Of a stretch of 64,000 nucleotides of DNA, positions 1 through 64,000 are shown piece by piece. The position numbers were made by a program, and so were the translations under genes. Source of the stretch: Owenia fusiformis (taxonomy: Eukaryota; Annelida; Polychaeta; Sabellida; Oweniidae); NCBI GenBank assembly GCA_903813345.2, contig CAIIXF020000002.1, positions 24,936,455-25,000,454 on the forward strand. The letters run 5' to 3'. Position 1 is the first letter of the stretch, and every line of letters starts with the position of its first letter. Under the pieces are notes generated by a model. The model was given only the letters and a program-made list of their open reading frames with translations, made no database searches and had not been told where the DNA came from.

Positions 1-261
1 ATGGGTGTTGATTAGTGGAAATACCCATTTAAACAGACCTTCTTAATTTATAACAAGTTAACAATTAAGAAGCCATGTTGCGATGTACTTTTCGTGACTC
101 AAGTCGGATATAAAGTGAAAACATACTCTTTTTGATTTGATATCCCGTATTTAGCTAAAGCAAAACATGAAATATTAACACGTGCGGTAAATTATAACTT
201 AAATCTTTCCATATATAGCGCAAAATCTCACATAGCAATTTAATAACGACTAATTTTGTCT

Positions 262-405
262 TGTGTCTAACCACGGCGTGCTTAGAGATTTCTAGACTCT
301 AGTCACGCTCTGTCCACGCCAGCTCTAAGCACGTCTAAGTACGCCTAGAAATCTCTAGATACACGGAGTTCCTAGACCGACTAAGCACGTCTAGAAATTA
401 CTAGA
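262..405. repeat. short degenerate repeats at the DIRS element's 3' edge
   Basis: A cluster of related short motifs built on ctagaaatctctaga and cacgtctagaaat, in both orientations. It abuts the point where the tyrosine-recombinase reading frame stops at 401. It may be a terminal or internal complementary repeat of the DIRS-like element, or an unrelated simple repeat. No coding signal is seen in 1-400. Confidence 0.35.
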
Positions 406-740
406 AATTCCACATTTGATGCAGTGCAATGTCCTTCCTAAGTCCCCGTAAAATTGAAGATAATATCCAATTGTCTTTCAAAGGGTTAGGTAATCCACAC
501 TCTAAATGTAATAAGCGGACAATGTTGAGATATTGTTTAACTGATGAGAACTTTAACAGTTTTCCAATATATGCAATATAACGACTCAGCACTAAAGTCG
601 TAGCTGGAACTGGTAAATACCCCATGGAGGAGCAAAACTTAAAGTTCCATTCTATGGGATATATATGTTGCCTTCGTTGAATCTGCGAATGTCATACTGC
701 GTAGTCGTAAGACCTCTGCATCCAATTGTTGCTCAGTAGC
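401..740 (-). pseudogene. DIRS tyrosine recombinase, N-terminal core-binding part only
   Basis: The segment reads F-A-D-S-T-K-A-T-Y-I-S-H-R, then (one frame over) F-C-S-S-M-G-Y-L-P-V-P-A, then S-S-V-K-Q-Y-L-N-I-V-R-L-L-H and G-L-P-N-P-L-K-D-N-W. This is the SAM-like N-terminal core-binding domain of animal DIRS recombinases. The frame ends in a TAG at 401-403 before any catalytic residue, next to the short-repeat cluster. The element is thus 3'-truncated and has no integrase activity. Confidence 0.75.
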
Positions 741-1487
741 CACTTGTGTATCTGTGGTAACAGAAAAATAAATGAAGCCAATGACATATGATTGCAAGGG
801 ATAAAAGTAAACATTGACAGATTCGAGTTGAGAACCTCAGAAATACATGATTGAAATCTGAGAAGCTGACCAGGCTCATTTAGCCTGCTTATAGCATCAG
901 GTATGTGGTTTAATTTTCCCTCAATATGAACTGCCTTGACCTCAAAATTATAATCCACTGAAATCCAAAACAACTCTCTTAAAGCCTCCATCATAATAGG
1001 CTGTCTAGAAGAACCTTTATTGATTATGACCATGGCTACTGTGCTATCCGTGTAAATTACTACTTTATGATTGGACCATGAGGGACCCCACTTTCTCGCA
1101 GCGATCAGGATCGACAACACTTCCTTATAGTTTATGTGAAGATGTTTATATTTTTCCAGGTCGTGCTCCCAGGAGGCATATATCCAGTCACCCCTGAAGA
1201 AACACCCTGCAGCTTGGTTACTTGCATCAACAGACACGTCTGTGATTGGGCATGGATTAATAAAAAATGTATTTCCATTAAAGCGTTTCAGAAAATTAAT
1301 CCACCAGGCGATATCTGCGTGGAACGATGCAGATAGTATGGATTTATGCTTAGCATGGTTGAGGGGGAGTATGCAATCAAGAATCCTCCGAAGAAATGTC
1401 CTCGCCCCTCGCACCACTTGTGATGCCCATGACATCTTGCCTGCAAGGCTTTGCAGTTGACGTTTTGAAGCCCTCTTACGATTTTTG
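692..1487 (-). pseudogene. DIRS RNase H domain
   Basis: The frame opens before the ATG at 1435, with K-R-Q-L-Q-S-L-A-G-K-M-S-W-A, a linker commonly seen between RT and RNase H in DIRS elements. The RNase H fold follows: D-V-S-V-D-A-S-N-Q-A-A-G-C (first Asp), I-N-Y-K-E-V-L-S-I (Glu), V-V-I-Y-T-D-S-T-V-A (second Asp) and H-I-P-D-A-I-S-R (final Asp). All four acidic positions are present. It is out of frame with both the RT upstream and the recombinase downstream. Confidence 0.8.
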
Positions 1488-2479
1488 AAACATTATTAAA
1501 TGAAGTATTTCCTCTAGTTTCCTTGGTGGTAATGATAAAGTTCCATTAACTGTGTTAATTAAGACGCCCAGATAAGTTAATTCCTGGCTAGGCCCCTCAA
1601 TTTTCTTCCAGCTAATTGCGAATCCCAAATTACGTAATAAGGATATTGCAATGTCCATATGAGATATACACTGCTCTTTAGTTTCTGCTACTATACAGAA
1701 ATCATCTAAATATGCAACGGAATTAATGCCTCTGGCAAAAAGCATTCGCTTCACACTTGAGTAAGTCTATGAAAAATAGATGGAGCTCTTCTGCTTCCAA
1801 AACATAGTCTTGTGTCATACATATATGTGGCCTCTGTTTGACCAGAAAATGTCCACTTTAAGCCTGTTGCTTGGTAATTAGTGTCCTTGATCTTAACAGA
1901 CCTGTAAGCACTATGTAAATCAATTTTCCCCAAGTAGCAATTTGGGGTAATAAGGTCAACCACATTGTCCACAGATTGATAGACTACTTTATCAATTGAG
2001 CAGTAGTCATTAAGAGCCTCTCCATGAGGCATGCTGGCATCATGAATCAGTCTTATGTCATTACTGTCTGGTTTCTTGATTGATCCCAAGGCACTAATGA
2101 TCTTAGGTCTGCATTTCTCAGAAGATATCTTATAACGACCCTCTTCAAGTTCTATTAAAATTTGCCTCTCGACTTTTAAACGATTTTCAGGTCCAGTAGC
2201 AGACCTATAGTTATCAGTCTCTGCTGGTGTCAGTTTCACATCACTGTCAATAATAGAGAATCCAAATGAGATACCATCTAATAAATAATCCTTATCAGGA
2301 TCATTAGTATAATTCAGTTCCTGTTCCCACACATGGGGAATTAAGCATGCTTCATTAAGAGGGGGTCTAGGAAGCACTCCTTGTGTGGTCCCTAGGGTGT
2401 CAGTAAGTACATTTGAGGGGTAAATTAGTTTTTTCCATGCATGTGTCTGACATGATTCTCCTTGAAGCATATAGAACAC
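1476..2479 (-). pseudogene. DIRS reverse transcriptase, frameshifted
   Basis: This is a reverse-transcriptase domain of the DIRS type. Fingers and palm are seen as I-R-L-I-H-D-A-S, then L-G-K-I-D-L-H-S-A-Y-R-S-V with a catalytic Asp. After F-G-S-R-R-A-P-S-I-F-H-R-L-T-Q comes the Y-L-D-D catalytic box. A one-base deletion near 1753 splits the sequence just after H-R-L-T-Q, and the YLDD half continues in the next frame to 1476. A second break near 1480 separates it from RNase H. It would copy element RNA to DNA in an intact relative but cannot be expressed from this copy. Confidence 0.85.
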
Positions 2480-3418
2480 ATGTGTTCATATTTACAAGGG
2501 GAAAAGGTGCATTCACCCTTGTTATACAATCCACACAATGGTTTGCCTGTGGGTGATATATATACTGTGGGAGGTTTCTTTGCCTTCTCCTGGGGCAAGC
2601 TTTTAGTGGTGAGTTTCCCCGCATCCTTTGCAGCTAGCACACTTTTATATTTGAGCTCTGTTTTGAGGCTCGGCACATCCACACCCCATCTGAATTTATG
2701 TTGGGCTTGCAGGTAACGATACTCATTGTCGTATCTGAGGACCGATATCCATGAAAACATCTGACCAAATTGAGATATTTTTGCCATATAAGCAAGATAA
2801 TCTATGACAGAACCCGTTAATTTTCCTGTTTCCATCATATGGGCAAGGATCCGAACTGATGCTAGGCACCATTGGTGGGGTGTAATATCCTCTAATTTTG
2901 GTTTTGTCGAACCAGATCGCTTCAAGATGAGGAAGGTCCCTCCCGTTTCATTGATTATAGATTCCTCACATGCCTCTTGTATAGGTGTATTATTAATCCA
3001 ATCCCCGATGAAACAGGGCTTCTCACCTTTATCTAATTTTAAGCTTAGATGTTGATCAAAGCCTGGGGGGAGGGGGGGGAGGTGTAGAGGATGCTCCAAT
3101 TCCTGGCACGTTTGCCTCTCTAGCAATAAGCTCCTGGAGTGCTGCTCCAACTTGATGATTAGGGTCATCGTCCTGACCCTGGGGAACATTGGGATGTTCT
3201 CCATTCTGAACCTCTGTAGGGCCATGTAAATTAGATAGCTCTCGTAAGCAATTATCTAACAGGCGTGCTTGTCCAAGGGGTTTAATTTTTAGAGTTTTGA
3301 TATCCTCTGGTAACATTGTTTTCAAGGCAAGGATGGAATTTGAAACCATTTGCATTTAAGACTTCCATGGTTTCCTCTTTCACGTTCCATTTTTCTAGCA
3401 CTGTTCTACATTCTTCAT
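2425..3418 (-). pseudogene. DIRS Gag-like ORF (SAM-like N-terminus, zinc-finger C-terminus), frameshifted
   Basis: The likely start is the ATG at 3416-3418 (M-D-E-E-C). The first about 55 residues resemble a SAM-like helical module (V-L-E-K-W-N-V-K-E-E-T at the start, then L-P-E-D-I-K-T-L-K-I-K-P-L-G after a one-base insertion near 3355). A second break sits in a poly-proline tract coded by the G-run at 3062-3080. The C-terminus has a CCCH-type finger (C-x7-C-x4-C-x3-H) and then a C-x2-C-x4-H-x3-H knuckle, suited to nucleic-acid binding. The frame ends at 2425 and overlaps the reverse-transcriptase ORF by about 55 nt, an overlapping arrangement common in DIRS elements. Gag identity is inferred from position and the fingers. 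Confidence 0.65.
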
Positions 3419-3698
3419 CCATACTTTACTGTTAAACTATATATTCACTATATATATTTTAAAAACTTCAAAGAAAAAGCTAGCGCATATTACTGCCTAA
3501 TGCTACATGTAAGCTGCTAAGAGACTGACTGACTGCTAGACTGGAGTGACCATGTGACCTGATGAATAACTCACATAGCCATCAGTACATTAGCATAAGT
3601 AAATAAACAAGCCCAAATGTCCACATTATTTAAATGAAGATACTGACATATCTCAGAATTAAAAGAATATTATGATTGTTGGACATAATGTTTTTCAG

Positions 3699-6600
3699 GT
3701 ATAGGATATAGCATGGTATCCATTGGATTCGTGTCGAACATTTACTACAACGTAATTGTAGCCTGGGTAGTCTATTTCCTCTTTGCTTCGTTTACTTGGA
3801 CGCTTCCATGGAGTACATGTGATAACTCATGGAACACGCCTCAATGTAGCTCAATACAGGTAAATAATGTTCTTTCGAACATGACTGTATTAATGCCTTC
3901 CATAAACGGTGATCTAAGTCAACATTTCACCCGGGGTATATTTGCGAACCATACCCCTGGTAATACAAGTAATGTGTGACATCACAACGGCTAACCGTAG
4001 TATTGGCGGCCTTAATGAATATTCGAACATAACTGTATTCATGCCTTCTATAAACTGTGAACAAAGTCAATGCTTCAGCTGGGTTATATTCGAGATCAAT
4101 TCACCGGCTCTGTACTAAGTGTTTCGTTCAGTGCACTCATTGGTCAGTTTAGGCCGTTCCGTTCTTTTCGCATCCCCCTCTCGTCTGCAAAATTCAAAAT
4201 AGCAGGGAGAAATTGTCCAGAGCCAAAATTTTCTGTCGGAGCAATTGTAAACTGTAATATCAATAATTTCAGTAATTATCAATGTAGTAGACATGCGTGA
4301 AACCTATGAAATATGCCGAAATGTCAATAAAATACTTAAGTCGGGGTCAGGAGGTAAGTAAACAAATTGGAACAGCCAAACGCTCAACCGGAAGTAGAAA
4401 TAAAAAAAGTGGAAATGAACATCGAAATTGACGATCTTGCAATATTCTGGTGAGTTTTCATGTTCGAATCGTAATATTGACCTCAGAGCAGGGCTACTAG
4501 TTTCGAATACACATTAGGTCTAGGCACAAATGCTTTCGAACCCTTCACTTCCTTCGGTCGTTCGTGGTACAGGAAACATTTGTGCCTAGACCCTGCGGGG
4601 TGTATTCGAAACTAGTAGCCCTGCTCTTCGGTCTATATTTCTTAATTCAAAACATTTTGGTGAGTTTTCATGTTCGAATCGTAATATAGACCTTAGAGTA
4701 GGTGTAATATCGTTGAATAAACACCCTGGGGCTAGGCACAAAAGCTTTCGAACCCGTCACTCCCTTCGGTCGTTCGGGTTACAGTAAACGTTTGTACCTA
4801 GACCCTGCGGGGTGTATTCGAAACTAGTAGCCCTGCTCTTCGGTCTATATTTCCTAATTCAAAACATTTTGGTGAGTTTTCATGTTCGAATCGTAATATA
4901 GACCTCAGAGTAGGTGTAATATAGTGGAATACACACCATGGGGCTAGGCACAAAAAACTTCGAACCCGTCACTCCCTTCGGTCGTTCGGGTTACAGAAAA
5001 CATGTGTGCCTAGACATGCGGGGTGTATTCGACGATATTACCCCTATTCTTCGGTGTATATTTCTTAATTTTACCTCACCAACATTCTACTCAACATATC
5101 CATTTATAGAAATATTCTATACCTTAATCAGATAAAATGCTCCGATATAAACTAAAGTATAGCCAAATGAATTTGTGATTCAGTAATTTTTCCTCAGTTG
5201 GTGTAATTATTAAAACTTCAACAGTTCGATCAAACTTTAAAGAACATGCAGCAAGGGATGTGTGATACAGGCTGATCTCGAATCGCTCTGCATGAATGAT
5301 CGTATTATTCGCGGGCGCAGCTTGACCTGCGTACCAATAGACTGTAAACGTGTACGTGTGACGTGCATAACCTGCTACATTATGTACACACACAAGAAAG
5401 ATGGTACCACAAAAGATCTCTTCTACACTATACAGAAGGACCTGACGGATGTACGATACACGTCATGGTGTACCTTTGGGTCTGTAATACAGATTTCTTT
5501 TCGAGAAGTAGCAGCGCAGTGATTTAATAGTTACGTGAGCCGTAGAGGGACTCGGCCAGGATTAACCCTAAAGAGCCTCTGACCCTCATGCTATGGACCT
5601 CCTGCATGCAGAACAGAACAGTATTCAATGCTGAGAAAGAAACATCTACCAACTGACAAAGCACCAACGAGGAGTTATTCTAATACCAGTATCTTTACAG
5701 TAGGCCAGTACCATCTATGGCAACCGTTAGAGATACAGGTGGAGGTTTAACCTCTGCTGGGGGGCACCTTCCAGATAATAATCGGATATAGTCGGAGCAT
5801 GGGCAAAGTCCCATTGCATAGAAATCCGAGGAAGGGAGACTACTGATGATGTATCTCGGTAGCCAGTATTGATGAGCATCTTGTGTTTTATTTATGAACT
5901 TTCATTATCTTTCAGATCCTTCTCTGTCAAAATATTCCAGGAAGCAATAACCTGAACAAGCAATGTCAATTTATCGACCAAGATCTTTTTGCATGCCGTC
6001 ACTACTTACCACTTTAGGTTTATTCTACTTTAGGTCAATACCACATCAAATAAAACAGTCGACTATCTACTAAAAACTTTTACTGCTTATACTATAAAGC
6101 AGGCAAACTTCTCGGTAAATGTTGCCAATGGAAGTGCTTTGGTGAACACTACACAACGACGTGTGTCCCCAAGTGAGGAATATTGGAGGTATATTTCCAT
6201 TTATGTTTTCTTCAAAAACACATTCATTTCCATCAATAACACTGAAATTCGATCTACATAATGCTATAGTGTCAGGTTGTATATTTTCCTAGATTATAAT
6301 TATGCTAATTTTAAGACGTTATGTCCTCAACATTACCGATGGTATAGACGACATGGGTTTCGTTCAGTGGAAGCTGTTGCTTTGCCTCGTTGCAGCATGG
6401 GTGATTGTGTTTCTGTGTCTCATCAAGGGGCACAAAACATCTGGTTCGTAGCAGAGGTTTTAATTTTTTAAATGAAATTACGAACACCGTTGTGATGCTT
6501 CAAGGTTTCTGTAATGTTTACTATTTAAACGTTGATTTGAACTTTACTATGACCTTATTGTAGACAGTCATAGGTCTTTAGTAGGGAGAATACAATACTA

Positions 6601-9600
6601 GATAATTGATATCAATTTACTATTTTCTCAAGGCAAAGTTGCTTACTTTACGGCCACCTTTCCATACGTAGTACTCATAATCCTTCTGATACGTGGTGTG
6701 ACCCTCCCTGGAGCAGCAGATGGTCTGAAGTACTACCTCATTCCTAAGTGGGAGAAACTTCTAAGCTTTAAGGTAAGTACCATACCATATTCAATTGGTT
6801 TTTACTTCTTTTTCACAATCCCTTTAACTCAGTGCTTGGAACATTTACAATTAATTAATATTAAGCAACTAAATGCACGAATGATCATGATGTAAATGGA
6901 AAATACTCGATCATCAAAACAGCACAATTGACACATTTGAAAACAATGGACTAATTATAAACTGTTACAACCCGATTAAAAATAAACTGTTTTAATTTGT
7001 TGTAGGTATGGGGCGAAGCAGCAATGCAAATTTTCTTTTCGTCTGGTGTTGGCGGGGGCAGTGTAGTCACAATGGCCAGTTATAACAAATTCAACAGCAA
7101 CTGCCAAAGGTGAAAAATCATATTTTGTGCATATGTTTGAGCCATGGGATTGTTCATGGATTAGCTTTTAAAAGGGTCTTGCAATGAATTTTTCATCAAT
7201 GCAGCTTTAACGATAATTTATTCTAGTTATTTTTTACTACTTTACGGTTCTTTTAAGTTTACTTTTCAAAAGTTTACATATCTATAAGTAGTATACTAAA
7301 GTCTTTTAACGTTGGTAATTTGAAATTGAAAGCTAATCATTAGTTGAAAATGCATAATTAGCAAATATTTTTACATCGTAAAATACACGTTCTAGTATGT
7401 ATATTGTAACATACCTTTTAAACACTTTCTAAAGCACCAAATGATATGAATGCTTTAAATAGCTAAGTTACGCAGAATACTTTTATCACGAGAGAGCATG
7501 TACCGATCCACAGCAACCTAAGATATCACGGAGATGACAGAGTACGCTTCAAAGAACCAATCAAATTCCTTATAGGGTGAGATTTAAATTTTCTGTTGCG
7601 ATTCCAAAATGGTTATTCTTATTTTATTACAGAGACTCCGTTATAATCATGATCATGAATGCTGCTACGAGTGTGTTTGCTGGTCTTGTGATCTTCTCGG
7701 TTGTCGGATTCATGTCTCACGAAACTGGTGAGAGTATTGAGCGCGTTGTTACTCAAGGTAATATTTATTATTGATATATTGTGTCAACTTACCAATATTG
7801 TCACCCTTTCGTCTATCGTTATACATAAAAGGATTTATTTGTACTGATGCCCCTGTATCGTTATTACAGACAGATTGTGACCAAGATGCGTTGCTAACAT
7901 ACTAACAAGTTCTAAGAAAACGAATCTTAAATTAAGACTTTCTACTGATTATTTTCACAGGGTATGCAAATTAATGGCACGATCAATATTCAAAGTTTCA
8001 CTGAATATCCATCTATTTGGAGAAAAATATTGTTACTATGGTAAATGTATTGTTCATACCTTAATTTACTGTCATGAGAAGCATTCAGCTTCAGAAGATA
8101 TTTTAACTAGAATGTTTTGAAGTATCAGTATTAGTTTAGCGGATGTTTTAAAAACATTTTCCCTCGACCAAATCACATTTGATGGGACTTGAGCCAAACA
8201 TAGACCACCCCTTTGAAGCCGTCATTTTGGATTTGGAGTTGTGATTCATTCTACCTTGTTCAACAAATCTCCATAGTTGGCACATTTCATGTCCTACAGT
8301 TTTTCTACAAAACGAGTAGTCAAAAGCGGTGCAGTTGTGAAATTTTTCGCTAAACTTTGGATCATGTGTCGCTTGTACCCGAGGTACAGATGTCTTGAAA
8401 CTAAAAATCACAACGTTCAATGGTAAAATTGAAGATAATCAAAGTGTCCACGAGATAAATACTCTAATTGATGGCAACGTATCTCGAGACATGTGCTTTT
8501 ATCTAATTAAATTTAAAGTTTGCATTGAATTGTTTGCACGTCTTGATATTATCGTATAAAGTTTGAAATTATTGATTAAGGTCCTGGACTTGCTTTTGTT
8601 GTGTACCCAGAGGCTGTTACGAAACTCCCGGCTTCTCCTGTGTGGTCTGTGTTGTTCTTTACAATGCTTCTAACGTTGGGTGTGGGTAGTATGGTAAGTA
8701 GTTGGGCGAGACAACTTCACAGGTGACGTTTAGAAGCCTTTTGGCAAGGTCCCACCTTTAAGTCGAGTATTTAATGTGAGCCAATACATTGGATCACATT
8801 AGTTTTTGTTTTGTATTGGATCACATTAGTTAAAGTCAGAATCAGATCTATGGGGGTGACAAAATTACAAACAACATGTACAATTGACCTTCCAATCTGC
8901 TCCTTACAATCTCAAATACAATATCTCCAAAAAGATTCACGATATGTTATAAAGTGGTGAAGTACAATGGATTCAAAGTGCAAAATGGGTGAACATGTTT
9001 AAATTCGCCCAAATGATAAGAATGGTAACTATTCTTATAGATAAATTATGCATTGTCGTAAAAATCTTTGGCTTACCTGAAATAAAGTGTGCATTTTGAG
9101 GATTTTTTAGAAAATGGATATAAAAAGGAATGACAGTAGCCAAAAATATCCTAAAATTGAAACGTTTTTCGTTAGATTGCTTGCTAGATCTGATTCTCTC
9201 TTTATTCACAGGCTGGTATCGAAAAATTTGTCCGCTGTGACGGAGCGTGCTATTTTGCATAGAAACACTAAGAAACCAAAACAATTTATTTTTTTACTCA
9301 TATGTTTCGCTATACCAACGAAAGTTTCTTACTCAGTGCAACGGGTATATCATTTGCGGGTAACTTTAACTTTTGTTTGAAGTCCAACAACGCTAAGAGT
9401 AAGAGCTATTGAAAACGGCGCCGGGGTATCATGCTCCAAAATGTACCACTTCTTTTATTTCTTTTTAATGGTACAATATAGCGACACAATAATATTTACA
9501 TATGTTTAAAGGATAACTCTGAAGGTATTAATGATATCTTGATGTATTGGGTATTTTTAATATTTTTTATAAAAAATAATGTTTACATTTTTTGTCCGCT

Positions 9601-12600
9601 TTGACGGAGCAGTTTTAACTGTGAACTACGTTAAGAATTTAAGATTCAAATTATACCTTTTAAAAGTACCATAAGAAGAGAGAACGTCACAAATCATTTT
9701 CCTAAATTATGACAAGTAGCCTCTGGGAGATCTGGGGTAATGTAAATCTGAGATATAAAAACTCTTAGCATTTTTCGGAGGTTTGTACTGAAATCAACAT
9801 GAATCAACATGGTGTAAACTCAACATAATATTTCTAATACGTTTTCGCCAAGACGTCTTAGAATGTCACGTGTAGTGTAAATTGTTACGCGGAATATGGC
9901 ATACATTCATGGTTGCGCGGTATTTATGATACGGGTGAATATGCCATACTCACCTGCGGTATATGATATATTCCGCAGGTGAGTATGCGATATTCCGCAG
10001 TGAATATGTGATGCATTGAATTCAGTGAATACCCGATACTCACCTTCAGAATATGTCATACTCACTTGCGGAATATGCCATATACAGCAGTTGAATATGA
10101 CATATTCCGCAGGTGAAAAACGTGATACAGAAAGACTTGGTTTGATTGGTTGCGAGAATCGACTCTGAATGTAATCCTGGATTGATTGGGTAAGTTTATT
10201 ACGTGAGATTGGTGAGTGATACTTCTGCATACGTTGATGTATTCGATAAACTGTACTGTTGATTCAGTAATCATTTTAATAATTTATAAAGTTTTACTTG
10301 TTCGTTCAATCGATGCAATTGACAATTGCATACTTCCGTATCACGTTCTCATTGGTTAGTGTGTATACCATATACCACAGGTGAATCTGTCATACACCGC
10401 AAGTGAATATGGCATATTCGTTGCGGAATATGGCATATTTTTGTATCGTGTTTACCGCGTAACATAAATAGGGATAATATGAATTTATTCGAAATAGCGC
10501 ACAGACATCCTGCATTCCGACAGATGTATAACCTTTTACCACATAATATTACTGTATATAAGTTACCATAAAAAATGATCATGTCAGGTGATGGATCCAC
10601 AGTAGGCACAACGAAAGGCAAATACCCTATACTGAAATAAAGTTGACAATATCATTTTCATGAGTTACCATGCATAACTTGGATTACAGTACAAACTAAG
10701 AAAAGAAGCTTAAAGAGTGGTCGTATATACATCTCAGAATTTGAATTGTGTACTTTTATTCCGTTTTATTTTTCAGAATACTTTAAGAAAGAGATTTGAT
10801 ACGCTCCCTCCTCTAACGTGTAGTTATAAAGAGATATATTATAAATCTAAATTCTTAACGTATTTCAGATTTGAAACTGCTCCGTCACAGCGGACAAAAA
10901 ATTTAAACATTATTTTTTATTGAAAAAATTAAAAATACCCAATACATAAAGATCTCATTAATACCTTCAGAGTTATGCTGAAAACATATGTAAATATTAT
11001 TGTGTCGCTATATTGTATCATTAAAAAGAAATAAAAGAATTGGTACATTTTGGAGTATGATACTCCGACGCCGTTTTCAATAGCTTTTACTCTTAGCGTT
11101 GTTGGACTTCAAACAGAAGTTAAAGTTACCCGCAAATGATATATTCATTGCATGGAGTCAGTAATTTTCTTTGATATAGCAAAACATATGAGTAAAAAAT
11201 AAATTGTGTGGATTTCCTAGTGTTTCTATGCAAAATAGCACGCTCCGTCACAGCGGACAATTTTTTCGATACCAGCCTGTGTTATTAAATGAAATTAAAA
11301 AGTTCTCAAAACAAGGTAAATTATCATCGTGAGATATCACAGCCTTCTCTCAGTGTCCTTCTAGAATGCCGTGAGTTACTTGGCAATAGCCTTCGATCTG
11401 ATGGGGGCGTGGCCCGTCCAGAATTCAGCCAAAGTGATATGACGAATCGAATCCGTATTTACAGGTCACGTGACAGTGAGTGGCGGGGTTAAGAACTCCA
11501 CCAATCAGATCGCTTAGTTTCAATATAGTAGCTCCGTCGTCCTGCGGTAGAATTCTCGTTGAGCATGCTGGAGGCCCGAGTTCGAAACCCGCCCTCGCTT
11601 TTTTTATTTTTTAACTAAATGATTGTTCTCTGATATTACGCAGAAAAAACAATTTTTATTTACATAAACTTTATATTAGAGCTTGAAAATGTAAAAACAA
11701 TATGTCAACATATTGCGTTTTGGAGCGATGTGCAGGTTTAAGGTTTTCGATCACGTACCCTTCCCTTTTGGCATTTGCGCTTATGTATTCAAGAGAAGTG
11801 TATACCATAATATATTGATAGAAAATAAACTGGAAGCGGGAAGAGTTTGTGCTGGATACCACGATCACAGTCCACCGGAAGTGTTAGAAAAATAGACCGA
11901 AAGATAATGGTACCTCGTTAGGAAAAAAAGATTTTTCTAAACTTGTTAAATACACGTCGTTCAAATCGATGGAAAACGGACTAGGTATCGACTACTTGTG
12001 TAGAAAATGAGATAAATACGTGATGTGAGTAGATATTTACCCCTCGAGGATCAACAGGTTAGAGAAATCTTCAAAAGTGAAAAAAATATGTAGGTCATGT
12101 CGGACGTCATTTTCGTTTCATAAATTCAACTTCAAATAAGTCGGGTTTAAACGCATGGATTGCCAAGAAACTCGGGTATATATAACTTTGAAGCACCATG
12201 GTTGTAGTGAACTAAAAATCATGTATAACATCGTGGGGAAAAGGTATATTTTCTAATTTTAGAAATTCATCATCTGTGATTGGTTAGAATTCTGACGTCA
12301 TTGAATATATTAATATCATTATAAATCTAGGCCCCGCCCATTCGATCGGCAATCAGTGCAAAGTATATCAGAGCATTCTTGTGCATAGCAGAGATGGTCT
12401 GAGTATCAGAATGGTAAATTATAGTTTGATCACTGATATTTAATTGCAGTTTGTGACGATACAGTCAATAGCAATCTGTATAACAGACGAATTTAACCTG
12501 ACTAGTAGGAAAACACTTGTGACAGCCATTATATGTGTAGTAGAGTTCCTCTTGGGGATTCCTTTAATAATGCAGGTAAATATACATTTAGCTATTTTCA

Positions 12601-15228
12601 TAATCGTCAGCATTTATACGAAGTAATTATATACAACAAGATAATCAAAAGTTATTTATTTTTTAATATACTCGTTTCTCCCAGCCTTGCCCAAGTCTGT
12701 GTCTTTTTATTTGTTTTTAATTTTATATTAATTGAAAATCAAGATAAAAAAGATAATACCGATTTCGAAAAGGCTATATCTCCATCAGTAGAAAATATTC
12801 ACAAACTATTTGTCTGGAGCGAAATTCTTCATCAATTTCCAATGGAGTCTAATTGAACCATTCATCTGTATAGCTGATTTATTCTGTTTTAATTTTGAGC
12901 ATAGATTTGTTCAATTCCATCCATGAGCTAAATTTTACAATAAATTCTTGGTTGAATGTCACACTAATCCCGAAACCACTAGTTCGGGAGAAATCTTCCA
13001 ATCTAAGCAAAATGAACTCAAATCCTATTAAAATTATTTAAAGACAGACAAGCAGACAAACCAAGAAATTATCCATACTGTATTGTAAGAAAAATATGTA
13101 AAATATTATACGAAGCATTTATGATTGTATCTACCCTTTGCATTCGTTTGATTTCGCTTCTAAAAAGAGAGCTTCGTCTTCTGCGCGCAGGGTAGATTAT
13201 ATCAACAGATTCTTTGGTAGTTTGACAGGTGAATGAATTTAAGGGTTTCCCTCTAAAAATGCTATTGGAACTTGTTCACAGTGTCATGCATATACAAAAA
13301 TCATCCCGCCACCTTCGCCTCTATTTGTTCAGAAAAATCAGAAAAATTGACATTATGATGACGAATTTCGCACCAGGGGTTTATTATTCGCATTTCTACT
13401 TCTATTAAATGATTGATAACACAAATATTTTTTTGCAAATTAAAATATCCCGTATAGTGATTGTTATAATAATACTGAGACTAGATGTGCGAGTATATTG
13501 TTAATTCTTTTCAGGGTGGCATGTATGTCTTACAAGTGATGGACTGGTACAGCATACCATTTGTCGTAATGATTATAACGTTTACTGAGTGTGTTGCAAT
13601 TGCATGGATATATGGTGAAGCCTCAAAATATATTTCTCATTTATAAATCATATTGAAGTGCATCAACACATGTTTTTATCTTGTTCATATTTACGTTTCG
13701 ACTTTGTCACCCATGCATTTCCATTAATGATGTGCATCTCCATTTTTTTTATCGTTTATTATAGGCACGAACCAATTTTCTAAAGATATTGAACTTATGA
13801 TTGGTTCAAAACCATCAATTTTGTGGAGGATATGTTGGCGATTTGTCACTCCAGGACTTGTATTGGTAAGCATCACACTATAGTACAATCTTTGCAGTAC
13901 CTTATTGTATTATTTTATATAAATATTAAACAACGTATTGTAATTGGTGAGTACTTTGCTTTATATTCGAATGGACTTCTTTATTGTTGAGCAAAAAAGA
14001 AGGAGGAAATAAAGATAATACAATACATTACAATACAATACAATACACATCAATATATATCAATTGCTACAAATATCAGTGTGCGGTCCAAATTCTCATA
14101 TTGATGAATAACACGCTGTAAATAAGTGGACAATTTTTCGATTTAGTATTTTTAGAACACAGACGGCTAATTTGGATTGTTTAGAGAAAATATCCCAAAA
14201 AGCAAAGAATGTCACGAGGAACTCTATATTGACGAAAAGCAAGGCGATATTGAATTGACAAGATATTATTTTGTCTTGCAGTTTATATTTTGCTTCATCG
14301 TCGTCACTCACGTGCCTGTGACGTATGGGAGTTATACGTATCCCGATTGGGCAATTGGTGTGGGTTGGATGCTTGCAGTTGTATCATTTGTACCAATACC
14401 CTTGTTTGCATGCTATCGTATAATGACTACAGTTGGAAAAAGTTTAAAAGAAGTAAGTGCTTGGAAGAATCCAAAGAGTTCAAGTTAAAGTTGTACTAGC
14501 CGTTTTGCTCGGTTTATGCTATCTTAGCGTATGGAGGCCACGCTTTACGATGGTGAACCACCAACACTTCCAAAAGTTCATTGTATATGTAATGAATGAT
14601 ATTGCGGTGCGTTGCTCACCACAATATTTTTTTTGTTAAATTCAGGCAATTAAATATATTCATTTTGTTATTGGAATGCGTGCGAATGTGAAACTAATGT
14701 ATATTTCTACTTTTTTCGGCCTAAGTAGTAGTACAACAACTTTTCGATTTAGCGCCGGAATAACTTGGCACACGGTACGTCAAACAGTCATGGTCAGATG
14801 ACCTCAAAAAGTGCGCGAAAATAACAACTTTTCAGAGGTTCACAGTCATTTCTTAATAAATTGTGTTTTATGGGGAAATATCACAAGCTTTGTAGTCACA
14901 ATAACAAAAGAGATGTTATTTGTGCTAAGTAAAAGCTAATTTGAGATTTTTGAATAGGGTTAAGAACAACTTTAATACTAGGTAGTAAATAAACAAACGG
15001 CGGAATAGAAATAATAGTAGTATATTTACATCACAAATCATTATCTTATCTTTATACATTTTTTAGCGAATCCAGTATTTGACAATGCCTGAGCCAAGTT
15101 GGGGTCCATCTCTGGAGAAAAACAGAGCATTGTATATTGAGACACTTAGTGAGAAAAGGAAGAGACACATGTTGGGTCATATAGATTTGGACATGGTTTC
15201 GACTCCATTAGGCAATGATAAATTATAG
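3699..15228 (+). CDS. SLC6-family sodium-dependent neurotransmitter/amino-acid transporter (5' partial)
   Basis: Twelve exons: 3699-3859, 6103-6188, 6316-6443, 6633-6772, 7006-7109, 7633-7757, 8581-8693, 12450-12575, 13515-13614, 13765-13865, 14282-14452 and 15067-15228 (TAG). They join in one frame of 504 codons with GT-AG borders. Landmarks in order: G-I-G-Y and TM3; S-W-N-T-P; an EL2 loop with three N-glycosylation sequons; E-Y-W-R-R-Y-V-L; TM4-TM5 with F-T-A-T-F-P-Y; L-P-G-A in EL3; TM6 Q-I-F-F-S; S-Y-N-K-F-N; TM7; [14 protein letters not shown]8 to TM12; and a short tail starting [10 protein letters not shown]6 proteins import transmitters or amino acids with Na+ (usually also Cl-) across the plasma membrane. 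The exons for the N-terminus and TM1-TM2 are not in the window. The exon 3 donor (g|gttcgt) is weak. TM6 and TM8 carry odd substitutions at sodium and gate positions (see findings), so the substrate is unclear. Confidence 0.93.
4446..5068. repeat. three tandem about 211-bp hairpin units
   Basis: The word tgagttttcatgttcgaatc recurs at 4451, 4661 and 4873. Each unit contains an inverted repeat: an arm running from about gagcagggctactagtttcg to ggcacaaa, with its reverse complement ending gtagccctgctc. Each unit can thus fold into a stem of roughly 45 bp. The array lies in the first visible SLC6 intron (3860-6102). The rest of that intron shows nothing recognisable. Confidence 0.8.
9207..11281. 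mobile_element. 2.1-kb foldback DNA element with palindromic satellite core
   Basis: Terminal inverted repeats begin CACAGGCTGGTATCG and extend about 450 bp inward (left to about 9660, right from about 10830). They are flanked by a perfect 5-bp direct repeat, TTATT, at 9202-9206 and 11282-11286. The motif tccgctgtgacggagc occurs at the end of each arm and again about 400 bp inside. No transposase ORF was found, so the element is non-autonomous. It lies in the SLC6 intron 8694-12449. Confidence 0.85.
9890..10445. repeat. palindromic ggaatatggcatattc-type satellite
   Basis: Many degenerate copies of a short self-complementary unit (gcggaatatg / gcatattccgc) interspersed with gtgatac and caggtgaatatg words. 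It forms the middle of the foldback element. Short ORFs across it are repeat artefacts. Confidence 0.7.
11531..11598 (+). tRNA. tRNA-Gly-like relic (pseudo-tRNA or SINE head)
   Basis: A 68-nt stretch matches the tRNA-Gly pattern: D-arm and A-box as gcggtagaattctcg, variable-loop join ggaggcccgag and B-box gttcgaaaccc, followed by a T-run. The anticodon loop would be TGAGCAT, but the anticodon, T and acceptor stems are badly mismatched and the acceptor ends do not pair. It is best read as a decayed tRNA or the head of a tRNA-derived SINE, not a working tRNA. Confidence 0.55.
14025..14048. repeat. (aatac)n microsatellite
   Basis: Short run of acaat/aatac repeats in the SLC6 intron before the TM11-TM12 exon. 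Confidence 0.6.
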
Positions 15229-15571
15229 AATGATACAGGTCGATAGTATTCGTCTTACCGAAATATGTTAATTGATAATGGCTTTTTAATCACTTATTTC
15301 ATATAATAAGTTTATATTTAGCATTGCATATACCGCCTAGGTTTGAGCATACATATTGTTGGCAGTGGGTAAACAGTACATACATGTAATGTCACCTTAA
15401 TTAAGAAATTAAATTCACTTTATCGTTTGAACTTAAACCAGATGTACAAATCAAAATGATCAATTGAAATGCCTTATTTTCGAAAATATGCTATGTCGTA
15501 AATCTCAACGGAATCTCAAATATTTCTAATATTTACCATATTTTACTTATTTTCTAATACTTGTTATGTAC

Positions 15572-16556
15572 AGGACGTTCATTAAGTTCGTGCAAAGATA
15601 CTCTAAAAAATTGTTTCTAAGTCAATCTGGCTGCAATTTTCACTCAGTATACCTCCACTATTCATACATTGAAATCCTAATTAAATTATAAGGAATGGGT
15701 TCATATAGAAAAAGTTATGATTGCTATATTAACGTGAGTGGAGGGTAGGCAGAGCAGGCAAAATGATCTGTTTTGTTTGAATAATCACATTTTTAATGTT
15801 GTCCTGTTTATTTTACTAACAGTGTCTCAAGGGTATAGGTGTTCAACATAGTGTCCATCATGGTCTATACACCTCTGCTGTCTCACCATTCCTCAAACAG
15901 ATGGCGGAATCCATTTGGGACATATTTGGCAATTGATCCTTGTACGGATGCCATAAGTTCTCCTAATAGGTCGAATGACGAGCTTCACGAAATCGTCCCT
16001 CACCAATGCCATTCGCAAGAAGAGAATAATGCATGGAGAGCCAAGAAACCCTAGCAACTATATTTATAATGATGATAATGCCCACATTAACAAATTGAAG
16101 ATGGGTTAACAAAATCAAATTCTCTAATCACCTGACAAGGCACCACTTGACTTTGAGTTTCATGCAGAATTAAGAATGATTCATACAAGGACCAATCGCC
16201 AGATATTTCCCAAATGGGTGTCCCCATCTGTTTAAGGAGTGGTTAATGAGACAGAAGAGGTGTCGATACCATGATGGACAATATGTTGAACACATATAAC
16301 CTTTAGATACTGTTAGAAAAATAAATATGACAAAATAAAGAAAAATGAACATTCAACCGAAACTGCCTTCTCCGCCTACACCTGACTCACGTAACTATAG
16401 CAACCATAACTTTTTTCTTTATGAACTCATTCCTTATAATTAAGGATTTCAATGTAGCAATAGTTGAGGTATACTAAGTGAAAGTTTCAGCCAGATTGGC
16501 TCAGAAACAATTTTTAGAGTATATTTGAAGGAACTTAATGAACACCCTAGTGTATA
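15572..16556. mobile_element. foldback mariner-like element (two inverted 3' ends)
   Basis: Long inverted arms (15572 to about 15990 and about 16190-16556) end in a TIR of the type GGGTGTTCATTAAGTTCC, typical of mariner ends. The right arm (about 16192-16299) still reads as a mariner transposase C-terminus: Y-F-P-N-G, L-F-K-E-W, Q-K-R-C-R-Y-H-D-G-Q-Y-V-E-H, then a stop. The left arm carries the same segment inverted and damaged. The element occupies most of the 1.9-kb gap between the SLC6 stop and the end of gene A. Confidence 0.75.
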
Positions 16557-17032
16557 GCCACTTGAAAACAATGTTTTAATTAATTAAAGCAACCTGTATT
16601 GCCAAATGGCGATAGGTATGTGTTTATTTATGTACTTTTATATTATTTTCAATAAGTAAAATAAAGACATGAATAATAAACTTAAACAAGAAAGAGTACC
16701 ACAACACATTTATGTCAATATCTGCAGCACATCCGATTCCAGAGAATGTCTGAACAAAGCTATGTACGATCGCTCAGAGAAACAAAACAATGATTTTTTG
16801 AATTAGTATAAAGATAAAAGACAGCACTTTTTGGCCATCACGAATTGAACGTTGTCTTTTCACCATTTGCGCTTTAAAAGTAACGAATGGTGAAAAAGAT
16901 TCTTGAATAAAGAATAAATTATCCATAGGATATAAATAAATAAAATATATGGAAACTGAGTGCTGAAAACCTCAAATGTTTCACTATTGTCGATTTTCCA
17001 AAAAATTAATAAAATAAAAGTACACGTGTTGC

Positions 17033-17038
17033 TTTATT
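17033..17038 (-). terminator. candidate poly(A) signal of gene A
   Basis: AATAAA on the minus strand, about 60 nt beyond the gene A stop codon. Confidence 0.4.
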
Positions 17039-17096
17039 TGATAGTACTTTATCCACTGCCATTTCAAAGAAGTTCAAGCTTTCCGTTGCTGTACTA

Positions 17097-20000
17097 TCAC
17101 ATGTATCTGTTACGCGTTCCAGAAATATAGGGGGGTGGAGGATCATCATTATCTGATCCAGATAAAACATAAACACGATTCAAATTCTCTAAGTTCTGGA
17201 GTTCATTCTCCCGTTGCGTTTCCCTTTTTGCAGCAACATTTCTCTTTTGCTTCCTTTTGCAGACCACACAAACGATGATGATTATCATACCCAGCAGAAC
17301 ACATGCTCCCGCCACAGACCCTCCGATTATTACACGCTTGTTGCTAATGCCCGTGTGTACTTTACACGCAACTAAACACTTCTCAGCGTCATTCCATTCA
17401 CACACACCAGAGTGAAGACAATCGCTAAAACATTTTTATATATTTGTAGACATTACAATACATATTAAGCGATATCATTTGCCCTACATAAAATAAGGTT
17501 CGATTCTTTTTATACTTTTGCATATTGGGCTAAAAATAACCGTACCTTCTGGTTTCCTTGTCCAAACAATTTATTTTTAAACACGCGTCATAAGACTGCA
17601 CTGTTTCTTTGTCGATATTAACTGTTATTTTCAATGGTGGTATATCTGGTGTACACGTGGGGTAACCATCACTGAAAATATTATTCTATATAGAGTATGA
17701 TATTACATAATTATAAGAGGAACAAGTAATGTAGTGTGCTGCCTAGCCTGTGTATTATGACATAACGACGAGAGTATGCCGTAATGCAAGGGGATGTCGG
17801 TGGAGAATCAGGTTTCGTCAAATGAGTACCTGAGTGGCATGGAACGTAGGCAAACCAAAACTTGTATTGTCAAAATTGAAATGATGGTTGTTAAGGTAAA
17901 TTATGTTGTGGTCACGCAAGACGTATTTATTTTATAACGCCGTTAAAAGCACAAACCTTCTCATGGGAAAGTCGTTGTTACAATAGTCAAACTGGGCCCT
18001 TGAATAGCACGGACACTCACAAAACTTATTAGAGCTGTCTAGTTTAACACATTGATATTTTGCACTATTGTAGCTGGTAGCCTACAATGAGATCTCGTTA
18101 TATACATAGTATATGTTTAATGACTGGGTATGCGTACTGAGAACGAAATAATCGGTAATGTTATATGACACGGAATGTGATTCTTGATATTTTCTTAAAA
18201 TCTGTCATATACATTATCATATCCAATGATGTTTGCCTGATTTGTAATAATAATAAAGTAACTGATGCAACTTATATTCAAAATTGGACCTTCACTAATT
18301 TGTGTACCCACAAATTTTTCGAAAGAATTTATTATTCGATCAAAGTGTTCCTCACCGAAGAACATTTACATTCTGAGGACTTGGCACCATTTGGCTTCTT
18401 TTTAATACCAACGAGAGCATTTGTATCTGTCAGTACGTGCAACTCGTAGTTAGGATCGCCGCTATATTTCATTGTGTCTACGAAGTCGTTCTGTAAATAT
18501 AAATGACACGAAAAATAACAATCAAGGAAAAACAAAGGCATCCTCAAATAAAAGTGTACACTGATATAACAGTCAAATACATTTTAGGGTATGCTATACA
18601 CTTTCAAACATTGCACTCTGTTCTGGTACGAGCAATGATTTTTTGATGGATAGTATAAAACAAATAAAAAATAATAGTTCTACATTGATAATAATTTCGA
18701 ACATCAATGAAATAGGTTAAAGTTTGGGACCCGTTTTATTTTGTGTATTGTATTGTATTGTTTTAGAAATCAAATTATTCAAAATCAATATATACTTCCC
18801 TCCATAAGTTTTGCAACCTTAGCTCCCCCATTGCACTACGAGTTAAAGCCTCTTTACGTTTGAATTTTTATTTACTTAATAACCCAGATGCGAGTAGAAG
18901 TAATCTTGATTTACGTCATTAAAAATTCAAAATTCAGTCAAAGTAATATCATATTTGAAATCTACATGTAAAATTACATCTAGAAATGTGGTTTTAAAAA
19001 GTGTTTATCAACTTTGAAAAATTGATTTTTTTTGAAAATGTGACTTCTAGCTCGGGGAGATTCCCCATAGACCCCATGCTATAAAATCACAAAAAATGAA
19101 ATATCTTTTCTTTTAGTGGACAGATAATATTTTGCGTTACTGGACATATTTTCATTAGTATAAGTATCAGGCACATAAGGGTTATATGAAAATTGAGCCA
19201 CTTAAATTGATAATATTCAAGTTTGAGGGAACTTTCTTATATACCTGCCATGTTAATTGACCCGAATCAGCCACCTGGTGGTGAAACTGGTAACTACCTA
19301 CTCGCATTTGGGTAATTATCTGGCGATATAATTGCTTATAATATTGATGGAAACGTAATTTGACTTTATTTCCAATACCTCCAAATTTTCTAATTTTTTT
19401 TCTTCAATTACAATGGGTCAAAAATCGATGATAAATTAGGTGAATTTTTGAAAATCTTAATTCCCATGTTATCCAATGGGAAATGGAGGGTTCGGGGCAA
19501 ATCAGAAATCAGAATATCTTTTCAGTAATTATAAAAGATTCAGCAAAAAATATTTTTTTAAATAGAAAATATGAATTGTCTAACTTTTTTTGTACACTAA
19601 GTGTTTAGTTTATTTGATGAATACTAAAGTTACAGTGCTTCAAAGTCAGTTTTGAAAATAATTTTTCGCCTCCTGTGTTATTTCTATGGGAGAAATTTTT
19701 TGAAAAACAATTTTGACTTTAAAGCCCTATATCTTTGTTGAACCTGAAGAAACATATCAATTTTTTGTTAAATAAAGTTAGTAAATTCAATTCCCTGCCC
19801 AACTCGTATTTTTTGCAAGGACTCAGATGGATGGATATTCTGTCATATGACTTGCGGCAAACCTACCATTTCCCATTGGTTAACATGGGAATGTCGATTT
19901 TTAAAATATTCATCAAATTTATAATCAATCTTCGACTTTTTGTAATTGACAAAAAACATTGAGAAAATTTAGAAGTATTGGAAATAATGTCAAATTACGT

Positions 20001-23000
20001 TTCCATCAATAGTATAAGCATTTTTATCGCAGGTTAAATAAATAAATTTTCAAAGGTAAAGAGGCTTTAACACGTAGTTCAATGGGGGAGCTGAGGTTGC
20101 CAAACTTATGGAGGGGAGTGTATGTTACAAATCACACAAATAACCAAACCAGTTATATCGTTTTGAAACACTATGATGTTGGGGATCAAATGCGTTGTTC
20201 GTCGTTACTAAATTAAGTCCATGTCTGTAACTTACCTGTATCCTATCATAGTCCATAGTCCATGTGTAGTAGTATTTAATGGAATCGAAATCCATACATG
20301 CTCCTCGTTTCATGAATCCATTTGATATCAAATGGCTTGCTATGTCAGGCTCCTATTGAATAACATACATGTTATGTAGATTACCAGTATCTATATGGTT
20401 TTTAGTCAACTCGGACCCTTGGAAGCACATATACAGTAGATAATCTGATATTTATTTACTGTAAAACCCCTTCATGAATAAGGGGTATCTTATACCCATT
20501 GTATGCTGTCTATTTCAGCATATATTGTTATAGCATTCAACTTTTTTTTGTGGATGGTGTTCAGCGGTTGGCATTACACGACCAGTCATGGCATCTGTAA
20601 CAAATGGTAGGTAGTGATATTTTGTAAGTTAACGTATTGTTAATGGACGATTTGAGGGGAGTTAGGGTATATTAACACCTTAGGAACACCTTATGTAGAA
20701 TCCTTATATCATAAGAAGGGGTAAATCATGTTAGAATATTCCTTTGGGGCACAAACATGTACTTAAAGCGGCTCTAAGGTCTGTGGAGAGAAAAATGGAG
20801 AAATTTTACCTTTTCTGAGCTATCGGGGCGAAGTTTGGTCTTACATCTTCTTCCTTATTCCTATTTTATAAAAGTGTATGCATATGGCAATATTGATCAA
20901 CCAGTAGAACTGGCAAATCGTTTAGAATCTACAATTCCATACAAGGAGTCCCACTCATAGATTTTTTCAAATTCTTTCCAAGTCGACGTCGAAACACCTA
21001 GCGGGTGAAATTGAAACTAATTTTTCTGGCCGCTTGAATCGATAAAATCTCTGACAGTGTGAGTCTTTTTACGAAAATTTTCTTATAGAAATGACTTGAC
21101 GATTATCAGAAAGCATTAAAAGTTGAAACTGAAGCGTATTCTGAAATAAAAGTGAAAAAAATTGCGCAGACGACAGAGAACAAACTTCCGGTTTAATAAA
21201 AAATGGCGGAGACGAAAGGAGAAATGAAGACGAAAAATTGGAGGATTTTCCTTTGCCATTATCGATCGATATAAGGTATGTGCACAAATTCTAGTTGCAT
21301 TCATGGAAAATAGATACATTTTTGAAGGCAACAACATATTCAAAGCTTTCATTTTACGATAGGCCCAGGATCAATGGATACGACTCGGCAGTCGATAATC
21401 CCACTTTAATTATTTTTGACACCTTATATACATTTATACTCGATAGTGATCAGCAGTTCCCCATAAGGTAGCAACTCAAAAGTTACGAACCGTATTTGAA
21501 CAGTAAAATGTACACCTCTTCCCCATTACTGTGCTTGAGAAATGTTGATAAGCGTTATTTCGAAAGTCACCCTAAACCTTAGAAAATACAGTCAACTTTA
21601 AATAATTATTTCAATAATATGATAATCAACGATGTCGGAAAGCTAACGATGACTCCCTCCCCCTTGTCGTTTCCTTATGGTTAATTTACCGACATCGATC
21701 TTTTGAAATGCTCCCTTACCTTGACTGTGATATGTAATCCGTCAATCTGTTGGTCACTTTTATCACATTCGACAAAATCCTTGTGCAGAAGTATGAAACC
21801 GCTTGTATCCATTATGAAACAACTGCAATTGCAAAATTATTAGCATCATCTTCAGTGATACGGAAATAAAAGCAAAAGTAATAAACATTCCGTTAAGACT
21901 CCACGATATGCAATCGGATCAATATATTACATTATTATATCACTATCTAGCTAGCGACAGTATGATTGGTCAAAACCGGGCCACATGTCGTGGGATATCT
22001 GGCGATATTCAATGGCAATGCTAATCAGATAAGACAACCGTGAGATGTCTAGCGATATCCCACACTCCCGGGAATTTTCAAAGAATTTGTTTTCGTTCAG
22101 TGTAAATAATTAAGTTCAGTGTAAGTCAAAATGGCAGACGAACCGACTAGATTCGTAAAAATATCTGAAGACTTAATGACTTAATAATATTAGGGATGTT
22201 TAGCTAGACAGTGATATAATAAAACAAATTTTTCACTCTATTTTCGGTGAATACCTGTAGCACTTTCACAAGGTGATATTCCACTTGCCCTTCGGGCTTC
22301 GTGGAATATCACTTGTGAAAGATGTACAGGTATTCACCTCAATAGAGTGAAATATTTGTTCAATATTACAAAAACAAAGGGAAAGATGTAACTACAACAC
22401 ACATGGAAAAAAAATCTTGAGCAAATATTTCCCGAAAACATTTTACTGTGTTAGAATATTCCCTACCTGTACTGTTTGTCATTGCATTTAGGGTAACGTT
22501 CAATTATTTTGTTGTAAAATATCTTAAAGTTAAAGTCATATCCCATTACGCCAAATAAAGGCCCGTCATTCCCACTTGCATCTCTGTAAGAGAAAATCCT
22601 GAATTATATCAATATATACTGGATGTTTCAAACATGTTTATATTGTTATATAATATATCTAAGTGTTTCATTTCTTATTCTACAATCAAATATCTATTGT
22701 TTACACAATTCTTCAATATTGAAGTTGTGATATGAATATATTTCAATTCCATTGTTTAATTGCATGTAAAGTTAATTTGTTTTATACTTACTGTCCTTTG
22801 TGTAATGTATAGCTCATGGTCACAACGTAACCAAGTCCCAGAGCATCTTCGTATGCCGATAGCACCATCTTTCCCTTGTTTGCCACTGCTCTCAAATACC
22901 TAGAATATTAATGTTACGGATCCCGAGAAGGGAGATAAGATCAAAAATCCACAAAACTGCTGCAAATTTCATATTAGTTTTACCGTCGAATGATCATATC

Positions 23001-26000
23001 ATTCCAAGGGTTGTATGACTCATAAGAAGCAATTAAATGCACATGCAATTTAGTTATATTTCTTTTATACAAAAATCTTAAATTTTAACCCCAATTACAC
23101 CTAACTAAACACTTGATTCTGGAACCGTGTTATAAAATTTGCTAAAAATGTGTTCAAATGGATAAGCTTGAATGTAAAACATTTTTAAAACTTCGTGGAC
23201 AAAAGATAAGTTAATGTTATTATACACACGATGACTGCCATTGGGGGAGATGGAGCAAGGTATTTTTCCCAGGGGTATATTCCGTCCACTGACATGGTCA
23301 CAAGATTGCCGGGGAAACAGTCAGTGGACAGAATAATCCCTAGAGAAATCTCTGTGCACTATTTTTGGGAAAGATAGCAGTTATTGTTTGTTGTACTATA
23401 TTGTACTTCATATGTACATGTATATGTAAGGTAAACAAAATAAATGGAAACATATTTTCAATTGCAACATTTAATTGTGACATTTCGGCATTTAAATGCA
23501 TTTTGCTATTCAAACTCCCAAACTCTTAAAGTCCCCGATAAATCGGGCTACGTATACCGCCGTGTTTACATTAGGGGATTAGAAGAGTTTATTTTTTATT
23601 TAGGTATGCAAGCTACGTATATCAATATTAGGCCTTCATTCATGTACTCGTGTGCATGTAATCAGCATGCCCTTCAATATTATGTAAACCAGGCTATTCA
23701 AGTATAATGTACACTATTTATGTGTGTACTACATACAATACAATTCCCTGGGAAACAAAACACAAATACGTTTTATATGTTCAAAATGAGCCATTTGATT
23801 GATGCAAACACTAAATAGCTTCATAAATAACATCTACAAAGTATATCTAATAGTAATTTTCAATTTCAATGTTGAAACTTCCCTGGTTAAGATTATATGG
23901 GAAATCATCACGAGACGAAGATCGTTCGCCTTCCTGGCTTACCTCTGAATCGTGTACCGGGCAATCTCTTTATATAGTTTAGCGAGAGCGTTGCGCCTGC
24001 GCAGTTTTAAACTTTGGCGCACATTTTAAGATAACTGCACATTAGCACTTTTTCAGGGACGGAGACCGTTAATAAATTAGAATCTAGAATACATATCTGG
24101 AATATTATAAAATGGTATAGCCGTTAAACCTTACCATGGTCTTACTGTAGGATCATATGACCTCTGCAGATAACTTCCGGGGAACATCTTAAAAATGCCA
24201 TTGGCTGTTCCTATATATAACCAAAGAACAGCCTCGTCCATACGCCAAAAGTCATCGATATGTCTCATGACTGACACAGTATCACGGATGTCAGGCTTAC
24301 AAATGAAAAATATATTTCTAAACGAACAGTACTGGTATATTTGTATGGTTAAAATCCAAAGATGCAATTAAGTGATAATACAGAAAAAATCATGCTTGTA
24401 ACGCACTTCATCCCAAAGTAAGCCAGGCCATGCGAGCGTTTGAGCAGCCGTTTCAAATTAGCAACGAGCGACAATGCTTTTATAAAATTATTGTTACGAA
24501 CTCTTGGCCTGCTATTATATCAACATTTGTAATCATTTAACATTTCACAAGCGGCCTGTGACACCTATTAAAGAAATAACTATCCTTTCAATAAACTGAC
24601 CTTGAATCCAGGATTTTCACCATTGCCCTTCATATAACCGACGTATCGCTCAATATTATTGTATGTTTCCACATTGCCGAGGAAACTATAGGGGTCTAAG
24701 AACGTCTTTGCAGCGAAGAAAACTGTTGACCTGTCTAATTTAGGAACAATATTCTTTTAGCAAAATGGAATGGATTTGACGCCATGAAGATGTCATATGA
24801 CTTCTTACAATAACCATATTTTAAAATAATGAGAATTATGTTGACAAAAGCAAAGAATAAGGAGGATAGAATATAGAAACCAATATAAGTGTTGGTTTCG
24901 TAAAATTTATATCAATGTGAGATAATGTGATGTAAAGATTTTAGACACTCATACATTGTATAACTAAAAAAAGCAATAAATACCTTTAATAGCAGCAGCT
25001 GTATCAAAATGTTTGCACTTCTTATAGTTTTCCATATCAATACGGTGATAGTAAAACTGATCTAGAGGTCCTCTACTAACAATCTCATATGCTACATCAT
25101 CTTTAGGAATCACCATGCAGAAAGACAGTTTTGTTCCTTCAATCTAAATTAATAATTATGGATATGAAGAATCGATTTATCGATGTTTTACCTCCAAATA
25201 CATATTGTTTGGTTATTATCAAAATATGTCGGATTTATTTTCTGGGAGATAAAGCCTTATATGGCTATGTCTCGTCAAGTAAATTTATCGAGCAAAGAAA
25301 GAAAATATCTTACCGGACGCCAACCATATTTAGATATGACCGTCCGAGTGTAAACTCCTTCCATAGACGCTGCGCCCCGGGGGAATACTTGTTGTGATGT
25401 CACTGTTTTACTACCGTTTCCTCCACTAGTCATTGATGCGATAATGCTTTTTACTTCAGCCCCACGTTCGATATTATGCACAGGAACAAATATAGGATCG
25501 TCCTCGATCAAATATGGTTTTGGGAGTAGCGGATGAACCATGGTTCGTTCTTCCTGGTCAATGATAAATGTATACGATCCCTCTCCATCCGTAAAATACG
25601 TTGCATCTTCCATTAAGTCTTCCATTGTCATATCGACACAAACTACTCCTTTAAATTTTGCAGTATAATGGAGGGGCAGACAAATCGATGTAACCATTCC
25701 TAGAATATGCAGAATTATCAACTTTCACATACGCTTAAGATTTAGCTGATCATTTTGTGGGAAAATGTGAAACGGAAATTTTAATAAATAACCTTACACT
25801 TCACTTTGCAGATTAAAGCTATATTTTCCAAATGTGCTTAGTAAGCCTTAAGTATGGTCACATGTAGCGAAATATGTCTGCCAATCATCATTACAGTAAA
25901 AACAGTGTGTATTACCCCATGTAACCTCTCAAATTTTTAATTTTAGATATTCTATAGATTGAAAAAGTATAACTTTTAAAGTAAGGGTTACACTCTGCGT

Positions 26001-29000
26001 ATACGTATTATATTATAGACACTTATCATCTGTGAGATCCCTACAAGCAATTCAATTTAATAGTGCACATTATTTAAAAAAAACTTATAACGAAGTCATG
26101 CCATACTTATTGCATGCGATTATACGAATTGTATGATTTAAACGAACCCTACCTAATCCCCATGCATCCACATATGGCGTCGATATGATAGGATGGTTGT
26201 ACTCAACATTGCTGAAGAAGTTGTAATATGAGGACATATCGTGTCGAAGAGTTTTTATATTACCCACACGTGTATATTCACCAACCCTACCATTTAATGA
26301 TGTCATTTTAGCCATCTTTGATAAAATGGCTTCATTAAGTGCAGCCGCTGAAATAAAACAGACTTTCTCATGTTATCATACTGTTATCACTTTTCATACG
26401 AAATGGATTATAATGCACAGCGGAGAAATGTGAAAAATTGTAGAGTTAAAGTAAAAATGAAAAAATATATGTAAATTCAGATGATATATTTGAACTAATG
26501 TATAATGCCATTTGCTTCCTTGTGTTTCTCATATAATTTATTTTTCACAATGTTCTTGTTCGGAAGAACATATTTTAGATGTAATTTCGGAATTGCGACC
26601 CCTTATGAATTCGAAAGGGATGAACAGTGAGGCGTTTAGTGAGACCGTTACTCTCTTGTGAACTTAGAAAATGTTTTCAGTGTAGTCATCGCAATGTGTC
26701 TTTTACCGAATAGCAATTTTTTATAATTTTTAAGTATAATAAAGATAATTGATTAATCAACGAAAAATCAAACAGCAACATTATTTTTCGAAAGATGTTC
26801 TTATTTGTGGAATACACGGTAAGCGAAAAATGTTACAGATTTTAAAGTGAAAAACTCATTTATTATTAGTGCCAAAGATGTTCATCTGCTAGTTCTAATA
26901 ATAATAATTTAAGGTTCCTCTAACTAACCTGAGAAATTTCTTTACTTTTCATAGCTTTCGGATGTTATTATTGGTCTCAAACTTTCTGAAATGACTGAGA
27001 ATTGATGAATCTCCATAGTAGTGGTTTTCATGTACGTCTTAGTCATCTTAGAATGTTTGAGACCAACCATGAATGAGTTATTACACTTTAAAATCAGTGA
27101 CATTATTGACCCACGCTGTACAAACATGTATTGTTTCAGATCATTAGCTATCTTTATAGTAATTACTCACCTCCACCTATCCCGTATGTAAGTATCACTA
27201 TTTCATTTGATATCATTTTATTTTCATTTTCAATTGTTGTGAATATATCTTTTGTCGCAGCATCAGTTGGTTCACCGTCAGTGAGAAATAAAATTGCTTT
27301 GCCTGAAATTTAACACATAAAAATTAGATTAGGTTTTAACGCATTTGACAATTTGTTTTAATTCGTTTGATTCTATTCTTCCATAAACTATTAGATAGAT
27401 CATTCAATTTAATATTCAAATACTAGGAATTTTGCTGACATGAAATGAAACGTGTATATACTTACTTCTCTTTTTCGTTGAATTTGTCTCAAAATCAGCA
27501 CTGTTTTTAAACAGCGAGAAAGCTACTTTTAGTGCACTGGCATATGTAGTTCCACCAGCGGCATGAAAACCATCAACATTCTTTTTTAGGATTGCTTTGT
27601 TCTGTGGAATTGCTAGAGCCAGTTGATTACCAAAGCAGAGACTTTTCTTGTGGTCTCCAGGCGCTACTAACGTCCCTTGATTAAACCCAACGACTGCAAC
27701 CTGTAAGGAAACAAATTAATTAAATCATAGATGGACTTGGACTTTTCTCTCATCAACTTATAACCTTTAAAGGTTTTAAGGGTCCATTTTGGGGACCCTA
27801 GAGCAAATTATTTGCGACAATAGTACCAGAAATGATAATTCTACCTAGATGAAATTTTATTTGATTCTCAATTAATGTATGTCCTTTCCTATAAAACAGA
27901 CCAGATTGAAATCGCATGGTAACTTTTTGTGCTACCTGGGGTCAAAGCACATCACTATCACCAAATTATATTGCAATTATATATCGTTATACATAAATGC
28001 TGCAAAATGCCATAAAAGGATATGACATCTGACCCCATATGATTAGGTTTACTCACATTGCCTTGCACCTACGATAAATAATGCATATTATACTATGAAC
28101 GGTAATTGAATAGCCCATTTAAACTGAAATCAGGATAAAAAAAAGCTTTTCTGGTTGCAGAGTTATTCCAAAATATGGGGTCCGAACGCGTTAAGTTATA
28201 AGGGGCATTGTAACCGAGGCAATTTTCCATATAATTTTGAAGATATCTAAGTATATGATATTCTGACTTCCACTTACCCGATCAGATGGGTTAAGTGTAT
28301 CGAGGACAGAATTTGCAGCATCTTTAGCAACATCTAATCTTGACATAGACCGACTATGTGACACTGTATGAGACATCGATCCCGATTTATCTATAACTAT
28401 AACAACATCCTTGGGTTCGGGTGTGGCGGACTCAACATACCATGGTCTATAAGTTATAAAAATGAAAGAAATTTAAACAAATGAAAGTGACTGAATCTCT
28501 GTGTAGGACGAAACTAGTGATACAAACATAATTTGAATATTGAATTGAATGTTTTTATTACATAGTTTTACTTTTAATTTACAATTTATCTAAACTATAG
28601 ATTTGTCAGCGTTTTCTTTTTGACAACGTCACTACAGACATAATTTTGAATTTGCTTTTTTTGTAATTAAAATTCCTATGTGGGTATTACAATCAGTACA
28701 TTTCCTCCTTCAAACCCCCTCAAAAATTATTCAAATCTTAGATTGTAGTCTTAATTAGGCCCGGGTAATTAGGCAATGTGTGAGATGATGTGAGCTCAGC
28801 ACATTTATGGGAATGGCGTGTCAGATTTTCTTTGTTGCCTAATTCTATATATCGTCTTGTGAAGTATTGTACTTTATTAATTCATAGCGTATATTCTTTC
28901 AAAAAAAATTTATATTGGCCAATAAAGAAAAGAAGTACTCACCTAAACCGGTTGTCATAGTCGCTACACGTGCCCATAGCTGCCATTGGGTACGTAATCG

Positions 29001-32000
29001 TTATGCCTTGTTCGGTGCCAACGTACTGCCATTTGAGGCTCGGTAGGTTTCTTAATGAAACAAAATTTAGTAATGCATTTTGTACAAAACACAGGGAAAC
29101 TTATACGATATCGACATTTCCTTCAATTGTCTGAAAAATATCATTTTATAACTCACTGGTCAGCACCAATCTAATACAACGTTCATAACCTAAGATGGCG
29201 GACAGTAATTGTTGATTTCAATATTTTTAGTTCTCGTTGATACAACTACTTTATAGCTGACGTTATGCTTTAATATTTGAACAAAATCAGGCGTATGTGA
29301 CATGGGAACTATGGAGTGTGATCATGTATGATCATATAACGTTACCGCATCACCACATATCTTATCATATGTAAAACTAAAGTCCCAGTTACCTTCTCTT
29401 AAACGGTGGAAGATATCGTTCTCTGGTGTCTACGCATGGTGCATTAACAAATGATTTTACTCTAGAGTTTCCATGTCATATTATCGTTGATAAAGTTCAA
29501 ATATCATTAAGCATTACGTCAACTGTAAAGTGATTTATTCGATGAAAAGAAAAATATCGAAATCGAGGTTTCGGTTGTTTCCTCGCTTGATACTGATAAG
29601 TGTACCTGTTTTTTTATAGTAGACTCTAGCAATAATAAATTATCACTATATGGCACCTACTTCATATTTTCCTTCATGACCTCAGCAAGTCCTTTGTGAA
29701 AGTACTCGCGTTGGTTACGATGTGGTGCTGTCTCTGATATCTGAATACAGGCGTCACCCAAGTCGACCTGGAAAAAACAGTAATTAGCAATAATAGTGTT
29801 AACCTTATGTATATACACAGCAACAAGACCACTAAAATCACCTGAATTAAAAGTAAATAAAAATGTATAAAGAATTCAAAACATTGTCCTACCCCCCCCC
29901 CCCCCCTATCACACCAAATAAGTTCTTACCCGTTCTTGCCAGTCCTAGGGAAATGTCGTAAAACGGGCTCAATCTGGCTGCGGTCGGGATATGTGTCTAA
30001 AATAATTAGCTACTTCGTTCATAAACAGTCTTCAATACGTCCATCTCATTCGCAGTTCGTTCAGGTCGCACCACGTCGGTGTGCAACGTAGTATAAACCG
30101 TCCCTTAGTCTAGAAGGTCATCATGACCTGATTACAGAACGGTATGGTCGCCATCGAATTTTGAATCGATTCAAAATTCTAAATCACATACCCCGTCCGG
30201 GAAAGTCCATGAAGTTCGTAAACGTAGAACGTTGTAGCTACGTTCATTCAGTTCGCACACAGTTTAAAGGGTTCCGATAAGCATCCCGTATAAAAACAAT
30301 ATGGCGGCTCCAGGTGAATGAACTGGATCAGTTCATTTTTAAGAAATAAGGGGAGTTCTGTAAAATCCAGTTTATTGAAATTGTCTTTGAGATAAAGTAA
30401 TCCGTTTATAATGATTTTGAAAACATTATCCATAGAGAGATTGCGTTCAAAGAATATGTACAACAGCCAATATAAATCCTTGTATTAGAACTGCTTTGTT
30501 TCATTTGCAGGATATTTCATATGCCAAGCTGTATGCTATTACGTTATGGGGAAAAGATGTCAATTTTTCCTTATTATACACAAATAGAAGCTCCTGAAAC
30601 TTCACCCATAAATGTGGAATTGATTTGTCAAAATAAAAATCACCCTTTTATAAATATGTGACGATCTATAATAAACTTATACTATATAACAGTTAGAGGT
30701 GTTGACACAACGACCTCGAGCCTGTGAACCCTTGAGTATAATTCTGGGATCGGGCCTTTTATACTAAACGGTGAGCAACACCAGAAACGAGCGTTCGATT
30801 TGCTAAACGATATGCGTCACCCTTTAAAACCGATTTGGCAACGTTTTGACGATCACCAGAAAATGTTGAGCATGCTCTAAGTGCTGGAGGACCTACTCGT
30901 TCTAGTAGTTTCATGAAGTTTGTAAACATATCCCAAACGGTTCTTAGTGGGTTCTTAGTACGTCAAATCCGTCCGCGCACAGTTTAAGCCCGTTTTCGAG
31001 AACGTAGTGAGAACTAGATCGGTGTGATAGTAGGATACCTTAGCTTTAAATCGTTCGTCCCGTTCTCGCGGTCTGCTGTGACAACATTCCTGTTGGGTAG
31101 GACTTTTAGTAAAATCTCCATAATTTCTCTCAATGGCATCCTCAAGTTTACGAGCTGCATTTATGTAACTATTGAATTTGGTGTCCAGAGAAGAAGAGAG
31201 CTGCAAAACAAAGTTCTTACTTAATTTTTTACTTCACTAAATATTGCTTCTATTTTCAGATCATGTGTACTCTAAATAACGTCTATAGGTTATTAGCTAA
31301 ATATAAATATTCAATACCAATCATTCTAAAGGCTAATTAAAATAATATCAATTCAGAATTATACATGCATTACATTGGCTGAACATCTTAAATCTTCTAA
31401 AATTACTAAAATTTCAAAGTACCTTCAGATTATTTGTTTCCAATATTTTTTGCTCTACCATCTATGGTTTGCTATTATCTTAGGAATAAAGAGTATGATG
31501 GAGCTGGTTATTCCGTTTTAGCGCTAGCAATTCCAAATTAAATACCTGGTTTAAATCAGCCTCAAAGTTCACAAATCTTTTCAAGAATTTCACATTCTTG
31601 TCGAGATGATACTAAAACATATTGAAAAAAAGACTGACAGCAATGTTACGGTGCGTGGGGTGGTATTCAGTAACATTGTGTGGTGTAGGATTGGTCTGTG
31701 GTAAAGCATAGGTTGAGTTAAAAATAAATGGCATGCTGTTTAACATAAAATAGTACGTATACGTAGAAGTTGTGAATTCAATTTAGATGTAAATATGCAA
31801 CATTTTTCCAATACTGTAACCCGGGAACGATTACCCAGAATCAAGTCAGTGAGCCATTACATATATTTAAATATATTTTCACATGCAATGATGTTGCGGA
31901 TAGAGCAATACTAATAGGGAACATCACGTTTATTTCCAGCGTTATAAAATGCAAAATAAAGGCCTCTACAATTGATTGGGTGTGCATCGAGGAAAAACTA

Positions 32001-32491
32001 ATATACACAATCCAATTGCAACGCCTCATTGTAAGATCATGGAAACGTGGAGGTGGAGGTAAGCCCAAATTAAGAAGAAATAAAACAAAGCATAACATTT
32101 TATTTGAATATAGCAGGAATTTGGCCAGCAAACCAAATCTACCATTCTTGAAGGGCTGCTAAGAGAATGGTCAGAGGGGACACCACAAGAACCCCATCTC
32201 TAAAGAATACTAGGAATTATACTTTTTGAAGTAGGTAACGTATTTCTGGAAAACATTCTCGAATGATCTTTCCTCCAGAGCCACTCCGGTAGGCATTAGT
32301 AAGTTATTAAAAATGTTATACCAAGGGAAACTTAAAAACCATACCTGCATTGCATTGACTCCAAGTCTTTCTCTTGATATTTCAGATAGATACAGACTCA
32401 GCTCGTTAGAATCTAATATCGATGATTCTACTAAATCCAATGGATGGTTAAGTATAAAGAAAATAATGCAGAAGATCCAGGCGGTCCTCAT
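17097..32491 (-). CDS. gene A: VWA and Cache domain single-pass membrane protein (alpha2delta/CACHD1-like)
   Basis: Exons from 5': 32345-32491, 31546-31611, 31039-31200, 29661-29767, 28943-29050, 28278-28446, 27466-27700, 27171-27302, 26153-26347, 25314-25699, 24984-25143, 24601-24734, 24135-24295, 22792-22899, 22467-22583, 21720-21822, 20236-20352, 18356-18490, 17957-18081, 17546-17671, 17097-17424. They total 3,321 nt, giving 1,106 residues with no frame break. Domains: signal peptide 1-23; VWA_N-like region about 50-200; VWA with MIDAS D-K-S-G-S at 216-220, Thr 304/305 and T-D-G at 339-341; Cache region about 420-720 and a second Cache-like part to about 870; Cys-rich juxtamembrane region 915-1020; TM about 1028-1053; cytoplasmic tail with P-P-P-P-Y at 1093-1097. 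Relatives are the calcium-channel alpha2delta subunits and CACHD1, which bind channels or ligands at the cell surface. The exact partner here is unknown. The start is the ATG opening the signal peptide. Confidence 0.92.
18795..20120. mobile_element. mariner-type foldback, interrupted by a nested MITE
   Basis: Ends match as inverted repeats over about 60 bp and more (cttccctccataagttttgc on the left; its complement on the right ends atggaggggagtg). They are flanked by TA. The arms continue inside as about 19320-19480 against about 19870-20030. A second, unrelated inverted-repeat element (18883-19312) sits inside the left arm, so it inserted later. It lies in gene A's intron between exons 17 and 18. 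No transposase was found. Confidence 0.75.
18883..19312. mobile_element. 430-bp MITE, copy 1
   Basis: Ends are CCCAGATGCGAGTAG and CTACTCGCATTTGGG. The interior matches the copy at 52509-52936 along its whole length, including ctagaaatgtggtttt and gagattccccatag. It is nested in the 18795-20120 foldback. Confidence 0.8.
20353..21719. other. gene A intron with no recognisable element
   Basis: AT-rich intron between exons 16 and 17. Apart from a small hairpin near 20467-20500 (ccccttcatgaataagggg), I see no gene, RNA or clear transposon. Confidence 0.4.
21934..22220. mobile_element. short inverted-repeat element (MITE-like)
   Basis: Ends attatatcactatctagcta and its complement tagctagacagtgatataat, with an inner pair gtgggatatc and gatatcccac. 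It lies in gene A's intron between exons 15 and 16, directly before another hairpin. Confidence 0.6.
22223..22362. repeat. 140-bp long hairpin
   Basis: acaaatttttcactctattt...ggtgatattccac pairs with gtggaatatcacttgtg...agagtgaaatatttgt around a short loop near ttgcccttcgggcttc. It is probably a MITE. Confidence 0.7.
26970..27073. repeat. imperfect hairpin
   Basis: attggtctcaaac...atgactgag pairs with cttagtcat...gtttgagaccaa. It lies in gene A's intron between exons 8 and 9. Confidence 0.5.
29892..29908. repeat. poly-C tract
   Basis: A run of about 16 C at the left border of the transposon insertion in gene A's intron 3. Confidence 0.7.
29908..31034. mobile_element. about 1.1-kb inverted-repeat transposon next to a splice donor
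   Basis: Left end ctatcacaccaaataagttc and right end tagatcggtgtgatag are inverted repeats that stay similar for about 30-50 bp. In gene B the matching intron has nothing here: the B donor region is followed at once by the sequence that in A lies on the far side of this block. The insertion therefore occurred after the A/B duplication. Its right edge is only a few bases beyond the exon 3 donor of gene A. No transposase ORF was seen. Confidence 0.65.
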
Positions 32492-32535
32492 GTTGAATTC
32501 CTTAAAATAAAATGATTTGTAAATAAATAAATATA

Positions 32536-32749
32536 CCGGGTGTCCCAAAAAATGAGACACTTTTTGCCAAGGGATTTTCTCAGTAACTGATGAACCAATT
32601 TTTTGAAAATTTGTACAAAGTAGTTTTATATTTTTACAACTTGCTAATTATACTCTCAGCCTAATTTGTACAAATTCTCAGTGAATTTGGTTGATCAGTT
32701 GCCGAGAAAATACTTGGCAAAAAGTCATTCATTTTGTGGGACACCCGAT
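32536..32749. mobile_element. mariner-type MITE (214 bp)
   Basis: TIRs CCGGGTGTCCCAAAAAATGA and TCATTCATTTTGTGGGACACCC, arms about 60 bp, flanked by TA. It lies about 45 bp upstream of the gene A start codon, so it may fall in the promoter or 5' UTR. Confidence 0.85.
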
Positions 32750-35246
32750 GTATAAAATCGCCAATGCAAATTGTGGAAGTGGGTATTTATTGTTTTATCG
32801 TGTGTATAGTTTTAAATAATATCAAATCTGATCAGCGAGACTAACATTGTAGAGATTCGTAAAAATTTGAAGCAAACGTAATGTTTATTTCCCATTTGTA
32901 GGTCATAAGTTAATGCCAGTTGGTTTAATATGGGATATCCCAACCTCCTCTAACCAGGAAGTATAATTTGATTGGTCTATTCCAAGGTTGTATGTTTTTA
33001 TTCAAAATTAGTGAAACGCAAATACGTTTTAAAGAGACATAACGCTTTAAATTTGGCATCACCGTCCCTTGAAATTACTCACTTAAGGTTTTATTGGTTT
33101 CCCTTTTTTAATATCACTATAATATTTGTATACTTTAGATGTCATACATGTTACTGCTGCTATTATATTTTCATTGCTACCAATAACAATTTATCCTGTT
33201 TAAACTTTGTTTTTATCAACATAAATACTATCCGAGTGTAAAATAATATGAGCTAGTTTAAGGGTGCATCATAACATGATGTATTTTCATATACCAAATG
33301 TTCCTATTAAAATCAAGCCCGGGTAACAATCAAATGAGTAGATAAGAACATCTTAACATGACTTTAGAAACCCTGTGAAAGAAACTTTCTCCAGTTTATG
33401 TTACGTTTTCTTTATTATCAGGAGGCTATCTGATTATTATCTATTATTTTTTTGTTTATTCATTATAGCAAAATTAAACTTGTGTTTTATATACCTATCA
33501 GTGACAAAAACTTGTTTAAATTCAAGCTCAAAGCTAAGGTCAAATTGATATATATTTTTTTTAATTTCTCAAAGCCTGACACGGTGACACTACACCTTGA
33601 TATGCTTCCTTAAATAAAGCAATACGCATACACCTATTTGTAAATACAAAATTTGAGCATTGTATTTGTGTTGATAAAAATATCATTCTTTTCAACTTAT
33701 TCTAAATGACCAATAGTTATGCACAAAATAAAAATTATGCACGAGTTGCTATGAGTTCATATTTGACCTTAGATTAAAGATTATTACTTCCCTTGACCTT
33801 CAGCAACTTGAAAGCAAAACTACAAAAATTTCAACACGAATAAATGCATTCGTGTATATAAACATAGTAACTTATAGACAATAAAATATTGCATATATGT
33901 AAAATTAAACGTCTATCACGAGGACCAATTCCTGAATGTCAGAGGGAAAGCCAAACCTTATTACCTTTAGTTTTCGCCCTGTCATTATCGCATTAATTCA
34001 TGTAATCACAGGCTTCTAGCAATAGGACAAAGACATATACTTCGTATTTTATATTATCTAAAATGCGAACCTTTGAAAACTTACCTGCAACTCTTCCCCT
34101 TCTCATCTCACCAGTAACTATGATTTAATTGGACTATATCCAATGTTTTATGTTTTGACTTAAAATTACTGAAACGTAATTACACATATTTTTACGATTC
34201 TAACTCACAACACTTCAAAACACTAACGTTTATACAATGTTTACTTGGGAGTTTCGCTTCAGCACTATCATAAAACGCATCGTATACGAACAATTTTTGT
34301 GTTTTGATGAAATCATATAGTAAATAGTTTACATATATGATAGGGTGATGAATATAATGCATACAGTATGATGCCTCAAAACAATAAATTGCAGTCACTT
34401 TTAAGTCTGATGAGATCTTTGTCATTATCTTTGTGAATGAGGTATATGATAGATTTTACTAAGACAAATTTGCTACAGCTAAAACAGATCCTGCTTGCAT
34501 ACGATCCTGAGCTCATTATTCAGAATCACAATAAGAATACCAAATGCACATACGTTAGTTGTGTCCGATTCCAGTCAATACGAACACAGTATTTCATATA
34601 GCACTGCATTTTATTACTAACTATCCTCCCTTGACTATACAGATTGATACTTTGAAAATTTGACGATTGCAAAAAGTTTTATTGAAAATATGTTCATTTA
34701 GTGAATTCGTATTTTTAGGAAATATATCTCAAATGATTTGCAATGTTTTAATCGAATTTAAGCCTCAGACTCAATGCCTCCTGGCTGATACATTCCACAC
34801 AAGTGTTGTGTCCTTAAATTAGTATTCGATGCTGCGTATCTCATGCAAAGTTTGAAACATCACATTGGAGGAATGATTCAGTCCACAATGCACTGACACA
34901 GGGCTCAATCCTGAAACAATGATGTCTTGATCAGATGGAATCTCATGGTGACCCGAATATGAGAATTATGTTATCATTTCAGTCAAAGGATCAAGTGATT
35001 GGTAAATGCTTTTTGAATAGAATGCAATTGTTTGATTTTTATAATGACGAGATTTAAATGAAAATGACCATGTTAAACCCCTCGAATTGATCATAGCAAA
35101 ATGTTAATCGAAATATCTGATTGTTTTGATATACCATTTTGTATTTATAATTGTATCACCCGAGTTTTGTCAATGGCAGATATTTATAACCACTTCTAAA
35201 CAAAAAGGGGTCCAGGTATTTGATTATTGAGGTTGATTAAATTGAG

Positions 35247-35426
35247 TATGTAAAAATTATTTCTAGGTCAAATTATTTCTGGCAAGGGTCAAGTTGTGTA
35301 TTTGAAATATTAATATGTTTGGATATGACCACTATATATGTAAAAATTATTTCTAGGTCAAATTATTTCTGGCAAGGGTCAAGTTGTATATTTGAAATAT
35401 TAATATGTTTGGATATGACCACTATA
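35247..35426. repeat. 90-bp tandem duplication
   Basis: Two adjacent copies (35247-35336 and 35337-35426) identical except for about one base (aagttgtgta against aagttgtata). Their near-identity suggests a recent event. Confidence 0.85.
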
Positions 35427-36079
35427 TATTTAATGGATTATTACGATTGCTTTGCGAGTGGATGTTGACCATTTGAAACTCCTACTTGACTTTCAGGCTG
35501 GATTTGTCGATCCCACATCTTGTAGAGTCAGTCTTGCATCGATAATTACTATTTTTGAATTCATGAGTATTGGCTATCAATTTCTAATAACTTCAGTATT
35601 GATTAAATATTCTTTATTGTTCTGGTTCTTGAATGGCGGGAAAAGGGAACGAGACATGATTATTTCTTTTCACTTTAGATCATGGTTTTTGGATATATAG
35701 GGTCTGTTTTTCTTATGCCTGGTACACAATTGGAATTTTTCTTGCTAGGTGCCAATACAGCTTTTCGTCATTTACTTGTGCTTAGATATTTAATTATATT
35801 CTTAAAATGAAAATAGCTGAATCCTAGTCAAAAATCACATACAGTTTCGGATCATTTAATACCTTTTATTGACTACATGAAATAGATTTAATTGATTCTC
35901 AAATCCAGTTTGGCACCTCCTTACTCTCATTTTAGCCAGATACCCTCAGTTTCTACAGCCGCAATGGATAAAATGTAATTCCTTTTTTTATTGTATACTT
36001 TATCATCTTAAATCGCGATCGACAGGCCACTTATAATATAAAAATCAATAAATAACAATTATCAATGTGACTAGGATTG

Positions 36080-36085
36080 TTTATT
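36080..36085 (-). terminator. candidate poly(A) signal of the GPCR gene
   Basis: AATAAA on the minus strand, about 210 nt past the GPCR stop codon. Confidence 0.3.
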
Positions 36086-36294
36086 TGTAAGTACACTAAT
36101 ATAGATTACATCAATCAAATATGAAAAATAGACAATATGAACTGTGAATACATAAATTCTCTGACGAGCCAGAAATGATTTAAATCATTAGAAATATAGA
36201 TCACACGAGAAGATTAGCAATGATCATTTGACCTCCACCAGTGATCATATTTGCTTGGTCCAGATTGGTTAAAAGTGTACATCCCGTTTCACAT

Positions 36295-37314
36295 TCAAGT
36301 TTCTACATTTGGAACGACTGTGCTATAATTCGTCATGCTGTTATCATTTGCCGGATTTGCAAGTGAACGTTTGACTCCACACACTCCAAACATCTTATAG
36401 TAAAAGTTTTTGTAACCCTCTCTGAATGCTTTATTGCTAACCCCATAAACAAAACAATTTACTCCACTTGCATTTCCGTGCATTAATTGGACTACGATGA
36501 CATACACGAGAACGGGGAAAACATCGGCGGAGTCGAAGAGGATGACTGCAATAAATGGCGAATTCATCATAAGAAAAATCAAAAAGACCAGAAACAAAAC
36601 TTTGGCTAGTTTAATCTCTTTGTCCATCTTTTTATCACCTTCCTTTCCGACGCCTGCTATTTTCCTCTTAGTCTGATAGACCTTCCAGAATATAAGTGCG
36701 TTGCAGATGGCGACAATTCCAATAGGGATAAATACCCCTGCAAGGAAGCTTAAGCTGAAGGCGCGATGTTCCATGCGGTCCCAAACACAACCAATCATCT
36801 TCCGATCGTACGTGTACCTGCCCCAGCCGCCAAAGACAGCAAAATTGAGCCACATGCTGTACAACCATATAACGATATTGACGACGATAGTATTGCGCTT
36901 ACTAAAAATTGTGGGGTAGACGCTGCTCTTACATATACACACATAGCGATTGATGGCGATGAACGCAACGCAGGCAAGAGACGCCAAACAAGCACTGAGG
37001 CATAGGAACGCCAAAGCGCCGCAGAATTCTTTCCTAATAGCGAACCATCGTTCGCCGGTGAATATAGCCACTACAAAGAAAATATTGACTGGCCCTGCTA
37101 GAATTACATCACATATAGCCATATTTATAACGAAATAATTAGCCGTTGTCCTAAGGCTTTTAGTAACAGCGACGGCTCCTATGATGAAGATGTTTCCTAC
37201 AGTGCCAATTATGATAATGATAAGCATGACGCCGATCAAGAATGACGTTTCTATGGGATGTGTCTCTAAATAGTGGACATACGTCACATTCGGCTCTGAT
37301 GTTGCGTACGCCAT
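36295..37314 (-). CDS. class A GPCR, melatonin-receptor-like, intronless
   Basis: 339 residues with seven hydrophobic helices. An N-glycosylation sequon is at Asn9. Class A landmarks: Asn41 (G-N, TM1), Asp69 (TM2), Cys98 (top of TM3) with Cys176 (ECL2), and Trp150 (TM4). The end of TM3 reads N-R-Y-V-C-I-C at 122-128. Melatonin receptors likewise have NRY in place of DRY followed by xxIC. ECL2 (G-W-G-R-Y-T-Y-D-R-K-M-I-G-C) also recalls that family. TM7 has N-C-F-V-Y in the NPxxY place, followed by a basic helix 8. TM6 has N-S-P where most class A receptors have C-W-x-P. It would signal through G proteins at the plasma membrane. The ligand cannot be told, and this may be an orphan relative of the MTNR1/GPR50 group. 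It lies between the two VWA-Cache genes on the same strand and is intact. Confidence 0.93.
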   Translation of the reverse strand: MAYATSEPNVTYVHYLETHPIETSFLIGVMLIIIIIGTVGNIFIIGAVAVTKSLRTTANYFVINMAICDVILAGPVNIFFVVAIFTGERWFAIRKEFCGALAFLCLSACLASLACVAFIAINRYVCICKSSVYPTIFSKRNTIVVNIVIWLYSMWLNFAVFGGWGRYTYDRKMIGCVWDRMEHRAFSLSFLAGVFIPIGIVAICNALIFWKVYQTKRKIAGVGKEGDKKMDKEIKLAKVLFLVFLIFLMMNSPFIAVILFDSADVFPVLVYVIVVQLMHGNASGVNCFVYGVSNKAFREGYKNFYYKMFGVCGVKRSLANPANDNSMTNYSTVVPNVET

Positions 37315-39725
37315 CTAAAATATATTAAAAGTTGTTATAACAAACCTTATATCAATCTTATTGTAATTTTGTATTATCTTGAAATACATAGCATTGTCTA
37401 AGGTATTCCCTAGTATAATATAGCTATGCATTCGATTTCAAAAACCGTCGTAGTATATTTATGCAAATTCAACCTTTAGCAATTATTATCTTCCTCGTTA
37501 TATGTAGCGCTTTGTGATGACTCAGTTCTCGTTATAAAATATGAACCAATTTTTCTGAAGTTCCTTATTGTGCAAATTATTGAACACCTTTTGTAAAACG
37601 GTGATCCAGTTCTTTTTCTTTACAATGATCCCAGAGTTTCTGACTAGAAATTATTTAAAGGATTCCTATCGTTGAGATGCTATTCAGTTCCTGAGAGTGT
37701 AAATAGATCTGTTGAAGTAAAATTGAAGTTTTCTAAATGCGATGCGATACTCTATAATCTCTATTTAGGCAATGACTAGGCATAGGTACTTTGGGCAGAA
37801 ACTGTCGATATTGCATGTACAGCATCACCTGCTAGTTGCCAATGTACGTCATTAACAGACCAATTTCAAGACGTTTACCTTTTTAGTAGTTAAATCACTT
37901 TTTAGACTAGCTGTCTGCACTTCAGCTGAAATATATTGTGTGTGCTTGTTCGTATGTTATACGTTACATTGTCATCTATTTACCTTTTATCTGTTTTGCT
38001 TTTTGGTGTCCTTCATTTGTTGTTCTTTTGAAGGATACACACGTTTGATTTGCCATGTAGATGTACCTGTTTTGTAAATATTTTTCCAATTGTCTTCCAC
38101 ACATGCAATAATCAGGTGTGTCAGAAAAATGCGTATCCTCCGAAGCAAAATGTCACGAAGGTTTATATGTAAAAGCGCTATTTTAAACCCGTATATATGG
38201 TGTTTAATAATGCTATAACCGCAGGTGAAGCTGTATGAACGTATCTTACATATTTGTTAAGATATTGTTATTGACATATATGGGCCGGAGTTATGAAACA
38301 GCGGCTTCTACTGATTATTAGGGAGTCTTGCAATGTTTTTCACAATCTAAACGTCAACGGAAAATATTTAAGCGATGCATTTGTATTGGACATTGGTCAT
38401 ACGTATAGGTTGACGTTTCGATTTAATATGCAAATAAACTCCATACTATAGGCACAACGTAAACGCATAACTGGTACAATTAAGCAGATTTATCCTACTT
38501 AATCTCCAAATGATCTCAAACTTGGCTTAATTGATTATTTTAGCCGGGAAATTTTGACTTCGGATGGTATGGTCAACTCAGGTTGGGTGATTTCCGGGAC
38601 CTAGAAGTACTTGGGCGGAAATGTCGTAGCGTAGTATTTGCCGGCTAACAGACGTTGGCAAGGTAAAATTTTGTGATAATTTTACGAAAAAGATTATGAT
38701 TTGACGAATTTATCAGAAAAAGAGAGGGAAAAAGAGAGGGATGTTATTTTGTGCCAGCTGCCATGTTCCACTAAGCCATTATTTAAAAGACAAATCATCC
38801 TCTCTAATTGTATAGGTTTAAAGTGGACCGTGATGATTACATTAAAATATGTCGATCATATGAACATCGTTGTGTAAACATGTCTTCTTGTGAATGGGTC
38901 TAGTCAACCTCCATAAAGTTAACTACAATCATATCTTGTTCATGTCATCCTAGGCAGAAATCAATACCAAAGCATTCATGTTTATCTAGTTTTAAAGTGC
39001 AATATTACATGACATACAAGTTAAAATAAATGCAGAAAATATTTGATTTGAAACAATTGCAAATTATATATTATCATTTATCAAGGCAAGCTGAAAAACA
39101 GTTTTACATAGATGCATCTTTTTGATCCAATAGTGTTACGTAATGGATATGATTGAAATAGAAAGTAAATTGTAATGGACGTAAATATTCATCTGTTCAA
39201 TCTGCCTGTTTATACAATGTTGTTGAGTGAATTTTGAATAAACAATTGTCAACCTCGTGTCGATGTTACAAATGACAAAATAGAATTACATAGATTATTG
39301 CGTATTAGTAAATTGTTATATGATGTACATACCTAATCATTATTACATGGACAGATCATATCGAATTTTAAAATGTACATTGTATTAATAAATGTATAAA
39401 ACATGTTTTAAATATACTCCTTAACACGTTATATCAAAGGCAACTTTTTACAAGAAATCTACATATCCACGTACTATTTGAATAATTATGTTATGCAAGT
39501 AAAATTCTAATAAAATCGATAGTTTTCAATAAGCTTTGTATAATTTTCATTTCAACACGTTGATATAATCTTAAGTCAGATGGCTAAAATTGTAAGTCAG
39601 AATGCAATTATATTTGACAGAAGAATAAAGCTACAGTGACTAAGACTATAGTTAATATCTCTATCTTGCAATCTCACCCACCGTATAATATTCATTTTTG
39701 TAATACTATAAGTGGTGCAATGATC
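37315..39725. other. intergenic region between gene B and the GPCR
   Basis: 2.4 kb upstream of the GPCR and downstream of gene B. It is AT-rich, and no gene, RNA, inverted repeat or transposon was recognised. Confidence 0.5.
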
Positions 39726-42700
39726 TTAGCTATGTTTTAAATGCAACACGTCCCCTGGCATCGTATCGTTAAAATGCATTGCAGATTTATATGGTGATGG
39801 GCGGTCATCATATGACCCAGATACAGTATAAGCACGATGGGTGTTCGCAATGTTCTGAAGCTCCATGGATCTTTGCCTTGCAGTTACTTTTCTTTTTTGC
39901 TTATATTTGTAGACACATATGATAGTAATTATTATACCAAGCAGAACACACGCTCCCCCTACACACCACCCAATTATTATACCCATGCTACCCATGTCAG
40001 CATTTTTTCCGTCTTGGTTGCCACGTGTCTGTGTCGGTTTCTGTTTTTCTCTCTCAGCACCCGATTGTATTTCACAATTCGCAAATAAACACACCCGGGA
40101 CTTTTTCCATTCACATATACCAGAGTGAAGACAATCACTGAAACATTTAGATGCTGGACAATTATACTTTACAAATAACGGACAGGTGAACTTAAAGTGG
40201 TTTTATTTTAGATTTTGTATTTGTTGAAACAAGCATTTTAAAATATTTAATGGGAATATGCCCTTAAAACCCTCCTCATATTTTTGAGTTATATACATAT
40301 ATATATATCTTAAGAATTGTAATTTAGCGTATGGTTTCTATTGAAATAACGGAAAAACATTGGACAATTGAAGTCAAAGAGATAAGAAGAAAATGTTATG
40401 TCAATGAAATATCAATGACCTAATTATATAAAGTCAATAAGTAGCCATTCACACATAGCAAATGTCCTCTATATTTTCAAGGTTATTTTTGTTGCATTCA
40501 AAAAGTATCGTCTTACCTCCTGGTCTCTTTGTCTAAACAATTTATGTCAAAACAAGCATCATACGACTGCACCGTCTCTTGGTCAATATTTGTAATTATT
40601 TTCGATGGCGGTATATCTGGTGTACACGTGGGGTAACCATCACTGGAAATATACTATATGGGCTTATTTACGACAATTGATATATTCAAATATATTTAAA
40701 TTCTGTTATTCTATGAAAGTCTGCGTAATGCGTGTTAATATCAACAACATTTAATCTGAGGTATTTTGATGTTAACATATTTGTTATATTTTGAAAATAT
40801 TGCTTAGCATTTTTTTAAAATTTTAATGATGATTTTTTAGACAAAAATCAAAATTTGCTTTTATCAACTCGATCAACATTCAACATAGAATGTGTATTGT
40901 CGCATGATTGCAATGCATTGTGTAATATGTTGTGTTATGTAATGAAACAATGAATAAATAAATTTGCAACGGTGTTGATCTCTGATAAAAGCGAAAGTTC
41001 TAAATTAGACATAATAATATAGGGCAGGTTTAATGCGATGCCTATGGTGTAAATTCTGTGTCAAAAGTATTACATACCTAATTCAGTAGTTTGGGTGCAC
41101 CAATATAAAAATCAGTGCCTATTTTGTACTCCTGACATATTTAGTGGAAATTCCGGTACCTATCTCTATATTAGATGCCTGTTTAAAATTAGGTGACCCA
41201 ACTTTATTTTTCGGTCACCTAATTTTATCTGGTACCCGAATTCTGTACTATGATAAACACTTAGCCCAATTGTTCTCTCAATCGCTACTGGAATCAATTC
41301 CGTATCTAAAAACATTCAGTACGTTAAAAAATCCGGTACCCGAAAAAATACCGTACGTCGAAAAATCGGGTGCCGGAAAAAATTCCGTACGTCGAAAAAT
41401 CGGGTGCCGGAAAAAATTCCGTACGTCGAAAAATCGGGTGCCGGAAAAAATCCTGGACCCGATTATCGCCTCCCTTTATTAAAAGATGTCGTGGTATTCG
41501 AGCGTCCATAATTTCTTGGACAAAAATATGGATCCGATTATCGCCTCACTTTGTTAAAAGATGTCGTGGTAATCGAGCGTCCATAATTTCTTGAACAAAA
41601 ATATGGATCCGATTATCGCCTCCCTTTATTAAAAGATGTCGTGGCAATCGAGCGTCCATAATTTCTTGAACAAAATATGGATCCGATTATCGCCTCCCTT
41701 TGTTAAAAGATGTCGTGGTAATCGAGCGTTCAGATATTTCTTGGCCAAAGATAGGCTATGTACCTGATTGATTTTGAAAGAATTTCTGGCCAGGGGGGGG
41801 GGGGGCAACCAAATTGGGGGCGATGAAAAAAGCCCCGTAATCATCATCAACATCGTGTTTAGGAGGGTGAGGTATAGTCCTGTGTTATCCTCCCTTCTGG
41901 TTTGTTTAGTAACAGTGTTCATATTAGCGGTTATTTGCTAGATCTATCTTTGGTATTTTATATTCCAAAGACAATTGCACGTTGTGGGGGCAGTTTTTTG
42001 GGGGGGCAGTTGCACCAAAATTTGGGTAAAATTGGACAAAAAACTGGACACATAATGAAAGGCCCACCTGTTTTAGTGTCCAAAAAAATATTTTGAGATT
42101 GATGATGATGATTGATGATGCCACTTTGAAATAGCCGCCAGTAAATCCATCCAATCAGGACTCCTGTAACAAATAACGCGTGGGCAAAGCTGTGTCAAAC
42201 AATCAAATTAAGGCTTACTTATTCCGGATGGCGGATATAAAATTAATCTGTTATCGCACGGTTTTTGGGAGTGGTGACTTAGACAATGTCCTGAGACATC
42301 ACCTGTAGTAAATACGCATATGTCATGCAATCTGTATTAATGGTGATAGGTCTCGTTCGGGGGGATGGGGGCTGGGAGACAGCGTCTAGTAGCTAAGCTT
42401 CCCCTAACCACAGTCAGTACTCATGTGACGGGTCGTGTATATTTGCCAGTAGATCCTATCATATGGTAATGACATTGATGTGTTATTCCCTATCTTCATT
42501 CACGTAAAGAGAGGCCGGACATCCCGATCCTGTAGCGGATCTTCTCCCTTATATGTTGGTCATTATAAGGGCCCAAGATGTTTCGAATTCATGGGGGTAT
42601 TCCATGATTGTTCTTCATCAGCGGCCGAAAGAATGTTGTATGTGATTTGATTCTGAATGATAATGCTGTTTTATTTCTATCATTCAGTTGTATTTTAATA

Positions 42701-45700
42701 GGTTTCCCGTATTCGTTTTTGGCGGGAGGGGGTGGTTGTTTATGCGTATTGGTTTATTGCATAAAGGTGTGGTCAGTTTATTGATAAGTTTTGGTTTGGT
42801 TTGGTTTGGTTTGCGGTTAGGCCATATGGTCGTGTATGTTATATATTGATATTGTGTGTATTTAAAGGGTTGTTGGCTTGTTCGTGTTCGGTTGTATCTT
42901 GTGGAATTTTGTGGTGTTTTCAATTTGTTGAGTTGGTGTGCGTTTGGCGGTGACTGTGGTAGGTTAAGGGTGGGTGAATAGCTTTTGGTAGTTCAGGTGG
43001 TTTATTTAGTGTTTCAACTTTCCGTTGGTATATGCGATATGTAGTTAGTATTTCTTGTTGTTGAGATATTAACTTAAATGTACCGTTTAGTGGTCCGTAT
43101 TTCAAATATTTCGATTTTCTTGTATTTTGTTTTAATCGAACGCGTATACGTATTGGTTAATTATATTGGGGTATGGTCAGTTCAGTGTTGGAATTTGGTT
43201 TAGTTGTTTTGTTCATTGTTTGCGCTTCATTGTCATGTGAGTTTTGTGTTGATATTTTGTGTGTTTGAGTATAAATTAATCTGTTCGTGTATGGTTGTAT
43301 TTTTTATTTTCCGGCATTTTGCTGTATTTTCGATTTGTTAAGTCGGTTTGAATTTGGTGGTGACTGGGGTGGGTCAATGGTAGGTAAATTGCCTTTTAAT
43401 GGATCAGGTGGCTTGTTTAATGTTTCAGCTTTCTGTTGGTGTGTGCATTATGTTCGTGGCATGTTTTGTTGTTGAGATATTAACTTTAATGTAGGGCTTG
43501 ATGGCCCGTATTTCAAATATTTTGATTTTCCCATCTTTGTGTTTTATCGGGAGGGTGTATGCGTATTGGTTAATTATGCATCAGGGTATGGTCAGTTCAA
43601 TGTTGAAATTTAATTTGGTTGTTTTGTTCATTGTTTCAGCTTCATGGTCAGGTATATGTTATGTTTAAATTGTGTGTATTATAAGAGTTGTTGACTTTTT
43701 CCGTGTTTGGTCGCGTTTTGGTGTTTTCGGCATTTTGCGGTATTATCGATTTGTAAAGTTGGTTTGAGTTTGGTGGTGACTGGGATGGGTCTTTGGTGGT
43801 AAATTGTCTTTCGATGGTTCAGGTGGCTTGTTTAATGTTTTAGCTTTCTGTAGGTATGTGCATTATATTCGTGGCATATCTTGTTGTTGAGATATTAACT
43901 AAAATGTAGGGTTTGATGGCCCGTATTTTGGGAGGGGTTGACTTAGACCATGTCTGAGACATCACCCCTTGTGAACACGCATAAGTCATGCAATCTGTGT
44001 CAAATGGTGAGCGGTCTCGTTTAGGGAACCTGGGAGACATAGTCTAGTGTCTAAGCTTCCCCGAACCACTGTCAGTGATTATGTGCCAGGTAGAGTATAT
44101 TTAGTTGATCCTAGGATGATGACATTGTTGGTGTCACTCCTATTGTCATTTTTGTAGAGACAGGCCGGACATCCCGATCCAGTAGTGGATCTTCTCCCTT
44201 ACTTGTCGCTAAAACAAGAAATCTTTTGGGAAACAAGACACCAAGGCGCACTACAAGCAATTACCAACTCGCTCTCGGGGATCCTAAAAGGGCTCATCCC
44301 CAAAATACCATGTGGGGTACCCGAAAAAGACACGACTGACATCAAAGAAGCGTTCGACGCAATATTGTACAAATGCGGAAACGACTTGAAAGATGCGGCA
44401 ACCCTACACAGCACACAAGACTTGCCTTCCACAAAAAACAGGTGGACACCCTCACAATCAAACTGGCCAGCACAATGGGTAAAACTGAAGCAGAGAAAAC
44501 AACCAAAGAACTACGAAACACAGCTTCAGAATACAAATCAAAAAGGAAACAAGCCACGACACCTAACCAACGCAGCAGATAACAATCTTCAACAAACCCC
44601 AGCCCTTTTCAGGGCCACCTATTTCTACCAAAAGAGTTATTACATTTATGAAGTATAACCAAAATTCCTTGAAATAACCTACCAATGTATGACTGTATGA
44701 AGGAATAAATGAATGAATATAACAACCAATAACGCACCACCAGGTGACTTGTTCGGGTCAGATAGCATGGCGCGTATAGTAGAAAGTTCACATATAACAA
44801 CTACCGACACCAACAATATAACCTTACCCATTCATACACTTCGAACTCACCAAAATCAACCTTACCTACCAATCTTAAAAAATATCGCCCCTTTTAACCA
44901 AACTTAAGGGAATTAATAAAAAGCGACATCTTCCTATAAAACCGACAACAATTCCGCAACACACGGAAAACAATATCTGAATATTCATATACGGGAAGAC
45001 AGCCCCCAAAATCAATTCAATATCTCTACAACAAAACATGCCACCAACACAACACACATACCAACACGAAGCCAAAACATAACACAGAACAACCAAACCA
45101 TTCAAAACAAATTAACCCACCAAATGGGTACCACATACGCCACCAAACCAACACCACATCCACAAACCAAAACACCACAAAACTCAGATTAAACCAAAAA
45201 AAACGGTTATGCGCAAACAAGTTCATAACTCCCTCAAAACAGATACTATCAACACAAAAAATACCTCACAATAAAGGATAAAGAAAAAACAACACAACTA
45301 AACCAGACTTAAACAATAAACCAATCACACACAGACACAATTAACCAATATGCATACACCCTCCCGATACAAAACAAATATTGGAAAATCAAAATATTTG
45401 AAATACGGACCACGAAACCCTATATTCAGGTTAATATCTCAACAACAAGATATGCCACCAACATAATACACACACCAACAGAAAGCTAAATCATTAAACA
45501 AGCCACCTGAACCATCAAAAGACAATTTATCTACTATAAACTCACCCTAGTCACCACCAAACTCAAACCAACTTAACAAATCGAAAATACCGCAAAATGC
45601 CGAAAACACCAAAACGCGACCAAACACGGAAAAGCTAACAACTCTTCTAATACACACAATATGGACATAAAATATACCTAACCATGAAGCTGAAACAATG

Positions 45701-48700
45701 AACAAAACAACCAAATAATATTACAACATTGAACTGACCATACCCTGATGCAATCAACCAATACGCATGACCTTCCCGATAAAACACAAATATGGGAAAA
45801 TCAAAATATTTGAAATACGGGCCATCAAACCCTACATTTTAGTTAATATCTCAACAACAAAACATGCCACGAACATAATGCACACAACAAAAGAAAGCTA
45901 AAACAATAAACAAGCCACCTGAATCATCGAAGGACAATTTACCACCAAAGACCCATCCTAGTCACCACCAAACTCAAACCAACTTTACAAATTGATAATA
46001 CCGCAAAATGCCGAAAACACCAAAACGCGACCAAACACGGAAAAAGTCAACAACTCTTCTAATACACACAATATGGACATAAAATATACCTAACCATGAA
46101 GCTGAAACAATGAACAAAACAACCAAATAATATTACAACATTGAACTGACCATACCCTGATGCAATTAACCTATACGCATACACCCTCCCGATAAAACAC
46201 AAATATGGGAAAATCAAAATATTTGAAATACGGGCCATCAAGCCCTACATTTAAGTTAATATCTCAACAACAAAACATGCCACGAACATAATACACACAC
46301 CAACAGAAAGCTGAAACATTAAACAAGCCACTTGATCCATCAAAAGACAATTTACCTACCATAGACCCACCCCAGGCACCACCAAACTCAAACCGACTTA
46401 ACAAATCGAAAATACAGCAAAATGCCGGAAAATAAAAAATACAAACATACACCAACAAATTGATGCCTCCTCAAACACACAAAATATCAACACAAAACAC
46501 ACATGACAATGAAGTGCAAACAATGAACAAAACAACCAAACCAAATTCCAACACTGAACTGACCATACCCCAATACAATTAACCAATACGTATACGCGTA
46601 AAACAAAATACAAGAAAATCGAAATATTTGAAATACGGACCACTAAACGGTACATTTAAGTTAATATCTCAACAACAAGATATACTAGCTACATATCGCA
46701 TATACCAACGGAAAGCTGAAACACTAAATAAACCACCTGAACTTCCAAAAAGCTATTCACCCACCCTTAACCTACCACAGTCACCGCCAAACGCACACCA
46801 ACTCAACAAATTGAAAACACCACAAAATGCCACAGGATACAACCGAACACGAACAAGCCAACAACCCTTTAAATACACACAATATCAATATATAACATAC
46901 ACGACCATATGGCCTAACCGCAAACCAAACCAAAACTTATCAATAAACTGACCACACCTTTATGCAATAAAAATAAACCAATACGCATAAACAACCACCC
47001 CCCTCCCGCCAAAAACGAATACGGGAAACCTATTAAAATACAACTGAATGATAGAAACAAAACAGCATTATCATTCAGAATCAAATCATATACAACATTC
47101 TTTCGGCCGCTGATGAAGAACAATCATGGGATACCCCCATGAGTTCGAAACATCTTGGGCCCAATGACCAACATGTAAGGGAGAAGATCCGCTACAGGAT
47201 CGGGATGTCCGGCCTCTCTCTACGTGAATGAAGATAGGTAATAACACACCAATGTCATTACCCTAGGATCTACCAAATTTACACGACCCGTCACATGAGT
47301 ACTGACGGTGGTTAGGGGAAGCTTAGCTACTAGACGTTGTCTCCCAGCCCCCCCCCCCGAACGAGACCTCTCACCATTAATACAGATTGCATGACATATG
47401 CGTATTTACTACAGGTGATGTCTCAGGACATTGTCTAAGTCACCACTCCCAAAAACCGTGCGATAACAGATTAATTTTATATCCGCCATCCGGAATAAGT
47501 AAGCCTTAATTTGATTGTTTGACAATTTGCCCACGCGTTATCTATTACTGGAGTCCTGAATGGATGGATTTACTGGCGGCTGTTTCAAAGTGGCATCATC
47601 AATCATCATCATCAATCACAAAATATTTTTTGGACACTAAAACAGGTGGGCCTTTCATTATGTGTCCAGTTTTTTGTCCAATTTTACCCAAATTTTGGTG
47701 CAACTGCCCCCCCCCACACAACTGCCCCCCCCCCCACAACTGCCCCCCCCCCCAACAACGTGCAATTGTCTTCGATATATAAAATACCAAAGTTAGATCT
47801 ACCAAATAACCGCTAATATGAACACTGTTACTAAACAAACCAGAATGGAGGATAACACAGGACTATACCTCACCCTCCTAAACACGATGTTGATGATGAT
47901 TATGGGGCTTTTTTTCATCGCCCCCAATTTGGATGCCACCCCCCCCCCCCCCCCCCTGGCCAGAAATTCTTTCAAAATCAATCGGGTACATAGCCTATCT
48001 TTGGCCAAGAAATATCTGAACGCTCGATTACCACGACATCTTTTAACAAAGGGAGGCGATAATCGGATCCATATTTTGTTCAAGAAATTATGGACGCTCG
48101 ATTGCCACGACATCTTTTAATAAAGGGAGGCGATAATCGGATCCATATTTTTGTTCAAGAAATTATGGACGCTCGATTACCACGACATCTTTTAACAAAG
48201 TGAGGCGATAATCGGATCCATATTTTTGTCCAAGAAATTATGGACGCTCGAATACCACGACATCTTTTAATAAAGGGAGGCGATAATCGGGTCCAGGATT
48301 TTTTCCGGCACCCGATTTTTCGACGTACGGAATTTTTTCCGGCACCCGATTTTTCGACGTACGGAATTTTTTCCGGCACCCGATTTTTCGACGTACGGTA
48401 TTTTTTCGGGTACCGGTTTTTTAACGTTCTGAATGTTTTTAGATATATATATATATAGAGATAGGTACCGGAATTTCCACTAAATATGTCAGGAGTACAA
48501 AATAGGCACTGATTTTTATATTGGTGCACCCAAACTACTGAATTAGGTATGTAATACTTTTGACACAGAATTTACACCATAGTATGATGCCTCATACCAA
48601 CTGATGTAGTTTCAATACTATAATTGGATAACGAAGTGAAGGCAACAAACCTTCTCAGTGGAAAGTCGTTGTTACAATAGTCAAACTGAGCCCTGGAATA

Positions 48701-51700
48701 GCACGGACACTCACAAAACTTATTAGAGCTGCCCAGTTTAACACATTGATATTTCGCACTAGCGTAATAGGCATCCTGTAATTAGAGTGATATGTGTATG
48801 TGCTGGGTTATATTAGAAAAACATTGATCACATGCCATCTATGATGGTATACTACAGTATGTACCTATTGTTTAGTGTGACAGCTACCATATTTAATGAA
48901 ATATGCGGCTAGTTGTTTTGCCGATTTCCAGACGTTAGAAGAACCACACCGCCTTGTAATGTCAAACATTATGTTCACTAATTCTTGTTGTTCTGTAAAA
49001 TAGTTCACCAAGATGTCTCGAGGTTCAATGCCGATTTGAAATAGAAATATATCTTACCAATGAACATTTACAATTTGAGGATTTAGTACTTTTCTGTTTC
49101 TTTTTTATACCAACTAGAGCATTTGTATTTTCAAGAGCGTGTAACTCGTAGTAAGGAACTCTATTTCCCGCCATAGTGTCTATGAACGTTGTCTGTAAAT
49201 AGACAGCACGCAAGAAAAAATTAGAGTAAAAAAATTTGAAATGATACATAATTAACATTTAAACAAATTTAAAGCTGTATATTCATAAAAACAATGAGAT
49301 CCTTTTCGATTGCAAGAATATGAAATAATATGTTACGTTTTTATGTCAAACTTCATGATTTATTTAACTTACCTGTATTCTATCATAGTCCACAGTCCAT
49401 GTGTAGTAATATTTAATGGAATCAAAATCCATACATGCTCCTCGTTTCATGAATCCATTTGATATCAAATGGCTTGCTATATGAGGCTCCTATAAAGATG
49501 ATAATAATAATGAGGTCAATCAGTGGTTAAAGAAAGTAAAGGTTTTGCGAATACACGTTTTTAAATTACCTTGTTTTTGAGGATGTTCATCAACAAATTT
49601 ATACCTAACAACAATGGAGATGTTCAGCAGTTCCCTATTACCTTGGCTGTGATGTGTAACCCTTCGATCTGTTGATCAGTTTTGTGACACTCGACAAAAT
49701 CCTTGTGCAAAATTATGAAACCGCTTGTATCCATTATAAAACAACTGTAATTTCAAAACATGTTTATTTTTTTAAAAGTGTAAGTCAATGTTTCTCCAGA
49801 GTTATATGGAAAAAACTAGGTTGTGACTTGATAAGAGAATTGATAGATAGATGCAGTACTTACATTTGAAACAGAAACACTCACATAAATCTTCATAAAT
49901 ATAATTCTAGTTTATTTTGACCACATTATGTTATCGATAGCCTCTTGTTCAAATAATTTCTGAACACATCACATGTTCGAACAATTTACTAACCTGTATT
50001 GGTCATCGTTGCATTTCGGATAACGTTCAATTATTTTGTTGAATAGTATCTTAAAGTTGAAGTCATATCCCATTACGCCAAATACAGGTCGATCAACACT
50101 CGAACTAGAATCGTAGAAGGGTACAGTAAGATTATATAACTATCTGTTTATTCTCTCATAAACAAGTAAAAAACTATTTAACATGGTAATAGGATTTATG
50201 ATATATTATAATTTCAATTTCTAGGGATAATTTTAAGAAAATGTTACTGTTTGTATACTCACCTCCCTTTATGCAATGTATGACTCATGGTCACAACATA
50301 ACCGAGTCCAAGAGCATCTTCGTATGCCGACAACACCATCTTTCCTTTGTTTGCAATTGCCCTCAAATACCTCAAATATTAAAGTTGTATAACATTGAAA
50401 ATATTGCTGCATTGCCATGGGAGATTAAAGGTTCATTTGTAAAAACTCATCACTTAAAACCTCAAGAATTATTTCGCCGTTTATCACTCAGGATTATATA
50501 TATATTGCAGAATTATGTAACGATCTATATGACAACCCGTAGCAAAAACACCCCGAATTTTGAGAACTGCTACTACCAGGTAGATGGATGAGAACGACAA
50601 GTGATTAAAAGTTGCATTTTGTTGGTACATTACTAGTAACTGACTAAGAAAACAATTATAGTGATATTTTCGTTGCAATTTCAACCCCGTCAACGTTACA
50701 TTAATTGATTGTTTAATGCTTTGAGCTTTAGAGGAACCTTCCTCTGATCTCAGAGATGTTTTTGCGTGTGTGACGATATAACAATATAGTGGAAGGAAAA
50801 TAATGATTCGCATACAATTCTTTGATTTACGCATATAATGAAGATAACGCATATGATGTGAATGTAAACAAAGTGTAGTGCTAGTTTTGCATCATAGTAC
50901 TCAAGTGACACGTTATGTGGTCAGACTTCACATGGATGATGACAGAAAAATCCAAATACCATGGCCTCTCGGTAGGATCGTACGACCTCTGCATATAACT
51001 TCCAGGGAACATCTTAAAAATGCCATTTTCTGTTCCAATATATACCCAAAGAACACTCTCGTCCATACGCCAAACATCATCAATAAATCTCATGGCGGAA
51101 ACAGTATCACGAATATCAGCCTTGAAACATACAAAAAGTGTTTTACAATTTAATAATCCATGGAAAATGCATTTTAAATTGTGAGTATTTTAAGTACATA
51201 GTCTCCGTTAGAGAGAAATATACTATGTATTTAATATATTTATTAACTGTGTGGAAATGTCTTTATAGCTGTACCATCACTTGTTCTTACTTTGGCTTGC
51301 CAATATGGCTAGTGGTATTCAAGTAATGTTATGATTATTTTTTATATCCGCTTGCAATTACTAACACCCCAGTCACATTTCCCACGGCCGCCGTGTGGTC
51401 TATCATTTCTGCTGCCAGTAGCGTTTCTACGCTCGCCGTAGAATTTCTGCGCTCTCATACTTTTGCAGTCACATTTCCCACGGCAGCCGCACGGTGAATT
51501 TTAAATTTCTGTTGATAAATAATACTTTTCAGGACAATTTATAAATGTCATTCATAGTGCTAAGATGTACTATCAAAAGAAAAGTGATCGTGAAACATTG
51601 ACAAATAATGATTCAATCTTGTTGAGCCAGTTGATTTCTACGGGGACCTCAGAAATGAACAAATATTATAACTCCGAGTTATAATTTCTACGGCGACCCT

Positions 51701-54700
51701 GCGGCCTGTAAAAAACTTGATACGCCGTACGGAGGCCGCAAGGCGAGCGTAGGTTTCCTACGCTCGCCGCAGAAATACACTGATTTAATTGATCTTCGGT
51801 CGACGCACGCCCTCCGTACGACAAATGTGACTGGGGTGTTAGTCAAATTGCTCATTTCATTGTTAATATATATCACATTTGACGTGATTCAAAATTCCAT
51901 ATATCTGTTTGGTATTAATTGGCAATTGAATATTTTAGTTTTCATAATACTGACATTGTAAGAGATCAAAATGGATTTGATCAATGTTAAATGGATAAAT
52001 GATTTGGTGGTCATCGTACTGATAATATCATGACAATATTTATTTAATCGTTGCAACTATCACAAGGTCTTAATGACTTAATCTATTAAAATGATGCATA
52101 AAGCATTGTTGGGCATAGCTCTCCTTTAAATAAACTGACCTTGAATCCAGGATTATTCCCTGTACTCTTCATATAACCAACGTATCGCTCTATGTTGTTG
52201 GATGTTTCCACGTTGCCAAGGAAACTATAGGGGTCTTGAAATGTTCTTGCTGCGAAGAAAACTGTCGACATGTCTAAAAAAGAACACTATTTATTGACAA
52301 CTGATCGTATAAATTATCTGTTTGGCATCAAATAAGCAACGTTTGTCTTATAGGGTGGGTTTCATTAATATAAGTACAACGCCCCGATCGTGAATACACC
52401 TGAATATAGATCGACGTGGTTATAATTAACACTTTTGGCGCTTTCTTAAAACGCTCAGTGTATATATTATTACATTGTATTTAAGATTTTTCTAATCGGT
52501 GTAATATCCTAGATGCGAGTAGAAATAATCTTGATTTACATCTTTTAAAATTCACAATTCAGTCAAACTGATGTCATATTTGGAATCTACATGTAAAATT
52601 ACATCTAGAAATGTGGTTTTGAAAAGAGTTTATCAACTTTGAAAATTTAATTTTCTTTGAAAATGTGACTTCTAGGTCGGGGAGATTCCCCATAGAGCCC
52701 ATGTTGTAAATCCACAAAAAGTGAAATATCTTTTCTTGTGTTGGGCAGATAATATTTTCTTTTACTGGACATATTTTAATTTGTATAACTATCACATACA
52801 TAAGGGTAATATGAAAAGTGAACCACTAAAACTGATGAATATTCAAGTTTAAGGGAATTTTGTGATACCCTGCCATGTTATTTCCCCCGAGTCAGCCACC
52901 TGGTGGCGAAACTGGTAACTACCTACTCGCATCTGAGTAATTGGGAAGTATGAAAACATTAACAGTTTTTTCTAATTATGAATAATCATGTGTCAATTGC
53001 ATATTTTTATTACCTTTAATTACAGGGGCTTTATCAAAATGTTTACATTTGGCAATATTGTTCATATCGATACGGTGATAGTAAAATTCATCTAAAGGTT
53101 CTCTCTTAGCAATATCATATACAACATCGTCATTAGGGATCACCATACAGAGGGACAGTTTTGTTCCTTTAATCTAAAATGATCGTGAAATAATATGTAT
53201 GCACGAAGAAATAACGAAATGTGTTAAAAGATAAAATCGTTTATCTGTAGAGCAAAAAAAACTTGCAGTGTCTATTATATGAATTTTTTTGTTATTTTCA
53301 ATTTATACATGATGTTTAAATATATGCACAAGCTGCAGAAACTGACCAGTTCCAAGGTGATTTTTGGCAACCATTTTGGATTTTGTCATATTGACACCAG
53401 TTTTGCAGAATTTGCAACTTATAATACCAAATTTGGTGGCTCCATTAAAGATATCCATACATACCACTCGTATGATAATGATATATTTCTTAGGTTGGTG
53501 GTATACGTTATCCCATTAATGAACTCGAAAAATTCTTCATAGCATATTTTGACACATTCTAAGGAAAACAATACACTTAGTGTTAAACTTGCTGTACACT
53601 TATGGGGCATTGCCATGAAAATAATTGATTTGTTTATTTTTTTCACGGGACATAAAGGGGCATAAACAGACAAAATCGAAAAACAGCGGACATATATTGT
53701 AGATGGAAGATCAAAAGTCAAAACCTGTCTGTTTATGTCCATAGGAAATATTTTACTCAATAACTCCATTGATGCTCGATCATGTCCAAATGATGTACTG
53801 CTACGTGTAAGGATTGAAACGTGAACCAAATGCGCAAAATTCAAGATGGCCACCTTTGCGATTGATGTTCACGTTTCAATTCTTCAACTAACATATCTTA
53901 ATATAAATGTTTCTAGAGTTGAACGTAGAAGTACATCATTTTCCAGTCAGGGGATGCGATTGTGGCATAAACAAGCCAACAAAAAAGATTTATTTTGAAT
54001 TGTACAAAAATTGATGCTACTTCCTTCAAAATTGAGCTAGAAGCTTCAAATAAAAAGCATTTTAAAGCTATTTTGTTCTTCTTTCTCATGGTTTTATTTT
54101 TATTGGTTAAGGGGAGGGGAGGAGGGGGCACCCATTGCACCCCCATGGCTACGCGTATGTCAGCTTAAATTATTTAGCATTATATGTTGATTCAATAATA
54201 CTTATTTCAGGGTTTAATTTGATGAAGAATTAACCAAAAACGTGCAAACATTTCAAATTGGCCATCAAGAAATTCCCTGCTTGGCATCCGGCAGTTTCTA
54301 CATCATGAATAAACTAAAAATGCAAAAAATCTTCATACAAGAACTTTGCTGTTGTCTCTTAATAAGGTATTTCATAGATAGACTAGACTAAAATAATTGT
54401 AACCATTTTGAATATAAAAATAAATAAATATGACCATTCAGAATTCTGACCATCAGAAAACCCTTCGTTTTATTTATTGTTTAACTATTAAACGAAAATA
54501 CGATGTTTTGGAACGTATTTATAGTAAATAAAGTATAATCAGTCACTACTAAGTCTCTCTGTAAAAAGAAAACTATTTTACCGGAGTCCAACCATACGTA
54601 GATGTGATAGTCCGAGTGTACACTCCTTCCATAGATGCTGCACCCCTAGAAAAAACTTGTTGTGCTGTCACAGTTTTCCTGCCATTCCCTCCACTAGTCA

Positions 54701-57700
54701 TGGATGTAATAATGCTTTCAACCTCGGACCAATGTTCAATATTATGCACAGGAACAAAAATAGGATCGTCCTCGATCAAATATGGTTTTGGGAGTAATGG
54801 ATGAACCATGGTACGCTCTTCCTTATCAATGATAAATGTATACGATCCTTCCCCTTCCGTAAAATACGTTGCATCTTCCGTTAAGTCTTCCATTGTCATA
54901 TCTACACAAACTACTCCCTTAAATTTCGCTTTATAATGGAGAGGTAGACATATCGACGTAACCATTCCTAAGAAAGAAAAATTTTCTTCATTATCCTAGT
55001 AATTGTGGGGGGAACTGGGACCAGAAGTACACTCAATAATTAATTTTTGCGCTCCATATGATTTCTTCAAAACAGACTAACAGAGTGACACACACGTAAA
55101 GTGCTATGTTAAGAAGCAATTAAAGGATTGGTACAAGTGTGTGGTATTGAGCATGTTGCGGTTGAGGTTATTATATGTGGATTTGCATTTGGTATATAAC
55201 ATACAACGAAGGTTTCAGAAAAAGTACGCATCTTAAGAGGAAAAGCTCTAGAGAGCATCTCGTTGTAATATCAATTGTATGATACGGGTTGAGTCGAAAA
55301 TATGTAATTAATCATGATTTAGTCATTTAACATGGGTTATATCGAGCACAATTAAACCGTGTTCTATGCTTTTTCATTCTACCATTTTTAATTGATTTAC
55401 CATCGGGGACACGATTTTATGGCCACTTTACGAATTGTGATCATAATGCCAACCTCATCTCATGGTCCCCAATCAAAGACAATGTCAACAATAACAACCC
55501 TAGAAGCATCAGAGAGTTAAAAATAGAAAATCTCGGGAAGATGAGAGTAATTACACACAATGGTTTTGAGCATGTAATAAATAACTTCGCCCATTTCCCG
55601 AAGATTGCAAGTAAAATGCTAATCAGATCGTGACCATTGGGATAAATCAATGAAACTAAGTAGAATGTTAGGACATTAAACGTGGTTTAATTGTGCTAAA
55701 AATGATTTCAACTCCATGCTAAACAACTGAGATATTTTCCTGCTTACATTTACAAAACTCAACATGTACAAATTAAAGTAATCCTACCTAATCCCCATGC
55801 ATCCATATATGGGGTTGAGATTATAGGATGGTCGTACTCAACGTTGCTGAAGAAGTTATAATATGAGGACATATCGTGTCGGAGATTTTTTATATCACCC
55901 ACACTTGTATATTCACCAACCCTACCATTTAATGATGTCATTTTAGCCATCTTTAATAAAATAGCATCATCAAGTGCAGCCGCTACAATGAAAATATAAT
56001 TTTATAATTTACATATTCATTTATTTTAGTTAATGAAGAATGACATTTTCTATCTTGTTCTTCTTATATTCTTTTTTTTTCACAAAATACCCTTTGATTT
56101 GGACGATACTAATCTAGTACAGTATTTAGATGACTTTCGAAAATATGGAAACTAGATGCAAATGATAATTCTTGAAAGACAAATATGCCTCCGTTATGGC
56201 ATCACAGACATAGTCTTTAAGCATACCGTTGCATAATGAATTATACTTTGGAACTTTAATGACTAAGAAAATACTCCATATTATAGCAAATAAGCGACAG
56301 CATAGGATAGCAAACGACAAAAAAAGATTATCATTTAATTTAAGTTCGTAGCTTTCCTCTAATGTAATGCATACATGCAGGTGCTGTTTGCGAATCATCA
56401 AATTATTTTTGATTACCTCCACCTATACCGTATGTAAGTATCACAACTTTATTTCGCAACTTTGCATTCCCAGTTTCAATTGTTCTGTATACATTTTCTA
56501 TCATAGTATCAGTTGGTATCCCGTCCGTAAGAAAAAGAATGGCTTTGCCTGCAGAACATAAAAACGCAATACCAGTGTAAGCTTTAATGACTGTTACGAC
56601 ATCTTCTATATTTAAATTTGTTATCCTTGCTGGTGATACAAACCTTCTCTGCTCACATAAAAACCTAAGTACTCTCATTACTCATGTCAACTCTGAATTA
56701 GAAAATCTTGACGAATTGCTATATGCAAATAAACTATCGCTTAACACAGAAAAATCATAATTACACAGTTTTGTTGAATCTGCTTGACCGATGTTTGAAA
56801 AAACTAATTAACCACTTAAAATTATAATTAACTTTCACATAATGATAATCTACTTTATTGTATATATGTTCAGATTAACGCCTAAGATCTCAAAATGTGT
56901 AAAATTACGAATGAATATATTTACGATTTTTGACCCTTTGTAATGAAAGACATATTAAGAAAACGGTATTTTAAAAAATCAAAAATTTGGGGCCTCCTTA
57001 AATATTGGTTCAAATCATGCTGCGCTATATTGTGCAACGGACTTTTCATATTCTAGAGTCATACCATGGACTACTCTCTCGAGTGATCCATGGTGAGTTA
57101 GCCATTACTTTTAGAGGGAAGTGTACCTTTAAATTGTCCTAAACTCACTTCTGTTTTTTGCTAAATTGTACTCCAAATCAGCACTACTTCTAAACAGCGA
57201 GAAAGCATTTTCTAGTGCATTGGCATAGTTTGTACTACCAGAGGCATGGAAACCGTCAATATTCTTTTTAAGAATTGCCATGTTTTGTGGAATTGCTAGA
57301 GCCAGTTGATGGCCAAAGCATGAGCTTTTCGTATGATCTCCAGGAGCCACGTATGCCTTTCCAGAAAACCCAACAACTGCAACCTGCAAAACATACGGAT
57401 TATAAACTCTTATTTTTTTCTCACTTTCTCAACTATCGTCAATATAATATACAGTGTTAAAAAAACGCAACCCAAAGAAATCACTATATCTTGGAAAATA
57501 CTAATGCAATTGTGTCCATTTTTTCAGGAAAGAAAGAAAAGACTGTGTATGTATAGCTCCTGTAATTGGTTAGTTATAAAACATGATGCCTTAGACACCT
57601 GCTCAAAAGATATTAGAATTGGAAAGATACGAAGAACGCAGGCAGGGGTGACTGCCACAGCAATAAAACCGAATAACTTTCTAATTATAGTGTTTTAGCT

Positions 57701-60700
57701 CTTCAAATTTGGCACAAATCATCTTCATTCAAAGTATGGTAAATCTGTAGAGTGAAATCAAAATCACTCCTGGGACTTTACAGTTATGGTCGAAATGAGT
57801 TCAATACGCAGTCAAACGCCCTGGTTCAGGCAGACTTAAGAAGGCATTTTGACCATGACTCTAAAGTCCCTGGAGTGATTTTAATGAAACTCCACAAATT
57901 CACCACACATTGAATGAGAATAATTTGTGCCAAATCTGAAGTGCCAAAACACTACGGTTAAAAAGTTATTCAGTTTTATTGCTGTGGCAGTCACCTTTGA
58001 CTGCGTTTTTTGTATCTTTCTAATACTAATGTCTTTTGAGCAGGTGTCCAAGGCTTCATGTTTTACAAGTAAATAACTACAGGACCTATACATGCACAGT
58101 CTCTCCTTTCTTTCCTGAAAAAATGAGTGCAATTGGATAAGTATTTTCCAAGGTATAGCGATTTCTTTGGGTTGCGTTTTTTTTAACACCCTGTACATGT
58201 ACTGTAAAAGGAAAGAATATATTCTGGATTTTGAAGCGATCGGAGGATGACTGTATCAATTGACTACATCAATTGGTAGCTAGGCATTATTTCATTTGTT
58301 TATGTTAATATATCACAGGCTATTAAACTTGTAAGGTTCGTACATATTTCAAAAGTAATAACAATGATTACAGCATCTGTAGCACCATCAAATCTCGTGA
58401 TAGACTTAAAATTGACTGTTGTGACAATATCACAATATGATAGCCAAACATCGATTCTAATTTATATATCAATATAATAATTACAACATTTTAATTTTTT
58501 GAATTCCACATACTCTATCGAGAGGGTTAAGTGTATCGAGGACAGACTTTGCAGCATCTTTAGCAACATCTAATCTCGACATAGACCGACCATGTGGCAC
58601 TACTGTAGCCATTGATTCCGATTTATCTATAACTATAACAACATCCTTTGGTTCGGGTGTGGCGGATTCAACATACCATGGTCTGAAAAAAAGATTTTCA
58701 ACATGAAAGAAATTCAAGATAATGAAATTTAATTTAAGAAAGTCTTAATAGTAAACATAGTTCTAATCTGCTTGTGAAGTTATGCCATATTCAACATTTT
58801 AAATATATAACATTATTTTTCCTATTGGGAGAATTGTATAATAAGCCAAACATGCTACTTAAACATAGGCTTGTAACATATTGTATTGTAAAAAATATTT
58901 ACACAGTACATAGTAAATGTGATTATGTGAAACAAAATGTTCTTTGTTGGTAAGTCGTTTAGAAGTACTAGTGACTTAGCAAGTTTGATGCTTATATCAT
59001 CTGACACACTGAGGTACTCCTTAAAACAGTCGGAGCCGCAATCACCGAGAATTCTTATCAATTCTGAATAAGACGAATAGGAATAATGCATAAGATGTTC
59101 ATTATTCCCCTTATTCTTCACATTGACTGTGTGATGAATTTTACACGATTTATTATATCACGAATTTTTTTCAAATAGCGTTCCAACCTAAAACAACAAA
59201 TTGTATGAAGTAATTTACTTTTTGTCGTAAAACTCACCTGAATCGGTTGTCATAGTCGCCACACGTTCCCATAGCTGCCATTGGGTACGTAATCGTTATG
59301 CCTTGTTCGGTGCCAACGTACTGCCATTTTATTTTCGGTAGATTTCTTAATGATACAACATTTGAATAATGCATATTTTATGCAAGATAAAGAGAATGCA
59401 ACGATTAATCCTTAATAACACAGGGAAATCCATAGTGACGCTGCAAGAGTAGAAAATTCTACACGTATCAAGTTCTTGTCTTCAACTAAAAAAATACCCC
59501 TTTCATAATGGTTATTATTCCTAGACTCTAGTTATGATAAGATAATACCACCTACTTCATATTTTCCTTCATAACTTCAGTTAGTTCTGAGTGAAAGTAC
59601 ACGCGTTGGTCTTGACGTGGCGCTGTCTCCGATATTCGAATACACCAGTTGCCCAAATCGACCTTGAAAAATAATTATCGATAGTGTAAACTTTGTGTAT
59701 ATACATATACAGGGTGTCCCAGAAGTATACCCCCTAGGCAGACATAGTGTCGTCATTGTATGTGTCATATAAACGGTGTAATTTTTTCCCATTTGGGTGT
59801 TAAACCATGATACTTTGCAAATCAATGTAACTTTGGATAAGCTTTAAAATGATATATGACACATACTATGAGGACACTGGAATATGTCTGCCTATGGGGG
59901 CCCATACTTTCAGGACACCCTGTATATATATAACAATAAATACGCCCACCCCCCCCCCAATCAAAAGTAGATAACAAAAATGATCAATCAATTTCTAGAC
60001 ATTGTTCTACCTTAGCTTTAAATCGTTCGTCCCGTTCTCGAGGTCTGCTGTGACAACATTCCTGTTGGGTAGGACTTTTAGTAAAGTTTCCATAATTTCT
60101 CTCAATGACATCCTCAAGTTTACGAGCTGCATTTATATAACTATTGAATTTGGCGTCTAAAGAAGCAGAGAGCTGGAAATCAAGGTATATTTTACTTCAC
60201 TAATTATTGCTTCTATTTTGATGTGTACTCTTATAGCCTAGTCACATAGCCCGGCCGATGAGGTTCCGATGAGCCAGCGATGCAATTTTCACCAAACTCG
60301 GCCGAACACCGGCCGGACATCCGTGGCGTTTGTTGCTTTAAACCGCATCGGTGGCAGCTCGGTGAAATTTTAACTTCGGAGTTAAATTTCACCGGGCTCT
60401 CACCGAGCTCCCTCATCGCAGCCCCATCGTAACCACATCAGAACACACGTCGGCCGGTGCACGGCCGAGTATCGGTCGGTGTCCCGTGCATCTGAGACAA
60501 CCAGAGGACGAGGTTTTTTTAACGAACACCGGCCGAGCTCCGACCGAGCTCCGGCCGATGTGGGACAGAGCCTTGGAAAGTATAGTACCTGAAGATGTCC
60601 GGACGGAGTCCGTTCACGTCACCGAGCTCTGCTTCCGATGAGGAGAGCTCGGTGGCACCAAAAAAATCCACCGAGCTCTACCGATGCCGGACATCGGCCG

Positions 60701-61110
60701 GGCTATGTGACTAGGCCATAAGTTGTAGGCTATTTACAATTATGGCTTTAATACAATTATTCAATACCAATCATACGTGGCTAGTTGAAAGTATATAATG
60801 TCACAATTCTACATTGACTTATTCAATACACTGACTTTATTCAATGATGATCCTTTTAATTTCAAGGTTTCCAAAAAGTTTTAACATCTTAAATCTCCAA
60901 TTACGTCCATACCATACTACATTCTCTGCTCTACTATCTATGGTTTGCTATAAAGGAATAGTCTATATGGCGAAACTGGTTAATCCGTTTTTAAAGTGCT
61001 TGCAATGGCACATTTAATTAGTGCATTAGAATGCGTAACTATACCTTGTTTAAATCAGCCTCAAAATTCACAATTCTTTTTAAGAATTTCACGTCCATGT
61101 CGAGATGATT
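39726..61110 (-). CDS. gene B: VWA and Cache domain membrane protein, tandem paralog of gene A (exon 1 not found)
   Basis: Exons 2-21: 61045-61110, 60011-60172, 59556-59662, 59238-59345, 58514-58682, 57149-57383, 56417-56548, 55788-55982, 54582-54967, 53014-53173, 52140-52273, 50960-51120, 50263-50370, 49994-50104, 49642-49744, 49373-49489, 49058-49192, 48651-48775, 40517-40642, 39726-40137. They total 3,252 nt in one open frame of 1,083 residues. Every shared exon has the length and phase of its gene A partner except the 49994-50104 exon (two codons shorter) and the last exon (longer). The VWA MIDAS reads D-K-S-E-S, keeping DxSxS but with Glu for Gly; S-T-N-Y and L-T-D-G-I-P follow. Cache regions, Cys-rich segment and a TM (G-I-I-I-G-W-C-V to I-I-C-V-Y) follow. 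The tail has P-S-P-Y in place of A's PPPPY. The signal-peptide exon was not found in 61111-64000; it lies outside or is lost. A 7.5-kb foldback sits between the last two introns' exons. Confidence 0.9.
41342..41455. repeat. 34-bp tandem repeat, left arm
   Basis: About three copies of a unit containing cgtacgtcgaaaaatcgggt and gccggaaaaaattc. The mirror array is at about 48298-48400. Confidence 0.85.
41461..41759. repeat. 75-bp tandem repeat, left arm
   Basis: Four copies starting gattatcgcctccc at 41461, 41536, 41611 and 41685, each with aaaagatgtcgtgg and atcgagcgtc. The mirror array is at about 47995-48297. Confidence 0.9.
42267..42550. repeat. module M, left copy
   Basis: About 280 bp from gggagtggtgacttagac to gatcttctccctt. 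It recurs directly at 43929-44200 and inverted at 47177-47450, so M is present three times in the element. Confidence 0.85.
43045..43928. repeat. 412-bp tandem repeat, left arm (3 units)
   Basis: The word gttgttgagatattaact recurs near 43060, 43472 and 43885. The + strand is rich in G and T. The right arm has about five units. Confidence 0.8.
43929..44200 (+). repeat. module M', direct copy leading into the core ORF
   Basis: A diverged direct copy of module M that runs into the single-copy core ORF. It may have supplied promoter or leader sequence; this is inference from position only. Confidence 0.75.
44158..44582 (+). pseudogene. core ORF of the foldback element, frameshifted, function unknown
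   Basis: From 44158 one frame reads L-P-Y-L-S-L-K-Q-E-I-F-W, then I-T-N-S-L-S-G-I-L-K-G and K-E-A-F-D-A-I-L-Y-K-C-G-N-D-L-K-D-A-A-T. Near 44405 the protein-like sequence moves to the next frame: H-T-R-L-A-F-H-K-K-Q-V-D-T-L-T, K-T-E-A-E-K-T-T-K-E-L and a basic tail K-S-K-R-K-Q-A-T-T-P-N-Q-R-S-R, ending in TAA at 44580-44582. Helical, Lys-rich character suggests a coiled-coil or nucleic-acid-binding protein. I recognise no family and no transposase motif. No ATG opens the first frame. The stop is followed closely by a histone-type stem-loop. Confidence 0.5.
44601..44632 (+). promoter_or_regulatory. histone-mRNA-type 3' stem-loop and downstream purine element
   Basis: AGCCCT-TTTC-AGGGCC followed by ACC. 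This differs from the replication-dependent histone stem-loop consensus (GGYYCU-UUUC-AGRRCC-ACC) only at the first base, which leaves a 5-bp stem, the canonical UUUC loop and the ACC flank. ccaaaagag about 10 nt downstream resembles the histone downstream element. It starts 18 nt after the core ORF's TAA. In animals this signal binds SLBP and U7 snRNP and replaces polyadenylation. Confidence 0.65.
44990..46690. repeat. 412-bp tandem repeat, right arm (about 5 units)
   Basis: The inverted landmark aatatctcaacaac recurs near 45017, 45432, 45845, 46257 and 46662. This strand is rich in A and C. The many short ORFs here are by-products of base bias. Confidence 0.8.
47177..47450 (-). repeat. module M, right-arm inverted copy
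   Basis: Inverted copy of 42267-42550 (aagggagaagatcc to ccactccc), highly similar. Confidence 0.85.
47995..48420. repeat. 75-bp and 34-bp arrays, right arm
   Basis: Mirror of the left-arm arrays: four 75-bp units, then three 34-bp units (ggcacccgatttttcgacgt). Confidence 0.85.
51361..51844. mobile_element. GC-rich MITE
   Basis: TIR ctaacaccccagtcacattt and its complement ending actggggtgttag. The GC content stands out from the AT-rich intron. It lies in gene B's intron between exons 12 and 13. Confidence 0.85.
52509..52936. mobile_element. 430-bp MITE, copy 2
   Basis: Ends agatgcgagtag and ctactcgcatct. It matches 18883-19312 along its length. It lies in gene B's intron between exons 11 and 12, a different intron from copy 1, so the two insertions are independent of the gene duplication. 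Confidence 0.8.
53174..54581. other. gene B intron with unrecognised 144-codon ORF
   Basis: Intron between exons 10 and 11. A minus-strand ORF at 53419-53853 (contains S-L-S-Y-E-W-Y-V-W-I-S-L-M-E-P-P) matches no family I recognise and could be a fragment of a repeat. Nothing else was seen. Confidence 0.3.
57452..58193. mobile_element. 742-bp mariner-type foldback MITE
   Basis: Flanked by TA. Ends are CAGTGTTAAAAAAACGCAAC and GTTGCGTTTTTTTTAACACC. The arms are imperfect inverted copies for about 350 bp each, so it is nearly all stem. It lies in gene B's intron between exons 6 and 7. Confidence 0.85.
59710..59922. mobile_element. mariner-type MITE (213 bp)
   Basis: TIRs CAGGGTGTCC and GGACACCCTG flanked by TA, with inner inverted matches (aggcagacata and tatgtctgcct). 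It lies in gene B's intron between exons 3 and 4. Confidence 0.85.
60235..60717. mobile_element. GC-rich MITE
   Basis: Ends agcctagtcacatagcccgg and its complement ggctatgtgactaggcc. The interior is rich in ccgagctc and cggccga motifs in both orientations. It lies in gene B's intron between exons 2 and 3. It shares the terminal word agtcacat with the 51361-51844 element. Confidence 0.85.
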
Positions 61111-62380
61111 CTAAAACATATTGGAAATATTATGACTGACAACAATGTTACGGTATTTAGTCATATGTTGTTGTGTAAAATTGGTGTATGGTAAAAACAT
61201 AGGTTGTGTTAAAAATGGATAACACAACAAAAAACATTGTGACTTCAATTAAGAATCACCTTTAACTGAGGAACCGAATGTGTACACCGTTCGAATGTTA
61301 GAGAGTTTCTCCCTCTTATATGGTTTGCACAACGTTAGGAATACCTGAGCTAAACAAATGATAAAATACAGCACCCAACCATTTTCGTAGCGATTTGTGT
61401 CGAAGTGCTATACGAGTATTTTATGAGTAATTTGTAATTCAAGTTAAGAGAATTTCACAACTGCGATAACATAAACGTCCGCCATTTTGTACTGTCACGT
61501 GACTCCAATAAGGCGATATTTTTTGAATTTCCAGTGCTGATTTTTACGTAAAAAGGATCCCCAAGATGATATCCCAATATCTTTCTGTATGTTTCGAAAT
61601 TCTATGTGATTCAAATTCTTAAGCAAAATGGCGTCTGTTTGAATTCAAATTTTGTAATCCCAACATTAGCATATCGTAAAACGGCCATGCAGATCTGAAT
61701 CTATTCTCTCTGCATTTACAATGAAACTTCCTACTTGTCAGCTTGTGTACCCAATTCATACTAATAGGGAACATTAGTGCTTGCGTAATAAAATGCCAAA
61801 TGAAAGCACCCTGCTGTAGCATGATGGTTACGCCACCTCTGAAAACGAGGTTAGACGGCTACGTTCACTGATTTATTCAATAAAATGCCCGGGGATAACA
61901 TGAAATAAGAGAAAAACTGTCGAGTTTGAAATTCAAAACTTCACAAAATTTAGTAATTTGTTTATTTTTGTTGTTAGGGCATGGTCTACATTGCCTAAAA
62001 ACCTTGGGTACAAGTATATAGATGTAACCTACATACGATCATACAAAGCCAATTGAGCGTTGGAAACCACCTAATATGTTCTGATTTGACAGATGTACAG
62101 GCACGTAAACCGTCCGCTAAATATCTTATGTACAACTAATACAATACGTTACCGTCCATAGCATTCGATAGAAGTCATACGTAGTCGTCTAACGACATTG
62201 CGTTTGAAATTTTATTATTTACGATATACACCACGTTCCTGTTCTGGATTTGTCATTTCATGCCTTGTTTATACACAGTTTACTTACAGTTAATAGTCTG
62301 AGTGGCTCTGAGGCACATGTACTGAGAAAACACGAGAATGGACCAAAAATTATGAACTTGGATATCTCAGTCGGCTTACG
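61111..62380. other. upstream of gene B exon 2, no exon recognised
   Basis: Non-coding similarity to gene A continues to about 61225, and again near 61755-61805 (actaatagggaaca, like 31908-31925). No counterpart of gene A's signal-peptide exon is seen. Confidence 0.5.
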
Positions 62381-62551
62381 GACAACTCATCCCCTAGACA
62401 ACTCATCCCTGGACATCTCATCCCCTAGACAACTCATCCCCTAGACATCTCATCCCCTAGACAACTCATCCCCTGGACAACTCATCCCCTAGACAACTCA
62501 TCCCCTGGACAACTCATCCCCTAGACAACTCATCCCCTGGACAACTCATCC
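62381..62551. repeat. 16-bp minisatellite, left (gacaactcatccccta)
   Basis: About eleven copies of gacaactcatccccta/g. The reverse-complement array is at 63624-63803, so the two arrays form inverted ends around 1.1 kb of unique DNA. Confidence 0.9.
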
Positions 62552-63623
62552 TTCATCACATGAAGCTAAATTGTAAAGTGTGTCTTGAAAAGAAATGCTT
62601 AGTAAATACATCTTAGATCATTCAAAATATTATTTTTCACTTTACTGACACAAATAAACAGTCAAACGATGCCATCAAAAACTCTCATCTCTTCTTCTTA
62701 TTTTACATGACTCAATATTTCCTGACCAAACAAATAAAATTCTCTTTGTGTATAACTTAAACATGAACTTCATTAACTTCATCTGTGAATGCTGTGAAAA
62801 AATAATCTTTGGATTAAAGAATATTTGAGCTATGAACAACAAACATATTATAACATCAAAGGAACTTGTTCAATCAATGTTAATACAGAGACATATATTG
62901 TTTTATATGTCTCTGGTTAATTAATATCATATCGAAATGAAAAGTAAATATTTACAAAACAAATCACAGATTAATTGGTTGATTATCTCTTTGTTTTTTA
63001 GCAATTTTCCCCTCCAGAAAGTTTTGTTAATCACTGGTACTCCAATAGATTATGCTGGTTACTGAAACGGATTGTAACAAAATGTCGGAACCTCAAAGAA
63101 ACGATCGATTTTGATTTTTACCTAATTCCGGTGTTGCAGGCAGAATTCCCACGACATTTTTATCACAAACGTTTGTCGGTATCATATGTTTAAGAAAATG
63201 TACATGTTTGCAAACAAATAGTACAGAAGACAACAGAATCGTTGATTTAATACCTCACTATTGTTACATAAACCATATCTAATTGAAAGCCCATGCATAA
63301 ACGGAACGGGTTAGAAGTGCAGATCTTAACCTTTTAGAAGTTCTGTTTTCATAAAGTTTCAAAAGCGAGACATAGAATGTCATGGGAATTCAGCCTACAA
63401 CTCGTGAAATAAGGAAAAAAGAAAAATCGTATATACCTTCGAGGCTCCAACATTTTGTTACCCAAACGGATCAACAGCGTAATTGAGTGGAGTAACAGTG
63501 TTCATGTAATATATGTTTTTTGAAACTTAAAGCTGACCATATCCACAACCAAAACATTTAAACATTTGAATTGGTAATATAATATCAAAAAATTACTATA
63601 CTCAAACATGCCAAAAGATTAGT

Positions 63624-63803
63624 CGTCCAGGGGATGAGTTGTCCAGGGGATGAGTTGTCTAGGGGATGAGTTGTCCAGGGGATGACTTGTCCAGGGGATG
63701 ACTTGTCTAGGGGATGACTTGTCCAGGGGATGAGTTGTCTAGGGGATGAGTTGTCTAGGGGATGAGTTGTCCAGGGATGAGTTGTCTAGGGGATGAGTTG
63801 TCC
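63624..63803. repeat. 16-bp minisatellite, right, inverted
   Basis: About eleven copies of ggatgagttgtctagg/ccagg, the inverse of the 62381-62551 array. The sequence ctcagtcgg flanks both arrays on their outer sides. Confidence 0.9.
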
Positions 63804-63926
63804 GGTTACCTCTCAGTCGGTAGGTTTACAGCTTATATTCTGCTTCTAGTAAACCACCTGGCAGATTTGACCCAGTCCATCCATGTAAACGTCACCGGAT
63901 GGAACTAGTTGAAAAGGAAATCTTAC

Positions 63927-63982
63927 CTTTGAACCTTGCCTGCAGGCGAGAAATAGGACATGCTGTCTTTCCCATCCGCCAT
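63927..63982 (-). CDS. candidate first coding exon of an unknown gene
   Basis: An ATG in good context (aaaaaatggcgg) opens an 18-codon reading frame, M-A-D-G-K-D-S-M-S-Y-F-S-P-A-G-K-V-Q, that ends at a strong donor (AG|GTAAGA) in phase 2. It is not a signal peptide, and its phase does not fit gene B exon 2 (which needs phase 0), so it is not simply gene B exon 1. It may be chance. Confidence 0.3.
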
Positions 63983-64000
63983 TTTTTGTTATCGTTACCG

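Follow-up and report, generated by a model that had tools for sequence, protein, structure and literature searches.

A histone-type 3′ stem-loop signal after the gene of a fold-back-like element, and after other non-histone genes, in Owenia fusiformis

Why would a gene that lies inside a mobile element, and that is not a histone gene, end in the kind of signal that closes replication-dependent histone mRNAs? In histone pre-mRNA, the hairpin is bound by SLBP and the downstream element base-pairs with U7 snRNP; CPSF73 cuts between the two. Histone mRNA is stable in S phase. The locus that raises the question lies in a 64,000-nucleotide stretch of the O. fusiformis genome, which we refer to throughout as the window. 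An earlier note, made from the letters of the window, had described a stem-loop, an ACC and a downstream element, laid out as in histone mRNAs, shortly after the stop codon of a transposon ORF. We found that the histone-type 3′ stem-loop signal at 44601-44616 is real.

The signal in the window and the histone 3′ ends of the host

The histone 3′ ends of the same genome (498 Mb in 525 contigs) served as the yardstick. A search with the Rfam family RF00032 (Histone3) gave at least 74 places, 73 of them over the gathering score. This count is a lower bound, because 75 of 98,199 candidates were scored, and three sister copies of the element (L002, L003 and L004) exceed the gathering score yet are absent among the 74. 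Seventy of the 74 places were taken as loci L025 to L094, leaving out C3:1720607, C8:2309305, C8:2311875 and C7:16778105, whose hairpin falls within L074. A tblastn search with five histone sequences placed a histone upstream of the hairpin at 25 of the 70 loci (20 H1, 3 H2A and 2 H2B). L092 was assigned as an H2B at its own hairpin, and L052 and L074 as loci with a frame resembling that of L046.

We built a covariance model, R1, on 23 distinct 3′ ends of host histone genes; it is independent of the element. The consensus of these ends (alignment A1) is GGCCCTTTTCAGGGCCACCCATTACTTACAAAAGAG and their downstream element is CAAAAGAG; the loop bases of the hairpin vary among them. A U7 family search found no match in the genome and none in its controls, and it is no evidence because the controls gave nothing as well.

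The window site carries the host signal, with a hairpin, an ACC and the CAAAAGAG element at host spacing, and the layout described in the earlier note holds when it is set beside these histone ends. Histone mRNAs are cleaved near this ACC, and CCAAAAGAG begins eight bases beyond it in the window. Five of the six stem pairs form around a four-base loop. The outer pair is A·C in the window copy, because position 1 is an A, where L018 to L021 have a G. R1 scored the site at 52.4 bits (E 1.5e-11) over all 57 model positions, with no gap between the hairpin and the downstream element; the second best of the 12 window matches reached 16.8 bits. The stop-to-hairpin gap is 18 nt in the element gene versus a median of 30 nt at the host histone loci.

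In the Rfam check proposed in the earlier note, RF00032 scored the window copy at 25.7 bits, with E 2.3e-5 for a 251-nt piece; its gathering score is 34, and no Rfam family reached its gathering score anywhere in the 64-kb window. Across ten sources (L001 to L010), the gathering score was reached by L002, L003 and L004 (36, 36 and 35.2 bits, respectively), and E was below 0.01 in nine; L009 was the miss.

Table 1. Features of the element in the window, and loci of one family of non-histone frames
Feature	Position or loci	Strand	Remark
Whole element: unique core between long inverted arms; ends CTATGGTG...CACCATAG	41042..48582	.	blastn of the window against itself
Left arm; tandem arrays of 34-bp, 75-bp and about 412-bp units	41042..44206	.	
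Unique core with gene remnant and 3′ signal	44207..44971	+	matched by seven further core copies of the genome
3′ part of the element gene	44205..44582	+	aligned to the 232-aa frame of L023; ends in TAA 44580-44582
TAA stop	44580..44582	+	18 nt upstream of the hairpin
Histone-type 3′ stem-loop AGCCCTTTTCAGGGCC	44601..44616	+	outer pair broken in the window copy
ACC directly 3′ of the hairpin	44617..44619	+	
Downstream element CCAAAAGAG	44628..44636	+	matches the host histone downstream element at equal spacing
AATAAA, possible poly(A) signal	44704..44709	+	in 4 of 9 aligned sequences (window, L018, L019, L023), read by eye
Right arm, with the arrays of the left arm in inverted orientation	44972..48582	.	
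Helical-looking frames, about 100-165 residues, uninterrupted, before a histone hairpin	L028, L029, L032, L040, L045, L046, L050-L052, L059, L060, L064-L066, L074, L076, L077, L083, L084, L089, L093		

The element, its gene and its copies

As the earlier note had proposed, the gene belongs to a mobile element. The element spans 7.5 kb, and the gene lies in its core, between long inverted arms. When the window was compared with itself by blastn, 41042-41171 paired with 48582-48453 at 100%, so that the outer 130 bp are identical, and 41303-43928 paired with 48445-45813 at 94%. An arm segment is repeated at 43926-44206, where it is 78% like the direct copy and 81% like the inverted one. Arm sequence flanks the core on both sides in L018, L019, L020 and L023 and matches on one side in L021; L022 and L024 keep short arm remains. 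The end sequence recurs in L020 and in L021, at one end of each. With its long inverted arms, scattered copies and shared ends, the element belongs to the long-inverted-repeat (fold-back-like) DNA elements. The octamers that flank it, TGCGATGC and TATGATGC, agree at six of eight positions when read as a possible target-site duplication. No transposase was recognised when three window frames and the intact protein P0001 (below) were scanned against Pfam.

The surroundings of the element hold further repeats. Window 17228-31725 and 39878-61216 share short direct matches (71 to 95%) whose order is mostly kept. A multi-exon gene appears to have been duplicated here, and the element to have inserted into one of the two copies or next to it. 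Other inverted structures in the window are a 0.7-kb palindrome (57454-58189), a 0.5-kb inverted pair (9207-11281) and inverted 16-bp tandem arrays (62379-63804).

The gene copy in the window is a remnant. It is 5′ truncated and frameshifted near 44410, and about 1.8 kb that is present in L018 is missing from it at the junction 44205-44206. The distance of 18 nt from TAA to hairpin given in the earlier note agrees with the coordinates. That TAA is the stop of frame 44340-44582, the C-terminal one of the gene; the listed ORF 44185-44658 does not end there and reads through the hairpin in a different frame. L023 has an uninterrupted 232-residue frame, P0001, and its TAA is placed identically before the hairpin.

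The element gene does not encode a recognisable histone, as the earlier note had held. Pfam scans of the three window frames and P0001 gave nothing over cut-off, and in a collection of 5.8 billion proteins neither the window frame nor P0001 had a relative at E ≤ 10, within a reach of relatives that share exact 5-residue words. AlphaFold2 on a four-row alignment returned a low-confidence model of P0001 (mean pLDDT, 49.7) with C-terminal helices (block means, 56 to 72). A comparison with the L051-type family described below was also made, and hhalign detected no relation (Prob 0.1).

For the selection test, 12 sequences were laid on the L023 frame; L011, L013, L015 and L021 were left out, and L010 had too few codons. 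The dN/dS was 0.20 for L023 with L012 (207 codons) and 0.21 for L023 with L017 (193 codons), and it ranged from 0.16 to 0.30 for L023 against all listed others. The window copy, L018, L019, L020 and L022 gave 0.09 to 0.32 against L012, L014, L016 and L017, and the young pairs among those five gave 0.31 to 1.45. The values among L012, L014, L016 and L017 were 0.44 to 0.82. L024 gave 0.42 with L017, 0.57 with L016, and 0.12 to 0.18 with the others. Purifying selection therefore maintained the P0001 protein in the past in the L023/element lineage; among the recent copies and among L012 to L017, constraint is weak or absent.

Searching the genome at the DNA level with 44400-44800 gave at least 40 places (40 of 1,049 candidates scored), and we compared the core with 16 fetched loci. 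Seven of these, L018 to L024, align with the core through the hairpin, and all seven have the motif, whose absence from other copies would have spoken against the proposal of the earlier note. The hairpin reads GGCCCTTTTCAGGGCC in L018 to L021. All six stem pairs are present in L018 to L021, in L023, which has two loop changes, and in L010, a diverged old relative that reads GGCCCTTCTCAGGGCC. L022 has one stem change, at the first base and the same as in the window copy; the outer pair is thus broken in the window, in L022 and also in L009. The single stem change of L024 breaks an inner pair. The downstream AAAGAG is lost in L010 and has a 4-nt insertion within it in L021. R1 scored L018 to L024 at 43.4 to 59.8 bits, L010 at 36.7 and L009 at 51.3. 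Conservation among the core copies says little, because most of them are young. Between L010 and L018, 18 of 19 positions are kept in the hairpin and ACC, with the sole difference in the loop, and 58 of 90 positions are identical downstream.

The other loci, L011 to L017, match the coding part only. Their 3′ ends differ and lack the signal (nothing above 15.2 bits with R1). Therefore, not every member of the gene family has the signal; it is carried by 8 of the 15 loci that match the coding part. A 36-bp stretch of arm sequence lies upstream of the gene in L012 to L014, and L011, L015, L016 and L017 had no arm match.

L009 matches the element in the 3′ region only; outside that region it is related, in decayed form, to the cysteine-rich genes L085 to L087. 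Over 63 nt of its hairpin region (L009:1056-1118), it is 92% like the element and 84% like the best histone 3′ end. An exchange of 3′ ends between L009 and the element is possible.

Other non-histone genes with histone hairpins

In 45 of the 70 fetched histone-hairpin loci there is no histone upstream of the hairpin. A mechanical test found an ATG-started non-histone frame of at least 80 residues, ending 14 to 108 nt before the hairpin, in 32 of the 45; the 32 include a decayed DDE frame (L091). The 13 without such a frame are L049, L054 to L058, L063, L068, L071, L075, L078, L080 and L081. The loci are not independent events, because near-identical ones such as L054 to L056 are counted singly. 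The median stop-to-hairpin gap was 30 nt at histone loci and 34.5 nt at non-histone frames, before L052, L074 and L092 were reassigned. The ending regarded as histone-only thus appears to be more widely shared among the messages of O. fusiformis, because many non-histone genes carry it.

The frames are of several kinds. A large family of helical-looking proteins (coiled coil by eye, not by prediction) forms clusters on C8 and C3 (Table 1). Pairwise dN/dS among ten members was 0.12 to 0.38. The L051 protein had no relative at E ≤ 1 in the 5.8-billion-protein collection, again within the reach of shared exact 5-residue words. The cysteine-rich genes L085 to L087 also end before a histone hairpin (dN/dS, 0.35 to 0.49). 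Two frames are GDSL/SGNH-like: L042, with PF00657 over cut-off and the hairpin 28 nt past the stop, and L079, below cut-off and with the hairpin 14 nt past the stop.

One locus, L044/L095 (C3:1551305), has an intact 342-residue Tc1/mariner-like frame with a DDE_3 transposase domain (E 8e-18). A six-pair histone hairpin lies 52 nt past its stop, and there is a TATATAA upstream. L075 and L091 are decayed relatives. blastn and exact 12-mers found no convincing pair of inverted repeats in 4.6 kb around L044/L095, and it may therefore be a domesticated gene.

Seven of the loci, L054 to L058, L063 and L068, are copies of a dispersed repeat, alike over 0.6 to 2 kb around a six-pair hairpin and up to 99% alike over 2 kb. 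Six of them have AAAAAGAG, and L063 has AAAAAGAT. No clear gene was found in this repeat. It is possibly a second mobile element with a histone-type signal.

Explanations weighed and comparison with known systems

We put at roughly 70% the probability that the site is the 3′-end signal of the gene in the core of the fold-back-like element, of host histone type and processed by SLBP and U7. The observations behind this reading are the motif, its position, the copies, the past selection on the protein, the host consensus and the other genes with the same ending.

A chance hairpin in a repeat is very improbable. The Rfam score of the window copy does lie under the gathering threshold, and 4 of 5,000 dinucleotide shuffles of 44500-44750 held an equally good hairpin, but none held the hairpin together with the downstream element. 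The score of the host model, at E 1.5e-11, stands far above both the window background and the shuffles, a comparison on which the earlier note had staked its proposal, and the Rfam threshold is passed by three sister copies. It is also unlikely, though less so, that the mRNA is processed in the ordinary way, being polyadenylated at a downstream AATAAA while the hairpin persists as an unused relic. The window copy does have such an AATAAA at 44704. However, the hairpin is found in all nine aligned sequences, with stem damage in three, versus AATAAA in four of the nine, and the host model R1 matches hairpin and downstream element together in each of the eight core copies examined, window included.

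A weightier alternative, which we still doubt, is that a host gene was captured by the element, histone-type 3′ end included. Selection on the host source would then account for the low dN/dS, and the signal would be a decaying passenger. Many host-like non-histone genes have such ends, so a capture could bring one along, and there is little constraint among the young copies (dN/dS, 0.31 to 1.45). Coding relatives without arms do exist (L011, L015, L016 and L017), though they are also without the signal, and none of these four showed a full-length frame. Moreover, the only uninterrupted full frame among the fetched loci, that of L023, has arms on both sides, and 36 bp of arm sequence still precede the gene in L012 to L014.

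Under the favored reading, that the site is a working 3′-end signal of the element gene, the element mRNA is most likely made by the host SLBP/U7-type 3′-end processing. The signal would run from a six-pair hairpin with a four-base loop through ACC to the CAAAAGAG element, which is expected to pair with U7 snRNA. SLBP would bind the transcripts of intact copies, and the U7 machinery would cut them after the hairpin. The cut transcripts would carry no poly(A) tail, and the gene would therefore be expressed mainly in S-phase cells, such as dividing germ cells or cleaving embryos. We infer the S-phase timing, the missing tail and any benefit to the element from sequence. The element need not have acquired its ending from a histone gene, because many short uninterrupted non-histone genes share it. 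More broadly, we lean toward the view that histone-type 3′-end formation has been released from histones in this animal. In that case, dozens of short intronless non-histone genes would use it, including mobile-element genes and a transposase-type gene, so that expression of elements would be tail-less and tied to S phase; its probable site would be the early embryo or the germ line.

Given selected non-histone genes and mobile elements with a complete signal, one can test directly what confines the pathway to histones elsewhere, and whether an element benefits from tail-less expression coupled to S phase. If the broader view is true, poly(A)-selected RNA-seq would miss a set of genes in such animals. 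PMC6303110 describes the stem-loop end as a feature that, of all protein-coding messages in animals, histone mRNAs alone possess, and PMC6510757 concerns other 3′ stem-loops, those of human L1, Alu and mRNAs. Titles and abstract openings, from a literature in which most subscription journals fell outside the scope, contained no account of histone-type stem-loops on transposons or non-histone genes.

Three known systems bear comparison with the element. The Tc1/mariner-like DDE_3 gene at L044/L095 likewise joins a transposon-related protein to a histone hairpin after the stop; it differs in that no inverted repeats were found in the 4.6 kb around it, and it shows no sign of kinship to the window element. 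FB, Galileo and TU are fold-back or long-terminal-inverted-repeat DNA transposons. The window element resembles them in that a short core lies between inverted arms of several kilobases, which contain tandem arrays. Unlike them, it has no recognised transposase, and its core gene has a histone-type ending. Finally, with replication-dependent histone 3′ ends, as modelled in RF00032 (Histone3), the element shares the hairpin, the loop, the ACC, the purine-rich downstream element, the spacing and the short stop gap, whereas its gene, in contrast to replication-dependent histone genes, is non-histone and sits in a mobile element.
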